Positions 1-64,000 of a stretch of DNA of 64,000 bases are shown here, in pieces. The stretch is taken from NCBI GenBank assembly GCA_029218825.1, contig JAQXSC010000075.1, positions 1 to 64,000 on the forward strand, read 5' to 3'. The stretch comes from Oscillospiraceae bacterium. GTDB taxonomy: Bacteria; Bacillota; Clostridia; Oscillospirales; Acutalibacteraceae. Under the pieces are notes generated by a model. That model had not been told where the DNA came from. It saw nothing but the letters and a program-made list of their open reading frames with translations, and made no database searches. Every line of letters begins with the position of its first letter. Positions within the stretch are counted from its first letter, which is position 1. The position numbers and the translations under genes are program-made.

Positions 1-49
1 TTTATTGACACAAACGCAGTGTTTACAAGGCTTTTTCTATGTTTTGCGG

Positions 50-87
50 GTAAAAAAAGACCTTGCAGAATTACTTCTACAAGGTCT
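50..87 (-). terminator. Intrinsic terminator downstream of ppdK
   Basis: Minus-strand hairpin AGACCTTGTAGAA-N-TTCTGCAAGGTCT followed by a T-run. Confidence 0.8.
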
Positions 88-159
88 AAACTTGATATTT
101 AATTTTGCCTTATGGCTGTTAAATGGTTTTACCCATTAACAAAGTTTATCTGTTTAAGA

Positions 160-2784
160 TTAACCCTTGATTGCAGCCTGTGCAGCAGCAAGTCTTGCGA
201 TTGGCACACGGAATGGTGAGCAAGATACATAGTCAAGACCAATCTTGTGGCAGAACTCTACAGATGATGGGTCGCCGCCGTGCTCACCGCAGATACCGCA
301 GTGTAACTCAGGACGAGTAGCCTTACCGAGTTTAAGAGCAGTTTCCATTAGTTTGCCTACGCCGTTCTGGTCGAGTTTAGCAAATGGATCGTTCTCGAAA
401 ATCTTTGCGTCATAGTAAGCATCCAAGAACTTACCTGCATCGTCACGGCTGAAGCCGAATGTCATCTGTGTTAAGTCGTTAGTACCGAAGCAGAAGAACT
501 CAGCCTCTGTTGCAATCTCGTCTGCTGTGAGAGCAGCACGTGGGATTTCGATCATTGTACCAACTTCGTACTCTAAATCTGAACCTGCAGCAGCGATTTC
601 AGCGTCAGCAGTTTCAACAACTACTTTCTTAACATACTTAAGTTCTTTGATATCGCCAACAAGCGGAATCATAATCTCAGGCTTAACTGTCCAATCAGGA
701 TGAGCATTCTTAACGTTGATAGCAGCACGGATAACAGCGCTTGTCTGCATCTTTGCGATTTCAGGATATGTTACAGCAAGACGGCATCCACGGTGACCCA
801 TCATTGGGTTGAACTCGTGTAGGCTGTCGATAATAGCCTTAATCTGCTCTACTGTCTTACCCTGTGCATCTGCTAACTTCTTGATGTCTTCTTCAGAAGT
901 TGGAACGAACTCGTGTAGAGGTGGATCCAAGAAACGAATTGTAACCGGATTGCCCTCTAAAGCCTCATAAAGAGCCTCAAAGTCACCCTGCTGAACAGGA
1001 AGAATCTTTGCAAGAGCAGCTTCTCTCTCCTCTACTGTATCTGAACAAATCATCTCACGGAATGCGTCGATTCTGTCGCCCTCAAAGAACATATGCTCTG
1101 TACGGCAAAGACCGATGCCCTCTGCGCCGAGTTCTCTTGCTTTCTTTGCGTCAGCAGGAGTATCTGCGTTTGTTCTAACCTTTAGAGTTCTATACTTATC
1201 AGCCCACTCCATAATTCTGCCGAACTCGCCTGCGATTGTAGCGTCAACAGTTGGAATAGCACCGTCGTAAATGTTACCTGTTGTACCGTCAAAGGAGATT
1301 ACGTCACCCTCGTGGTATTCTTTACCTGCAAGTGTGAACTTCTTATTTTCTTCGTCCATAACGATTGCAGAACAACCTGATACACAGCAAACACCCATAC
1401 CACGAGCAACAACTGCTGCGTGAGATGTCATACCGCCACGTGCTGTCAGGATACCCTGTGAAGCCTTCATACCCTCGATATCCTCAGGAGAAGTTTCAAG
1501 TCTTACAAGAACAACTTTCTCGCCTCTGTCAGCCCACTCTTTAGCGTCGTCAGCAGTAAATACGATTTTACCGCAAGCAGCACCCGGAGCAGCAGCAAGA
1601 GCCTTTGCGATTGGCTCTGCCTTCTTAACAGCGTCAGCGTCGAACTGTGGGTGTAGAAGTGAGTCAAGGTTACGAGGATCAATCATAGCAACTGCTTCCT
1701 GCTCTGAAATCATACCCTCATCAACTAAATCACAAGCAATCTTTAGAGCAGCCTTTGCTGTTCTCTTACCGTTACGTGTCTGTAGCATATAAAGTTTCTT
1801 ATCTTCGATAGTGAACTCCATATCCTGCATATCTCTGTAGTGATTTTCAAGTGTATTGCAAATGCCAACGAACTGGTCGTAAACTTCAGGCATAACTTCC
1901 TTTAACTGAGCGATTGGCTGAGGTGTACGAACACCGGCAACAACGTCTTCGCCCTGTGCGTTCATCAGGAACTCACCCATCAAAGCCTTTTCACCTGTTG
2001 CAGGGTTTCTTGTAAATGCAACACCTGTACCTGATGTGTCACCCATATTACCGAATGCCATCATCTGTACGTTAACTGCAGTACCCCATGAATAAGGAAT
2101 ATCGTTATCACGACGATATACGTTTGCACGAGGGTTGTCCCAAGAACGGAATACAGCCTTAACAGCCTCAAGTAACTGCTCCTTAGGATCAGTTGGGAAG
2201 TCTGAACCGATTTTTGACTTATATTCAGCCTTAAACTGGTTAGCAAGTTCTTTTAGATCATCTGCTGTTAAATCAACGTCCTGTGTAACGCCTTTTTCTG
2301 CTTTCATTTTGTCGATAAGTTCCTCAAAGTACTTCTTACCAACTTCCATAACTACATCAGAGAACATCTGAATAAATCTTCTGTAGCAGTCCCAAGCCCA
2401 ACGTGGGTTGCCTGACTTTTTAGCGATAACTTCAACAACGTCTTCGTTTAGACCAAGGTTAAGGATTGTATCCATCATACCCGGCATTGAAGCACGAGCA
2501 CCTGAACGAACAGAAACAAGGAGAGGATTTTCCTTATCACCGAATTTTTTGCCGGTGATTTCTTCCATCTTCTCAATGTGTTCCATAATCTGACCCATGA
2601 TCTCGTCATTGATCTGTCTGCCGTCTTCATAGTACTGAGTACAAGCTTCTGTTGAAATTGTGAAGCCCTGTGGTACAGGAAGACCTAATTTTGTCATCTC
2701 AGCTAAGTTTGCACCCTTACCGCCGTGTAGTTCACGCATTGAAGCGTCTCCTTCTGTAAACAAATAAACCCATTTGTTTGCCAT
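160..2784 (-). CDS. ppdK: Pyruvate, phosphate dikinase
   Basis: 874 aa; MANKWVYLFTEGDASMRELHGGKGANLAEM N-terminus, GGMTSHAAVVARGMG phospho-His motif, C-terminal PEP/pyruvate-binding domain (CGICGEHGGDPSS); GGAGGT SD. Confidence 0.97.
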   Translation of the reverse strand: MANKWVYLFTEGDASMRELHGGKGANLAEMTKLGLPVPQGFTISTEACTQYYEDGRQINDEIMGQIMEHIEKMEEITGKKFGDKENPLLVSVRSGARASMPGMMDTILNLGLNEDVVEVIAKKSGNPRWAWDCYRRFIQMFSDVVMEVGKKYFEELIDKMKAEKGVTQDVDLTADDLKELANQFKAEYKSKIGSDFPTDPKEQLLEAVKAVFRSWDNPRANVYRRDNDIPYSWGTAVNVQMMAFGNMGDTSGTGVAFTRNPATGEKALMGEFLMNAQGEDVVAGVRTPQPIAQLKEVMPEVYDQFVGICNTLENHYRDMQDMEFTIEDKKLYMLQTRNGKRTAKAALKIACDLVDEGMISEQEAVAMIDPRNLDSLLHPQFDADAVKKAEPIAKALAAAPGAACGKIVFTADDAKEWADRGEKVVLVRLETSPEDIEGMKASQGILTARGGMTSHAAVVARGMGVCCVSGCSAIVMDEENKKFTLAGKEYHEGDVISFDGTTGNIYDGAIPTVDATIAGEFGRIMEWADKYRTLKVRTNADTPADAKKARELGAEGIGLCRTEHMFFEGDRIDAFREMICSDTVEEREAALAKILPVQQGDFEALYEALEGNPVTIRFLDPPLHEFVPTSEEDIKKLADAQGKTVEQIKAIIDSLHEFNPMMGHRGCRLAVTYPEIAKMQTSAVIRAAINVKNAHPDWTVKPEIMIPLVGDIKELKYVKKVVVETADAEIAAAGSDLEYEVGTMIEIPRAALTADEIATEAEFFCFGTNDLTQMTFGFSRDDAGKFLDAYYDAKIFENDPFAKLDQNGVGKLMETALKLGKATRPELHCGICGEHGGDPSSVEFCHKIGLDYVSCSPFRVPIARLAAAQAAIKG

Positions 2785-3043
2785 TGGAATTACCTCCTAA
2801 AATAAGTAATTATTTTGACACAGAGTGATTTCTGTGCCGACTGTAATAGTCTGCCATATATTATAACAAATTTATTTCAAAATTACTATAGGTTTTTCAA
2901 AAAATTTGCAAGAAAAGTTGATATGTTTTTACAAATATTATGTATAAAACAAATAAAATAAAAAAATTTTGCAAAATTATCTTGCAAAATTATCAATATG
3001 TGCGATAATTAGAGTATCTTTTACTATTATGGAGGATGCTATA

Positions 3044-3793
3044 GTGGGTATTTGCGGGGTTATTCTTGCCGGCGGTGAAGGCAAGAGGATGAAACTTAAC
3101 AAGCCTAAGCCCCTTGCAGAGGTTCTCGGAGAACCGATGCTCAAGTGGGTTATCAACTCTGTTAAAAGGGCGGATGTAGATAACATCTGTATTGTAAAGG
3201 GATTTGGCAAGGAGTATATTGACGAGTTCGTAGAAACTCTAAACTTCCCTGTCAGCACTGTTTTTCAGGCTGAACGTCTGGGAACAGGTCACGCAGTTAT
3301 GCAGGCAAAGGATTTTTTAAAGGAAAATAAAGGCGACGTTGTTATCCTAAACGGTGACGCTCCCTTTATGGACTTTGAAACAATCAAAAGTTCCTATGAA
3401 TATCACAAAAGCAACAAAAATGCCGCTACCGTTATTTCCGCAAAGGTAAGCGACCCTACAGGATACGGCAGAATTATCAGGGACAGCCGGGGTAATGTTT
3501 CATCAATCGTTGAGCAAAAAGACGCTGACGAAACAACTGCAAAAATCAACGAGGTTAATTCCGGCGGTTTTTGGTTTGATACGGAAAAGCTTTTGTCTGT
3601 TCTTGATGAAATCAAGTCCGACAACAACGCAAAGGAATATTATCTTCCTGACGCATTGAAACTTCTTTTGGAAAAAGGAGAAACAATCGGTGCGTACACA
3701 GCAAAATCTCCTGACACTGTTTTAGGTGCAAATGACCCTGCGCAGTTAAAGGAATTGGAAGAAATAGCAATAGCTAAAGGTTATAATTGTTGA
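3044..3793 (+). CDS. glmU: UDP-N-acetylglucosamine pyrophosphorylase-type nucleotidyltransferase (GlmU N-terminal domain only)
   Basis: GVILAGGEGKRMK, NGDAPFM and ERLGTGHAVMQA motifs; ~250 aa, no left-handed beta-helix acetyltransferase domain. GTG at 3044 is preceded by GGAGG (3031-3035), so the 2969 ORF start is probably too far upstream. Confidence 0.8.
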   Translation: MGICGVILAGGEGKRMKLNKPKPLAEVLGEPMLKWVINSVKRADVDNICIVKGFGKEYIDEFVETLNFPVSTVFQAERLGTGHAVMQAKDFLKENKGDVVILNGDAPFMDFETIKSSYEYHKSNKNAATVISAKVSDPTGYGRIIRDSRGNVSSIVEQKDADETTAKINEVNSGGFWFDTEKLLSVLDEIKSDNNAKEYYLPDALKLLLEKGETIGAYTAKSPDTVLGANDPAQLKELEEIAIAKGYNC

Positions 3794-3819
3794 GAAAAAT
3801 ATAAGTAAGGAGTTTTACA

Positions 3820-4782
3820 ATGAATTTTCACGGAAAAGACATCAAAATCTTTGCAGGTAGTTCAAATGCTACTGTAGCACAGGGTATCGCAGGCTGTTTA
3901 GGTTTACCTTTAGGTAAATGTGACTGTCAAAAATTTTCTGACGGTGAAATCGCCGTTTCCATTAATGAATCAGTTCGTGGTTCAGAGTGCTTTATTGTTC
4001 AGTCAACCTGCACACCTGTAAACGACAACCTAATGGAAATGCTGATTATGATTGACGCTATGAAACGTGCTTCTGCTGCAAGAATCACAGCAGTTATGCC
4101 ATATTTCGGCTACGCTCGTCAGGACAGAAAAGCAAAGCCACGTGATCCAATCTCTGCAAAACTTTGTGCCGACCTTATTACTGCTGCCGGTGCTGACAGA
4201 CTTTTGACAATGGATTTACACGCAAATCAGATTCAGGGATTTTTCAATATTCCTGTTGACCATCTAAAGGGCGCAGGTATTCTTGCTAATCATATGAAAG
4301 AAAAAGTAGGAAACAATACCGACGATTACGTTGTAGTTTCTCCTGACTTAGGCTCAGTTACAAGAGCAAGAAATTTTGCAAGTCAAATCGGCACTTCCCT
4401 TGCTATCATCGACAAGCGTCGTCCGAGAGCAAACGTTTCCGAGGTTATGAACATTATCGGTGACGTTAAGGGCAAAAAGATTATTATTCTTGACGATATG
4501 ATCGACACAGCAGGTACACTTTGCAACGGTGCAAAGGCTATTGTTGAAGTCGGCGGTGCTACTGAGGTTTATGCTTGTGCAACTCACGCAGTACTTTCAG
4601 GCCCTGCTATTGAGAGAATTCAGAACTCTGTTATCAAGGAACTTGTATTACTTGACACAGTTCCGCTGACCGAGGAGAAAATGATTGATAAATTCACTGT
4701 TCTTCCTACCGCTCCTGTATTTGCAGAGGCTATCGCTCGTATTTACAACGACAAGCCTTTCACAGCGGCTTTCGGCAGTTAA
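3820..4782 (+). CDS. prs: Ribose-phosphate pyrophosphokinase
   Basis: 320 aa; IKIFAGSSNATVAQGIAGCLGLPLG; PRPP loop DDMIDTAGTLCNGA. Confidence 0.97.
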   Translation: MNFHGKDIKIFAGSSNATVAQGIAGCLGLPLGKCDCQKFSDGEIAVSINESVRGSECFIVQSTCTPVNDNLMEMLIMIDAMKRASAARITAVMPYFGYARQDRKAKPRDPISAKLCADLITAAGADRLLTMDLHANQIQGFFNIPVDHLKGAGILANHMKEKVGNNTDDYVVVSPDLGSVTRARNFASQIGTSLAIIDKRRPRANVSEVMNIIGDVKGKKIIILDDMIDTAGTLCNGAKAIVEVGGATEVYACATHAVLSGPAIERIQNSVIKELVLLDTVPLTEEKMIDKFTVLPTAPVFAEAIARIYNDKPFTAAFGS

Positions 4783-4872
4783 TCGGAATATTTCAATCTA
4801 TTCAGTGCATAGAAATTTCAGGGGTGCGGCAACGTACCCCTTATTGTCATTTTTTATTAAAGGAAGTAGATT

Positions 4873-5469
4873 ATGTTCAGAAAGAAAACCTTTGCAACAG
4901 GCCCTGTTGAATATATTGTTGTGGGACTTGGCAACCCTGACAGAAAATACGAAAACACAAGACACAACGCAGGCTTTATAATGATTGACTTTATTGCGGA
5001 TAAAATCGGTGTAAAAATCAACAGAGTTAAGTTCAAGTCTTTAGTAGGCGAAGGAAATATCGGCGGAAGTAAAGTTCTTTTAATGAAGCCCTCAACATAT
5101 ATGAATAACAGCGGAGAGGCTGTTATTGAGGCTATGAAATTCTACAAAATTCCACCGGAAAATGTTATAGTATTATTAGACGATATTAATTTAGACGTTG
5201 GCAAAATGAGAATAAGGAGCAAAGGCAGTGACGGCGGTCAAAAAGGTATGCGCAGTATTATCTACCTTAGCGGAAAGGATAATTTCCCAAGGGTGAAAAT
5301 CGGCATCGGTAAAAAGCCAAACCCTGAATATGACCTTGCCTCCTGGGTACTGTCAAAGTTTACAAAAGACGAGTTGGCAACCCTTGAAAAAATTGCCGAA
5401 AATTCTTATGAGGCTGTGGAACTTATTATTCAAGGAAAAACAGACCGTGCTATGAATCTGTTTAACTGA
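4873..5469 (+). CDS. pth: Peptidyl-tRNA hydrolase
   Basis: VVGLGNPDRKYENTRHNAGFIMID, KPSTYMNNSGEAV, GSDGGQKGMRSI. Confidence 0.97.
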   Translation: MFRKKTFATGPVEYIVVGLGNPDRKYENTRHNAGFIMIDFIADKIGVKINRVKFKSLVGEGNIGGSKVLLMKPSTYMNNSGEAVIEAMKFYKIPPENVIVLLDDINLDVGKMRIRSKGSDGGQKGMRSIIYLSGKDNFPRVKIGIGKKPNPEYDLASWVLSKFTKDELATLEKIAENSYEAVELIIQGKTDRAMNLFN

Positions 5470-5476
5470 GGTTAAA

Positions 5477-8400
5477 ATGAACTTTTTACTAAATGTTTTA
5501 GAAAAAACAGACAGTTTCAAGGCAATAAAAAAGGCTTTGAAACCCAAAAGCAAAATTTGTGCAACGGGACTTACGGAAATACACAAGGCAACAATTATAC
5601 ATTCGCTCTGTCATTTAAAAAATGTCAGGGCTTTTTGTGTTGCACCGGATGAGCAGAAAGCGCAGACTTTGTGCAATGATTTATGCACAATGGGTACAAA
5701 GGCTGTGTTCTACCCTACACGTGATTTTGTGTTCAAGGAAATCAGCGGTAAATCCAGAGAATATGAACACCAAAGGCTTAATGTACTGTATAAAATGCTT
5801 ACAGGTGATTATGACGTTGTAGTAGCCTGTATTGACGGTGCAACTCAATATACAATGCCTAAAGATGTGCTTAAAAACGCAGTTCTTGATATTAAAGTCG
5901 GCACTGCTATATCCACCGATTTCTGCATAAAGGCTCTTACACTTTTAGGCTATCAAAGGTTTGACCAGGTTGACGGCAAAGGGCAGTTTTCCTTACGTGG
6001 CGGTATTCTCGACTTCTTTATGCCTGACAGCGATTATCCCATAAGGGCGGAGTTTTGGGGTGATGAAATTACCGACCTTAACTACTTTGACGTTGAAACT
6101 CAAAGGAGAACAGATAAGGTTGAACAGGTTATCCTTACCCCATCTGCTGAAATTGTAATTGATGACAAAGAGGCGCTAAAAGATAAAATCCTTAAAAAAG
6201 CATCATTACTGAAAAAAGAAAACCAGCAAAAAGCAAAGGAAATTCTAATTAAAGAGGCTGACAGTATCGGTGAGGGATTGAGTATTTCCGCCATTGATAA
6301 ATTTATAGGTCTTGTTTACGAAAAGCCCTCTACCCTGCTTGATTACTTAGATGACAATTCCCTGGTATTTTTCTCCGAATACAATGCTGTTCGTGACAGG
6401 GCAAAAGCAACAGAGTTTCAGTTTAAGGAAAACCTTGCCGATTACTTTGCCGACGGTACTTTGTGCAGAGGATTTGAAACCTATTCAATGGACTTTAAGA
6501 GTTGTATGGAAAGGCTACAGGAATATCCTGAATTATTTATGGATTTATTTGCAAGTAGCACTTATGATTTTCCTCTTAATGAATTGGTGTCCTTCTCTGC
6601 AAAACAACTTGGATTGTGGAACGGCACAATTAAATATATTGAGGAGGATTTGCAAAGTTATGCAGAGCAGGGATATTCCGTAGTAATACTTGCAGGTACT
6701 GAAAAAGGTGCGTCAAACACAGCGGATAACCTTAGGAAAGCAGACTTCAACGCACAGTATGTTAAAAGCCTTGAAAATGTACCTGAAAAAGGTATCTTTG
6801 TTATGCCGGGGGCATTATCCTCAGGCTTTGAATACACCTCAACTAAATTTGCCCTTATAAGTCAAGGACTGTCAAACAGTTATAAACCTACAAAAAAGAA
6901 AGTAAAACGTAACCGTAACGGACAGGAAATATACAGTCTTTCGGAACTTACAAAAGGCGATTACGTGGTACACAGTACACACGGAATCGGTGTGTTCGGC
7001 GGTATTCAAAAAATGGACGTACACGGAGTTACCAAGGACTATATCAGGATTGAATACGCAAAGGGCGATGTGTTATATGTTCCTGTTACCCAACTTGACC
7101 TTGTTGCAAAATATATAGGCCCTCGTGAGGACAGCAGAGTAAAGTTGAACCGTTTAGGGGGTACTGAATGGCAAAAAACAAAGAGCCGTGTTAAAGGCTC
7201 TGTTAAGGATATTGCAAAGGAACTTATGGAACTTTATGCAAAGCGTATGCAGTCAAAAGGCTTTGCATTTACAGGGGACAGCGAGTGGCAGAGAGATTTT
7301 GAGTTAAAGTTTGAATACGAGGAAACTCCTGACCAATTAAGATGTGCCGAGGAAATCAAAAACGATATGGAACGGATTCAGCCTATGGACAGACTTCTCT
7401 GCGGTGACGTTGGATTTGGCAAAACCGAAGTTGCTTTAAGGGCTGCATTCAGATGTGTAAGTGATTCAAAACAATGCGCTCTCCTCTGCCCTACCACAAT
7501 CCTTGCATGGCAACATTACCAAACGGTACTGAAAAGATTTGAAGGCTACCCTGTAAGGGTTGAACTTTTATCACGTTTCAGAACTCCCAAACAGCAAAAG
7601 GAAATTATCAAGAAACTTGCGTCAGGGGACGTTGATATGATAATTGGTACTCACCGATTAGTCCAAAAAGACGTAGTTTTCAGAGATTTGGGACTTGCAA
7701 TAATCGACGAGGAACAGCGGTTCGGTGTTGCTCAAAAAGAAAGATTTAAGGAACTTCGAAAAAATATTGATGTGCTGACTTTGTCGGCTACTCCTATCCC
7801 CCGTACACTGAATATGGCTATGAGCGGAATCAGGGATATGTCCGTTCTTGAGGAAGCCCCACAGGACAGACATCCTGTTCAGACCTATGTGCTTGAACAC
7901 GATAACGCGGTAATCAACGAAGCTATCCGCAGGGAAATCAGACGTGGCGGTCAGGTATTTTACCTATACAACAGAACAGATACAATCGAGGCTAAATCCG
8001 CCGCAATAAGAGAGGAAATTCCGGAAGCGAAAATTGCTGTGGCTCACGGTCAAATGGACGAAAAACAACTGTCGGAAATCTGGCGACAAATGTTGGAGCA
8101 GGAAATCAACGTGCTTGTATGCACCACTATTATTGAAACAGGGGTGGATTTGCCCAACGCAAATACATTAATAATTGAAAATGCCGACAGATTAGGACTT
8201 TCACAACTTCATCAGATACGAGGAAGAGTGGGGCGTTCAAGCAGACGTGCATATGCATACTTTACCTATCCACCACGCAAAGTACTGACGGAAATTTCCA
8301 CAAAAAGACTTAATGCAATAAGAGAGTTTACAGAGTTCGGTTCAGGATTTAAAATCGCTATGCGTGACCTTGAGTTAAGAGGTGCAGGAAATATTATGGG

Positions 8401-8926
8401 TGCTCAACAGCACGGCCATATGGAAAACGTAGGTTACGATATGTATCTTAAACTTCTTGCGGAGGCTGTCAGCGAGGAAAAAGGTGAAAAAGACCCATAT
8501 GCCGATGTTGAATGTCTTGTAGATGTAAACGTTGACGCGCATATTCCGGAAAGTTATATTTCCAATCTTTCTCACCGCCTTGACGTTTACAGACGTATTG
8601 CAGATATCAGAAATACGGCTGACTGCGAAGATGTTGTTGACGAGTTAAAAGACAGATTCGGTGCATTACCCGAGGCTGTTGAAGGACTTATAGACATAGC
8701 GTTAATCCGAAACGTGGCTTACTCGCTGGGCGTTTATGAAATCAGGCAAAATGAAACTTCCGTTCTTCTTTATATTAAAGATATAAAATCGGAAGGAACA
8801 AGTAAAATTATTAAATCTATGCCCGGTCAGGCGATGCTCAACGCCGGAAACAAACCTTATATCGCCATAAGATTTCCCAAAAATATGCCTATTCTACAGG
8901 TTTTGAAAAATATTTTCAGAACATAA
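5477..8926 (+). CDS. mfd: Transcription-repair coupling factor
   Basis: 1149 aa; CarD-like RID, superfamily 2 helicase GDVGFGKTEVALRAAF, DEEQRFGV, SATPIPRTL. Confidence 0.97.
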   Translation: MNFLLNVLEKTDSFKAIKKALKPKSKICATGLTEIHKATIIHSLCHLKNVRAFCVAPDEQKAQTLCNDLCTMGTKAVFYPTRDFVFKEISGKSREYEHQRLNVLYKMLTGDYDVVVACIDGATQYTMPKDVLKNAVLDIKVGTAISTDFCIKALTLLGYQRFDQVDGKGQFSLRGGILDFFMPDSDYPIRAEFWGDEITDLNYFDVETQRRTDKVEQVILTPSAEIVIDDKEALKDKILKKASLLKKENQQKAKEILIKEADSIGEGLSISAIDKFIGLVYEKPSTLLDYLDDNSLVFFSEYNAVRDRAKATEFQFKENLADYFADGTLCRGFETYSMDFKSCMERLQEYPELFMDLFASSTYDFPLNELVSFSAKQLGLWNGTIKYIEEDLQSYAEQGYSVVILAGTEKGASNTADNLRKADFNAQYVKSLENVPEKGIFVMPGALSSGFEYTSTKFALISQGLSNSYKPTKKKVKRNRNGQEIYSLSELTKGDYVVHSTHGIGVFGGIQKMDVHGVTKDYIRIEYAKGDVLYVPVTQLDLVAKYIGPREDSRVKLNRLGGTEWQKTKSRVKGSVKDIAKELMELYAKRMQSKGFAFTGDSEWQRDFELKFEYEETPDQLRCAEEIKNDMERIQPMDRLLCGDVGFGKTEVALRAAFRCVSDSKQCALLCPTTILAWQHYQTVLKRFEGYPVRVELLSRFRTPKQQKEIIKKLASGDVDMIIGTHRLVQKDVVFRDLGLAIIDEEQRFGVAQKERFKELRKNIDVLTLSATPIPRTLNMAMSGIRDMSVLEEAPQDRHPVQTYVLEHDNAVINEAIRREIRRGGQVFYLYNRTDTIEAKSAAIREEIPEAKIAVAHGQMDEKQLSEIWRQMLEQEINVLVCTTIIETGVDLPNANTLIIENADRLGLSQLHQIRGRVGRSSRRAYAYFTYPPRKVLTEISTKRLNAIREFTEFGSGFKIAMRDLELRGAGNIMGAQQHGHMENVGYDMYLKLLAEAVSEEKGEKDPYADVECLVDVNVDAHIPESYISNLSHRLDVYRRIADIRNTADCEDVVDELKDRFGALPEAVEGLIDIALIRNVAYSLGVYEIRQNETSVLLYIKDIKSEGTSKIIKSMPGQAMLNAGNKPYIAIRFPKNMPILQVLKNIFRT

Positions 8927-9050
8927 TCGGCAAAAAATCATATATATTCTACAAATTTGCTAAAAATCATTTACATTTTGCAAGTTTTCGTGTATAATTT
9001 CAAAGATAGCATAAATGTTATTATGCACAACATTTTTAGACAGGACGGTA

Positions 9051-10265
9051 ATGAAAATGAAACCATTTAAAAAAGTTATTGCTATTGTATTAGCATTAGT
9101 ACTGATTACTTCTGTTGTAGGATGTACTCCTATCAGTATGTCAAAGCAGTGGAGTTATGATTATAATGATGATACTTTGTCTGAACAGTTGGATATCGGT
9201 GTTTATATTTATTCAATGAGCCAGGCATATAATAATGCAAAAACTTACGCTGAAAAGTCAAAGGATTATAAAGAGGGCGAATCTTTCCTTGACCTTGAAA
9301 TCAAAGATGACGACGGCAACAAGGCTGTTGCAAAGGATTGGATTAAAACAGAGGCTGAAAAAATTTCCGTTAGCCTTCTTGCAATCGACTACCTTGTAAA
9401 CAAATACGACGCAACTTGGGACGAGGCTACAATGTCTTCTGCAATACAGCAGTCCAAGACTGCTTGGGAAATGGGATATTATGCTGCTTTAGGTTACTCC
9501 CAGTACTACCAGCCACTAAAAGATGAACTTGAGCCAAAGGGTATTTCTTACGACAGTTTTGAAAAGTCATCTTTCGTTGCAAGTGTAAAGCAGGACGCAA
9601 TTTTTGATGCACTATACAGCGAGGGCGGAGAAAAGGCTGTATCCGACAAAGAGTTGGAAAAGTACTTCTTGGACGAGTACGTTGCTTACAGTTACATTCC
9701 GGTTAATATGTACACTTCCGAAACAAATGACGCCGGTGAATCTACTTCCGTTGCATTCGGCAAAAAGAAAATGGACAGCACAGTAGAAAAGTTAAATGCA
9801 TATGCAGACAAACTTGCAAACGGACTGTCTATTGACAAAGTAATTGACGGTTGTGTAAAAGACTTTGATATTTCCGAGAGTTCTGCTGTTAAGGATACTG
9901 TTGAAATGTTCTCCACAACAAAGAGCAGTAACGCAGATATCGCAAAAGCAGTAAAATCATTAAATTCCGGTGAAGCAAAGGTAATTACTGTTGGCGAGGA
10001 TTCCGACAGCCCTATCGCTTACCTTGTATTCAAAGATGATATAAACGCAAAAACAAAGGACTATTTAAAGAAAGACAGCAACCGTGATTCTGTATTACAG
10101 AATATGAAAAAAGACGAGTTTACAGACTTTATCGAAGCTACTACAGAAGAGTTGTTAAAGTCAGATGCTCTTGCTAAAAACTCCGGTGCTATCGACAAAT
10201 ACGACCCGGCTATGTTCTACGAAAAACCTGAGGAAACAACTGCTGCTGCGGATTCTGCAGAATAA
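9051..10265 (+). CDS. Secreted lipoprotein, SurA/PrsA-like foldase candidate
   Basis: Lipobox-type signal (LVLITSVVGC); position directly after mfd is typical of foldase lipoproteins in Clostridia; ATG at 9051 preferred over 9015. Confidence 0.6.
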   Translation: MKMKPFKKVIAIVLALVLITSVVGCTPISMSKQWSYDYNDDTLSEQLDIGVYIYSMSQAYNNAKTYAEKSKDYKEGESFLDLEIKDDDGNKAVAKDWIKTEAEKISVSLLAIDYLVNKYDATWDEATMSSAIQQSKTAWEMGYYAALGYSQYYQPLKDELEPKGISYDSFEKSSFVASVKQDAIFDALYSEGGEKAVSDKELEKYFLDEYVAYSYIPVNMYTSETNDAGESTSVAFGKKKMDSTVEKLNAYADKLANGLSIDKVIDGCVKDFDISESSAVKDTVEMFSTTKSSNADIAKAVKSLNSGEAKVITVGEDSDSPIAYLVFKDDINAKTKDYLKKDSNRDSVLQNMKKDEFTDFIEATTEELLKSDALAKNSGAIDKYDPAMFYEKPEETTAAADSAE

Positions 10266-10304
10266 TTTAAAAAGTTATAAAAAATTTGGAAGGAAGTGCA
10301 ATAA

Positions 10305-11123
10305 ATGAAAAGAATAGTTAAAATAGGTTTAATTGCCGCTTTAGCCCTTTGTCTTTCAATTTGCACAATGACTGTATTTGCTACTCCGGAGGATGACACT
10401 CCCGTTGTTACAGACGCGCCCATAGTTACACAGGCTCCTGTAACTCAGGCTCCTGTTACTCAGCCTCCTGCAACCCAAGCGCCTGTAACTCAAGCACCTG
10501 TAACCCAAGCGCCTACACGGGCTCCGGTTTATACCACTGCCCCACCGGTTTATACAACTGCGGCTCCTGTTTACACTTCTCCCCAAACATATGCACCTGC
10601 TACACAGGCTCAAGCTACACAGGCTCCGCCTGCAACCAACAGCAATATGTATAATGTTGAGGACGAAACTATTGACAACCACACCTTGAAAAACAAGGAC
10701 TGGAAAGAAATAGCAAACAGGCTAAAGGATGCAAATGCTGATGAGGGTGATGTAGATACCTTTAACTTCATCAAAGACAATGACGGATCTTCCGACAAGA
10801 CTACCTTGTATCTGACTATCGGTACATATGTAGGTATTGCTTTTATTGTTATTGCCATTGTTATTTTTGCGATATTGATTTCACAGAATAAGAAACGCAA
10901 AAAGCAATTAAAAAAGAACCCTCCAAAGAGAGTTCAGGGTAATCACGAACCTGCAAGACAACAAATACCACAGCCACAGAGAAGCCGACAGCATCAGGAT
11001 CCAAGGGAAATGAGCCCAAATCAAAAAAGACAGGTTAAGAAACGCAGTAAATACGATACCGACGAAGTTTATATTCCAAAGCAAAGAACTTCAGGCAACG
11101 GCAAATACAGACCAAAACACTAA
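10305..11123 (+). CDS. Membrane protein with TQAP-repeat ectodomain and basic cytoplasmic tail
   Basis: Signal peptide, repeats of (V/A)TQAP, single TM (IGTYVGIAFIVIAIVIFAILIS), Lys/Arg/Gln-rich C-terminus. Confidence 0.75.
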   Translation: MKRIVKIGLIAALALCLSICTMTVFATPEDDTPVVTDAPIVTQAPVTQAPVTQPPATQAPVTQAPVTQAPTRAPVYTTAPPVYTTAAPVYTSPQTYAPATQAQATQAPPATNSNMYNVEDETIDNHTLKNKDWKEIANRLKDANADEGDVDTFNFIKDNDGSSDKTTLYLTIGTYVGIAFIVIAIVIFAILISQNKKRKKQLKKNPPKRVQGNHEPARQQIPQPQRSRQHQDPREMSPNQKRQVKKRSKYDTDEVYIPKQRTSGNGKYRPKH

Positions 11124-11167
11124 ACCAAGGTTTTGACGTCAAATTAGAAATACTTTATAACAAAATT

Positions 11168-11198
11168 ATCCCCAACAAATACTGAATTTGTTGGGGAT
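11168..11198. terminator. Intrinsic terminator between the TQAP gene and the phage cluster
   Basis: Perfect 13-bp stem ATCCCCAACAAAT/ATTTGTTGGGGAT, loop ACTGA, then TTTTT on the + strand. Confidence 0.85.
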
Positions 11199-11222
11199 TT
11201 TTGCTGTCTTTATGTACCGAAT

Positions 11223-11684
11223 CTATCTGAACGCAATTAACATATACTGGGCATATTCCTGATTAAGACTGTAAATTGAGCCGTCCTGCACAGTATCTGT
11301 TTCCTGCAAAATAACCGTATCCTTTGAAGTTGAAATTCCGCCTGTTGTACCGCTTGGAGTTACAACACCTGCGTTCACTTTTGTGTAACTGCCCTGATCC
11401 TGACAAAAGGGTGCGTTTTTCTTAAATATCATTACCATACTCGGCACAAACCCTAATTTTACATTCAACGTAGCCGTACCTGTACCGTAAATTGTGTGAA
11501 TTACAAAAGGCGATTGCACCTTTGTTTTTTCATCTTCTGTCAGGTGAATATTGCCGTCGTTTACGTGGTTACCAAGCACTCTGTCGATAACCGTATTGTC
11601 ATAAACAAAGTCGGTACGTTTCGGTTTATCGCTTTCAATCCAACTGTTTAAACCTAAGTTTGATGTCTTATTTGTAGAACTCAT
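11223..11684 (-). CDS. Short tail fibre / tail appendage protein
   Basis: 153 aa; last gene of the cluster after the gp48-like gene; N-terminus (NKTSNLGLNSWIESDKPKRTDF) like phage fibre attachment segments. Confidence 0.55.
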   Translation of the reverse strand: MSSTNKTSNLGLNSWIESDKPKRTDFVYDNTVIDRVLGNHVNDGNIHLTEDEKTKVQSPFVIHTIYGTGTATLNVKLGFVPSMVMIFKKNAPFCQDQGSYTKVNAGVVTPSGTTGGISTSKDTVILQETDTVQDGSIYSLNQEYAQYMLIAFR

Positions 11685-11687
11685 ATT

Positions 11688-12263
11688 TTATCCTTTCTTC
11701 TCTAATCTGTTAATTTGGCTCCAAGTGTAATCGTAATTATCCATAAGGCTGTATGTTAAATTCTTGCTGTCAATATCTGCCCACTCAATTCCGCTGAAAT
11801 ACACGTTGCAGTTAAGGTGCGCCGGTAAGGCGAGTTTTATCTCCTTAATTATCCACGCTTTGTCATCTCTGTTATAAGAGCCGTCAATGCATATATTCAT
11901 TTCACTTTCCCAAGGCATTTCAAGTACATCATAGTTATACACGCCTATAGATGACAGAAAATTTTGGAACTTTGATTTTGTAAAATCGTTATCTCCAAAT
12001 GTTTTTCTTATAATCAACATTTTCCGCCTGTCCTCTGTAGAATAATCACTTCTCACTGAGCCGATTACCTTTTCCCTGTTTTCAATTCCATAAGTTTCGG
12101 CACTTGAAATAAAGCACTCCTTTAACACACGTTCAAGGTTTTCTTTGTGTCTGTCCAAAGCGCAACTGTAGGCGCAAATTTCATAATATATATTCTTGCC
12201 CTCTGAAATATCGTACAGGTTAAGGGGTGCAAGTTTTTGTGAAATTGAAGTAAGTGTATCCAT
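11688..12263 (-). CDS. Baseplate protein, gp48/YmfQ/XkdU-like
   Basis: 191 aa, immediately after BaseplateJ; size and position as in PBSX/Mu-type clusters. Confidence 0.6.
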   Translation of the reverse strand: MDTLTSISQKLAPLNLYDISEGKNIYYEICAYSCALDRHKENLERVLKECFISSAETYGIENREKVIGSVRSDYSTEDRRKMLIIRKTFGDNDFTKSKFQNFLSSIGVYNYDVLEMPWESEMNICIDGSYNRDDKAWIIKEIKLALPAHLNCNVYFSGIEWADIDSKNLTYSLMDNYDYTWSQINRLEKKG

Positions 12264-12265
12264 TA

Positions 12266-13330
12266 TTAAACCTCCGAAATGTAGATCGTTTCCAGAGATG
12301 CATATGAATTTTCAGGAACACTGAAACTTGAATTTGCATAGGACGCCCACCTAAAATCATACACGCCCTCAACGCCGATAATCTCTGCTCCCAATTTAGT
12401 ACCAAGTACACTTTCGCCGATTGACAGGGAATTGATGTATTTATGCAACTGACTTATTACTTTTTCTTTTACAGTATCATAATCATAACCGTCTTTAAGT
12501 TTAACGGAAAAGGTCAGAGTTATACCATACTGTTCGGCAGGAAATACCTTAACGTCAACATTAAGTTCCCTTTCTGTATCCATAAGTCTTTGAACTTTTG
12601 ATACAAGACTTTGAGATGGAGTGGTTTTGTTGGAGTCAATATACACATCAACCGTACCCACACCCCTTACCTTTGGCACAACATTTGCGTCGGTAACGCC
12701 TGACACAGACATAGCAAGTTTTTTATAATAAGCCTTGTTAGTGCCGTTGGATACTGAAATATATGTATCGAGTATTCTTTTTCGCAAGTCCTCGTCGCTT
12801 TCCCTGTCTGCGCCACCGGAAAAGCCCTGGGTATTTGTTACTGTTTCGATATTGTTTACAGTAGTTACGATTACGTTAATCTGCTTTGCGGAAATATTAC
12901 TGTCCTTACCGCCCTGTTCCGCAGTACAGTTTACCGTTACCGACGTATTTCCTGCAGGCAATATGCTCTCCTCATCTGTAACAAATCTATAGGCTTTTGT
13001 GCCTGAAGTTGAAACTATTGTACCCTTTGGAATTACAATATTTTCCTCAATGGGCAAGGTAATATAAAACTTTACCTTTCCTGTAGCCTTTACGGATTCT
13101 TTTCTTGTTAAACCTCTGTCAGATGCGTGTAAATCCAAATACTCCCCTATCGCTGTTTTGGCAAACATCTGGTTTTTAATAAACTCAAGATTTACTTCAT
13201 CCTTGTAGATTTCACCTGCAAGTACTCTCATTCTTATATCAATATCCGATAATTCCTGCACCTTGTTATTTGACAATCTGAAATATTCCTCTTTCATTCT
13301 GTTAAGAATATCATTATAACTATCCATCAA
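12266..13330 (-). CDS. Baseplate J-like protein (XkdT/gp47)
   Basis: 354 aa; FSGGADRESDEDLRKRIL motif typical of Baseplate_J family. Confidence 0.85.
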   Translation of the reverse strand: MMDSYNDILNRMKEEYFRLSNNKVQELSDIDIRMRVLAGEIYKDEVNLEFIKNQMFAKTAIGEYLDLHASDRGLTRKESVKATGKVKFYITLPIEENIVIPKGTIVSTSGTKAYRFVTDEESILPAGNTSVTVNCTAEQGGKDSNISAKQINVIVTTVNNIETVTNTQGFSGGADRESDEDLRKRILDTYISVSNGTNKAYYKKLAMSVSGVTDANVVPKVRGVGTVDVYIDSNKTTPSQSLVSKVQRLMDTERELNVDVKVFPAEQYGITLTFSVKLKDGYDYDTVKEKVISQLHKYINSLSIGESVLGTKLGAEIIGVEGVYDFRWASYANSSFSVPENSYASLETIYISEV

Positions 13331-13667
13331 TTATCACCTCTCTGTGTATTTCATCTTTTCCGTATGTAACAGCAATCTGTATGATATATTTATCTTCCTC
13401 GTTTCTTATGTTTTCTGCCTTTACAAAAACTCCTTTAGATCCTACAAACATTTCATTCATCAGTACTTCAAGGGTCTTGAGTATTTTATCGCTGTTAAAA
13501 TCCAAATCCGCGGTATTTATTCCGCAATTTCTGTTATAAAGGAAACTCCCTTTTGGAATTTTTGTGCCTATAATAATCTGTTGCAGTATTTCCTCTACGC
13601 CCTTTACTGTTATGGGATTTCCGCTTTCATCAAGGAGAATATCACCCTTTTCAATCTTAATATCCAT
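13320..13667 (-). CDS. gp25/XkdS-like baseplate wedge protein
   Basis: GDILLDESGNPITVKGVEEILQQIIIGTKIPKGSF; TGATG overlap with upstream gene supports the start at 13667 rather than 13742. Confidence 0.7.
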   Translation of the reverse strand: MDIKIEKGDILLDESGNPITVKGVEEILQQIIIGTKIPKGSFLYNRNCGINTADLDFNSDKILKTLEVLMNEMFVGSKGVFVKAENIRNEEDKYIIQIAVTYGKDEIHREVIIDG

Positions 13668-14002
13668 CAGACAATCTTCTTTCCGTTTATATAAACATAG
13701 CCGTCGTTTTTCAAAAGAATCGACGCTCCTCCTGATGAACACAGCATAAGTTCACCGGGTTCAAGGTCCCGGTTACCGGCCAATACTCCCAGGCAGATAT
13801 CTCCGTTGCTTGTGGGCAAAACGATTGACTTTTCTCCGAGGGTCGGCACATAAGTAATCCCGTAAGGGGCTAAAATGGGAATATTTCGAAACTCACTTGA
13901 TGCGTTCACCTGAACCTTTCCGTCAAATGTACCGCCTATGTTTCCCTGTTCGGACTGACCTTTTGTTATAGAATTTTTAGTTACATAATTCATTAACCAC
14001 AT
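13667..14002 (-). CDS. Tail spike / baseplate assembly V (gp5/XkdR-region) OB-fold protein
   Basis: 111 aa; GGTFDGKVQVNASSEFRNIPILAPYGITYVPTLGEKSIVLPTSNGD resembles gpV/Gp5 OB spike. Confidence 0.6.
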   Translation of the reverse strand: MWLMNYVTKNSITKGQSEQGNIGGTFDGKVQVNASSEFRNIPILAPYGITYVPTLGEKSIVLPTSNGDICLGVLAGNRDLEPGELMLCSSGGASILLKNDGYVYINGKKIV

Positions 14003-14003
14003 A

Positions 14004-14933
14004 CTATCTCTCCTTTTTCAATAATACCTTTGTAAATTCGCCGTTGCTGTTTAAGGCGTAGCATATTCCGCTGACATACAGGTTTTCAATTATTCCAAGA
14101 TGCCTGTCCTTAACCTTTGCCCTTGAGCCGATAATATCAAGATAACAACCTAAACAGGTCAGGGATAATTCATAGGAACTGTCTATGGAATTATTTATGA
14201 TTTTATCTGCAACACGCAAATCGGAATTTGCCGTAGCGTCAAAATATCTTTCTCTTTTTATTTTGCGGTCTTTGGCAGTATCATTTGTAATTTCCGTTGT
14301 GTAATCGCCCTGTGCCGAAGTCTTTGCCCAAACCGAGGAAATAAGTTGACAACGCCTGTTATTTTCCGTAACAGAAATATAATTAATTCCCTCATCACTT
14401 CCGAAAGTTATTTCTTTATCCCTTTCAAGTCCGTTAAAATTTGCAGTTCCGTCGCTTTCAATCCTCGGTATTTTGCCGAAAGTCTGAACACAAAAATTAC
14501 TGAACGCCTGCCAATTTGTTGAGCCTTTGAAAACATTAAAACTGCCTACAAGAGATTGATTTTCTCCCTTATATTTCTCAATTCCGTAGGGCTTTAAATG
14601 ACGAGAAAAAAGAACAGAAGTTGAGGGGTTTATGTAGTTTGCCGGTTTGCTTTCGTTGTCAAGGAGAACAGCCGCCATACTTCGTGCAATTATTTTTGTA
14701 TATGCACCGCTTTTGTTTGAAATTGCCTGTTGTTCATCTACAATCCCCTTGAACACGATTTCATCATTTTGTTTTACCTGTATTTTATCAAGTTCCGAAA
14801 GACCTTCAATAAAGGGAGATACCGCAGTTAAATCATCTGCCGGAACATCCTCCTCCTGATTAATTGTTACACTTAACGGCTGGGGAAGTATTATATCCTT
14901 TCCGTAAATATCAGTTGCAATAAATGTCAGCAT
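14004..14933 (-). CDS. Tail hub protein, XkdQ/YqbQ-like
   Basis: 309 aa between LysM and spike genes; late-control-D-like hub character. Confidence 0.65.
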   Translation of the reverse strand: MLTFIATDIYGKDIILPQPLSVTINQEEDVPADDLTAVSPFIEGLSELDKIQVKQNDEIVFKGIVDEQQAISNKSGAYTKIIARSMAAVLLDNESKPANYINPSTSVLFSRHLKPYGIEKYKGENQSLVGSFNVFKGSTNWQAFSNFCVQTFGKIPRIESDGTANFNGLERDKEITFGSDEGINYISVTENNRRCQLISSVWAKTSAQGDYTTEITNDTAKDRKIKRERYFDATANSDLRVADKIINNSIDSSYELSLTCLGCYLDIIGSRAKVKDRHLGIIENLYVSGICYALNSNGEFTKVLLKKER

Positions 14934-15445
14934 ATCCTTATTTTTTCCCCTTTTTCTAATTCATCAATCCACTTTACCTGCGGATTTATCGGCACTAAAT
15001 TTTCAATGGGAATATCATACATATAACTTATATCCCAAAGACTTTCATTGTCCCTTACATAATGGTAAACCTTATTTTCCGCAACCTCTGATTTTGTCAT
15101 ATCCTCAACAAATTCAAAGGAATATGTAACTAATTTTTCTGTAGGCTCACATACAAGTTCTATCTTTTTGAAATAAGCATAAAAGGGCAAAGTATCAGGT
15201 AAAGATAATACACCGCTGTCACCTTGCTTTTGAAGATTTACAAGTCTGTTGTACTGCTTTAGGCAATCCTCACCAAACAGTTTCCCTGTACCTGTTACAA
15301 CCCTTGCTTTTGCGCCTATATCCTGAATAACATTTTTCCCTTTTGGAATTATCTGTTGACGGATACTGTTTTCCGCAGTCACTTTCAAATGCTCCGGATT
15401 ATGCCTGAAGGAATATCCTTTATATCGAATGTTTGATACAATCAT
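14927..15445 (-). CDS. LysM-containing tail/baseplate protein, XkdP-like
   Basis: 172 aa; C-terminal YHYVRDNESLWDISYMYDIPIENLVPINPQV LysM. Confidence 0.8.
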   Translation of the reverse strand: MIVSNIRYKGYSFRHNPEHLKVTAENSIRQQIIPKGKNVIQDIGAKARVVTGTGKLFGEDCLKQYNRLVNLQKQGDSGVLSLPDTLPFYAYFKKIELVCEPTEKLVTYSFEFVEDMTKSEVAENKVYHYVRDNESLWDISYMYDIPIENLVPINPQVKWIDELEKGEKIRIC

Positions 15446-15573
15446 TTTGCTTTTGCCTCCTGTTCCTCCTGCAAGGCTCGGTTAAATCTTCTGCTGTCCT
15501 GCTCAAAAATTCGGCTTAAATTTTCTGCTTCAATAATTGAAATTTCTGTTTCCATTACATTTGATTCTGTCAT
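15442..15573 (-). CDS. 43-aa small helical protein (candidate mini tape measure / assembly factor)
   Basis: MTESNVMETEISIIEAENLSRIFEQDSRRFNRALQEEQEAKAK; GGAGG SD, ATGA overlap with the LysM gene start; absent from the supplied ORF track because of its size. Confidence 0.7.
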   Translation of the reverse strand: MTESNVMETEISIIEAENLSRIFEQDSRRFNRALQEEQEAKAK

Positions 15574-15929
15574 TTTTCCTCCTTGCAACTTGCTGTAATT
15601 TCAATCTTTTTTGCGAGTTTTCCTGATGAATTTATGTAGGTTTCCACGGACTTTGTAATGCAGTTTTTGTAAACTGTTTCCCTGTTTGGTAGTTTAAAAG
15701 TTATATCGCAACCCTCATCAAAGCCTGTAAAATCCTTTGCGTACTGTCTTATTGTGATAATATAATGACTTTGTTCACCTGTGACGGCAATAGGATTACT
15801 GCTCAGAATTTCATAGGCGTATTTGTATTGGGAATTGTACTTTACTTCAAAGTCAAATACACCGCCTGCAAGTTTGTCATCAACCCATATAGTAATGTCC
15901 TCTTTTTTATATACCCTGTTTATCTCCAT
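15570..15929 (-). CDS. Putative tail tube protein
   Basis: 119 aa; beta-rich; between tail terminator and LysM genes. Confidence 0.5.
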   Translation of the reverse strand: MEINRVYKKEDITIWVDDKLAGGVFDFEVKYNSQYKYAYEILSSNPIAVTGEQSHYIITIRQYAKDFTGFDEGCDITFKLPNRETVYKNCITKSVETYINSSGKLAKKIEITASCKEEK

Positions 15930-16361
15930 TTATTTCTCCCAACAAAGGCAAAAATCAAGTCTGCAACTTATCTCCCTGTAAATTGCACCTACATTTTCGT
16001 CATAATTTATCGGCCCTACCGATGATTTTTCTATAATGTGACTTTCGTCTGCGTCTTTTAATGCCTCATAAATATTTATGGTAGCCTTGCCTAAATCCTC
16101 GCCGTTATTACTCTTACCGGAATACACTCTGATATATAAGTTCAGAGAATACATATCACCCTTGATTGTTTCGTCAAAATATCCGCCGATAAAATCCTGT
16201 GACTTATTTAATTCGCCTACATTTACAACTGCAATCAGTTTGTCACTGTAGGCGTTTGCAATATTATTGTTATAGGCTTTTACAAAGGTAATATTATCTT
16301 GATTAATATTTCTTTTTACGTCCTTAATTAAGGTTTCGATTACTCTGTAAATCTCACTCAT
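15930..16361 (-). CDS. Putative tail terminator/completion protein
   Basis: Position after head closure; ATG at 16361 with GGAGG SD (track start 16409 is upstream). Confidence 0.5.
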   Translation of the reverse strand: MSEIYRVIETLIKDVKRNINQDNITFVKAYNNNIANAYSDKLIAVVNVGELNKSQDFIGGYFDETIKGDMYSLNLYIRVYSGKSNNGEDLGKATINIYEALKDADESHIIEKSSVGPINYDENVGAIYREISCRLDFCLCWEK

Positions 16362-16773
16362 AACTGTCCTCCGACTGTTCTGTATGGGCGGATAATACCG
16401 CCCATACATACATTTTTTGTCCTGCTAAAATATAAGTACCGTTTGATTTTGTAATATACTTTTTTCCGCACATCTCAACAACTGCTCCACCGCATTTATC
16501 CAAAACTACATCAGGACCTGTAATCAGTAAGTAGTGGCTGTTGTCAAGTTTTCCCAAAGGAATAGGTTTTATGTTATAGTAGGTTTTGTTTTTTGTATGA
16601 AGTGGCTCTATAAAACCTTTAGTCCTAATAGTATTACCCTTTTCGGTAATCTTAACAGTACTGCCGTAACGGTTAAGTATATAATTCATTACCTTGTTCA
16701 TATTTACATCCTCTTGAATAAAAAAGTTGAGGTTGTAATAATATCCCCTATCTCCGACATTTCCTTTTTCCAC
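16354..16773 (-). CDS. Putative head-closure / connector protein
   Basis: Position between head-tail adaptor and tail terminator; likely start at an internal Met (MNKVMNYILNRYG). Confidence 0.45.
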   Translation of the reverse strand: MEKGNVGDRGYYYNLNFFIQEDVNMNKVMNYILNRYGSTVKITEKGNTIRTKGFIEPLHTKNKTYYNIKPIPLGKLDNSHYLLITGPDVVLDKCGGAVVEMCGKKYITKSNGTYILAGQKMYVWAVLSAHTEQSEDSYE

Positions 16774-17057
16774 ATATCCTTGGCTTCTTTTACTCTGTCT
16801 TTGTTTTCTGTTACAGAAACATCTCCTACTCTGAAACTGTTTTCTGTACTCAGGGAATATAGAACGTACTTATAATATGCGTAAATTCCTGACGCTTTAT
16901 CTAAACGTCTTTTGTCATTATCGGTTAAGTTGTCCTTTGTTACAAGTGAATAGACGTAATCTGACGCGTCCTTTATAACCTGAAACCACTTTGATACTTC
17001 TTCATCTGTAAGTCCGGACACCAACTTAAATCTGTCTAAAGTAATGTTAAAATCCAA
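16704..17057 (-). CDS. Head-tail adaptor (gp6-like) protein
   Basis: 117 aa, follows major capsid gene; short helical protein. Confidence 0.5.
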   Translation of the reverse strand: MDFNITLDRFKLVSGLTDEEVSKWFQVIKDASDYVYSLVTKDNLTDNDKRRLDKASGIYAYYKYVLYSLSTENSFRVGDVSVTENKDRVKEAKDMWKKEMSEIGDIITTSTFLFKRM

Positions 17058-17069
17058 GGTATCACCTTA

Positions 17070-18080
17070 TCAGTAGGAAAGAGCCTTTGAAGATTCCTTA
17101 AAGATTTTTGCAAAACCTGCTGTGCAACTGATTGCCGCACGTTCAAGTTGACGGTCAATTAGTTTGTCGTAATCGGTAACAATATCTCCTGCCTGTACCA
17201 TTTCGAGAGCGCAGTTTTTGTCAAGACCGATTATTTTACCTGATGGGATTGACGGAGTATGTAAAAGAGTTGCACCAAGAGGTGTAACCATTTTACCTGT
17301 ACCCTGGAAATTAAGACCTGCGTTGCTGTCCTTCATTTCTCCCATTGACAGAATTTTCTGCATAGCGTCTGTAGGCGCAAGAATTGTGTTAAGTTCATAT
17401 GGGTTTAAATCAGCCCAAAGTTTCAGTAAATCCTTGTAGGAAATATCACCTGAGTTTTCAACATCAATTACTGCGCAGGGGTTATCGTTGCCGTCACCAT
17501 TCAGCAACACGTCAACTGCGTCCTTTAACTGTGCACGTCTAATATATGCGCCAATCTGATTAAGTGTTACCGTGAAAAGGTCAAGTCTTTGGAAACGAAG
17601 TGCCTCGTATGATGACACTAACATTCTGCCTCTCTTGTGAAGTTTTACGAGGTTTTCCTGTGTTTTTACTACTGTCTGCGGAATTTTTGCACCCTCGGAA
17701 ACAACCTTTAGAGTTTTGTCGTCCTCTGATGGAACAGATGCAATAGAACGGTAGTCCATACCCTCAATATTTGTAACCGTAGCCACAATATCAGGGATAA
17801 TATCAGCCTGTTCCATACCCTGCTGAACTGCACGGCTCACATATTCAGGGAAAAGTGCCGCAGAGTTACTTGTCTGGAAAAACTTTTCCACACAGTCACT
17901 GCCTTTTCCGGATACCTTAATATCAAATCTTTTTAACTGTCTGCCGAATGCGTCAAGTCCCTCAAGTGAAGTACCTGCATAGTTTTCGGATGGGTCAAGT
18001 GTTTCAAGCACATCGGTAAGGCTTTTACCTCTTGTCTGATACATACCCTTTTCAATAGAAATGTTTTCAAAATTTGCCAT
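17070..18080 (-). CDS. Major capsid protein (HK97-like)
   Basis: 336 aa; follows protease and decoration genes; RRAQLKDAVDVLLNGDGND and C-terminal capsid features. Confidence 0.75.
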   Translation of the reverse strand: MANFENISIEKGMYQTRGKSLTDVLETLDPSENYAGTSLEGLDAFGRQLKRFDIKVSGKGSDCVEKFFQTSNSAALFPEYVSRAVQQGMEQADIIPDIVATVTNIEGMDYRSIASVPSEDDKTLKVVSEGAKIPQTVVKTQENLVKLHKRGRMLVSSYEALRFQRLDLFTVTLNQIGAYIRRAQLKDAVDVLLNGDGNDNPCAVIDVENSGDISYKDLLKLWADLNPYELNTILAPTDAMQKILSMGEMKDSNAGLNFQGTGKMVTPLGATLLHTPSIPSGKIIGLDKNCALEMVQAGDIVTDYDKLIDRQLERAAISCTAGFAKIFKESSKALSY

Positions 18081-18093
18081 TTAAAATTCCCCC

Positions 18094-18426
18094 TTAAAGA
18101 ATAAATCCTACTGTATTAGTTGTTGAATAAATTACCAAGTACTGTCTTGCGTTAGTATCGGTTTTTGCTGTTGTACTGTTGTTTGCGCAAATACCTTTGT
18201 AGCCTACCGCAATCTGTGCAGTTGCAGGTACTTCAACATAACCTGATAACTGAACAGCGGCATAACCGTCACGAACACCTACGCACACGCCTGTAATCGC
18301 ATCTCCTGTTGCACAGGGGGATACTTTACAGTTACCGCTTACCTTTACTAAATCGCCCTCTTTTACTGTACTCTCTGCTAAAAATGTTGCTACGTTCTCA
18401 CCATAGCCTTTGAAATCTACGTTCAT
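18094..18426 (-). CDS. Capsid decoration protein (DUF2190-like)
   Basis: 110 aa; EGDLVKVSGNCKVSPCATGDAITGVCVGVRDGYAAVQLSGYVEVPA. Confidence 0.7.
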   Translation of the reverse strand: MNVDFKGYGENVATFLAESTVKEGDLVKVSGNCKVSPCATGDAITGVCVGVRDGYAAVQLSGYVEVPATAQIAVGYKGICANNSTTAKTDTNARQYLVIYSTTNTVGFIL

Positions 18427-18437
18427 ATAAACCTCCG

Positions 18438-19397
18438 TTAAATTTTAAATTCTGTATTTGTATTTTTTGTTTCAGACTTTTCTTTGAAAAGTTGTGGTTT
18501 TGCCGGTAAAAAATCGGCAGATTTTCTGCTGTATGCAAGTTTGAACTCTTTGAGTTCATCTACGCTTAAATGCTCTGCTACTGTTTCCATGGTTTTTCTT
18601 GAAATTTCCGGTTGAACAATGGCCGAGTATTTTAGCACGTCGGCGATTAATGAGTTACGGTACATAACTCCGTCAGCCGCCTGTTTTTTTAGATTACCAA
18701 TGTAATCCTTTAGTTTTTTGCTATCATTTTCTGTCAGTGTAATAGCCTCACTGTTGTCAATAGACTTTAAAATATCTGTCATAGTCAAATCCTTTCTGTT
18801 ATAAGCCTTGATTACTCCGGCTTGTCTTTGTGCAGGGATAGCCACAAAACTCCATTCATAGGCGTCATAGGGATTTACAAGTTCACCGTAGCATAACTTG
18901 TTGCCATAGGTTTCACCCTTAACGTGACAACACTCCGCTGAATTAATATCCTTGCCACAAATACTGCAACGTGTTTCCTCAACTGCACATCCTACGCTGA
19001 CTTCTTTGGCTATACCGCTGTCAATGGCTAAAATCAAATCCTTGTTTTTGTCGCTTATAGGCATATACGCCCTTGCCGTCAACCTGAAATAATCGTCGCC
19101 AAGACTGTTTGTTTTACCCTGAACAGCCTCCACACTGCAACTTATAATACGTGCCGTCTGATTTTCCGCCTTTGGGTTGTGGTCAAAAATACCTGTTTTG
19201 CCTACAAACAACTCCTCAAGTTTTGACAGACTTTCTACTGTAAATCTCTCAAAATCTCTGTCAATATCATTGTCGCAGAGTACTACGGAAAAAACGTAAA
19301 CCTCCTCTTCAGAAAGTTCTCTGCGAGAATACTGATTGATTAATTCAAGTTCACCTTGCTGAATTTTTCCGCATTTTATAACTTCTCCTGTTTTCAA
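18438..19397 (-). CDS. Prohead protease/scaffold (XkdF-like) with Cys/His motif
   Basis: 319 aa; FDHNPKAENQTARI..., SVGCAVEETRCSICGKDINSAECCHVKG, helical C-terminal scaffold-like part. Confidence 0.65.
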   Translation of the reverse strand: MKTGEVIKCGKIQQGELELINQYSRRELSEEEVYVFSVVLCDNDIDRDFERFTVESLSKLEELFVGKTGIFDHNPKAENQTARIISCSVEAVQGKTNSLGDDYFRLTARAYMPISDKNKDLILAIDSGIAKEVSVGCAVEETRCSICGKDINSAECCHVKGETYGNKLCYGELVNPYDAYEWSFVAIPAQRQAGVIKAYNRKDLTMTDILKSIDNSEAITLTENDSKKLKDYIGNLKKQAADGVMYRNSLIADVLKYSAIVQPEISRKTMETVAEHLSVDELKEFKLAYSRKSADFLPAKPQLFKEKSETKNTNTEFKI

Positions 19398-20551
19398 GCC
19401 TCAACCTCCATTTCTGCTTTTGGTATTCTTTGTTCAATTTCAATGGCTTGTGCATTGTTAAGACGTGCCTGTGAAAGTTCAAGTTCGTCCTGTAGGTTAA
19501 TCAAATCCCACTTAACCTCAATATCGGTGTTAATCCCATTGAGCCTTAAATACATATTTGCAATTTTTGAGATTACCGGAGTAACCAGAGAACGGTAATA
19601 CTCAAGCTCACTTGTAAGGATATCCGCCTGTTGAGTACTCATACGCTCGGTACTTGACCAACTCAGCCCAAGTACAAAGGGTGGCAGAGCAAGTTTTGCA
19701 ACAATCTGCTCAAGCAAATGTCTTATAGGTACATCACAATCTAATATCTGGTTATCTGCACCGATTACCTTTATATTCACATCGCCCACCGCTACAAAGT
19801 CGCAAACCTCCGTACTGCGCATAGCCTTGCTCCATTCATCGGCAACCTGCTGTGCCTGTTGAGTAGTAACCGAGGCTGAACCTGTATCAGGTTTGTATGT
19901 AACAGCATATCGGATATTGCCTACCCTGTCCCAGTTGTTGCCGATAGCATTAAATATCTTAATGAGTATTGAACTTACAAAGGGCAATCCCTGTAAAACG
20001 GATTTACCTCGCACGTTGTTAGGCTCAGGATTTAAAAGGGTAGCCATAATCAAATTCTGATAAGGAGCCGGAGTTAAGCCGTTTTCCTTTTTACACACAA
20101 TCAAATTCAGAGGATTACCGTCGTTTGTAATCTCAACATCGTTGAAATTTGCGTTATACAAGGCGGCAATATCAGAGTTATCATTTGTCAGTACTATCTC
20201 TCCCACAGCCTGTCCGTAGGTCAGCATTTCGTCAAGATAGGTTGTAATAAAGGGATAAATTCCATAGTTACCACCGGTAGTCAGAACACTCTCCAAAAAC
20301 CTGTTAAGTGGCTTTTGAGCAGATTTATCCTCTGTAACAACCTTGAAATTACCTATTAGTCTTATGGTCTTTTCAATGGCAGCGTCAATTATCGGCACAG
20401 CCTCTCGCAGACTTCTGTATAACTCAAATTCCGTTTTTGTTAAAGGTGTGTAATTGTTAATCAGCGAGAATGGGTGCTTTCCTGATGTAGTAGGCACAGG
20501 ATACACAAGCCTGTCATTCTCCTTAATTTTATTTCTTTTAAAGAAATTCAA
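19394..20551 (-). CDS. Phage portal protein
   Basis: 385 aa; between large terminase and protease; LREAVPIIDAAIEKTIRLIGNF, LEQIVAKLALPPFVLGLSWSSTERMSTQQADIL. Confidence 0.8.
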   Translation of the reverse strand: MNFFKRNKIKENDRLVYPVPTTSGKHPFSLINNYTPLTKTEFELYRSLREAVPIIDAAIEKTIRLIGNFKVVTEDKSAQKPLNRFLESVLTTGGNYGIYPFITTYLDEMLTYGQAVGEIVLTNDNSDIAALYNANFNDVEITNDGNPLNLIVCKKENGLTPAPYQNLIMATLLNPEPNNVRGKSVLQGLPFVSSILIKIFNAIGNNWDRVGNIRYAVTYKPDTGSASVTTQQAQQVADEWSKAMRSTEVCDFVAVGDVNIKVIGADNQILDCDVPIRHLLEQIVAKLALPPFVLGLSWSSTERMSTQQADILTSELEYYRSLVTPVISKIANMYLRLNGINTDIEVKWDLINLQDELELSQARLNNAQAIEIEQRIPKAEMEVEA

Positions 20552-20565
20552 TACATTTCCTCCTG

Positions 20566-21816
20566 TTATCTTCTGGCGGCAACTACAGAAAAGTTTGAAC
20601 CGCCCTCAAGAATTGTAGCCACAAAATATCGTATGTCGTCCATTGCATGGTCGTTTTCCTTTATAGGTACATCAAGCCCCTTTTCCTCCCAACGATACAG
20701 GGAAAACTCCCTTATACTGTCAAGACAGTTGTTGCAGATTTTTATTCTGCCCTCTTTCAAGGCTGTTGCGGTTTGCCGTATTCCGTTTAAAACGTCATTT
20801 GTGGCAGGAGTTACCGTATATTCTCCGTGACGTCTTATTGTTTCTATAAAAGATGCCGCTGACGGGTCTGCTGTGATAGTTGAAACTTTGCGGTTTCCTA
20901 TCAGTTCGCAAAGAGCCTTGTAATGCTCCTCGTCGGTTTTCTGATACCCTTGCTTTCGTGAATCAAAGTAATACTCGTCAATGCGATACCAGCAATTTTC
21001 TTTAAGCGCCCATAATCCAAATGAAGCAGGATTTACTGTTCCGTAGTCACAGGAAACAGCGTACCTTTCAAAGGGACCCTGTGGAACACTTACATAAGAG
21101 CTTTCTTTCATAAAAGGATAAATTGCTCCGGTCACCGCCACCCATTTTCCAAGAATAAACCTCTGATAAAAAGTACCTGTATATAGGGTCTTATATCGTT
21201 CAAGAGTTTTCTTGGATAGAGAAGGGTTATCCTCCATTGTAAAGTGGAGATACAGTGCGTTTTTTCTCTTTGCGTTTAATATCCAATTTCTGTAAAACCA
21301 ATGAGCCGGATACTCAGGGTTACAGTTAAACCAAAATGTGCTACCCTCAACAGAGCAACGAGCCAAAGCCTGTTCCACAAAGGAACGTGGCATCAATGCA
21401 ACCTCGTCAAACAACACCCCGGCAAGGGTCATTCCCTGCACCAAAGCGGCGCTGCTCTCATCTTTACCGCCAAATATGTAAATACGGTTTTCCCTGCCCT
21501 TATACCTTATTACAAGGAGATTTTCGCTGAGTTTTTCATTAACCTCAAAGCCTAAGGACTTTAGTGTGGACACCATTGGGGTAATTATATTTCTCCTTGC
21601 AGAGCGTATTGTTTTACCGCATATTGCAAAACTCTTTGACTTGAATTTGTAGAACATCCAGAAAACAAATGAAAGTGACATACAAAAGGTCTTGCCGGAA
21701 CGCACAGCCCCGTCACAGATTATTGCATCTCTGTGTGCATACCTGCTGCCTTTACACCACCAGGTCAAAACCTGCATTTGCTTTTTTGAAAATGGTTTAA
21801 TTTCCATTGGCATCAC
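20566..21816 (-). CDS. Terminase large subunit
   Basis: 416 aa; Walker A GAVRSGKTFCMSLSFVFW, Walker B GVLFDEVALMP, nuclease Asp motifs SCDYGTVNP, ITADPSAASF, DHAMDDIRYF. Confidence 0.93.
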   Translation of the reverse strand: MMPMEIKPFSKKQMQVLTWWCKGSRYAHRDAIICDGAVRSGKTFCMSLSFVFWMFYKFKSKSFAICGKTIRSARRNIITPMVSTLKSLGFEVNEKLSENLLVIRYKGRENRIYIFGGKDESSAALVQGMTLAGVLFDEVALMPRSFVEQALARCSVEGSTFWFNCNPEYPAHWFYRNWILNAKRKNALYLHFTMEDNPSLSKKTLERYKTLYTGTFYQRFILGKWVAVTGAIYPFMKESSYVSVPQGPFERYAVSCDYGTVNPASFGLWALKENCWYRIDEYYFDSRKQGYQKTDEEHYKALCELIGNRKVSTITADPSAASFIETIRRHGEYTVTPATNDVLNGIRQTATALKEGRIKICNNCLDSIREFSLYRWEEKGLDVPIKENDHAMDDIRYFVATILEGGSNFSVVAARR

Positions 21817-22264
21817 TGTTAAGAGTTTCTGCGCCCATCATAAGCGCATCATAAAAAGGAGTTGTATTTTCAAGGCTTTCGCAATCGTCGTTTAATTTTT
21901 CCAAGGCTTTAAACCTGTCAAAAAACTTGATTTCAATTTGCCCTTTTTCAGAACGCTTTATTTCGGAAACCATAAACAAGTCCATATTTTTCAAAGTTTC
22001 GCTGTCGTAGTCCTTCATACTGATAAGGCTTACTGCGTCAGCGATATTTCCCATAGCAAGGCGTTTAAGCCCCGACCTTGCAAGTTGTTTCAGGCTCTTG
22101 TTCTGTAACTGTGACAGCCTTTCAATCTCCTCCAAAATATCGTCACGGCAAATAAGTTCACTGCCGCCCTTTGACATTCCTGCAAAACTCTCCGCCTCTG
22201 CAATACTTCCTCTTTCAAGGAAACCTCTGCAAAAGGCTTTTTCTTTTTTTGTTAGTTTTTTCAT
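21797..22264 (-). CDS. Terminase small subunit
   Basis: 155 aa; LTKKEKAFCRGFLERGSIAEAESFAG N-terminal HTH typical of Terminase_2; directly upstream of TerL. Confidence 0.85.
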   Translation of the reverse strand: MKKLTKKEKAFCRGFLERGSIAEAESFAGMSKGGSELICRDDILEEIERLSQLQNKSLKQLARSGLKRLAMGNIADAVSLISMKDYDSETLKNMDLFMVSEIKRSEKGQIEIKFFDRFKALEKLNDDCESLENTTPFYDALMMGAETLNSDANGN

Positions 22265-22381
22265 TTAATCATCCTTTCATAACTTGGCTCTACAAACACC
22301 AAGAAAAAGTTGATAATTGCATTATTAAAGGCAAGTTTTAATAAAATAAATAAATTTTGGCAAAATATTTATGGTGATAAG

Positions 22382-23770
22382 ATGAAAAATACAAGTTTTG
22401 ACAGTCAAAGAGAAAAACTAAACTCCACTCTCCACTTTGACAAAAGTTTTGATATAGTGGAAAGGCAAATTCAAATTGCAAATAAAAAAGCCGCCCTGTA
22501 TTTTGTGGACGGTTTTGTAAAAGACGATATTATGGAAAAAATCCTTGAATTTTTCTACAAGAGCGTTAAGGAGGGGGACGTTGAAAGGGTAGAAGAATTT
22601 AAGGCTAATTTTGTACCATACGTTGAGGTCGATACAACTGATGATTTTGATAAAGTAACAACTATGGTGCTGTCCGGAGTTTCCGCCCTTATCGTTGACG
22701 GATTTGAAAAAGTTATACTTATTGACTCACGAACCTACCCTCAACGTGATACCTCCGAGCCTGAAAATGACAAGGTTATTTTCGGTAGCCGTGACGGTTT
22801 TGTGGAAACTATGGTATTAAACACCGCCCTTATACGCAGACGTATCCGAAGCGGTGATTTGCGTGTTGAGGCTTTACAGGCAGGAACAAAGTCGAAAACC
22901 GATATTGCACTTTGCTATATGGACAGCAAGGTGGATAAAATTCTTTTAGAGAAATTAAAAAACAGAATAAACACCATAAATCAAGAATCCCTAACTATGA
23001 GCAGTCAGAGTTTAATCGAGGCTATCTATCCCCACCGTTGGTTTAACCCTATGCCAAAGGTGAAAAGCACAGAACGGCCTGACACAACCTCTAATTCAAT
23101 TTTAAAGGGCAACATCGCCATAATAGTTGACAACTCCCCTACCGCATTAATTCTGCCAACCTCAATATTCGACATACTGGAAGAGGCTGACGATTACTAT
23201 TTCTCACCGGTTACAGGAACATATCTGCGAGTTGCACGATATCTTATAATATTTATTTCATTATTCCTTACACCGGTATGGCTGTTATTGCTGCAAAACC
23301 CCTCAATAGTACCAAAAGCATTACAGTTTACGCTGATTGACAAACCGCAGAATATCCCCATAGTTTTACAACTGATTATAATTGAAATCGGTATTGACGG
23401 ACTGCGTCTTGCTTCCCTCAACACGCCTAACTCACTTACCACACCCCTTAGCATAATCGGTGCTATCGCATTGTCGGACTTTTCCGTACAGGCAGGCTGG
23501 TGCAGTTACGAGGCTATTTTGTATATGGCTTTCGTTACCGTTGCAAATTACACGCAGCCTAACTACGAACTTGGTTACACTATAAAATTTTCAAGGATTT
23601 TTCTGCTCCTTATGACCTACTTCTTCAACGTAACAGGTTTTATTTTAGGTGTAATAATCGTTATATTAACAGCAATATGCAACCGAACATTATCGGGAAA
23701 AAGTTACCTCTATCCGCTGATTCCCTTTAACCCCAAAAAGTTAGCAAACAAAATAATCCGTATGCGCTAA
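22382..23770 (+). CDS. Spore germination protein, GerA/SpoVAF family
   Basis: RDGFVETMVLNTALIRRRIR, SPVTGTYLRVARY, multiple TM; MKNTSF start at 22382 preferred over 22310. Confidence 0.9.
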   Translation: MKNTSFDSQREKLNSTLHFDKSFDIVERQIQIANKKAALYFVDGFVKDDIMEKILEFFYKSVKEGDVERVEEFKANFVPYVEVDTTDDFDKVTTMVLSGVSALIVDGFEKVILIDSRTYPQRDTSEPENDKVIFGSRDGFVETMVLNTALIRRRIRSGDLRVEALQAGTKSKTDIALCYMDSKVDKILLEKLKNRINTINQESLTMSSQSLIEAIYPHRWFNPMPKVKSTERPDTTSNSILKGNIAIIVDNSPTALILPTSIFDILEEADDYYFSPVTGTYLRVARYLIIFISLFLTPVWLLLLQNPSIVPKALQFTLIDKPQNIPIVLQLIIIEIGIDGLRLASLNTPNSLTTPLSIIGAIALSDFSVQAGWCSYEAILYMAFVTVANYTQPNYELGYTIKFSRIFLLLMTYFFNVTGFILGVIIVILTAICNRTLSGKSYLYPLIPFNPKKLANKIIRMR

Positions 23771-24295
23771 TTAACTGCTTCCCAAAATCAGCCTGACCGT
23801 TAATACAGCCATTACGAATGCGGTAAAATCCGCACAAAGAGCCGCCGCCAAAGTGTGGCGGACTTTTTTTACCTTTACACTTCCGTAGTAAACCGCTATT
23901 GCATAAAAGGTAGTTTCCGTAGAGCCTGCAAGTACCGACGCAACCTGACCTGCAAAACTGTCAGGACCGCAATCTTTGTATATATTTGTCAGCAAAGCAG
24001 TTGAACCGCCGCCGGATACAGGTCTTAATAATACCATTGGAACAATCTCTTTTGGAAAGCCTAAAGCGTCTGCAACAGGAGAAATAAAGTCGCAGAGCAT
24101 CGTGATAGCCCCACTTGCCTTTAGCATATCCACCGCTACTATAAGCCCTACAATCGTAGGGGCAATATTTAAAAGTATTTCAAAGCCTTTTTTAGCCCCC
24201 ACAATAAATGCGTCAAACAAAGGTACCTTTTTAAATAACCCCACAACCACTACTACTGCAATAAAAACAGGTACAAAGTAATCCGTTTTAATCAC
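23771..24295 (-). CDS. spmB: Spore maturation protein B
   Basis: 174 aa; VPLFDAFIVGAKKGFEI, LLRPVSGGGSTALL. Confidence 0.9.
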   Translation of the reverse strand: MIKTDYFVPVFIAVVVVVGLFKKVPLFDAFIVGAKKGFEILLNIAPTIVGLIVAVDMLKASGAITMLCDFISPVADALGFPKEIVPMVLLRPVSGGGSTALLTNIYKDCGPDSFAGQVASVLAGSTETTFYAIAVYYGSVKVKKVRHTLAAALCADFTAFVMAVLTVRLILGSS

Positions 24296-24872
24296 TCCTA
24301 TGTTTCACAATACAAAAGCATTTTGCAACAATAAGTCCTACAGCAAGGGCAACAGCAGAACTAATCCACACGCAAGGCAATATTTCAAATGGGGCTGTAC
24401 TTGAGTACATCTGCCGTAACCCACCAATCATTGTAGGGAAAATTTGAATTGATGCTGTGTTCATAACAACAAACGTAACCATATCGTCTGTTGCCCTGTC
24501 ACTTTCTCCACCTATTTTATGCAACTCCCTCATAGCAGACAGCCCAAAGGGTGTTGCGGCATTTCCAAGCCCAAGCAAATTGGCACTGACGTTCATACTT
24601 ATGTACTCCAGGGCTTTGCTGTCCTTCTTTACATTTTTAAACAGTTTTCGCAATATGGGAGCAAGGGTTTTACCTATTACTTTTGTTAAACCGCCCCTTG
24701 ATGCAATTTCCATAATTCCCGACCAAAGCATCAGCATTCCTGCTATTGTCAGCAGTAATTCTATGCTGTCCTCTGCTCCTGATATTACGCCCTGTGTAAG
24801 TTGTGAGCCGTTTTGTGTTATCAATCCGCAGACCACAGCCACAATTATCAAAACTCCGAATATTATGTTCAA
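24288..24872 (-). CDS. spmA: Spore maturation protein A
   Basis: 194 aa; adjacent and overlapping spmB; NVSANLLGLGNAATPFGLSAMREL. Confidence 0.92.
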   Translation of the reverse strand: MNIIFGVLIIVAVVCGLITQNGSQLTQGVISGAEDSIELLLTIAGMLMLWSGIMEIASRGGLTKVIGKTLAPILRKLFKNVKKDSKALEYISMNVSANLLGLGNAATPFGLSAMRELHKIGGESDRATDDMVTFVVMNTASIQIFPTMIGGLRQMYSSTAPFEILPCVWISSAVALAVGLIVAKCFCIVKHRSD

Positions 24873-24923
24873 ATTATCAAATCCTGTCGAAAAAATATTA
24901 ATTATAAAAAATATTGTAAAGTG

Positions 24924-24952
24924 TTGACTTTTTTGTCAATAATTGGTAGAAT
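24924..24952 (+). promoter_or_regulatory. SigA-type promoter of the AbrB-like gene
   Basis: TTGACT-17 bp-TAGAAT; the -35 lies in an inverted repeat TTGACttttttGTCAA. Confidence 0.7.
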
Positions 24953-24978
24953 TGGATTGAATTAAGGAGGAAAAGGTT

Positions 24979-25215
24979 ATGATTTACACAAGTTACAAAA
25001 AAATTGACGAAGTTGGCAGAATCGTAATATCTAAAGACATCAGAAAAAAACTTGACTTAGGCATTAACGAATTACTAAAAATTGACGTTGAGGATAACAA
25101 AATTGTTATTTCAAAGGCAGAGCCGAATTGTATTTTCTGCGGAAACGGAAAAGACCTTAAAAACTATATGGGCAAGTCCGTTTGTGCTGACTGTATAAAA
25201 ATGCTAATCAAATAA
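24979..25215 (+). CDS. AbrB/SpoVT-family transcriptional regulator with C-terminal Cys4 motif
   Basis: 78 aa; KIDEVGRIVISKDIRKKLDL swapped-hairpin; CIFCGNG...CADC. Confidence 0.9.
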   Translation: MIYTSYKKIDEVGRIVISKDIRKKLDLGINELLKIDVEDNKIVISKAEPNCIFCGNGKDLKNYMGKSVCADCIKMLIK

Positions 25216-25277
25216 CTCTTGACAAATCAGGTTAAATATCGCATTATATAATTAGTTTAGATTTAGGAGGGGTTATT

Positions 25278-25766
25278 ATGCCACGTATTGACAAAGAGAA
25301 CTATTATCTTGATATTGCAGAAACTGTCCTTGAGAGAGGTACTTGCATACGCAGAAATTACGGCGCAATTATTGTTAAAAACGACCAGATTGTATCTACA
25401 GGTTACGTAGGTGCTCCACGCGGACGTAAAAATTGCAGTGACTTAGGCACTTGCATACGTGCACAACAAAATATCCCCAGAGGCACTCGCTATGAACTTT
25501 GCAGAAGTGTTCACGCAGAGGCTAACGCTATTATTCACGCTCCAAGGGAACAGATGATTGACGCAACTATGTATCTTGTAGGAAAGGAATTTGATACAGG
25601 TGAATACATTGAAAATGCAAATTCCTGCGCTATGTGTAAACGTATGATTATCAATGCCGGAATCAAGAGAGTTGTTATAAGAAACAGCAAGACAAAATTT
25701 TCAGCAATTTACGTAGAGGATTGGATTGTAAACGATGATTCCCTTGATGGAAAAGAAGGTTATTAA
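25278..25766 (+). CDS. dCMP deaminase (ComEB-like)
   Basis: 162 aa; SVHAEANAIIHA and CAMCKRMIINAGI zinc motifs. Confidence 0.9.
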   Translation: MPRIDKENYYLDIAETVLERGTCIRRNYGAIIVKNDQIVSTGYVGAPRGRKNCSDLGTCIRAQQNIPRGTRYELCRSVHAEANAIIHAPREQMIDATMYLVGKEFDTGEYIENANSCAMCKRMIINAGIKRVVIRNSKTKFSAIYVEDWIVNDDSLDGKEGY

Positions 25767-25775
25767 TTACAGGAA

Positions 25776-26387
25776 ATGATACGAACCTACTATACAAACG
25801 TAAATAATATTTCTTTTTCAGAATTAAATCTCAGCAAGGTTACTCCTCAACGCAGAGAGAAAATTGACCGTATTATGATTGAAAGCGCTAAAAAGCAGAG
25901 CCTTGCCGCCGGTCTTTTAATCAATCACTTTTTTTCCGACAAAGAAATAAAAATCGAAAAGCAAGGTAAACCCTACATTGAAAACGGCCCATATTTCAAT
26001 CTTGCCCACAGCCACGATTATGCAATTATTTCCATTTCCTATGACACTCCTATCGGCTGTGATATTGAAAAAACAGACGAAGTTAAGTACGAAAAGTTAG
26101 GTAAACTTGTGTTTCACAAAAATGAGTTAAACGCCTTAAAATCCGCAGATAATCAAAATCGGTTATTTTATGAGTTCTGGACTAAAAAGGAAGCCTTTAT
26201 AAAATGTATCGGCACAGGATTTCATACCAATACAAAGAAACTTGACTTTTCACAGAACAAGCATTTTTTCATATATAACGAAAAAAAGTTCCGTTTTAAA
26301 GAGTATATGCTGGGTGACTACAAAATTATGCTCTGCACTATGGGTGCAGACTTTGCAAACAACATAACCGAGATTAAATTTGAATAA
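25776..26387 (+). CDS. 4'-phosphopantetheinyl transferase (Sfp-like)
   Basis: FNLAHSHDYAIISIS, IGCDIEK, EFWTKKEAFIKCIGTG. Confidence 0.9.
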   Translation: MIRTYYTNVNNISFSELNLSKVTPQRREKIDRIMIESAKKQSLAAGLLINHFFSDKEIKIEKQGKPYIENGPYFNLAHSHDYAIISISYDTPIGCDIEKTDEVKYEKLGKLVFHKNELNALKSADNQNRLFYEFWTKKEAFIKCIGTGFHTNTKKLDFSQNKHFFIYNEKKFRFKEYMLGDYKIMLCTMGADFANNITEIKFE

Positions 26388-26393
26388 CAGATT

Positions 26394-26424
26394 AAAAGCA
26401 GACTGACAAAATCAGCCTGCTTTT
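26394..26424. terminator. Bidirectional terminator
   Basis: AAAAGCAGaCTGA CAAAA TCAGcCTGCTTTT between convergent genes. Confidence 0.75.
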
Positions 26425-26435
26425 CTTTTGATATA

Positions 26436-26627
26436 TTACTTTAAGTTCTTTTCGTAAGATTCAATCATCTTTTTAACCATCTGGCCGCCAACTGAACCTG
26501 CCTGACGAGATGTTAAATCTCCGTTGTAACCCTGCTTTAGATTTACGCCTACCTCACTTGCAGCCTCCATCTTGAAACGCTCAAGTGCTTCTTTAGCCTC
26601 GGGTACTACGATACCGTTTTTAGACAT
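26436..26627 (-). CDS. Small acid-soluble spore protein, alpha/beta type
   Basis: 63 aa; VPEAKEALERFKMEAASEVGV, LTSRQAGSVGGQMVKKMI. Confidence 0.95.
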   Translation of the reverse strand: MSKNGIVVPEAKEALERFKMEAASEVGVNLKQGYNGDLTSRQAGSVGGQMVKKMIESYEKNLK

Positions 26628-26897
26628 AGTATTTTCTCCTTTTCTTAATTTTTTATTTTACCAAATTTATTGTCAAGCAACTTTTCGTTGCAATAGTATT
26701 ATTAACTATGTCTGTAAAAATATATGTGGTAATTGTAGTGTGATTATTTTGGCATTTTTTGATATATGTATAATCTGCGTTAATTTACTTATTCATATTT
26801 GTTGTGATTTATGTATATATAAATCCGCAATTAGTTTAAGGAAATATTATAAAATCACTTGAATTTTATTATTTATATTGCTATAATAAAGAAAAAC

Positions 26898-26999
26898 GTT
26901 ACAAAATACTCTGTAATATTTAGAATAATGTTACAATTATTATTTATTAATTTAGAATTTTGTTACAGTACGGTTGTATATTTTATTAAAACCGTTACA
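26898..26999. repeat. Four GTTACA motifs at exact 32-bp period
   Basis: GTTACA at 26898, 26930, 26962, 26994; upstream of ATPase gene. Confidence 0.85.
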
Positions 27000-27019
27000 T
27001 TATAATTACAGGTGATTTT

Positions 27020-28372
27020 ATGTTATACAGAAAAGCATATGATTTTTTATTAGAATGGAAAAACAAGTCCGACAAAAAGGCTTTGCTTATTACAGGCGCA
27101 AGACAGATTGGAAAAACTTACATTATCAGAAAGTTTGCAAAGGAAAATTATAAAAACTTTGTTGAGATAAACTTCATTACTAATCCGGAGGCAAGTAAAA
27201 TCTTTGAGGGCGACTTAAACGCCGACACCCTTATTATCAACCTTACTGCCTACACAAGAAAATCCTTACAAAAGGGTGAAACCTTAATTTTCTTTGACGA
27301 AATTCAGGAATGCCCCTCTGCAAGGACTGCGATTAAATTTCTTGTTGATGACGGCAGATTCGACTATATTGAGTCAGGTTCTCTGCTGGGCGTAAATTAT
27401 AAAGAGGTAAAATCCTATCCTGTTGGATATGAAGAAATCTATCAAATGTATCCTCTTGATTTTGAAGAATTCGCAATAGCAAATGGGGTGCAGAGCGAAA
27501 CCATAGAATACTTAAGAAAATGTTACGAAGAAAAAACAGAAGTCAGCGAAGTCGTTCATCAGTCAATGCTTAAACTTTTCCGTTATTATATCATAGTAGG
27601 CGGTATGCCTGCTGTTGTTCAGAAGTTTACGGACACTCAGGATATTGGAGAAATACTCAAAATCCAGAATGATATTCTTGCTTTGTACCGTCAGGATATT
27701 TCAAAATATGCGGCAAATAACAAAGAAAAAATAAAGAATATTTTTGATATGATTCCTGCTCAACTCAACGAGAAAAACAGAAGATTTAAACTTGCTGACA
27801 TAAAAAGTTCTGCAAGGATTTTGAGATATGAAACCAGTTTTAACTGGCTTGCCGATGCCGGTGTTGCACTCCCCTGCTATAATATTACCGAGCCTAAGTT
27901 GCCCCTTGAACTCAATTTACAAAATAACCTTTTCAAATTATTTCTCTGCGATACCGGTTTGCTTTGTGCTGCATCAATGGGAAATATTCAGTTTGATATT
28001 TTATCAGGTGACCTTTCGGTAAATATGGGAAGTATTCTTGAAAATGTTTTTGCCCAAGAACTTATATCAAAAGGCTTTAAACTCAGATACTACAACAAGA
28101 AAAACATTGGAGAAATTGATTTTATAGTACAGCAGGGCAAGAACGCTGTTCCCATTGAAATAAAATCCGGAAACGATTTTTATAAACACAAAGCCCTCGA
28201 CAACGTCCTTTCAAAGGCTGAGTGGAAAATCCACAAAGGCATTGTTTTTTGCAAGAGTAATATATCTTGCGAAAACAACATCACGTACCTTCCCTTTTAT
28301 ATGTCAATGTTTTTCAGACAAGAAACACTTCCCAAACATTTGAAAATTGATTTGGAAATTATTAATATTTAG
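27020..28372 (+). CDS. AAA family ATPase with DUF4143 C-terminal domain
   Basis: 450 aa; LLITGARQIGKTYIIRKFA, IFFDEIQECPSA, C-terminal nuclease-like GEIDFIVQQGKNAVPIEIKSG. Confidence 0.92.
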   Translation: MLYRKAYDFLLEWKNKSDKKALLITGARQIGKTYIIRKFAKENYKNFVEINFITNPEASKIFEGDLNADTLIINLTAYTRKSLQKGETLIFFDEIQECPSARTAIKFLVDDGRFDYIESGSLLGVNYKEVKSYPVGYEEIYQMYPLDFEEFAIANGVQSETIEYLRKCYEEKTEVSEVVHQSMLKLFRYYIIVGGMPAVVQKFTDTQDIGEILKIQNDILALYRQDISKYAANNKEKIKNIFDMIPAQLNEKNRRFKLADIKSSARILRYETSFNWLADAGVALPCYNITEPKLPLELNLQNNLFKLFLCDTGLLCAASMGNIQFDILSGDLSVNMGSILENVFAQELISKGFKLRYYNKKNIGEIDFIVQQGKNAVPIEIKSGNDFYKHKALDNVLSKAEWKIHKGIVFCKSNISCENNITYLPFYMSMFFRQETLPKHLKIDLEIINI

Positions 28373-28551
28373 TTTCTGATATTTCCAAGTTCTGTGATGA
28401 AATCCTGCATTTGCTCCTTGCTGTTTAAAGTTTTTGCTTTTTCTATTATTTGTTTTTGCTTTGGTTTGGACAAATTTGAAAAGTATTTCATTGCGCAAAA
28501 ATTTTTTGAAAGCGCCATTTGAAAACCTAAAGGCAGTTCTTCTTTTTTCAT
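28369..28551 (-). CDS. Conserved small protein
   Basis: MKKEELPLGFQMALSKNFCAMKYFSNLSKPKQKQIIEKAKTLNSKEQMQDFITELGNIRN; AGGTGA SD. Confidence 0.7.
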   Translation of the reverse strand: MKKEELPLGFQMALSKNFCAMKYFSNLSKPKQKQIIEKAKTLNSKEQMQDFITELGNIRN

Positions 28552-28561
28552 ATACAAAAAT

Positions 28562-28589
28562 CACCTCGTCCCTATTTTGGGACGAGGTG
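28562..28589 (-). terminator. Terminator of the fab/acc operon
   Basis: Perfect 11-bp stem CACCTCGTCCC/GGGACGAGGTG, then ATTTTT on the minus strand. Confidence 0.8.
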
Positions 28590-28596
28590 CAATTAT

Positions 28597-29379
28597 TTAT
28601 TCATTATTTCCGAATTTTCTGAAACGTTCATAACGGAGGTTTGCAAGTTCATCTCCGTCAACGGCAAGATTTTTTTCAAATGTTCTGCAAATTAGAATTT
28701 TTAAACTTTCGAACATTTTCTTGTCCTCTGCCTTTGGCTGACGCAAAACACGCTCAACTACGCCAAGGTTGAATAAATCCTGTGCAGTCATTTTTAGTTT
28801 TTCTGCGGCTTCAGGAGCCTTTGAACTGTCTTTCCAGAGAATACTTGCGCATCCCTCCGGAGAGATAACGGAATAGACAGAATCCTCCATCATCCAAACT
28901 TCGTCGGCAACTGCAAGAGCAAGAGCGCCACCTGAACCGCCCTCACCGATAAACACGGAAAGCACAGGAGTTTTCAGCGCCATCATTTCCATAAGGTTAG
29001 TGGCGATAGCGTGACCTTGGCCACGTTCCTCTGCACCGATACCGCAGAATGCACCGCTTGTATCAACAAAGCACAAAATAGGACGGTGGAATTTTTCAGC
29101 CTGTTTCATAAGGCGGAGAGCCTTTCTATAGCCCTCAGGGTGAGCCATACCGAAATTTCTGTCCATACGTTCTTTTGTATTTCTGCCCTTTTCAAGACCG
29201 ATAACAGTTACCGGAATATCGTTTAGCATACCGATTCCGCCGATAATAGCCTTATCGTCTGCAAAATTACGGTCGCCGTGGAGTTCCAAAAAACTGTCGC
29301 CGAACAGATTGTTGATATAATCTATAGAGGTCAGTTTGTTAGTGTCACGAGCCGCACAAACCTTGTCATATGCACTCAT
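28597..29379 (-). CDS. accA: Acetyl-CoA carboxylase carboxyltransferase alpha subunit
   Basis: LHGDRNFADDKAIIGGIG, GEGGSGGALALAVADEVWMMEDSVYSVISPEGCASILWKD. Confidence 0.96.
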   Translation of the reverse strand: MSAYDKVCAARDTNKLTSIDYINNLFGDSFLELHGDRNFADDKAIIGGIGMLNDIPVTVIGLEKGRNTKERMDRNFGMAHPEGYRKALRLMKQAEKFHRPILCFVDTSGAFCGIGAEERGQGHAIATNLMEMMALKTPVLSVFIGEGGSGGALALAVADEVWMMEDSVYSVISPEGCASILWKDSSKAPEAAEKLKMTAQDLFNLGVVERVLRQPKAEDKKMFESLKILICRTFEKNLAVDGDELANLRYERFRKFGNNE

Positions 29380-30243
29380 TTACTCCACCTCCCCATAGTT
29401 ATGTATAGCAAGAATATTTTTGATAGTATCCTTTAAATAATGGCGACTTACTACCTTATCTACAAAACCTTTTTCCTGAACAAACTCCGCAGTCTGGAAG
29501 TCACGAGGGAGTTTTTGTCTGATAGTCTGCTCAATTACTCGAGGACCTGCAAAGGCAATTAATGTTTTTGGCTCTGCAAGGATAATATCGCCCTCCATAG
29601 CAAATGAAGCAGTAACGCCTCCGGTTGTAGGGTCGGTTAATACGGTAATATACAGAAGCCCTGCGTCGCTGTGCTTTTTAACTGCGCCGGAAGTTTTTGC
29701 CATTTGCATAAGTGACAAAATACCCTCCTGCATTCTTGCACCGCCTGATGCTGTGCATACAACGATAGGCAGTCTGTTTTCAGTAGCATATTCAAAGGCA
29801 CGTGTTACTTTTTCGCCTGTGACTGTACCCATAGAGCCCATCATAAAGTCAGGATTCATACATACAAGGACAGTTCTTATGTTACCAATATTACAAACAC
29901 CGCTGATTACAGATTCTTTTTCACCGCTTGACATTTTACTTTTTAAAAGTTTTTTGTCATAGTCAGGAAAATCAATTATATTTCTGCTTTCTAAATCAGA
30001 GTCCATTTCCTCAAATGTACCCTTATCGGCTAAAAGTTCAATTCTTTGTCTTCCGTTAAGGCGGAAATGGTAGTTACATTTAAAGCAAACGTGGTCGTTT
30101 TCCTCAACGTCTGTTGACAAAAGCATTGTTCCGCAACTTGGACATTTTACCCACATTTCGTCAGGCACAAAAGGCTGGTTTTCGGTTTTCTCGTCACTGC
30201 CCTCAAGTTCATTTTTAGGTTTTATAAATGCAAATAAATCCAT
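29380..30243 (-). CDS. accD: Acetyl-CoA carboxylase carboxyltransferase beta subunit
   Basis: CPSCGTML...CFKCNYHFRL zinc ribbon; ASGGARMQEGILSLMQMAKT. Confidence 0.96.
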   Translation of the reverse strand: MDLFAFIKPKNELEGSDEKTENQPFVPDEMWVKCPSCGTMLLSTDVEENDHVCFKCNYHFRLNGRQRIELLADKGTFEEMDSDLESRNIIDFPDYDKKLLKSKMSSGEKESVISGVCNIGNIRTVLVCMNPDFMMGSMGTVTGEKVTRAFEYATENRLPIVVCTASGGARMQEGILSLMQMAKTSGAVKKHSDAGLLYITVLTDPTTGGVTASFAMEGDIILAEPKTLIAFAGPRVIEQTIRQKLPRDFQTAEFVQEKGFVDKVVSRHYLKDTIKNILAIHNYGEVE

Positions 30244-30247
30244 TTAA

Positions 30248-31609
30248 TTATCCTCTTTTTTTCTTCTTTTTATTCTTTTCAAAACTTTCCATAAAATCTG
30301 TTGTATATGTTCCGTCAACAAATTCATCTGCCGACAAAATATCAATCATAAGGTCACGGTTGATTTTAATACCCTGAACAGACAACTCGGAAAGCGCCAT
30401 TTTCATTTTGCGGATAGCAAGTTCTCTGCTTCTGCCCTGAACAATTACCTTTCCTACCATTGAATCATAGAAAGGTGGAATTACGTAATCTTGATACAGA
30501 GCAGTATCAAAACGTACAAATGAACCTCCGGGAATATGGAGCCCTGTAACCTTACCGCAACTTGGCATATAGTTATTGTCAGGGTCCTCTGCATTTATAC
30601 GGCACTCAATAGTATTGCCGTGGAAGAACACTTCCTCTTGCTTTTTATTAAGTTCTTTACCTGCCGCAACACGAATCTGCCATTGAACCAAGTCCATACC
30701 GGTTACCATTTCGGTAACGCCGTGTTCTACCTGCAAACGTGTATTCATTTCCATAAAGTAGAAGTTTCCGTCCTTATCGTAAAGGAACTCAACCGTACCG
30801 ACGGAATTGTAGTTTACAGCGTGGGCGGCTTTAATTGCGGCGTCCATCATAGCCTTACGTGTTTCATCTGAAATTGACGGCGAGGGACTTTCCTCAATCA
30901 GTTTCTGATTATGCCTTTGTACGGAGCATTCTCTCTCACCAAGGCAAAGTGCATTTCCGTGCTTATCGCACAGAATCTGCATTTCAATATGTTTAACAGG
31001 CTTTAAAAATTTTTCGATATATAAAGCGCCGTCGCCAAATGCCGACTGAGCCTCTGCGTATGCGCTGTTGTAAGCACTCTCAAATTCTTTCGCGGTTTTT
31101 ACAAGACGTATTCCACGTCCGCCGCCACCGCTTCGAGCCTTTATAAGCAACGGATATCCTACCTTTGCGGCTTCCTCTTTAGCCTGGGTGACGTTATCCA
31201 AAACATCCGTACCCGGAGTTACGGGAACACCTGCGGCACGCATTGTTTTTCTTGCTTTGTCCTTGTCACCAAGGAGAGAAATCATCTCCGAAGTAGGGCC
31301 GATAAATTCTATATTACATTGTTCGCACAGTTGAACAAACTTTGCATTTTCCGACAAAAGTCCGTATCCCGGGTGGATAGCCTGGGCACCGCTTTGAACT
31401 GCAACAGTTAATATAGCGGGCATATTCAGATAACTGTCGGCTACTCTGCTGTCGCCTACACAGTAACTTTCGTCAGCAAGTTGCACGTGCATTGCGTCTT
31501 TGTCAGCCTTTGAATAAATTGCAACTGTGGAAATTCCCATTTCTCTACAGGCACGAATAATACGCACCGCAATCTCTCCACGATTTGCAATAAGGATTTT
31601 ATTAAACAT
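30248..31609 (-). CDS. accC: Biotin carboxylase
   Basis: MFNKILIANRGEIAVRIIRACREMGI; EMNTRLQVEHGVTE. Confidence 0.97.
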   Translation of the reverse strand: MFNKILIANRGEIAVRIIRACREMGISTVAIYSKADKDAMHVQLADESYCVGDSRVADSYLNMPAILTVAVQSGAQAIHPGYGLLSENAKFVQLCEQCNIEFIGPTSEMISLLGDKDKARKTMRAAGVPVTPGTDVLDNVTQAKEEAAKVGYPLLIKARSGGGGRGIRLVKTAKEFESAYNSAYAEAQSAFGDGALYIEKFLKPVKHIEMQILCDKHGNALCLGERECSVQRHNQKLIEESPSPSISDETRKAMMDAAIKAAHAVNYNSVGTVEFLYDKDGNFYFMEMNTRLQVEHGVTEMVTGMDLVQWQIRVAAGKELNKKQEEVFFHGNTIECRINAEDPDNNYMPSCGKVTGLHIPGGSFVRFDTALYQDYVIPPFYDSMVGKVIVQGRSRELAIRKMKMALSELSVQGIKINRDLMIDILSADEFVDGTYTTDFMESFEKNKKKKKRG

Positions 31610-31628
31610 TATGTCACATCCAGTAATA

Positions 31629-32042
31629 TTATTTTATCAGTGCAAAACTGAAATCAGCACTTACACATAACTTTCCGTCCACATATCCCTTGGCACTAAT
31701 AAAATAGAAGTTACCTCTTGAACGAGTAAGTGTGCAGGTGGTTTCTAATGTATCACCGGGCTTTACCATTCCCTTAAACTTTACGTTATCCATTTTTGTA
31801 AAGTAGGGAGTTGCGCCCTGACAACTGTCGGCAAGCATAACACAACTTGACTGTGCCATCATTTCGCAAAGGATAACTCCGGGAACAACAGGGTTTCCGG
31901 GAAAGTGACCCTTTAGGAAAAACTCATCTCCGCTTATTGTATATTTACCGTGAGTGGTGTTTTCGTCGATTTGCTCAGCCTCCTGAACAAGTAACATATG
32001 GTCACGATGTGGTATAATCTTCTTAATTTCTTCCTGATTCAT
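31629..32042 (-). CDS. fabZ: 3-hydroxyacyl-ACP dehydratase
   Basis: IIPHRDHMLLVQ, FFLKGHFPGNPVVPGVILCEMMAQ. Confidence 0.96.
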   Translation of the reverse strand: MNQEEIKKIIPHRDHMLLVQEAEQIDENTTHGKYTISGDEFFLKGHFPGNPVVPGVILCEMMAQSSCVMLADSCQGATPYFTKMDNVKFKGMVKPGDTLETTCTLTRSRGNFYFISAKGYVDGKLCVSADFSFALIK

Positions 32043-32051
32043 AACTGCTCC

Positions 32052-32498
32052 TTAACCGATTCTGAACAACGGCTGTCCGTATTCAACAACGTCGCCGTTC
32101 TTTACTAATACTTCTGTTACCTTACCGCTTTCATCGGCAGTAATCTCATTCATAATTTTCATTGCCTCAATTATGCAAACAACGTCGCCTTTGTTTACAG
32201 TCTGTCCAACGCTTATAAACGGCTTACTGTCAGGATTCGGTGCAGCATAGAATACGCCTACCATTGGGCTGTCTATTGTTTTACCTGTTGATACAACAGG
32301 AGCATTTACTGTTTCCTGAACAGGAGCCTGTGGTACTGCTGTTGATACAGGTGCTGTTACAGGTGTTGCAATCGGCTGTACTGTAGCAGGAGCCTTTTCA
32401 ATACAAACAGAGTTTGTTTTGTCTGACATTTTAATTGTGGTTAAATTATGCTCCTCAAGGAGTGCGATAATCTCTTTTAATTCATCTAAACTATACAT
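32052..32498 (-). CDS. accB: Biotin carboxyl carrier protein
   Basis: EAMKIMNEI biotinylation motif. Confidence 0.96.
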
Positions 32499-32510
32499 AT
32501 TAATCCTCCG

Positions 32511-33740
32511 TTAAATTTTCTTAAATACAACACAAGCGTCGTGACCGCCAAAGCCTAAGTTAGTTGAAGCCGCAACAGTAATCTCTCTGTCCTTAGCCTG
32601 ACCTAATGTATAGTCAAGGTCGCACTCAGGGTCAACTTCGGTTGTACCGATTGTAGGAGGAATTTTTCCGTCCTTAACTGCAAGTACAGAAACTACAGCC
32701 TCAACAGCACCGGTAGCACCTAACATATGACCTGTCATTGACTTTGTGGAACTTACCGAAATATCATAAGCCTTTTCACCCAATGCGCTCTTAATAGCCA
32801 TTGTTTCTGTTTTATCGTTCATAGGTGTGCTTGTTCCGTGAGCGTTAATATAGATAACGTCATCATCTGTTACGTTACCCTCTTTAAAGGCAATTCTGAT
32901 AGCCTCTGCAAGACCCTCGCCGTCAGGTGACGGAGCAGTAACGTGGTGTGCGTCACAGGTGTTACCGTAGCCTACCATTTCTGCGTAAATCTTTGCACCT
33001 CTTGCCTTTGCGTGTTCGTACTCCTCAAGTATAAGCATACCTGCACCCTCGCCCATAACAAAACCGTTGCGGTTTACGTCAAATGGAATTGACGCCTTTT
33101 TAGGGTCTTCTGTAGTTGAGAGGGCTTTCATATTTGCAAAGCCTGAAATTGTAAGAGGATGCACAACATACTCTGCACCGCCTGTAATAATTGCGTCGGC
33201 ATAGCCGTCCTTTATTGCGTGGAAAGCCTCGCCTACAGCATTTGAACCTGTAGCACAGGCTGAAACAGGAGCAAGTGTAGGGCCTTGTGCATTATATTTA
33301 ATTGCAATCTGTCCGCAGGCGATATTGCCAATCATTTTAGGGATAAAATGAGGGCTTACTTTTCTCGGACCTTTTTCCAGATAAGCCTGAGTATTTTCAA
33401 TAAAAGTAAACAGACCGCCGATACCTGCGCCAACATAAACGCCTAAACGTTTAGGGTCAACTGTACCCTCAAGTCCGCTGTCATTCATAGCCTCAGAAGC
33501 GGCACCTAAAGCGTAAATTGTGTACATATCGGTTTTTCTCAGGTCACGTTTTTCAACTACGGTAGTAGGGTCAAAATCTTTAACCTCTCCTGCATTTTTT
33601 ACAGGCAACTCCTCTGTATCAAATCTTGTAATTTTATCAATACCGCAAACACCCTTCAGCATATTGTCCCACATTGTGGGAACATCATTACCTACAGGAG
33701 TAATTGCGCCAATACCAGTAACTACAACTCTTCTCATCAT
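32511..33740 (-). CDS. fabF: Beta-ketoacyl-ACP synthase II
   Basis: RRVVVTGIGAITPVGND; ACATGSNAVGEAF; NAHGTSTPMND. Confidence 0.97.
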   Translation of the reverse strand: MMRRVVVTGIGAITPVGNDVPTMWDNMLKGVCGIDKITRFDTEELPVKNAGEVKDFDPTTVVEKRDLRKTDMYTIYALGAASEAMNDSGLEGTVDPKRLGVYVGAGIGGLFTFIENTQAYLEKGPRKVSPHFIPKMIGNIACGQIAIKYNAQGPTLAPVSACATGSNAVGEAFHAIKDGYADAIITGGAEYVVHPLTISGFANMKALSTTEDPKKASIPFDVNRNGFVMGEGAGMLILEEYEHAKARGAKIYAEMVGYGNTCDAHHVTAPSPDGEGLAEAIRIAFKEGNVTDDDVIYINAHGTSTPMNDKTETMAIKSALGEKAYDISVSSTKSMTGHMLGATGAVEAVVSVLAVKDGKIPPTIGTTEVDPECDLDYTLGQAKDREITVAASTNLGFGGHDACVVFKKI

Positions 33741-33748
33741 ATTCTCCT

Positions 33749-34483
33749 TTACATTGCAATACCGCCGTCAACACGGATAACTTCGCCTGTAACATACGCA
33801 GCCATATCACTGCACAAGAATTTTACAACATTTGCAACATCTTCAGGCTTACCGCGTCTTTTCATAGGAATAGTAGCGGCAATTTCATCTTTAACCTTAT
33901 CGGATAAAGCCTGTGTCATAGCAGTATCAATATAACCCGGTGCAATAGCATTTACAGTTACATTTCTTGCGGCAAGTTCCTTTGCAACAGATTTTGTAAC
34001 ACCGATAAGACCTGCCTTTGACGCAGAATAGTTAGCCTGTCCTGCGTTACCGTTAAGACCTACAATGGAAGCCATATTTACAATTCTTCCGCTGCGCTGT
34101 TTCATAAACATTTTGTAAGTGTGTTTAATCATATTGAACGCACCCTTTAGGTTTACGGAAATTACTGCGTCAAAATCGCTTTCGTCCATTTTTAACACCA
34201 GGTTATCCTTACAGATACCTGCGTTATTTACAAGAAAATCAATTCTGCCGAAGTCAGCAAGAATCTCGGTAATTACGTTACCGCTTTTCTCAAAATCACT
34301 AACGTCGCAATCGTAAGCCTTTACCTTTACACCCATTGAGCCGATTGACTCCAAAGCCTCTTCCTTTGGACCTAAACCCACAAGGGCAATATCTGCTCCG
34401 TCTTTTGCCAATGTTTCGGCAATAGCCTTACCGATACCGCTGTAACCACCTGTTACTACAGCAACTTTACCTTCAAAATTCAT
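33749..34483 (-). CDS. fabG: 3-oxoacyl-ACP reductase
   Basis: [30 protein letters not shown]; internal Met MNFEGK start preferred. Confidence 0.96.
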
Positions 34484-34519
34484 AATGCTCTCCTTTGTAA
34501 AATCAAAATACAAATTTGT

Positions 34520-35419
34520 TTATTTCAACTGTTCAAGGTCTGCAACATTCTCAACCTTGATAGCCTTTACATTACCGTCTATTCTCTTAACAAGTCCTGT
34601 TAAGGTTTTGCCTACGCCAACCTCGATAAAAGTATCAACGCCGTCACTAACCATATTTTCAACTATTGTCTGCCATTTTACAGGGTTTTCCACCTGTGCT
34701 TTAACAAGAGCCTTGTAATCGCCCTCATAGGGCTTGGCTGTATAGTTTGAATACAGGGGAATGCTCGGCTCGTTAAATTCAACCTTTTCCATATATTCCA
34801 TTAAGCCCTCGGCTGCCTCAGCCATAAAGGGTGAATGGAATGCTCCGCTTACTGCAAGGCGCTTTGCTCTGCCCTTTGCGTTTGAAAAAGCCTCAATCAA
34901 TGCATCAACATTTTCTTCCTTTGTAGCCACAACTGTCTGTGCAGGACTGTTGTAGTTTACAGGATATGTATCCTCAAACTGACTGCAAATCTTTTCAATT
35001 TCATCGGCAGGCAGTTTCATTACTGCAAGCATTGCTCCGGGATTGGCCTTTGCGGCTTTGTCCATAAGTTCTCCGCGTTTGCATACAAGTTTAAAGGCTT
35101 CCTCGTCGCTTAACATACCGCTGAATGCAAGTGCGGCGATTTCTCCCAGAGAAAATCCTGAAACGCAGTCAGCCTTAATTCCCAATTCCTCAACTGCTCT
35201 TGCAACAGCAAGGTCAACGGTAAATACGCAAGGCTGAGTATTTGCTGTTATTGAAAGTTCGGAAATATCACCGTTAAAGCATTGATTGGAAGTATTTGGA
35301 CGAATACTGTCCGCCATATCAAAAACAGCCTTTGCCGCCTTTGAATTTTCACATATTTCCTTGCCCATTCCTGTGTATTGAGCGCCCTGTCCTGAAAAAA
35401 TAAGTGCTATTTTACCCAT
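34520..35419 (-). CDS. fabD: Malonyl-CoA:ACP transacylase
   Basis: FSGQGAQYTGMGKE, GFSLGEIAAL. Confidence 0.96.
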   Translation of the reverse strand: MGKIALIFSGQGAQYTGMGKEICENSKAAKAVFDMADSIRPNTSNQCFNGDISELSITANTQPCVFTVDLAVARAVEELGIKADCVSGFSLGEIAALAFSGMLSDEEAFKLVCKRGELMDKAAKANPGAMLAVMKLPADEIEKICSQFEDTYPVNYNSPAQTVVATKEENVDALIEAFSNAKGRAKRLAVSGAFHSPFMAEAAEGLMEYMEKVEFNEPSIPLYSNYTAKPYEGDYKALVKAQVENPVKWQTIVENMVSDGVDTFIEVGVGKTLTGLVKRIDGNVKAIKVENVADLEQLK

Positions 35420-36357
35420 TTATTTGCACCGCCTAATACCTTTTCAGCCCCAGTGAATAAATCAAGAATAATATCTCTGCAAGGCTCTTCTTTAGTAACC
35501 ATTGAGGCAACCTGTCCTGCAAGAACACAACCGTTCTTAACGTCGCCCTCTCTTGCTGCAAGTCTTAACACGCCTGCGCCCATAGCCTCAAGTTCCTCGT
35601 CGGATACAACAGAGGAGTTATATTCAGCCTTTGTATATTAACGAGTGTAACTGCTCTTGATACATCTTACAGGGTGACCAAGTCTTTTACCTGTTACTAC
35701 TGTGTCAATATCCTTTGCTTTTAAAATCTTGTCCTTATATTCCTGTGCGATAGTACATTCCTCAGCAACAAGAAAACGTGTTCCAACCTGAACACCCACT
35801 GCGCCAAGCATAAAACAAGCCGCAACCTGTCTGCCGTCAGCAATACCGCCTGCAGCAATTACAGGAATGTTAACAGCGTCAACAACCTGGGGAACAAGAG
35901 CCATTGTAGTTAATTCACCAACGTGGCCGCCGCTTTCTCCGCCCTCTGCAATAACTGCAAAAGCACCGAGTTTTTCCATACGTTTTGCAAGTGCTGTTGA
36001 GGGAACTACAGGGATAACCTTTATTCCTGCTTCAAGCCATTTTCCCATATATTTACCCGGATTTCCTGCACCGGTTGTTACAACCTTGATACCTTCCTCA
36101 ATTACCACATCTGCAACCTCATCTGCAAAGGGACTCATCAACATAATATTTACACCGAAAGGCTTGTCGGTCATCTCTTTGCACTTTTTGATTTCGGCTC
36201 TCAGTTGTTCACCGTTAGAGTTCATAGCGGCAATAAGTCCAAGTCCGCCTGCGTTACTTACGGCAGATGCCAAACTTGCGTCTGCAACCCAAGCCATACC
36301 GCCTTGGAAAATCGGATATTCTATTGATAGTTGTTCGTTAATTACAGTAGAAATCAT
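35407..36357 (-). pseudogene. fabK: Enoyl-ACP reductase II interrupted by an in-frame TAA
   Basis: N-terminal part ends ...[13 protein letters not shown] (TAA 35640-35638); same frame continues YTKAEYNSSVVSDEELEAMGAGVLRLAAREGDVKNGCVLAGQVASMVTKEEPCRDIILDLFTGAEKVLGGANKWVK*. Confidence 0.85.
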
Positions 36358-36399
36358 ATGTATCATCCTTTCTTTTGAGGGTAAATCCACAAAAAATAA

Positions 36400-36466
36400 A
36401 TTTACCGCCCAATTAAATACAATAACTGCATTATCTCAATAATTGTACTATATTTGGGCGGTAAAT
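36400..36466. promoter_or_regulatory. Paired 13-bp inverted-repeat operator of the fab operon
   Basis: ATTTACCGCCCAA (36400-36412) and TTGGGCGGTAAAT (36454-36466), perfect inverted copies. Confidence 0.75.
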
Positions 36467-36471
36467 GTCAA
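36442..36471 (-). promoter_or_regulatory. SigA-type promoter of the fab operon
   Basis: Minus strand TTGACA-18 bp-TACAAT. Confidence 0.75.
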
Positions 36472-36520
36472 TGATAAATATACACAAATAGATGTTATTA
36501 ATTGTCAAATTTTAGTAAGA

Positions 36521-36856
36521 TTAACTGCAATAATCTTCAAGTATTCTTCTCAATTCATCCTTGCTGTTTGCGTAAATTCCCTGTTCTAATTTTTCTGCGT
36601 CCTCTCTTGGTAAATTGCTCACCAAAGCGTCGCTTTCCACTATCATTTCACCTGTGTTACAGTCAAAGGCGGAAATCTTCCCTTTGTGACTTTTTACAAC
36701 AAATTTATCCTGTTTTTTTGTTACGTTTTCTACTGTTTTTACTTTAGTGGGTTGCTCAACAGGTGCAGTGCTGTTTTCTGTTGATAACGCAAAAACCGCC
36801 GAAACTGAGAACAATGTATAAATAATTATTCCGGTAATAAGTACAAGTTTTTTCAT
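36521..36856 (-). CDS. Secreted BofC C-terminal-domain-like protein
   Basis: Signal peptide; VVKSHKGKISAFDCNTGEMIVESDALVSNLPREDAEKLEQGIYANSKDELRRILEDYCS. Confidence 0.65.
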   Translation of the reverse strand: MKKLVLITGIIIYTLFSVSAVFALSTENSTAPVEQPTKVKTVENVTKKQDKFVVKSHKGKISAFDCNTGEMIVESDALVSNLPREDAEKLEQGIYANSKDELRRILEDYCS

Positions 36857-37102
36857 ATTCCCTCCACAGAAAAAATAATGGTTTTGTATCTATTGTTTTC
36901 CTTTTTATCGGTAATATTCATACATTTTTATACTTTTTCTGTGTTTTTTTCTATATATTTTGGAAATAAAATATACCGCTAAAGGTTTATTTTTTTCTAT
37001 ATTAATGTTATAATATCAAAGAATAATGTTATATTGCATTATCCGTATTTGTAATTACGTGAAATATCTTTATTAAATTTAGAAGTTAAAGGAGGATTTT
37101 CT

Positions 37103-39418
37103 ATGCGTGAAACCGATATAAGTAAATTTACCGATCGTGATGATGTGAATATTGAAAATCCAAGTCCGGCTAAAAAAATCCTTGGAACTATAGGTCGTTT
37201 TCTGCTTACCGTAGTTTCTGTTTTAGGAGTGGCAATAGTAATCGTTGGGTTATCCTTAACAGTATATCTTGCAGGAATTGCCGCAGAGCCTACAGGAATT
37301 GACTTACGTGCAAAGGAACTGAACCAGACAAGTTTTATATACGTTAAGAATGATTCAGGCGACTTTGAGAAATATCAGTCCCTTTATTCAACCGAAAACC
37401 GAGTTTGGGTAGCATACAATAAAATCCCCGAATATATGGGAGAGGCTGTTATTGCTATTGAGGACAAGCGTTTCAGAGAGCATCGAGGTGTTGACTGGAC
37501 AAGAACAGCAGGCGCTGTGTTCAACCTGGCTTCAGGACAGGCAAGTTACGGTGGTTCAACTCTTACACAACAGTTAATCAAGAACATTACCGACGACAAC
37601 GAGGTTTCCATAAACCGTAAAATCCGTGAGATTTCAAAGGCTTTGAAACTTGAAACGGAATACACCAAAGATGAAATTTTAGAGGCTTACTTAAACGTTG
37701 TAAACTTCGGTAACAACTGTCAGGGCGTACAGGCGGCGGCTAACCTTTACTTCGGCAAAAACATTGATAAATGCTCAATAGCCGAATGTGCCGCTATTGC
37801 AGGTATTACCCAAAACCCAAGTAAATATAATCCTCTTGTTTATCCTGAAAATAACAAAATAAGACGTGAAACCGTTTTATCGGAAATGTTAAATCAGGGA
37901 AAAATCACAGAGGATGAATATAATCAGGCTATGAAAGAATCCGACAAAATGAAATTTGTGGGATTCCAAAAGAACACCTCAAAAAATATTTCAAAGAAAG
38001 TACAAAACTGGTATGTTGACGAACTGTACTTTGACCTTGTTGAAGATTTAGCGCAGTACTACAACATAAGTGAAAAGGCGGCTTCCGATAAGATTTATAC
38101 AGAGGGTCTGAAAATCTACAGCGCTATGGACCTTGACACTCAGGAGTATCTTGAAAGTGCCGCTAAAAACATCAACAAGGCATACGACTACGGCCTACAA
38201 TGTGCCGCTACTATGATTGGTATGGACGGCAGAGTTATTGCAACCTGCGGTTCGTCTGTAGAAAAAAATTCCAACTTACTTTTTGACAGAGCCACAATGT
38301 CGGTTTTACAACCGGGTTCATCAATCAAACCTGTAGTTGTTTACCCATATGCAATCGAAAAGAAACAGTTGTACTACAGTTCCGTTGTAAAGGACGAGCC
38401 TTTACCTAAATATAAGGTTGTAAACGGTCAACTTGTTGCAGGCCCTAACAACTGGTATCGCGGATATAAGGGCAATATGCTTTTACCTGACGCTATTGAG
38501 TGGTCTGCAAACGCAACTGCCGCACAGGTAATGAATATGATTTCCCCTGAAAACGCCTATAATCAGGCTGTTACATTACAGGGCTTTACCCACCTGAAAG
38601 AAGAGGATAAAGTAAATGCCGGCGGACTTTCAATCGGTGGTCTTAACGGCGGTGTTACTGTCAGAGAAATGGCGGCAGCCTTCACATATATGGGCAACAA
38701 TGGTCTTTACTACAAGCCATACACCTACTACTATGTTACAGACTCTGACGACAATATTATTATCGACAACAGAGATACAATTCCAAAGCAGTCCTATTCA
38801 CAGGAAACTGCATATATTATGAACAGACTTCTCCACTACAATATGACATACGGTTCACACACAAATGCCGCTTATGCTCGTATTGACGGTTGGGATATTT
38901 GCGGTAAAACAGGTACTACCGACTACGATAAGGACTGTTGGTTCTGCGGTATAAGTCCTTATGCTTCCCTTGCAGTTTGGACAGGCTTTGACCAGCCGAA
39001 AACTATTACCTATGCAGGTCAGAGAAATTCAACTACAATATTCAAGGACGTTATGTCACATTACCTTGAAAACAAAAAACCTAAAGAATACGTAATGCCT
39101 CCTACGATTATTGAGGCAAACTACAATCCGGGTAACGGATACAGTTACAATGTAGGCAACCCAACACCGGGCAAATATATTGGATATTACACAGAAGATA
39201 ATATGCCAAATAAAACAAATGCCTATGTTGCCGATTATAATGGTTACTACTCTAATCAGGGCGGTTTACAATCCATTACTTCCGCTACCGGCGACGGTGA
39301 AAATCCAAGCGGCGAAACTAATGAAACAGGCAGTGTTGATACTGCACCGTCGGAAACACAGGCTTCTGCAGTTGAAACAACTGCCCCTGCTACTACATTA
39401 GCGCCTGAAACGGAATAA
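37103..39418 (+). CDS. Class A penicillin-binding protein (PBP1A-like)
   Basis: Transglycosylase IEDKRFREHRGVDWTRTAGA, GGSTLTQQLIKN; transpeptidase QPGSSIKPVVVYPYA, KTGTT; Thr/Pro C-terminal tail. Confidence 0.95.
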   Translation: MRETDISKFTDRDDVNIENPSPAKKILGTIGRFLLTVVSVLGVAIVIVGLSLTVYLAGIAAEPTGIDLRAKELNQTSFIYVKNDSGDFEKYQSLYSTENRVWVAYNKIPEYMGEAVIAIEDKRFREHRGVDWTRTAGAVFNLASGQASYGGSTLTQQLIKNITDDNEVSINRKIREISKALKLETEYTKDEILEAYLNVVNFGNNCQGVQAAANLYFGKNIDKCSIAECAAIAGITQNPSKYNPLVYPENNKIRRETVLSEMLNQGKITEDEYNQAMKESDKMKFVGFQKNTSKNISKKVQNWYVDELYFDLVEDLAQYYNISEKAASDKIYTEGLKIYSAMDLDTQEYLESAAKNINKAYDYGLQCAATMIGMDGRVIATCGSSVEKNSNLLFDRATMSVLQPGSSIKPVVVYPYAIEKKQLYYSSVVKDEPLPKYKVVNGQLVAGPNNWYRGYKGNMLLPDAIEWSANATAAQVMNMISPENAYNQAVTLQGFTHLKEEDKVNAGGLSIGGLNGGVTVREMAAAFTYMGNNGLYYKPYTYYYVTDSDDNIIIDNRDTIPKQSYSQETAYIMNRLLHYNMTYGSHTNAAYARIDGWDICGKTGTTDYDKDCWFCGISPYASLAVWTGFDQPKTITYAGQRNSTTIFKDVMSHYLENKKPKEYVMPPTIIEANYNPGNGYSYNVGNPTPGKYIGYYTEDNMPNKTNAYVADYNGYYSNQGGLQSITSATGDGENPSGETNETGSVDTAPSETQASAVETTAPATTLAPETE

Positions 39419-39451
39419 TCATAGTATATTAATTTATGGAGGAATAGATAA

Positions 39452-40696
39452 ATGGTATCAGTAGCAATTATGGGACACGGAGTGGTTGGCTCCGGCGTTG
39501 CAGAAATCTTGACAACCCATAAAAAGAAACTTTTTGCAAGTATCGGCGAGGAAGTTTATATTAAGCATATTCTTGACTTGCGTGAATTTCCTGACTCCCC
39601 TCTTGCTGACAGATTTACAAAAAACTTTGACGACATTTTAAATGACGTTGAGGTTGAAGTTGTTGCAGAGGTTATGGGTGGAATAAATCCTGCATATGAC
39701 TACACAAAGAAACTGTTAAAAGCAGGTAAAAGCGTTGTCACTTCCAACAAAGAACTTGTTGCCGCAAAGGGTGCGGAGTTACTTGCAATCGCAAAGGAAA
39801 ACAATGCAAACTTCCTGTTCGAGGCTTCCGTAGGCGGCGGTATTCCTATTATCCGTCCTATGCACCAATGCCTTGTTGCAAACAATGTAAAAGAGGTTGC
39901 AGGTATCTTAAACGGTACTACAAACTTTATCCTTACAAAAATGATTGCAGAGGGTATGGATTTTGACGAGGCTCTGAAACTTGCGCAGGATTTAGGCTTT
40001 GCAGAACGCAATCCTGAGGCTGACGTTGAGGGTCACGACGCTTGTCGCAAGATATGTATTCTTGCTTCCCTTGCATTCGGCAAACACGTTTATCCTGACA
40101 ATGTTCACACAGAGGGTATCACAAAAATCACACTTGAGGACGTTAAATACGCAGCGTCATTCAAAAGTGTTATTAAACTAATCGGTAAAGTTAAGGTTCT
40201 TGATAACGGCAAAATGGACATTCTTGTTGCGCCTATGCTTATCAGTAAAAAGAGCCAGCTTGCAAATATTGACTATGAGTTCAATGGTATTATGGTAAGA
40301 GGCGATTGCACAGGCGATGTGGTATTCTACGGCAAGGGTGCAGGTAAGTTACCTACCGCTTCTGCTGTTGTAGCGGATATTATCGACTGTTGTAAACACC
40401 TTAAAACAAGAAAGTACTTATATTGGGCTGATGGCACAAGCGAGAACATTTTACCATATAATGAGTCAGAAACTGCTGTATATTTAAGGCTGTCAGCAGT
40501 TGACAGAGAAACTGTTATTAATAAAGCCAAGGAAATTTTCGGTGAGGTTACTGTAATTACTTATGAGGGCGCTAATCCTAATGAGGTTGCTGTTGCTACA
40601 CCGGTTATGACAATTCAGGATGTTGAAAGCAAGGTTGCTTTGCTTGAGAATGATAATATCAATGTATTGTCAAAAATCAGAATTGGTGATTTATAA
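39452..40696 (+). CDS. hom: Homoserine dehydrogenase
   Basis: GHGVVGSGVAEIL; GILNGTTNFILTKM; C-terminal ACT. Confidence 0.96.
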   Translation: MVSVAIMGHGVVGSGVAEILTTHKKKLFASIGEEVYIKHILDLREFPDSPLADRFTKNFDDILNDVEVEVVAEVMGGINPAYDYTKKLLKAGKSVVTSNKELVAAKGAELLAIAKENNANFLFEASVGGGIPIIRPMHQCLVANNVKEVAGILNGTTNFILTKMIAEGMDFDEALKLAQDLGFAERNPEADVEGHDACRKICILASLAFGKHVYPDNVHTEGITKITLEDVKYAASFKSVIKLIGKVKVLDNGKMDILVAPMLISKKSQLANIDYEFNGIMVRGDCTGDVVFYGKGAGKLPTASAVVADIIDCCKHLKTRKYLYWADGTSENILPYNESETAVYLRLSAVDRETVINKAKEIFGEVTVITYEGANPNEVAVATPVMTIQDVESKVALLENDNINVLSKIRIGDL

Positions 40697-40716
40697 TTTT
40701 GGAGGAGTAATTAAAA

Positions 40717-41925
40717 ATGAGTCTAATTGTCCAGAAATTCGGCGGTAGTTCAGTTGCAGACGCAGAGCGTGTTTTTAACGTTGCACGTATTGTTACTGAA
40801 ACCTACGACAAAGGCAATGACGTGGTAGTTGTTGTATCTGCACAGGGCGACACTACTGACGACCTTATTGCAAAGGGTAATGAAATTAACCCTACAGCGT
40901 CAAAAAGAGAAAAAGATATGCTTGTTGCGGCAGGTGAACAGATTTCTATTTCACTTCTTGCTATGGCTATTGAAAAACTTGGCTATCCTGTTATTTCCCT
41001 GTTGGGATGGCAGGCAGGATTCCAGACAAGTTCTGCTCACACAAGCGCAAGAATCAAGAGAGTTGTACCTGACCGTATCCGCAGAGAACTTGACAAGAAA
41101 CGTATTGTTGTTGTGGCCGGATTCCAGGGTATCTCACGTTATGATGACATTACAACACTTGGCAGAGGCGGTTCAGATACTTCTGCCGTTGCTATTGCGG
41201 CATCAATGCACGCAGACCTTTGTCAGATTTATACTGACGTTGAGGGTGTATATACTGCCGACCCAAGAAAAGTTGAGAATGCTACAAAACTTGACGAAAT
41301 TTCATATGACGAAATGTTAGAACTTGCAACCTTAGGCGCACAGGTTCTTAACAATCGTTCCGTAGAAATGGCAAAAAAATATAACATAGAACTCGAGGTG
41401 CTTTCAAGTTTAGTGAAAGCCCCAGGCACAATAGTAAAGGAGAAGTCAAAAATGGAAAAAATGTTAATCAGCGGTGTTGCAAAGGATACAGACGTAGCAA
41501 GAATTTCTGTTACAGGTATTCCGGATGAACCGGGCTTTGCTTTTAAAATGTTCTCAAAACTGTCCGCAAAAAATATAAATGTTGATATTATTCTTCAGTC
41601 AATCGGTCACGACGGCAAAAAAGATATTTCCTTTACTGTTGCCAAGGACAGAACAGAGGAAGCAAAGGCTTGTCTTGAAAACTACGTTGTAAACCACAAT
41701 GCAAAAGAGTTAATCTGCAACACAGATGTTGCTAAAATCTCTATTGTAGGCGCAGGTATGGAAAGCCACGCAGGTGTTGCTACAAAGATGTTTGAGGCTT
41801 TGTATGACGCACAGATTAACATTCAGATGATTGCAACTTCAGAAATCAAGGTATCTGTTCTTATTGACAAAAAGGATGCCGACAGAGCAGTTAAGGCAAT
41901 TCACGACAAGTTTTTTGCGGACTAA
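40717..41925 (+). CDS. lysC: Aspartokinase
   Basis: IVQKFGGSSVADAERV; two ACT domains. Confidence 0.96.
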   Translation: MSLIVQKFGGSSVADAERVFNVARIVTETYDKGNDVVVVVSAQGDTTDDLIAKGNEINPTASKREKDMLVAAGEQISISLLAMAIEKLGYPVISLLGWQAGFQTSSAHTSARIKRVVPDRIRRELDKKRIVVVAGFQGISRYDDITTLGRGGSDTSAVAIAASMHADLCQIYTDVEGVYTADPRKVENATKLDEISYDEMLELATLGAQVLNNRSVEMAKKYNIELEVLSSLVKAPGTIVKEKSKMEKMLISGVAKDTDVARISVTGIPDEPGFAFKMFSKLSAKNINVDIILQSIGHDGKKDISFTVAKDRTEEAKACLENYVVNHNAKELICNTDVAKISIVGAGMESHAGVATKMFEALYDAQINIQMIATSEIKVSVLIDKKDADRAVKAIHDKFFAD

Positions 41926-41945
41926 TCGTATAGTTTTATATACAA

Positions 41946-41980
41946 AAACGCATTTTGTATTTTCGGTACAAAATGCGTTT
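41946..41980. terminator. Terminator between lysC and gatB
   Basis: AAACGCATTTTGTA/TACAAAATGCGTTT then C and T-run. Confidence 0.85.
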
Positions 41981-41985
41981 CTTTT

Positions 41986-43398
41986 TTATTTGATTAATTC
42001 AATTAGTTTTGCTTTTACTGACTGGGCGTCAGCCTTTCCTCGGCTTTGTTTCATAACATTACCAAGCAACGCCATCAGCGCTTTTTCTTTACCGCTCTTA
42101 AAGTCGGCAACTGCATTAGGATTGCTGTCGATAGCAGACTGACACATAGTGGTAAGTGCTGAATCGTCAATTCCTCCTAAGTCGCTTTCGTCAATAAATT
42201 CCATACAATCCTTGCCTGTATCGAGCATTTGCTCAAGGGTTTTCTTTGCAAGGTTATTCTGAATTTTCTTATCCTCAATCATCTTTACAAGTTGATTCAA
42301 CTGTTTTGGAGAAGTTGCAACAGCAAATTCCTCCTTATCCTTTTCAGTTTCAACTCGTCTGAAAATTGAACCGATAATGAAGTTTGAAACAGTTTTCGGA
42401 GTCTTGATACCTTGGATAGCCTCATCAAAATACTCACTGACCTTGCGATACTTTGTAAGGAGTTGTGCGTCTTTTTCAGGAATTTCGTATTCCTCAATAT
42501 ATCTTTCCATTTTCTTTTCAGGAAGTTCAGGGAGCATTGAGCGAATTTCCTCAACCTCTTCCCTGCTTGTGAGAATTGTAACAAGGTCTGGATCACGGAA
42601 ATAACGATAATCGTTGGCGTCCTCTTTACCGCGCATTGAGGAAGTTGTGTTAGTTGCGTCATCGTAACGCAAAGTTTCCTGAATAACTTTTCCGCCGTTT
42701 TCAATAACGTCAACCTGACGTTCAAACTCATACTCCATAGCCTTAACTATGTTGTTTATTGAGTTCATATTCTTAATTTCCGTTCTTGTGCCAAGTTTGT
42801 CACTACCCTCAGGTCTTACGGAAATATTAACGTCACAACGCATTGAGCCTTCCTGCATACGGCAGTCGGAAACGCCGATATATCTCATAATCTGCTGTAG
42901 TTTTTCAACGTATTCCCTTGCCTCGTCAGCAGAGCGGAAGTCAGGCTCGGTAACAATTTCAATCAGCGGTACACCGCCACGGTTATAGTCAACGTATGTG
43001 TCGCCGTGTGCGTGAATCAGTTTACCTGCGTCCTCCTCAATATGAATACGTAGAATACGGATTTTTCTGCCGTTGGAAAGTTGAATAAATCCGTGTTCGC
43101 AAAGGGGTTTGTCGTACTCTGAAATCTGATATGCCTTTGAAAGGTCAGGATAACAGTAATTCTTTCTGTCCATTTTTGCAACCTCAGCAATTTCACAGTT
43201 AGTTGCAAGACCTGCCATAATTGCATACTTTACAACCTGTCTGTTAAGCTTTGGAAGTGTACCCGGCAAACCGATACATATAGGGCAACAATGGGTGTTA
43301 GGGTCACCGCCGAAAGCAGTAGTGCAACCGCAGAATATTTTTGTTTTTGTTGAAAGTTCAACGTGTGTTTCAAAACCGGCAACTAATTCATATTTCAC
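41986..43398 (-). CDS. gatB: Asp/Glu-tRNA amidotransferase subunit B
   Basis: YELVAGFETHVELSTKTKIFCGC; C-terminal YqeY-like tail. Confidence 0.97.
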   Translation of the reverse strand: MKYELVAGFETHVELSTKTKIFCGCTTAFGGDPNTHCCPICIGLPGTLPKLNRQVVKYAIMAGLATNCEIAEVAKMDRKNYCYPDLSKAYQISEYDKPLCEHGFIQLSNGRKIRILRIHIEEDAGKLIHAHGDTYVDYNRGGVPLIEIVTEPDFRSADEAREYVEKLQQIMRYIGVSDCRMQEGSMRCDVNISVRPEGSDKLGTRTEIKNMNSINNIVKAMEYEFERQVDVIENGGKVIQETLRYDDATNTTSSMRGKEDANDYRYFRDPDLVTILTSREEVEEIRSMLPELPEKKMERYIEEYEIPEKDAQLLTKYRKVSEYFDEAIQGIKTPKTVSNFIIGSIFRRVETEKDKEEFAVATSPKQLNQLVKMIEDKKIQNNLAKKTLEQMLDTGKDCMEFIDESDLGGIDDSALTTMCQSAIDSNPNAVADFKSGKEKALMALLGNVMKQSRGKADAQSVKAKLIELIK

Positions 43399-44852
43399 AG
43401 TTTAACACCCCACTTTGTATCTTTAAAGTTTTCTTTGGCAACCTTTTCGTACATATTGGCAGCATTCAAGATTTTTGCTTCCTCAAATTTATTGCCGATA
43501 AGTTGCATACCGATAGGCATTCCTTTTGCGTTAAATCCGCAGGGAATTGAAACAGCAGGAAGTCCTGCAATATTAACAGGAACAGTACAAATATCTGTCA
43601 GATATGTTTCAACAGGGTCGGAAACTGCGTGACCCATCTCAAATGCCGTCATAGGAACTGTAGGCGCAAGGATAAAGTCGCACTTTGAGAATGCATCGCT
43701 GAATGCCTTTAATATTGTTCCTCTTAAATTCTGTGCTTTCTTATAATAAGCGTCATAATAACCTGCTGAAAGCACATAAGTGCCAAGCAAAATTCTGCGC
43801 TTAACTTCCTCACCAAAACCCTCGCTACGAGTACGGCACATCATATCGTGAGTGCCGTTGTAATGTTCAGCCTTAAAACCATATCTGATACCGTCATATC
43901 TGCCTAAGTTAGAGGAAGCCTCTGCACAGGCGATGATATAATAAACAGGTAAAGCAAATTTTAAAGCAGGCATATCAAAGTAAACTATCTCTGCACCAAG
44001 GCTTTCGTAAACCTTTGTGGCATTTAGCAGAGCCTCTTTAACGTCATCTCTGATACCCTCAAGGTACTCACGTGCAATACCGATTTTCATACCTTTAATA
44101 TCATTGTTAATAGTGTCATAGGTCAGACCCTTTTGTCTGCCTTGAGAAGTGCTGTCCATAGGGTCGTAGTCGGAAATGGCGTCATAAACGATAGACGCAT
44201 CCTCAACAGTTTTAGTGATAGGGCCAATCTGGTCAAGGCTTGAAGCATAAGCGATAAGTCCGTAACGAGATACTGCGCCGTATGTGGGCTTTAAACCTAC
44301 AATACCGCAGAATGATGCAGGTTGTCTGATTGAACCGCCTGTGTCGGAGCCTAAAGCATAAGCGGCAATATTACCGCTGACAGCAGACGCACCGCCGCCT
44401 GATGAACCACCGGCACAATGCTTTGTGTTAAATGGGTTAGTAGCACCGCCGAAATATGAAGTTTCGCAGGAAGAACCCATAGCAAACTCGTCCATATTGG
44501 TTTTGCCCAATAAAACCGCGCCTTTGCTTTCAAGGTTATCCCAAACGGTAGCATTATAAATTGGCTTGTAGCCTGTCAAAATTTTTGAGCAACAGGTTGT
44601 TTCGATACCCTTTGTTGACATATTGTCTTTCAGGGTCATAGGAACACCCTCAAGCAGACCTATTTTCTCACCTTTGGCAATCTTTTCGTCAACCTTTTCA
44701 GCCTGCTCCAAAGCAACCTCAGGGGTTACGTTTACATAGGCGTTAAGTTCCCCATTTGATTTTTCTATCTCTGATAAATACTGCTCTGTCAACTCTTTAC
44801 AGGAAATTTCCTTGGAAGAGAGCATATCGTGAATTTTCTTTATAGTTGACAT
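43395..44852 (-). CDS. gatA: Asp/Glu-tRNA amidotransferase subunit A
   Basis: Amidase signature GGSSGGGASAVSGNIAAYALGSDTGGSIRQPA; start MSTIKK with AAGGAGG SD. Confidence 0.97.
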   Translation of the reverse strand: MSTIKKIHDMLSSKEISCKELTEQYLSEIEKSNGELNAYVNVTPEVALEQAEKVDEKIAKGEKIGLLEGVPMTLKDNMSTKGIETTCCSKILTGYKPIYNATVWDNLESKGAVLLGKTNMDEFAMGSSCETSYFGGATNPFNTKHCAGGSSGGGASAVSGNIAAYALGSDTGGSIRQPASFCGIVGLKPTYGAVSRYGLIAYASSLDQIGPITKTVEDASIVYDAISDYDPMDSTSQGRQKGLTYDTINNDIKGMKIGIAREYLEGIRDDVKEALLNATKVYESLGAEIVYFDMPALKFALPVYYIIACAEASSNLGRYDGIRYGFKAEHYNGTHDMMCRTRSEGFGEEVKRRILLGTYVLSAGYYDAYYKKAQNLRGTILKAFSDAFSKCDFILAPTVPMTAFEMGHAVSDPVETYLTDICTVPVNIAGLPAVSIPCGFNAKGMPIGMQLIGNKFEEAKILNAANMYEKVAKENFKDTKWGVKL

Positions 44853-44862
44853 ACTTTCCTCC

Positions 44863-45141
44863 TTATGTGTGATTTCTAACCAAGAAATGATCCTCTGCCT
44901 GTTCGGGAGCATTCTTTAAAATTTCCTCAGACGGATAAGACTTAACAACGTCGTCCTCTCTAAACACGTTAGAAAGGTTATTGATATTGTCAAATTCCTC
45001 ACCGCTGTCAGGAGCGTTGTTGATTGCATCGGCAAATTCCACAATCTCCTGCATTTGTTCTGTCAATTTGTCCAAATCTTCCTCTGCTACAAAGAGTTTT
45101 GAAAGAATTGCAATGTTTTCAATGTCTTCTCTTGTTACCAT
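44863..45141 (-). CDS. gatC: Asp/Glu-tRNA amidotransferase subunit C
   Basis: VTREDIENIAILSKLFVAEEDLDKLTEQMQEIVEF. Confidence 0.95.
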   Translation of the reverse strand: MVTREDIENIAILSKLFVAEEDLDKLTEQMQEIVEFADAINNAPDSGEEFDNINNLSNVFREDDVVKSYPSEEILKNAPEQAEDHFLVRNHT

Positions 45142-45200
45142 AAAACCAATCCTTTATATATGGGATAAGGGCAAGTGCAAAAGCCCTGCCCTGAAATTTA

Positions 45201-46946
45201 TTATCTAATTTTAATGTGTACTTCTCTTAACTGCATTTCGCTTACTTCTCCCGGTGAACCTAAAAGTAAATCCTGGGCGTTGCTGTTCATTGGGAAAGGA
45301 ATAACCTCGCGGATATTCTCCTCCTCTGTCAACAGCATAAGCATACGGTCAATACCCGGAGCCATACCTGCGTGTGGGGGTGCGCCGTATTGGAATGCGT
45401 TATACAGGGATTTAAATTTATCCTTTAGTTCCTCCTCGGTATAACCTGCAATTTCAAATGCCTTTATCATAATATCCAAATCGTGATTACGAACAGCACC
45501 TGAAGAAAGTTCAACACCGTTGCACACAATATCGTACTGATATGCAAGAATTTCTGTAGGGTCTTTAGTCATAAGCGCTTCCATACCGCCCTGTGGCATT
45601 GAGAATGGGTTATGAGTAAAGATAGTCTTACCGTCCTCGTCAATTTCAAACATTGGGAAATCAACAATAAAGCACATTTCAAATCTGCTCTTGTCGATTA
45701 AGTCAAGGCGGTTTGCAACCTCTGTACGAATCTGACCGGCAAGTTTCGGAGCAACGTTCTTGCTGTCAGCAATAAAGTAGATTACATCTCCTGCTTTTGA
45801 GCCGTTACGAGCGATTAATTCTTCTCTGTCGCCGGGCTTTAGGAATTTATCAATAGGGCCGTCAAATGTTAAATCATCAAGAACCTTTACATAACCAAGA
45901 CCTTTCATACCGATTGAAAGAGCAAACTCCTCCATACGTTTGAACCACTTTTTACTTTGCGCAGCGGCATTCGGAACATTGATTGAACGAACGCATTTGC
46001 CTCTGAATGGAGCAAACTCCGTTTCAACAAACATATCGCTGATTTCTTTTATTTCAAGTGGGTTTCTTAAGTCAGGTTTATCTGTACCGTATTTCAGCAT
46101 AGCCTCCTCAAAAGGAATACGCTTAAAAGGAGCAGGAGAAACCTTTTTGTCAGTAAATTTTGCAAAAGTTTCTGACAGCACTTCCTCTGCTACTGCGAAA
46201 ACATCCTCCTGTGTTGCAAAAGCCATTTCAAAGTCAAGTTGATAGAATTCTCCCGGACTGCGGTCGGCACGAGCGTCCTCATCACGGAAACAAGGAGCAA
46301 TCTGGAAATATTTATCAAAACCTGAAACCATCAATAACTGTTTAAAAATCTGGGGTGCCTGTGGCAGAGCGTAGAACTTACCCTTGTGCTTACGGCTTGG
46401 AATAAGGTAATCTCTTGCACCCTCAGGAGATGAAGTTGACAGGATAGGAGTGTTGATTTCCATAAATCCCATTTCGTTCATTTTCTGACGAATAAAACTT
46501 ACAACCTGTGAACGCAGAACGATGTTATTATGAACCTTTGGGTTACGCAAATCAAGGAAACGATATTTAAGTCTTACGTCCTCGTTTACGATTTTAGAAG
46601 TAGCAACCTCAAAAGGCAGTTCGTTTTTACACTTACCTAAAACCTTAATATCGTCGGTATGAACCTCTACAAAACCTGTAGCGATTTTTGAGTTGATTGT
46701 TTCCTCGTCACGTTTCACAACCTTACCGCTTAATGTAACTGTGCATTCACGATTTATGTTTTTCAGCAAATTGTCATCGTGAACAACAACCTGCAACACG
46801 CCGTACTGGTCACGGATATCAAGGAACATTACACCGCCGTGGTCACGGATATTTTCTACCCAACCGGCAACTCGAACTTCCTGTCCGATATTATCTTCTC
46901 TTAATTCACCGCAGGTTACGGTGCGATAAATGTTTTGATTTGTCAT
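45201..46946 (-). CDS. aspS: Aspartyl-tRNA synthetase
   Basis: class II motifs; RTVTCGELREDNIGQEVRVAGWVENIRDHGGVMFLDIRD. Confidence 0.97.
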   Translation of the reverse strand: MTNQNIYRTVTCGELREDNIGQEVRVAGWVENIRDHGGVMFLDIRDQYGVLQVVVHDDNLLKNINRECTVTLSGKVVKRDEETINSKIATGFVEVHTDDIKVLGKCKNELPFEVATSKIVNEDVRLKYRFLDLRNPKVHNNIVLRSQVVSFIRQKMNEMGFMEINTPILSTSSPEGARDYLIPSRKHKGKFYALPQAPQIFKQLLMVSGFDKYFQIAPCFRDEDARADRSPGEFYQLDFEMAFATQEDVFAVAEEVLSETFAKFTDKKVSPAPFKRIPFEEAMLKYGTDKPDLRNPLEIKEISDMFVETEFAPFRGKCVRSINVPNAAAQSKKWFKRMEEFALSIGMKGLGYVKVLDDLTFDGPIDKFLKPGDREELIARNGSKAGDVIYFIADSKNVAPKLAGQIRTEVANRLDLIDKSRFEMCFIVDFPMFEIDEDGKTIFTHNPFSMPQGGMEALMTKDPTEILAYQYDIVCNGVELSSGAVRNHDLDIMIKAFEIAGYTEEELKDKFKSLYNAFQYGAPPHAGMAPGIDRMLMLLTEEENIREVIPFPMNSNAQDLLLGSPGEVSEMQLREVHIKIR

Positions 46947-47041
46947 TATAACTAATCCTTTCACAGATAATTTACAAATAAAGGTGGCTTTTTTCCACCT
47001 ATAAAACCAAAATTACATATTTTGGCACATTATATGGAGTT

Positions 47042-47070
47042 ATTATACCACAAATTATAATTTCAATCAA
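47042..47070 (-). promoter_or_regulatory. SigA-type promoter of aspS-gatCAB
   Basis: Minus strand TTGATT-17-TATAAT. Confidence 0.65.
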
Positions 47071-47262
47071 GATTTTTAATACTTTTCTTTAAAGTTTTTG
47101 TTGTATTTTTTATATTATCACATAGTATTGAATATATATAAAATCCCAATGTTTTTGTTTAAACTACACAAAATTTACCATAAAATTTTGTCGTGACTTT
47201 TTTTGTTAATAGTGATATAATTATAAGGTACTTTAGCATTTTAAAGCAATAAATTTGAAAGG

Positions 47263-48648
47263 ATGTTTATTATGTCTGAGAAACAAATACCTTATAAAAT
47301 CTATCTTGAAGAATCCGAGATGCCGAAACAGTGGTATAACGTAAGAGCAGATATGAAAAATAAACCTGCCCCATTGCTGAATCCGGCAACACTTGAACCT
47401 ATGACTGCACAGGAACTTGGGGCTGTATTCTGTGATGAATTGGTACAGCAGGAATTAAACGACACAGACCGCTTTATTGATATTCCACAGGAAATTCAGA
47501 ATTTCTACAGAATGTATCGTCCTGCTCCGTTGGTACGTGCATATTGTCTTGAGAAAAAGTTAGGCACACCTGCTAAAATTTACTACAAATTTGAGGGTAA
47601 CAACACAAGCGGCAGCCACAAACTAAACAGTGCTATTGCCCAGGCTTATTATGCTAAAAAGCAGGGCTTGAAAGGTGTTACTACAGAAACAGGCGCAGGC
47701 CAGTGGGGTACTGCTCTGTCAATGGCTTGTTCTTATTTTGACCTTGATTGTAAAGTATTTATGGTTAAGGTTTCCTACGAGCAAAAGCCTTTCAGACGTG
47801 AGGTTATGAGAACTTACGGCGCATCAGTTACTCCTTCCCCATCTACTACAACAGAAGTGGGCAAGAAAATTCTTGCAGAGCATCCCGGTACAACAGGAAG
47901 TCTTGGCTGTGCAATTTCCGAGGCTGTTGAAGTTGCCGTATCTACAGAAGGCTATCGTTATGTTTTGGGCAGCGTACTTAACCAGGTACTTCTCCACCAG
48001 TCAATTATCGGTATGGAAACAAAGATTGCTCTCGACAAATACGGCATCAAGCCTGATATTATCATCGGTTGTGCAGGCGGTGGCTCTAACCTTGGCGGTT
48101 TGATTTCACCGTTTATGGGCGAAAAATTGAGAGGTGAGGCTGACTATCAGATTATCGCTGTTGAACCTGCCTCCTGTCCAAGTTTAACTCGCGGTAAATT
48201 TGCATATGACTTCTGCGACACAGGTAAGGTTTGCCCACTTGCAAAAATGTATACATTAGGCAGCGGATTTATCCCATCTGCTAACCACGCAGGCGGTTTG
48301 AGATACCACGGTATGAGTTCAACTCTGTCACAACTTTATGATGACGGATTTATGGAGGCTCGTTCCGTTGAACAGACTGCTGTATTTGAGGCTGCTCAAC
48401 AGTTCGCAAGAATTGAGGGTATCTTACCTGCTCCCGAAAGCAGTCACGCTATCAAAGTTGCTATTGACGAAGCATTAAAGTGCAAGGAAACAGGCGAAGA
48501 AAAGACTATCGTATTCGGTCTTACAGGTACAGGTTACTTTGATATGGTTGCTTACCAGAAATTCAATGACGGCGTTATGATGGACTATATTCCTACTGAC
48601 GAGGATTTAAAGCCGGGATTTGACAGCCTACCAAATGTAAATAAATAA
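47263..48648 (+). CDS. TrpB2-type tryptophan synthase beta-like PLP enzyme
   Basis: 461 aa; FEGNNTSGSHKLNSAIAQAYYAKKQGLKGVTTETGAGQWG, N-terminal extension typical of TrpB2. Confidence 0.92.
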   Translation: MFIMSEKQIPYKIYLEESEMPKQWYNVRADMKNKPAPLLNPATLEPMTAQELGAVFCDELVQQELNDTDRFIDIPQEIQNFYRMYRPAPLVRAYCLEKKLGTPAKIYYKFEGNNTSGSHKLNSAIAQAYYAKKQGLKGVTTETGAGQWGTALSMACSYFDLDCKVFMVKVSYEQKPFRREVMRTYGASVTPSPSTTTEVGKKILAEHPGTTGSLGCAISEAVEVAVSTEGYRYVLGSVLNQVLLHQSIIGMETKIALDKYGIKPDIIIGCAGGGSNLGGLISPFMGEKLRGEADYQIIAVEPASCPSLTRGKFAYDFCDTGKVCPLAKMYTLGSGFIPSANHAGGLRYHGMSSTLSQLYDDGFMEARSVEQTAVFEAAQQFARIEGILPAPESSHAIKVAIDEALKCKETGEEKTIVFGLTGTGYFDMVAYQKFNDGVMMDYIPTDEDLKPGFDSLPNVNK

Positions 48649-48664
48649 TTACTAATATAACATA

Positions 48665-48695
48665 ATCTCCCATAGTCGCTTTGACTATGGGAGAT
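48665..48695. terminator. Terminator between trpB2-like gene and ABC permease gene
   Basis: ATCTCCCATAGTC GCTTT GACTATGGGAGAT. Confidence 0.8.
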
Positions 48696-48698
48696 TTC

Positions 48699-51600
48699 TT
48701 ATTCTACCGATTTCAAACTTTCTACCATATCAATTCTCTTCATTTTAAAGTACATAATAAAGTTTACAACAAAAGCAAACAATGAGGTCAACAGAACGGA
48801 CAGGATATAACTTATAAAACTTATACTTCTGCCAAACATAATGTCGTCCATTTCAATGGTAGAAACAATAATGTTGCTCAAAAATGTACCGAGAATCAAA
48901 CCGATTACAATACCTAAAATTGCAAGTACAATATTTTCACGGTAAATAAATGCGCTTACCTCTCTGCTGTTAAATCCCAGAACCTTTATGGTAGCAATCT
49001 CTCTGACCCTTTCAATAATGTTAATGTTCGTCAGATTATACAGCACTACAAAAGCAAGGGCACCGGCGCAGATTATCATAACCAGAACTACCATATTAAG
49101 GGAACTTAACATATCGTTAAACTCATTTACGGATGTTTGCATAAGGACAACAGAGGCAATATCCTTGGATTTCAGCATTTTATTGCTGAATTCGGATTGA
49201 GCATTTTCGTCACCGGAATACACAACCAAGAACACGTTAAATTCAGGTTTTCCGAAATTGTCGCTGTAGAATTGCGGTGACATCAACAGAAAGTGACATA
49301 CGTACTGCTCACAAATTCCTGTGATTTTCACATTTCTGCTGACCTTATTGATAGTGAGATTGAAACTGTCCCCTACCTTTGCGCCAAGCATTTTTGCCAT
49401 CTTTTCGCTTATAACTACTCCGTTGTTATTGAGTTTGATTTCCTTTCCTGTAACCCTGTCTTGAAGTCCTATTGCCTGTGAAAAATACTCAAGGCTCTTT
49501 GGAACAGTCACCTTTATTTTATCATCAAGTTTAACTTTGGAATTAGATGCTTCTCCATCCATAAAGGAAACAAGATTGCTTGAATCAACATATTTTTCTT
49601 TTTCAATTTCGTCTTGGATTTCTGCTAACTCTTTACTTCCCATATTTGGTTGAGGCGCTACCACAATATTATATTTGTAAACATCAGTAAACTGTCTGTT
49701 GGAAATTGCGTTAATGGAATCCTTTAACCCAAAAGCAGAGATAATTAAGGCGGTACACCCTGCAATACCTATTACCGTCATTAACATTCGGCTTTTGTAT
49801 CTGAAAATATTTCTGACTGTAACCTTTGAATTAAAGCCAAGATGTTTCCAAATCGGAGTAATTCTTTCAAGTAAGACACGTTTACCTGCTTTCGGTCCTT
49901 TAGGTCGCATTAACATAGCAGGTCTGTGTTTCAGAGTTTTGTAACAGGCGATTGCAGACACAACGGTAGTACATAATATTGCAAAGGTTATTCCGATAAC
50001 CACAGAAGCAAAATCAACTGTCAGCGGAATCGGATCCATTGTATACATCATTTCATATGCACGATATATAATAAACGGCAACGTATTCACGCCCAGTATT
50101 ATTCCGATAACTCCCCCTAAAACTCCGGCAAGTGAGGAGTAAATCAAGAACTTTGAAACTATTGCTCTGTCAGAATATCCGAGTGCTTTCAATGTGCCTA
50201 TTTCTGTACGTTTTTCATCAACAAGTCTTGTCATTGTTGTTAAGCACACAAGTATTGCAACAAGTAAGAATATCATAGGAAACAACTCTGCCAAAGCGTC
50301 AATTTTTTCAGTATTTTCAGAAAAAGCAGAATAGCCGGGATTATCCTCTCGAGTGAACACATACCACTTTGGATTTGATATACTGTCCAATTTTTCCTGT
50401 GCGTCGGCTAATTTCTTTTCAGCCTTTTCAAAACCGTCATAGGCTTTTTTCTTTGCGTCTTTAAACTTTTTCTCATTTTTTTCAAGAGTATTATTACCGG
50501 AAATTTTGTTTTCCGCTAAAGTTTTTTCGCCGTTTTTCAACTGTTTTTCAGAGGAAATCAACTTTTGATAACCCCGGTCAAGTTGTTTCTTTCCCTCAAT
50601 CTTTGACAGATTTAATTTCTTTTTGCCGTTTTCTATCTCCTGTTTTCCTGCGTCTAATTTCTCTTTTGCCGTATTTAACCGGGCTTTTGCTGACTTTAAC
50701 TTTTTATCGGCTTTCGCAAGTTCGGTTTCACCCTTTTTTATTCCGTCATTTATTGCGGTTATGCCCTCTGTTACTGTAGTTTTCTGTAAATTAAGTTCCT
50801 TAACTTTTTCTTTAAAAACTATTTCCATAAAAGGGTTGCCGTCGATAATTTTGTTAAGTTTTTCTAAAGCATTGTTAATTTGCTTTAAACCTTTTTTGGC
50901 TTCATCTAACTTTTTCTCAAGGTCAGGTTTTGTTTTGTTATAAAACTTCTTGTAATTTATATTGTACTTTGCAACACCGCTTTTGTATTCACGTAAACCT
51001 CTGTTATATTCCTTTAGTCCTTTGTTATACTCTTCCTCTGCGTCTTTAATTTTCTTTTCTGCATTGGCAATTTCTGTGCTATATTTTTCTTTTGCGGAAT
51101 TATATTCGATTTTACCTTTGGCAAGTTCAATATAGCCGTCCCTGATTTTCTTTTCAGCCAAAGCGATTTGGGACTTATATTCTCTTTTTCCCTCTGTCAG
51201 TTTATTTTCTGCGTCACTTAATTTTTTTAATATTTTTGCCTTTCTATTGTTGTATTCAATAGTTTTTTCATCAAGTGTTTTTTGAGCGTCATCAAGATTT
51301 TCAACCTTGAAAATTTCGGAACGCTCCTTGCCTATTGACTTAACAGCACTTTTCAGGCTGTTAATGTTATCGGTATATTTGGGAGTAACGGTATCATCCT
51401 CAGAATATGAAGTTTTCAGATAAACCTCGGTGTATCTGTCAACCTTGAAGTTGCTTTTATCAACGTACATAAAAGTGTCTAAACTGCCGTCGCCGATAGT
51501 TGTAGCCCCACGTTCATAGGAGATATACATAGGTGAACGGATTTGTCCCACCACCTTGTATTCAAAAGTGTTGAGAACCTCTGTATAATCCACATCCTCG

Positions 51601-52061
51601 CACACTTCGTCTATGGTAACAATATCGCCGATATTGGGAGTTTTGCCTGAAAAATTACCGCTCTCAACCACTATTTCGCCTTTTTTGTTCGGCAATCTGC
51701 CCTCTGTTACTACAGGCGTATTCAAGGTTTCATTTGTCGCAATAAGCCTTACTTCGTGAACTCCCTTATTATAATTCGCAACTGCATCGGAAAAATATCC
51801 GCCCTCAACCTCGGTAACTTCAGGGATATTTTTCAAAGCCTGAATATCCCCTTTATCAAAACCTACTGTTGACAAAAGGCGATAATCCATAAGATTTGTT
51901 CTCTCATAATAGTCGTTAGCCATTGTTGTCATAGATGGGGCGGTTGCCTTTATTCCGGAATAAAAGCCACAACCTAATGCTATGATAGCCATTATGGAGA
52001 AAAATCTGGCTTTTGAACTTTTAATTTCTCGAATAGTGCTTTTTAAAAGTGATTTTCTCAT
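48699..52061 (-). CDS. FtsX-family ABC permease with long coiled-coil ectodomain
   Basis: 1120 aa; two FtsX-like TM blocks; ~350 aa Lys/Glu-rich heptad region. Confidence 0.9.
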   Translation of the reverse strand: MRKSLLKSTIREIKSSKARFFSIMAIIALGCGFYSGIKATAPSMTTMANDYYERTNLMDYRLLSTVGFDKGDIQALKNIPEVTEVEGGYFSDAVANYNKGVHEVRLIATNETLNTPVVTEGRLPNKKGEIVVESGNFSGKTPNIGDIVTIDEVCEDVDYTEVLNTFEYKVVGQIRSPMYISYERGATTIGDGSLDTFMYVDKSNFKVDRYTEVYLKTSYSEDDTVTPKYTDNINSLKSAVKSIGKERSEIFKVENLDDAQKTLDEKTIEYNNRKAKILKKLSDAENKLTEGKREYKSQIALAEKKIRDGYIELAKGKIEYNSAKEKYSTEIANAEKKIKDAEEEYNKGLKEYNRGLREYKSGVAKYNINYKKFYNKTKPDLEKKLDEAKKGLKQINNALEKLNKIIDGNPFMEIVFKEKVKELNLQKTTVTEGITAINDGIKKGETELAKADKKLKSAKARLNTAKEKLDAGKQEIENGKKKLNLSKIEGKKQLDRGYQKLISSEKQLKNGEKTLAENKISGNNTLEKNEKKFKDAKKKAYDGFEKAEKKLADAQEKLDSISNPKWYVFTREDNPGYSAFSENTEKIDALAELFPMIFLLVAILVCLTTMTRLVDEKRTEIGTLKALGYSDRAIVSKFLIYSSLAGVLGGVIGIILGVNTLPFIIYRAYEMMYTMDPIPLTVDFASVVIGITFAILCTTVVSAIACYKTLKHRPAMLMRPKGPKAGKRVLLERITPIWKHLGFNSKVTVRNIFRYKSRMLMTVIGIAGCTALIISAFGLKDSINAISNRQFTDVYKYNIVVAPQPNMGSKELAEIQDEIEKEKYVDSSNLVSFMDGEASNSKVKLDDKIKVTVPKSLEYFSQAIGLQDRVTGKEIKLNNNGVVISEKMAKMLGAKVGDSFNLTINKVSRNVKITGICEQYVCHFLLMSPQFYSDNFGKPEFNVFLVVYSGDENAQSEFSNKMLKSKDIASVVLMQTSVNEFNDMLSSLNMVVLVMIICAGALAFVVLYNLTNINIIERVREIATIKVLGFNSREVSAFIYRENIVLAILGIVIGLILGTFLSNIIVSTIEMDDIMFGRSISFISYILSVLLTSLFAFVVNFIMYFKMKRIDMVESLKSVE

Positions 52062-52062
52062 A

Positions 52063-52725
52063 CTAATTCATCCACTTACGTTTCTTCTTAATAAACAGCA
52101 TCACAAAAACAATAATCAAAACAAAACAAGGTACTAATGCGGAAATACACATAAATATGTTTGTTATCACTGCGCCCACAGCCGCACCTACAATAAAGGA
52201 TAAAATTACGCTGAGATACACCAATCCGCTTTTTAAATCCGCCTTATCCCTGTTTTCACCATATCTGCAAAGGGCTTCAACTCCGCTTCGCAGATTGCCT
52301 GTGCACATTGTAGTTGCAAGGATATTACCCTTGATTCTTCTAAAACTTTGAACCTGTAGTGAACATACAAAGGAAATAATAATATTTACTATCATATTGC
52401 TGATTTTTCCCTCCGGCACAAAGGCTACCGCAATCAGCGAGGCAATTTCCACACCCAGGACAATTTGTTTCCATTGTAAAAAATCATTTTCCAAAAACTT
52501 GCTTTTGATAAAGTAGGATACTATAACACCAAACACAAAGGCAAAAACAGGAATTGAGTAATTTATTGCAGATAAAAAGTTGCCTTTAGCCACACTAACC
52601 CCAAGCAAAACCATATTTCCTGTCTGCGCATTTGCAAAAACACCGTCCCTGCAAATATATGTATAAACATCTAAAAATCCACCGGCAAATGCAAGTAAAT
52701 ATCCTACCATAAGAGTATGGGACAT
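52063..52725 (-). CDS. DUF1275 (YoaK-like) membrane protein
   Basis: LAFAGGFLDVYTYICRDGVFANAQTGNMVLLG. Confidence 0.9.
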   Translation of the reverse strand: MSHTLMVGYLLAFAGGFLDVYTYICRDGVFANAQTGNMVLLGVSVAKGNFLSAINYSIPVFAFVFGVIVSYFIKSKFLENDFLQWKQIVLGVEIASLIAVAFVPEGKISNMIVNIIISFVCSLQVQSFRRIKGNILATTMCTGNLRSGVEALCRYGENRDKADLKSGLVYLSVILSFIVGAAVGAVITNIFMCISALVPCFVLIIVFVMLFIKKKRKWMN

Positions 52726-52757
52726 ATTAATCTCTTTTTTCAAAAAATCCCCTCGTA

Positions 52758-53459
52758 TTACCATTCTATAGTTTCAACATCCACAGGATTGTTGTTATAT
52801 ACATCGCTGACGATTTTACCGCTTTTCATAGTCAGCACGTGGTCAGCCATTGGCGTAATAGCCTGATTATGGGTAATCAGGATTACGGTCATTTTCTCTT
52901 TTCGGCAAGTGTCCTGCAACAGTTTTAAAATCTGACGTCCTGTATTGTAGTCAAGTGCGCCTGTAGGCTCGTCACAAAGCAGTATTTTAGGCCGTTTTGC
53001 AAGGGCTCTGGCGATTGATACTCGCTGTTGCTCACCGCCTGAAAGTTGACTTGGGAAGTTATCTTTTCTGTGGGACAAGCCGACAGCCTCCAAAGCCTTG
53101 TCAGGCTCCATTGGATTGCTGCAAACCTGAACTGCAAGTTCCACGTTTTCCTTAGCCGTCAGATTTGGCACAAGGTTGTAAAACTGAAAAACAAATCCTA
53201 TTTCATATCGCCTGTAAGGAGTCAACGCCTTTTCCTTTAATCCGCTTATTACCTTGCCGTTTACCGTGATATTTCCGCTGCTGCAACTGTCCATTCCGCC
53301 GAGGATATTCAACAATGTTGTTTTTCCTGCACCTGATGTACCTACCACAATGGCAAATTCACCCTCCTCTATGCTAAAGGAAATATCATCAACCGCTTTG
53401 ATGGTAACTTCGCCCATTTTATATATTTTACTTACGTTGCTAAATTCTACAAGGCTCAT
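52758..53459 (-). CDS. ABC transporter ATP-binding protein (MacB/LolD-like)
   Basis: [42 protein letters not shown]. Confidence 0.95.
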
Positions 53460-53589
53460 AAATCTCATCCCTAAAAATTTGTATTAATATATTGTACCAC
53501 AAAGTTCTATACATTTCAATTACAAACATTTGCAAAGAGTATATTATTATGATAAAATATATTTCAATATTCACAAAGGTAACAGAGAT

Positions 53590-54270
53590 ATGAAATACAA
53601 AAACATACACAAGGGAATATTCAAAAGCAGACCTAACCGATTTATCGCACAGGTTGAAATTGACGGTGTAAATACTACTGTTCACGTTAAAAACACAGGC
53701 AGATGCAAGGAACTTTTAACGGAAAATGCCACAGTTTTTCTTGAAAAAAGCGACAATCCCCTGCGGAAAACTCAATACGATTTAGTTGCTGTTTACAAGG
53801 GTGACAGGCTTATAAATATGGACAGCCAAGCACCGAATCTTGTTTTCGGCGAATTTCTAAAAAAGAATATTCTTATAAAAAATACTACACAAATAAAACC
53901 GGAGCATAAATTTAACAACAGCAGATTTGACTTTTACGTTGAAGCCGATAATCGGAAAATTTTTCTTGAAGTTAAAGGAGTAACCCTTGAAGAAAATAAT
54001 GTTGTAATGTTCCCTGACGCACCCACCGAAAGAGGACTAAAGCATATTGTGGAACTTGTTGAAGCTCATAAACAAGGCTATGAAACCTACTGCGTATTTA
54101 TTATTCAAATGGAAAACGTAGATTATTTTACACCTAATGCTAAAACTCAGCCTGAGTTTGCACAGGCACTAAAGGACGCTGAAAATTCAGGAGTACACCT
54201 AATTGCCTATGACTGTATTGTTACGGAAAACAGCCTTGAAGTAAATAATGAAGTAAAAATAATTCTATAA
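53590..54270 (+). CDS. sfsA: Sugar fermentation stimulation protein homolog
   Basis: RFIAQVEIDGVNTTVHVKNTGRCKELL; FLEVKGVTLEENNVVMFPDAPTERGLKH. Confidence 0.94.
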   Translation: MKYKNIHKGIFKSRPNRFIAQVEIDGVNTTVHVKNTGRCKELLTENATVFLEKSDNPLRKTQYDLVAVYKGDRLINMDSQAPNLVFGEFLKKNILIKNTTQIKPEHKFNNSRFDFYVEADNRKIFLEVKGVTLEENNVVMFPDAPTERGLKHIVELVEAHKQGYETYCVFIIQMENVDYFTPNAKTQPEFAQALKDAENSGVHLIAYDCIVTENSLEVNNEVKIIL

Positions 54271-54282
54271 AGGAATGATAAT

Positions 54283-55107
54283 ATGTTAAATATAGGATGT
54301 CACTTGTCTGTATCCAAAGGTTTTGAATTTATGGGCAAACAGGCAATAGAACTTGGCGGTAATACCTTTCAATTCTTTACACGTAACCCTCGCGGCGGTA
54401 AGGCAAAGGAAATTGACACAAAGGATACACAGGCTCTTATTAAACTGATGAATGAAAATAACTTTGCAAAAATTCTTGCCCACGCACCCTATACGTTAAA
54501 CCCCTGCTCAAAAGATGAACACACACGAGAATTTGCATTTCAGACTATGAGCGATGATTTAAAGAGAATGGAGTATTTGCCTAATAATCTTTACAACTTT
54601 CACCCTGGCTCTCACGTAGGACAAGGAATCGAAAAAGGAATACAGTTGATTTCTGAGTTGCTGAATACAGTATTGTGGGAGGATATGACTACTACTGTTT
54701 TGCTTGAAACTATGGCAGGTAAAGGAAGCGAAGTAGGCAGTAAATTTCAGGAACTGAAAGAGATTATTGACAATGTTCAACTAAAGGAGAAAATGGGCAT
54801 TTGTCTTGACACCTGCCACGTATTTGACGGCGGATATGATATAAAGGATAATCTTGAAGCAGTCCTTGAGGAATTTGATAAAGTAATCGGAATTGACAGG
54901 CTTAAAGCCATTCACATTAACGACAGTAAAAATCCCATTGAAAGCCACAAGGACAGACACGAAAAAATCGGCGAGGGATATATAGGGATAGAGGCATTTG
55001 AAAGAATAGTAACCCACCCTATTCTAAAGGATTTACCCTTTTATCTTGAAACTCCCAACGAACTTGATGGATATGCAAAGGAAATTGCTCTGCTAAAATC
55101 CTTCTAA
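54283..55107 (+). CDS. nfo: Endonuclease IV
   Basis: [49 protein letters not shown]. Confidence 0.96.
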
Positions 55108-55170
55108 AAATTGTAACACATATTTCTTTTCTCAATATTATGTAGTGTAAGGGAAAGGAGGAAAGAACTT

Positions 55171-55296
55171 ATGTGGAACAACTGTTTTGGCGGCAATAGT
55201 TGCATTTGGATCATCTTAATTATCCTTATTTTCTGTTGCTGTGGCAACAACAACGGCGGCGATAACTGTGGCTGCGGTAATAACTGCGGTTGCTAA
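55171..55296 (+). CDS. 41-aa Cys/Gly/Asn-rich small membrane-type protein
   Basis: MWNNCFGGNSCIWIILIILIFCCCGNNNGGDNCGCGNNCGC; AAAGGAGG SD, own terminator; missing from the ORF track. Confidence 0.75.
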   Translation: MWNNCFGGNSCIWIILIILIFCCCGNNNGGDNCGCGNNCGC

Positions 55297-55307
55297 ATAG
55301 CAAAAAT

Positions 55308-55331
55308 GGGCTACCTCATAAGAGGTAGCCC
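55308..55331. terminator. Terminator between small ORF and amylase
   Basis: Perfect GGGCTACCTC ATAA GAGGTAGCCC. Confidence 0.8.
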
Positions 55332-55342
55332 TAATTCTTTGA

Positions 55343-58183
55343 TTATCCAACAGGATTATAACCTTTGGACCAAGTGTATTTTGTACTTGACATTGACAGA
55401 CTGATAGCATTTTCTTCATCAGTACGAGCCCTTGTAGGCTTAAAGGAGTTAAGAGTATTTAAGGAGTCATTAATATCAAGTTCGGTTGTTGTCCAAGTTG
55501 TTCTGTAGAAGGACAAGTTTTTCCAATCCTGCGGAATGTTTGCGTATGCATATACAACCTGATCGTCGGTTTCAGCCTCTTGCTTTATTGTTTCAATAGC
55601 CTCGCCTGTATCATTGTTGTAAATCCACATTTTGCAGCCGTTTGAGAATATTGAGGTTGCGCCGGGATTCTTTGCTACTACATAGAATACCATTTCTCCT
55701 TCAGGAGCAGTAGGAACAGTAGAAGGCGGATCGGTTGGGTCTGGGTCTTGAGAAACATCACCGTAGTGACTTACACCGATTTCATAATCAACGCTAAATC
55801 CTGCGCAGTATTTCTGAATTAGTGTAACGTCCTCAATATTAATCTGCTTGTCGCCGTTTACGTCGGCATTTTTAGATGCAACAGACACAAGTTGCTTTTT
55901 ACCTACAAGTGCCTTTTGGATATATGTTGCATCCTTAATATTTACAATGCTGTCGCTGTCACATTCGCCCAACATTCCGTAAACAGAGCCAAGTGTAAAT
56001 GATGTTTCACCCCACTTGCTTTCAGCGGTAAGAATATGATTTTTGCCGTTAATTGCAAGTATTTTTTTACTTGCCTGTGCCGGATACTGATGACCCTTGC
56101 CGTCGGTAAAGATTGCACCTGAGGTAGTACTCTTTGTCAGGTTTAATTCAACGTCCTTTGTTCCCTCGCCGTCAGGTACTGTAACAGTTCCGTTTACGTC
56201 AGGAATTTCATAGTAGTACAGACCGGTTGCGGAATCGTATTCCATCTTTTCGCCCGGCCAACTGCGGTTGTTTATTGAATAATTATCGTCATTATTATAT
56301 CTGTCAAAAGCGTAGCAATAAACCTCGTCATACTGTGCTTTTGAGTTGTCAAAATACACATACAAGCCTGTATTTGCAGGTTGCAGCTTTTCATAGAAAT
56401 AGGTTACGGTACTTGTTAAATCTCCCTTAACAGCAGTCAGTTTAACAGGGATTTTTTCGCCGTACTCATATCCTGCGCCTACTGTGATTTCTGTTGTTCC
56501 TGTAAATGGAACAGCCTCGCTGTCGCCTATCTGATATGTTGCGGACTCTGCATTTTCAGCAGTAGCGGTAAATGTAAAACTTTCACCCTTAAAGGTTGTG
56601 TTGCCCTTGCTTACTGCAATCTTTGGAGAAACTGCACCGTCATATACAACAGCAATACCTGTTGAGCCCATTTTACCTGTAACAGTACCGTCTTTTACGG
56701 TAAATTCGTTGCCGGTAATTGTATCAATATAACTGCCGTCAGCCATTGTAGTACCGCTGATATTTACGTCAGCATCGTTGCCGTTACAGTTTACGATAAC
56801 AATACCTGTAGTACCGCGCTGGTTGTAAGCCAAATCACCGCTATAGCCTACAGACTCGCTCTCACCTACAAATTTATTGTGAAATTTATTTACTTCTGAA
56901 ACAGCAGTTGACTTCCAACTTAAGTCGCCAACCTCTGACATTAATACACCGGGTCTTGCAAAGTACAATGAAGTAGCATCTTTACGGGAAGCATTTAATG
57001 CCCATGACTTCATAATAACTTCGTTAGATACATTCTTGGTTGAAGACAAACCGCCTGCACCGGAAGTACCTAAATATGTATCGTGAGATTCTGCCCAAAG
57101 AACTGTTTTATCAGCGGCAGCACCGATAAAGGTACCTGTGCCGTTGTTCTTCATCACGTTAGACGCACTCTGTGCGTTGTTCTTATATACATAATTTGTG
57201 ACAGAATCACCCTCACGGTTATCTGTAACACTCATATATTTTGTGTAAAATTCAATTTTCCTATCTTTAACAACAGGATCATCAGAATCATCAGAATCAT
57301 CAGAAAATTTACCTACAGAGTTCAGAATTTCACCGTAATAGAAAAGTTCTTTTCCATCCTGGGTTTCTCTTGCATAATCAGAAGCCGCGCCTAAAACATT
57401 CGGCCAGTAATTAGAAGCATAATCACCGTCGTCAGGAGTTTCAATGTGTTTAGCCGCATCAAAACGGAAACCGTCAACACCGCAGTCAACACATTCCTTT
57501 AACAGTCCTGTTGCCAATTCCTGAATATAATCAGAACCGGTGTTAACAGAAATCAAGTTATTTACATAACCTTGAGTAATTGACTGTGGGTCTGAGTCCA
57601 TAGCATTTTTTGTGCAGAAGTGTAAGTACTTCAATTTGTCTGCATTGTTGGTATTATAATTATCCTTGTAATCGTTATAGATTTCAGGTAATGTGTCAGC
57701 AAGACCATCATAAAGCGTACCAAAATTACCATTTGTATCGTTGGCTAAATGGTTCATTACAACGTCACAAATAATCTTTATGCCGTACTTGTGGGCCTCT
57801 GTGCAAAGTTCGGTTAAATCTTCCTTTGTACCAAGCCATGACTCGTTAGCAATAGAATATGTAAGTGGCTGATAAAGTTTCCAATACTGACCTGTTACGT
57901 CATACCAATGGCCGTAGTTCTTTGGCTGTTGAACAGGAGAGGTCTGTATTGTACTGTAACCAGCCTCTGCAATAGCAGACAGGTTGTCCTTGATTGTGTC
58001 ATATGACCAACAAAAAGCGTGGAGAATAACACCGTCTTGGGTGTTTTTCTGCAGGTTAATTGTTGATGCCTCTGCTCCGCTTGTGTTTTTATCGGTTGTT
58101 ACGGCATTTGCAATAACAGTACAACCGATAAGCATACAGAGTGTTACCACAAGGCACAAAACCTTTAGTAATCCTTTTTTCAT
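55343..58183 (-). CDS. Secreted GH13 alpha-amylase with CBM26-like module, internal type I dockerin and C-terminal uncharacterised domain
   Basis: GVDGFRFDAAKH catalytic motif; WPGEKMEYDSATGLYYYEIP starch-binding-like segment; dockerin repeats DSDSIVNIKDATYIQKAL and DVNGDKQINIEDVTLIQKYC. Confidence 0.92.
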   Translation of the reverse strand: MKKGLLKVLCLVVTLCMLIGCTVIANAVTTDKNTSGAEASTINLQKNTQDGVILHAFCWSYDTIKDNLSAIAEAGYSTIQTSPVQQPKNYGHWYDVTGQYWKLYQPLTYSIANESWLGTKEDLTELCTEAHKYGIKIICDVVMNHLANDTNGNFGTLYDGLADTLPEIYNDYKDNYNTNNADKLKYLHFCTKNAMDSDPQSITQGYVNNLISVNTGSDYIQELATGLLKECVDCGVDGFRFDAAKHIETPDDGDYASNYWPNVLGAASDYARETQDGKELFYYGEILNSVGKFSDDSDDSDDPVVKDRKIEFYTKYMSVTDNREGDSVTNYVYKNNAQSASNVMKNNGTGTFIGAAADKTVLWAESHDTYLGTSGAGGLSSTKNVSNEVIMKSWALNASRKDATSLYFARPGVLMSEVGDLSWKSTAVSEVNKFHNKFVGESESVGYSGDLAYNQRGTTGIVIVNCNGNDADVNISGTTMADGSYIDTITGNEFTVKDGTVTGKMGSTGIAVVYDGAVSPKIAVSKGNTTFKGESFTFTATAENAESATYQIGDSEAVPFTGTTEITVGAGYEYGEKIPVKLTAVKGDLTSTVTYFYEKLQPANTGLYVYFDNSKAQYDEVYCYAFDRYNNDDNYSINNRSWPGEKMEYDSATGLYYYEIPDVNGTVTVPDGEGTKDVELNLTKSTTSGAIFTDGKGHQYPAQASKKILAINGKNHILTAESKWGETSFTLGSVYGMLGECDSDSIVNIKDATYIQKALVGKKQLVSVASKNADVNGDKQINIEDVTLIQKYCAGFSVDYEIGVSHYGDVSQDPDPTDPPSTVPTAPEGEMVFYVVAKNPGATSIFSNGCKMWIYNNDTGEAIETIKQEAETDDQVVYAYANIPQDWKNLSFYRTTWTTTELDINDSLNTLNSFKPTRARTDEENAISLSMSSTKYTWSKGYNPVG
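57278..57304. repeat. Three perfect 9-bp tandem repeats (ATCATCAGA)
   Basis: Encodes SDDSDDSDD within the amylase. Confidence 0.9.
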
Positions 58184-58316
58184 AAAAAACTTCCTTTCGT
58201 TTATAAATACTTACTTATATTATATACAAAATCCACCATATAATCAAGTTGCTAAATCTACAATATTCAGTATAAAATTTTGTCTATACTAACAATATTT
58301 TATTCAATAATTTAAA

Positions 58317-58337
58317 AGGGCGGTTGATAGCCGCCCT
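58317..58337 (-). terminator. Terminator downstream of the Cys-rich small ORF
   Basis: AGGGCGG/CCGCCCT stem followed on the minus strand by TTTT. Confidence 0.65.
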
Positions 58338-58343
58338 CCCTAA

Positions 58344-58511
58344 TTAACATTTATGTTCTGTGCAATCTTTGTGATGATGACATTTGCAACAAACACATTC
58401 TACACAGCGGTTTTTACATTCGCATTTCTCTTTTTCTCGGCAATCATCATGACAATGATCGTATTTTTTCACTTCGCAACAATCGCCTCTTGAGCAATCA
58501 TATATTTTCAT
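58344..58511 (-). CDS. 55-aa Cys/His-rich protein (metallothionein-like)
   Basis: MKIYDCSRGDCCEVKKYDHCHDDCREKEKCECKNRCVECVCCKCHHHKDCTEHKC; 14 Cys, 6 His; absent from the ORF track. Confidence 0.7.
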   Translation of the reverse strand: MKIYDCSRGDCCEVKKYDHCHDDCREKEKCECKNRCVECVCCKCHHHKDCTEHKC

Positions 58512-58585
58512 AAGACAAGCCCCTTTTTATTTTCCTATCTGTATCTACAGATACTACATTATATGAAACTTTGGGCCTTGTGACA

Positions 58586-59542
58586 CTATCTTATACAAAT
58601 ATACACAGAAAATCCGGCATAGAGCAAGAGCATAATAATGCCCTCTGACCTCTTGATTTTTCCACCTGTCCAAGAGAACAGATAGATTATCAAACTGACC
58701 GCAATAAGGATAATAATATCAATAAGGTTCTCGGTTACAAACGCCATAGGACTTATGGCTGCAGCGGTTCCAAGCACAAATAATATGTTGAAAATATTAG
58801 AGCCGATTACATTACCTAAAGCCATATCAACTTCCTTTTTACGTGCGGCTACAATGGAAGTTACAAGTTCCGGCAGACTTGTACCCAATGCTACAATAGT
58901 AAGACCGATAAGGTTCTGGCTTAATCCGAAACTTTGTGCAATATATGAGGCACCGTCAACTACAAAATCACCGCCGAATTTTATAGCGATACCACCGCCG
59001 ATTATGAATAAAACACACTTCCAGACAGGCAATATTTTATAATTTTCCAGCTGGAGTTGTTCTGTGTTTTTTCGTGCTTTCAAAGCAGAAAAAATCATCC
59101 ACACAATATAACCTATAAAAAGCAGTAAAAATATAATTCCGTCAACTGTTCCAAGTTGATTGCCGAAAAATCCTAACGCCAACAGCAATACTGCACACAA
59201 TATTGAAAGAGGAAACTCTTTTAGCAAGGTATCTCTTTTAATTGATAGAGGTGCAAACAAAGAACAGCAACCGCACACTACAAGCAGATTGAATAAATTT
59301 GACCCCACCGCATTACTGATTGCCAAAGCGTTATTATTTGAAATTGACGCAGTAACGCTTACCGCACACTCCGGCAGGCTTGTACCCATTGCAACAATGG
59401 TAAGACCTATGATAATTGATGGTACTTTTAGCCTTTTTGCAACCGATGAACTGCCGTCAACAAAAAAGTCAGCGCCCTTTATAAGTAACACAAAGCCTAA
59501 AAGCAATAATAAAACAGACTTAATAATTTCAAACACAGCCAA
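58586..59542 (-). CDS. CaCA family sodium/calcium exchanger (YrbG-like)
   Basis: Duplicated alpha repeats: GLTIVAMGTSLPECAVSV and GLTIVALGTSLPELVTSI. Confidence 0.95.
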   Translation of the reverse strand: MAVFEIIKSVLLLLLGFVLLIKGADFFVDGSSSVAKRLKVPSIIIGLTIVAMGTSLPECAVSVTASISNNNALAISNAVGSNLFNLLVVCGCCSLFAPLSIKRDTLLKEFPLSILCAVLLLALGFFGNQLGTVDGIIFLLLFIGYIVWMIFSALKARKNTEQLQLENYKILPVWKCVLFIIGGGIAIKFGGDFVVDGASYIAQSFGLSQNLIGLTIVALGTSLPELVTSIVAARKKEVDMALGNVIGSNIFNILFVLGTAAAISPMAFVTENLIDIIILIAVSLIIYLFSWTGGKIKRSEGIIMLLLYAGFSVYICIR

Positions 59543-59551
59543 ACCTCCTAC

Positions 59552-60148
59552 CTAAAAATTAATAACTCCTAAACCCTCAAGCAAAATTTTTAAACCAATC
59601 AAAACAAGAATTAAGCCACCTACAAATTCAGCCTTATTCTTATACTTGGTACCAAAAAAGTTGCCGATATAAACACCAATAAGTGAAATTATAAAAGTGA
59701 CAACGCCGATAATAGAAACGGAACAGGTAGCCTTTGATATATTATACCCTAAAAATGCAAATGTAACACCAACCGCCAAAGCGTCAATGCTTGTAGCAAA
59801 GGCAAGTATGATAAGTTCCTTTATTTTGGGAGGTTTATCTGTACCGTTATCATCCTCATTATTTGAATGAAAAGACTCGTAAATCATTTTTCCGCCGATA
59901 AAAGTAAGCAACGCAAAGGCAATCCAATGGTCAACACTTTCAATATACTGTTGAAAACCTATACCAAGCAAGAATCCGATAAAGGGCATTAATGCCTGGA
60001 AACCGCCGAAAAACAGCGCAATAAGAAAGGCGGTTTTTTTCTTAACCTTTGTCATTGAAAGCCCTTTTGACACGGACACCGCAAAGGCGTCCATAGCAAG
60101 ACCTAACCCAAGCAATATCCATTCAAAAATCAAACCTATATCATACAT
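59552..60148 (-). CDS. mntP: Manganese efflux pump MntP family
   Basis: LGLGLAMDAFAVSVSKGLSM, LAFATSIDALAVGVTFAFLG; start MYDIGL at 60148 preferred over 60265. Confidence 0.9.
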   Translation of the reverse strand: MYDIGLIFEWILLGLGLAMDAFAVSVSKGLSMTKVKKKTAFLIALFFGGFQALMPFIGFLLGIGFQQYIESVDHWIAFALLTFIGGKMIYESFHSNNEDDNGTDKPPKIKELIILAFATSIDALAVGVTFAFLGYNISKATCSVSIIGVVTFIISLIGVYIGNFFGTKYKNKAEFVGGLILVLIGLKILLEGLGVINF

Positions 60149-60405
60149 ACTCTCACTACTTTCAAGATAATTATATTCATAATTTGCGAAAAACATAACA
60201 TAGCACAACGTTGTGCTAATAACAAGAAAGCGTGCGTATCTTGTGCGTACGCTTTCTTTAGCCATCGCTCGTGCGCACGCAGACGCAACTGAGCGGGCAA
60301 TATAAATAATTTTTTATTCGATAGGTAAATCAGATGAATTTACACTTCTTCAAAATTTTTCCAAGTACCAATAATTTTGTCAATAATAAGAAACTTCCTA
60401 TCAAA

Positions 60406-60530
60406 TAAAAAGCCCATGTGTGCAAAAAGCACACATGAGTCTCGTTCTTTAAGATTCGCCAGATGCAACAAGCATCAGGATGTTGACAAACCACACTTTG
60501 TTGTGCGAACTACTCCCCCATGGGATATCT
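60406..60530 (-). ncRNA. yybP-ykoY (Mn2+) riboswitch with intrinsic terminator
   Basis: Minus strand ATGGGGGAGTAGTTCGC...GTCAACATCCTGATGC...GCATCTGGCGAATC...AACGAGACTCATG then CATGTGTGC/GCACACATG hairpin and TTTTT; mntP downstream. Confidence 0.85.
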
Positions 60531-60541
60531 AATTCTTCTAC

Positions 60542-60570
60542 ATTATAACAGAAAAGGTAAAATATGTCAA
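60542..60570 (-). promoter_or_regulatory. SigA promoter driving the riboswitch
   Basis: Minus strand TTGACA-17-TATAAT. Confidence 0.8.
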
Positions 60571-60623
60571 GCACATATAGAAAGGCTCCCAAAAGGGAGC
60601 CTTAATATAATTTATGAAAGGAA

Positions 60624-63050
60624 TTACTTTAAGTAATCAGATGAGCCACCGATTGCACCGTCAATACCTGTGAATCCTGTAGCACAGCATACATAAACTC
60701 TCATATTAGCCTTGCCTACAGAACCTGTTGTCAGTGTACCGTTAGTAACGTTCTGAACATCACCTGTTACAGCATCAATGTATGTACCGTTAGGGATATT
60801 CTTGAAAGTACCGCTACCGCTGATTGAAACAAGAGCAAGAGAATCAACGCCCTCTTTAGCGTCAGTATATCTTCTGATGAAGTTCATACCTGTACCGCTT
60901 ACGTATGTAGAGGAAGCAGTGTACTGACCTTTCTGAAGTGCAGGGATTGCACGACGGATAGCATTAACCTTTGATAAGTGCTTTGAAAGTGGTGAGTTAA
61001 GTGTATCTGCTACTGTACCGGAAGCAGTATATTCACTGAAGTCGGTAGCAGTAACATTACCCTCAAGATAGTCACCATAATATGCACGACCTGAATCCTC
61101 AAGAGAAATCAAAGTACCCTTATCAATTAACTCACCCTTCTTAAACTCAACCTCAGAGCCGTAATATACGCAAGGAATACCACGGAATGTAAACATTAAG
61201 TCCATATTCTCAGCCCATGTCTGTGTACCGCCTGTGAAACGTGTTGTTTCCTGTGGCTGTTCTGGAGCATAGTCGTGAGAATCAACGTACATTACGCTGT
61301 ATGTAGCGTCGTTGTAGTACTTATCGTTGCCCTTAGCAAAGTTGAATGCGTTGTTAGCACTACCGAACATTCTGTGCATCTGGAAGTCGATAGCGTCCAT
61401 ACCGGAAGCCATTGAACGGTCAGAGCCGTGATATGTAATGCCATTTAGGAAAGCATTATCAGATTTTGGCTGAGAAGCGTCAAGGTTGCCATTGTAATCA
61501 TCTTCTTCCAAATAGTGCTGTAGAACAAGGTTCATATTTTCGTTAACAGAATTTGCATCTGTTCCCCAGTTCCACATATCAGCCCATTTGCTGTTTGGTT
61601 CTTTCCATGTATAGTATGGAGTAGATTCCTCTGCGTGGCCTCTGTACCATACGCTTGTGTAACGAGTACAGATTTCGCCGAACATATAGAAGTTTGGATT
61701 ACCGGAATCTGCTGCTCTGTCCATTAACTGCTGGTTGAACATAATGTTCAAAGATACTCTTGGAATATGACGAACTGTATCTACACGGAATGCGTCAACA
61801 CCCATTTCGATAAAATTACCATAGCAATCAACAACGTATTCTGCTACTGCAGGGTTTTCTGTATTCAAGTCAACGCAGTCACCGGCAATCTGTGAGAATT
61901 TAGTTGTCCAGTCATCATAGTTTGGACTCTGGAAGTAACCGGTGTGATAGTAGTTATTTGGGTTATACTTATCACTTGTTGATACCTTATCCATACCGAA
62001 GTCCTTATCAGCAGGCTGAGGTCCTGTTGAGTTACCGTTGTCACCTGTGTAGGTAACGTTCTTCATTAGGTTTAATCTCTGCTGATACTGAATGCCGGGC
62101 TGCTGTGCCCAATATTCTTCAGGAGAGTTTAAACCGTAACTCTCAAGTAGATAATTTGTAGGTATAACTTCATTACTGATTACGCCTGTTTTTGTGATGT
62201 CGCTGTTAAACATAGCAGACTCGTCTTTGTCAAATAATGGGCTGAAGAATGCTTCACCAAAGTTACCTGTGTGCTGTAGAACAACGTCCTGAACAATTTT
62301 CATACCCTTTGAGTGAGCAGCGTCAATAAGATCCTGGAAAGTAAAGTCATCACTTTCATAACGTCTGTCAACCTTTGAAAGGTTCATAGCGTGATAGCCG
62401 TGATAGTCATAGCCGGAAGCATTCTCAACAATAGGAGTTATCCAGATTGCAGAGAAACCTAAAGCCTTGATATAGTCAAGTTTATCTGCAAGACCTTTGA
62501 AGTCGCCTCGCCAAGCAGGGTCGGAGTCAGGGTTGTTTGCACTTCCATCATCCCAACAGTGTACGTTGTTGCCTGTGTCACCGTCGTAGAAACGTGTTGT
62601 CATTACAAAGTAGATTGTTTCCTCACGGAAATCAATACTGCTTACAGGGTCAGCCTTATCAGGGTTTGATGAACGCCATGATCTGCCCTTGTACCACCAT
62701 TCACCTGTCTTACGTGTAAGTTCAGAAGTTAACTGCTTACCGTCTTTGTCGGTGAACAGCATATTAATCTTTGTTACATCATTGAATTTGTATGTGTACC
62801 AATTTTCGCCCTCTGTTGCGTCCTTTGTCATAGCAACACCGGGGTACTTGGTTTCGATATTCTTTGGAAGTGAGTTCCAATAATATACATATGGTGCTGT
62901 TGTTTCACTTTTGAAATGAACAGTAATTCCTGTTTCATTAGCAGCTACCTCGGTATTATCGGAAGCAGCAGCCTGAACAGAAACGATACCAACAGAAATT
63001 ACCAAAGTCAAAGCAATTAGTAAAGCAACAATCTTTTTAAGGTTACTCAT
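60624..63050 (-). CDS. Secreted GH13 alpha-amylase with N-terminal starch-binding-like module
   Basis: Signal peptide; VHFKSETTAPYVYYWNSLP module; GH13 motifs VVLQHTGN, GVDAFRVDTVRHI, VDSHD. Confidence 0.92.
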   Translation of the reverse strand: MSNLKKIVALLIALTLVISVGIVSVQAAASDNTEVAANETGITVHFKSETTAPYVYYWNSLPKNIETKYPGVAMTKDATEGENWYTYKFNDVTKINMLFTDKDGKQLTSELTRKTGEWWYKGRSWRSSNPDKADPVSSIDFREETIYFVMTTRFYDGDTGNNVHCWDDGSANNPDSDPAWRGDFKGLADKLDYIKALGFSAIWITPIVENASGYDYHGYHAMNLSKVDRRYESDDFTFQDLIDAAHSKGMKIVQDVVLQHTGNFGEAFFSPLFDKDESAMFNSDITKTGVISNEVIPTNYLLESYGLNSPEEYWAQQPGIQYQQRLNLMKNVTYTGDNGNSTGPQPADKDFGMDKVSTSDKYNPNNYYHTGYFQSPNYDDWTTKFSQIAGDCVDLNTENPAVAEYVVDCYGNFIEMGVDAFRVDTVRHIPRVSLNIMFNQQLMDRAADSGNPNFYMFGEICTRYTSVWYRGHAEESTPYYTWKEPNSKWADMWNWGTDANSVNENMNLVLQHYLEEDDYNGNLDASQPKSDNAFLNGITYHGSDRSMASGMDAIDFQMHRMFGSANNAFNFAKGNDKYYNDATYSVMYVDSHDYAPEQPQETTRFTGGTQTWAENMDLMFTFRGIPCVYYGSEVEFKKGELIDKGTLISLEDSGRAYYGDYLEGNVTATDFSEYTASGTVADTLNSPLSKHLSKVNAIRRAIPALQKGQYTASSTYVSGTGMNFIRRYTDAKEGVDSLALVSISGSGTFKNIPNGTYIDAVTGDVQNVTNGTLTTGSVGKANMRVYVCCATGFTGIDGAIGGSSDYLK

Positions 63051-63062
63051 TTATATTCCTCC

Positions 63063-64000
63063 TTAAAATGTTGTAACTAAACCGCAAATATATCTTTGAA
63101 TCATTGTAGCGTCTTTAATTGTGATAGAGCCGTCTTTATCTGTATCTGCATAAGTAGTATCAATTACAGAAATTTCAGCAAGGTGTTTCTGAATTGCTGT
63201 AGCATCCAAAATGTTAATCTTACCGTCCTTGTTCACGTCACCGAGTTTTGCCTGTGCAACAGTTGTTGGCTGAGTTGTTGGCTGAACTGTTGGCTTAGTT
63301 GTTGGCTGTGGTGCTGTTGTAGGAGCAGTAGTAGGTGCTGTTGTCGGCTTTGTAGGAGCAGTTGTATATGTCGGTGTTGTAACCGGCGGTAGAGTTGTAT
63401 CAGGAGTTTCGTCGATTTCATTTACACACTCGTACTGATATGTCTGATAAGTAGTATCATTCATACAGTTCTGAACATAAGCCTTAATTGTATAAACACC
63501 GAGTTTTGAAGGTGTAAATGTATATTTGTTATTTAATGTGTAGTATGGAATGTTAGTAACTCCGTCAGGCTCAGTAACAACGTACTTGTAGAACAGTAGA
63601 TTTGTTCCAACTGCACCGCCGATAGCGTCAGTAGTGAATGTTACTGAAGAATTTTTCTTAATCTGAACATTTGTGCCAAGGCTGTTAGAGAAAGCCTTGA
63701 TAAATGCTGATTCAAGTGTGGAAGCGTCCTTGATGACAAAGTCCATAGAACGGCTGTTTTCGTTACCTGCTGTATCCTTAACGTCAACAGTAATTGTGTA
63801 GTCACCTGCTGAAGTAGGAACCCAAACAACAGATGAAGCCGCACCATCGGAAAGAACAGTACCGTTTACGCTGAATTTGTAAGTTAGATCACCCTCGGAA
63901 GATTTAGCAGTTGCTGTAATCTTGATACCGCAAGTTGTGTAGGAAGGTGATTTTACATCAGTAGTAAGACCTGTGATTTTAACAGGACTTGTGCTGTATG
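63063..64000 (-). CDS. C-terminal part of a secreted dockerin protein with Ig-like domains (runs off the window)
   Basis: Reading frame is open past 63746 to the edge (…TYKFSVNGTVLSDGAASSVVWVPTSAGDYTITVDVKDTAGNENSRSMDFV…); TTAPTTAP linker; dockerin repeats DVNKDGKINILDATAIQKHL and DTDKDGSITIKDATMIQRYI. Confidence 0.88.
   Translation of the reverse strand, partial: YSTSPVKITGLTTDVKSPSYTTCGIKITATAKSSEGDLTYKFSVNGTVLSDGAASSVVWVPTSAGDYTITVDVKDTAGNENSRSMDFVIKDASTLESAFIKAFSNSLGTNVQIKKNSSVTFTTDAIGGAVGTNLLFYKYVVTEPDGVTNIPYYTLNNKYTFTPSKLGVYTIKAYVQNCMNDTTYQTYQYECVNEIDETPDTTLPPVTTPTYTTAPTKPTTAPTTAPTTAPQPTTKPTVQPTTQPTTVAQAKLGDVNKDGKINILDATAIQKHLAEISVIDTTYADTDKDGSITIKDATMIQRYICGLVTTF

Follow-up and report, generated by a model that had tools for sequence, protein, structure and literature searches.

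A candidate gene transfer agent-like element, vertically inherited and spread over several loci, in gut bacteria related to Ruminococcus bromii

The window (the whole 64,000-nucleotide stretch analysed, from an Oscillospiraceae bacterium) contains at positions 11223-22264 what is probably an operon for head, connector and baseplate proteins. It would belong to a domesticated, multi-locus element that this order inherits vertically and that resembles a gene transfer agent (GTA). In this gut relative of Ruminococcus bromii the locus occupies a fixed chromosomal place and looks like a built-in gene-transfer machine, one that would package and transfer random host DNA in phage particles with very short tails. 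It comprises 18 ORFs, all on the minus strand, and nearly all neighbours overlap or sit within 14 nt of one another (Table 1). This layout and the profile matches bear out the first-pass annotation, which had described 18 same-strand, mostly overlapping phage-type genes. Its further claim of host genes as flanks also holds: on one side the locus borders mfd and the gene for a secreted TQAP-repeat protein, and its opposite flank carries gerA and spmA/B-like genes. Most of the head-to-tail roles assigned earlier are backed by an HMM match or a fold, while those of the adaptor, closure, terminator and fibre genes derive from position or weak matches. The putative fibre gene is variable, being present in just 20 of 85 loci.

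Table 1. Genes and cis element of the GTA-like locus, in window coordinates
Feature	Coordinates	Strand	Evidence
Palindromic cis element TTGCCT-TTAATA-ATGCAA	22317..22334	-	upstream of terS; site of the element conserved in 68/80 loci
terS, small terminase	21797..22264	-	PF03592 5e-9, phrog_51; dN/dS 0.05 vs L002
terL, large terminase	20566..21816	-	PF03237 1e-19, phrog_2 2e-51; also PF04466
Portal	19394..20551	-	phrog_30703 6e-124
Putative head maturation protease	18438..19397	-	phrog_16951 2e-98 (family without known function); invariant H73 and EVSVG S134
Decoration-type head protein	18094..18426	-	phrog_4588 virion structural protein 1.5e-14
Major capsid protein	17070..18080	-	phrog_3922 8e-103, PF25209; dN/dS 0.03
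Head-tail adaptor (by position)	16704..17057	-	order kept in genus loci; no strong HMM match
Head closure (by position)	16354..16773	-	gene order kept; no HMM match
Tail terminator (by position)	15930..16409	-	gene order kept; weak matches only
Tail tube protein	15570..15929	-	phrog_27038; AlphaFold2 pLDDT 87.7; best Foldseek matches to tail tube proteins (E as low as 3e-6)
43-aa ORF, proposed vestigial tape measure	15442..15573	-	C-terminal motif as in 96-215 aa ORFs of sheath-bearing loci
LysM/XkdP-like baseplate protein	14927..15445	-	PF07157 1.5e-4 (above cut-off), phrog_184, weak LysM
Baseplate hub	14004..14933	-	phrog_177 6e-15
gp45-like baseplate spike	13667..14002	-	PF06890 0.0012 (sub-threshold), phrog_25991
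gp25-like baseplate wedge/sheath initiator	13320..13667	-	PF10934 6e-6 (sub-threshold), phrog_120
Baseplate J	12266..13330	-	PF04865 9e-56, phrog_6 6e-72
Gp48-like baseplate protein	11688..12263	-	PF10076 3e-11, phrog_521
Putative fibre/receptor-binding protein	11223..11684	-	weak N-terminal phrog_33092

Profile matches and invariant terminase residues identify a packaging motor, portal and capsid of tailed-phage origin. The Walker A and B motifs and the nuclease aspartates of TerL, reported as intact in the first reading, are invariant across the 119-122 loci compared. Because its match to Terminase_2 covers most of the protein, TerS may still direct specific, pac-type packaging. The putative protease takes its name solely from the conserved His73 and the Ser134 of an EVSVG motif; its predicted model found no fold match in the PDB.

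Several lines of evidence support inheritance of the locus from parent to offspring within the bacterial order. Among the genomes compared, which are mostly draft MAGs, the capsid gene is single-copy in 86 of 88 from the genus (which includes R. bromii), in 81 of 121 from the family and in 73 of 149 from another family of the same order, and it is nearly absent beyond the order. The head-gene tree shares 24 of 34 splits with a tree of the host gene mfd, while shuffled labels give at most three, and the two sets of distances are correlated (Mantel r 0.67, 0/9999 permutations); the three well-supported conflicts are all local. The element thus appears to be inherited vertically as part of the host genome. 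All 18 genes are under purifying selection (dN/dS 0.03-0.30), including the capsid and terminase genes for which the first-pass annotation had suggested this check, and the reading frames are open in relatives, the exceptions being two genomes (G007 and G422) with one internal TAG each. The locus is therefore selected rather than decaying.

A recently trapped, decaying prophage remnant might be suspected from the missing tail genes and from the absence, already noted at first reading, of an integrase and a repressor from the window. It is nevertheless very improbable given the intact frames, and was rejected on the order-wide distribution, the host-congruent tree and the low dN/dS. Nor does the locus have the att sites or sporadic presence expected of a prophage: no att-like repeat was found at its borders, where the longest common direct repeat is 11 bp. 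The findings that would have overturned the original proposal of a retained DNA-packaging element (sporadic presence, broken frames, att repeats) did not materialise. Several hundred IMG/VR "viruses" with this capsid are also likely to be this chromosomal locus. Four scaffolds from virus-like particles (MT835508, MT835769, MT835952 and MT836604) also carry the locus with its host flanks; they probably come from a study of DNase-treated particles (PMC8361208), but the accession link is unconfirmed and they are not counted as proof of packaging.

The tail module points to a tube that is kept and a sheath that is gone. The predicted fold of the tube protein resembles tube proteins of phages, tailocins and the alphaproteobacterial agent RcGTA. 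No tail sheath gene is present in the window locus, in the approximately 66 genus loci examined or elsewhere in the window's genome. A long tape measure is likewise absent from these genus loci, the gap between tube and LysM genes in the window being filled by a single 43-aa ORF whose ATG start is preceded by AGGAGG and which shares an ATGA overlap with each neighbour. The sheath, long tape measure and chaperone that mark PBSX and defective prophages of myovirus type are missing; the first-pass annotation was silent on the lost sheath and tape measure. In outgroup loci (L102, L110, L111, L115-L119, L121 and L083) a sheath gene occupies the syntenic position, and an ORF of 96-215 aa precedes the LysM gene. 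Sheathless lineages have just 28-79 aa at that point. Since the long and short ORFs have a common C-terminal motif, the small ORF is proposed to be a shrunken tape measure. Five or six sheath losses across the tree can be deduced, and the best reading of the tail is that it derives by reduction from a contractile one.

These losses bear on whether the particle is instead a domesticated, PBSX- or tailocin-like weapon that harms competitors, with DNA packaging incidental. Such a particle would explain the retention of contractile-type baseplate genes and of putatively co-regulated fibre/BppU proteins, and PBSX-type elements share the gene order. It is unlikely, however: the repeated loss of the sheath, missing also from the window's genome, would make contraction impossible, dN/dS shows the strongest constraint in the head and terminase genes, and some lineages (L087, L088, L090, L103, L104 and L124) keep the head module alone. 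The likeness to PBSX drawn at first reading accordingly fails for the tail, because the sheath has been lost.

The GTA-like element is not confined to the main locus, since the same genome has holin and endolysin genes away from it, and the earlier picture of a minimal locus has to be corrected. In the window's genome the holin/endolysin cassette is linked to a palindrome and adjoins uvrA, a neighbour common to three other genomes (G000, the window's own, with G068, G016 and G022); no PF05105 holin was found elsewhere in that genome. The palindrome, TTGCAT-N6-ATGCAA, stands upstream of terS in 68 of 80 loci. Perfect stems number 58 in 1.35 Mb, against 3.2 expected in all, and 53 are at terS; a few sites (L312 and L306) look like chance. 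The window's own genome has no perfect copy: its terS element, matched with a relaxed pattern only, is an imperfect palindrome with one stem mismatch and without a clear TATA/-10 in this species. The palindrome recurs at dispersed sites ahead of holin, endolysin, BppU/fibre, replication-initiator-like and VapE genes, regulon membership being defined by the cis element together with gene content. Sharing of the element by several loci lends support to the putative host-controlled expression first proposed.

How the palindrome acts has two readings. It forms a stem-loop followed by a T tract, and its stems show covariation between species and vary from genus to genus with the structure kept, features that suit an RNA terminator or attenuator working by read-through. 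This variant of one step is possible but doubtful, as both the fixed spacing of 18-20 nt to a TATA-like -10 and the loops, which are alike between unrelated loci of one genome (p <= 1e-4), agree better with a DNA site that a trans-acting factor would bind.

The replication-type genes behind the palindrome (VapE, PF05272 1e-50; HTH_36; DUF6291/Phg_2220_C) could also suggest a phage-inducible element that is a satellite or depends on a helper, or else a phage that is dispersed yet still moves its own VapE, DnaD-like and lysis genes. We consider this quite unlikely, given that the parts are found at different host loci, the main one lacking an att repeat, that the element is single-copy with a host-congruent phylogeny and that the lysis cassette keeps its uvrA neighbour. 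VapE and DnaD/replication-initiator-like genes behind the same element are unusual for known GTAs.

For the GTA-like element, we propose that a trans-acting dimeric regulator would bind the palindrome at about -40 and switch on the scattered loci together. HK97-type heads would then assemble and TerS and TerL would load them, by the headful, with mostly host DNA; a tube one or two rings long would close the head together with the baseplate. The co-regulated holin and endolysin would lyse the producing cell, and particles would attach to relatives via the co-regulated BppU/fibre proteins, releasing DNA without contraction as podovirus-like particles would. A broader version, which we hold tentatively and at somewhat less than even likelihood, is a GTA common to the order and predating its families, one that has gone repeatedly from contractile to nearly tail-less, with the sheath lost and the tape measure cut to about 28-79 aa, whose dispersed regulon answers to one trans-acting factor and whose retained VapE/DnaD-like module may amplify DNA before packaging.

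PBSX of Bacillus subtilis packages host DNA, and its xkd genes follow the same order of head, connectors, tube, XkdP/LysM, hub, gp25, J and gp48. It kills with a contractile tail and has a sheath, a chaperone and a long tape measure, whereas here these parts are lost or vestigial and others scattered. RcGTA and its alphaproteobacterial relatives are vertically inherited, single-copy and multi-locus, and are co-regulated with lysis genes. The present element shares the vertical, single-copy, multi-locus state, and the modelled tube fold matches the RcGTA tube, but the RcGTA tail is non-contractile and siphovirus-type with a full tape measure, from another phage lineage and bacterial phylum.

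The closest published system, likened here by its description, is FpGTA of Faecalibacterium prausnitzii (PMC12946183), also from gut Clostridia of the same broad group and with a second locus for structural and lysis genes. FpGTA has a TerS-TerL-portal-capsid operon that spans about 10.5 kb and lacks replication genes, is near-universal in its genus and is inferred to form short-tailed or tail-less particles; tail-less capsids in Faecalibacterium randomly package short host DNA (PMC12946183). A second operon holds its baseplate, fibre and lysis genes, whereas here the baseplate lies within the head operon and lysis apart. The paper makes no reference to R. bromii, and the sections consulted contain nothing on a shared palindrome, a reduced tape measure or a host-congruent phylogeny across an order (PMC12946183). 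A Faecalibacterium 16S probe gave no match among the f22 genomes, and a search of open-access literature found no R. bromii papers with GTA or prophage terms.

GTAs are well characterised chiefly in Alphaproteobacteria, and very few are known from Gram-positive bacteria. R. bromii, which acts as a keystone degrader of starch in the human gut, conserves the GTA-like locus described here, as does much of its order. Its scattered parts are mapped and its cis element predicts a regulon, while the series of loci offers a natural record of the dismantling of a contractile tail. The question of who packages gut bacterial DNA thereby becomes directly testable.

All 18 genes that the first-pass annotation had placed in head-to-tail order on one strand are present in the particle locus, as minus-strand ORFs that frequently overlap and nowhere lie more than 14 nt apart. 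HMM searches support the small and large terminases, portal, capsid, decoration protein, hub, Baseplate_J and Gp48, with weaker support for gp25, gp45 and LysM. The identity of the tube protein is confirmed by its AlphaFold2 model (pLDDT 87.7), whose top PDB matches are tail tube proteins, including those of diffocin, phiCD508, lambda and RcGTA. The putative protease is labelled on the basis of conserved His and Ser motifs; comparison of its model with the PDB returned no match. The oddest feature of the locus, overlooked in the first-pass annotation, lies between terminator and LysM, where the interval accommodates just the tube gene and a 43-aa ORF: the window locus has no sheath, no chaperone and no normal tape measure, and a sheath is also absent throughout the window's genome assembly.

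Positions of the particle locus, its palindrome sites and related features
Feature	Contig or locus	Position (nt)	Remark
Particle locus	window	11223-22264	minus strand
terS palindrome	window	22317-22334	one stem mismatch, no clear TATA
GerA-type germination gene	window	22310-23770	divergent, adjoins locus
Second palindrome site	C100 (L321)		precedes XhlA-like protein, holin and CHAP+SH3 endolysin; adjoins uvrA
Third palindrome site	C53 (L320)	4016-4908	precedes 213-aa DUF6883 protein and 82-aa ORF
GerA-type gene, another family	L110	18751-19899	convergent, locus's other end (by eye)
Portal	L091 (G184)	7446	no detectable terS/terL in 7.4 kb upstream
Particle genes with short repeated inserts	L103 (G092)	773-10748	inserts inflate gene spacing
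VLP-type scaffold	L082 (MT835508)	16100-21765	head module only (terS to closure), surrounded by ribosomal and rnf-like genes of the host

In outgroup loci (L102, L110, L111, L115-L119, L121 and the VLP-type scaffold L083), a sheath gene sits between terminator and tube; that of L102, from the same family as the window, matches PF04984 (8e-13) and PF17482, both above cut-off. Sheath-bearing loci then encode a chaperone-sized ORF and an ORF of 96-215 aa directly before LysM, where sheathless loci have one of just 28-79 aa. Both size classes end in a motif of approximately (L/I)(S/D)xx(F/L)xxDxRR(Y/F). Because this C terminus is fixed beside a baseplate gene and the length drops with tail loss, the pre-LysM ORF is likely the tape measure, shrunken in sheathless loci. 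By Dollo parsimony, the sheath was lost 5-6 times independently. Three loci (L092, L123, L125) keep the baseplate with no detectable tube, and some other lineages have head genes only, or head and hub; the head/baseplate locus L091 is a possible packaging-less variant. The locus had been matched to both GTAs and PBSX-type elements: the likeness to GTAs stands, whereas a PBSX-type element is rejected, since the sheath and normal tape measure are missing.

The locus is flanked by host genes, as first described: to its left lie mfd and the gene of a secreted TQAP-repeat protein, to its right that of the GerA germination protein (4e-138), followed by spmA/B-like genes. A GerA-type gene at the locus borders raises a possible link to sporulation control. 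Flanking att-like repeats, which would speak for a prophage, were sought around the locus and none was found, the longest shared repeat being 11 bp. Loci L002-L081 have identical gene order and often one or both flanks in common (gerA/spm or mfd/prsA), and the particle locus occupies several neighbourhoods among them. The dN/dS check proposed for capsid and terminase was run for all 18 genes against the nearest relative, L002, giving 0.03 (capsid) to 0.30 (small ORF). The Walker A, Walker B and nuclease aspartate residues of TerL are invariant among 119-122 sequences. A maximum-likelihood tree of TerL, portal, protease and capsid from 37 genomes agrees with that of the host gene mfd in 24 of 34 splits, against 3 at most when labels are shuffled. 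The Mantel r is 0.67, a value reached by 0/9999 permutations, and the three well-supported conflicts are all local. The locus is thus inherited vertically across families, and is therefore older than them.

Within the genus, 86 of 88 genomes (79/81 of those at high quality) carry the capsid gene as a single copy, with one internal TAG in the whole set; R. bromii YE282 and 5AMG were placed in this genus via coordinates. The capsid gene also occurs in 81 of 121 genomes of the family (70/108 genera), in 73 of 149 genomes of f22, another family in the same order (50/94 genera), and in families f12, f13 and f6. Beyond the order, the search covered ~275 other members of the class and gave matches in only 4 (best 2e-56). 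In IMG/VR, 406 viral-database contigs encode relatives of the window capsid; the 80 kept (L127-L206) are mostly 4-15 kb, so chromosomal particle loci have probably been entered there as viruses.

In 68 of 80 loci, terS is preceded by the palindrome TTGCAT-N6-ATGCAA, whose stems extend further, together with a T-rich stretch and a TATA-like -10. The loci, 1.35 Mb in total, contain 58 perfect stems, of which 53 lie at terS; shuffles yield 3.2 in all. The palindrome lies 18-20 nt from the -10 at 46/68 terS sites and 31/37 other sites, which places it near -40, a position that suggests a class II activator. Genomes of the genus each carry several copies of the motif, and hardly any of the reversed control pattern. 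Among 40 recurrent regions inspected, with gene types tallied partly by eye, the motif precedes lysis genes in about 10 (SPP1-, holin_1- and holin_4-type holins, XhlA-like proteins, GH25 lysozymes, amidases), BppU/fibre-type proteins in about 11, HTH or replication-initiator-like proteins in about 10 and a VapE-like helicase in 3. In L257, L260 and L266 (genomes G027, G030 and G040), sites before a RecF/SbcC-like ATPase, an excisionase-like HTH protein and a RepA/AAA-like protein, assigned by eye only, hint that the dispersed set of phage-type genes is larger. Sites within one genome have similar loops (1.11 vs 2.25 mismatches, p <= 1e-4) even where the genes behind them are unrelated, stems covary between species, and in a second family and several other genera the stems differ in the same layout; the loop likeness and stem variation fit a co-evolving trans-acting factor, an RNA attenuator being a less likely alternative.

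The claimed absence of lysis genes holds for the window, but not for its genome, given the holin/endolysin cassette on C100 (holin, phrog_297 1e-5; endolysin, PF05257 1e-7, PF08239 5e-8, phrog_9589 1e-18). In the close relative G068 this cassette also lies beside uvrA, which the lysis cassettes of G016 and G022 likewise adjoin. The two ORFs on C53 are candidates for further system parts.

The closest published system, likened by description, is FpGTA of Faecalibacterium. According to PMC12946183, its capsids measure ~40 nm and show no visible tail, their cargo is 8.4-8.9 kb of chromosomal DNA that seems random, there are two operons, and cells lyse in stationary phase. The parts evident from sequence are intact, selected head, motor and baseplate genes, vertical descent, a lost sheath and a common cis element. 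In the proposed working, a regulator would switch on the scattered loci together, heads would take up headfuls of host DNA, and the tiny tape measure would limit the tube to one or two rings. Holin and endolysin would lyse the producer cell, BppU/fibres would attach to relatives and DNA would exit without contraction; more speculatively, VapE and DnaD-like genes under the same control may amplify DNA beforehand. Selection, vertical descent and the invariant TerL residues support and extend the first reading of a domesticated particle locus that is retained, not decaying, and the locus likely works in a GTA-like manner, with DNA packaging and transfer predicted from its gene content.
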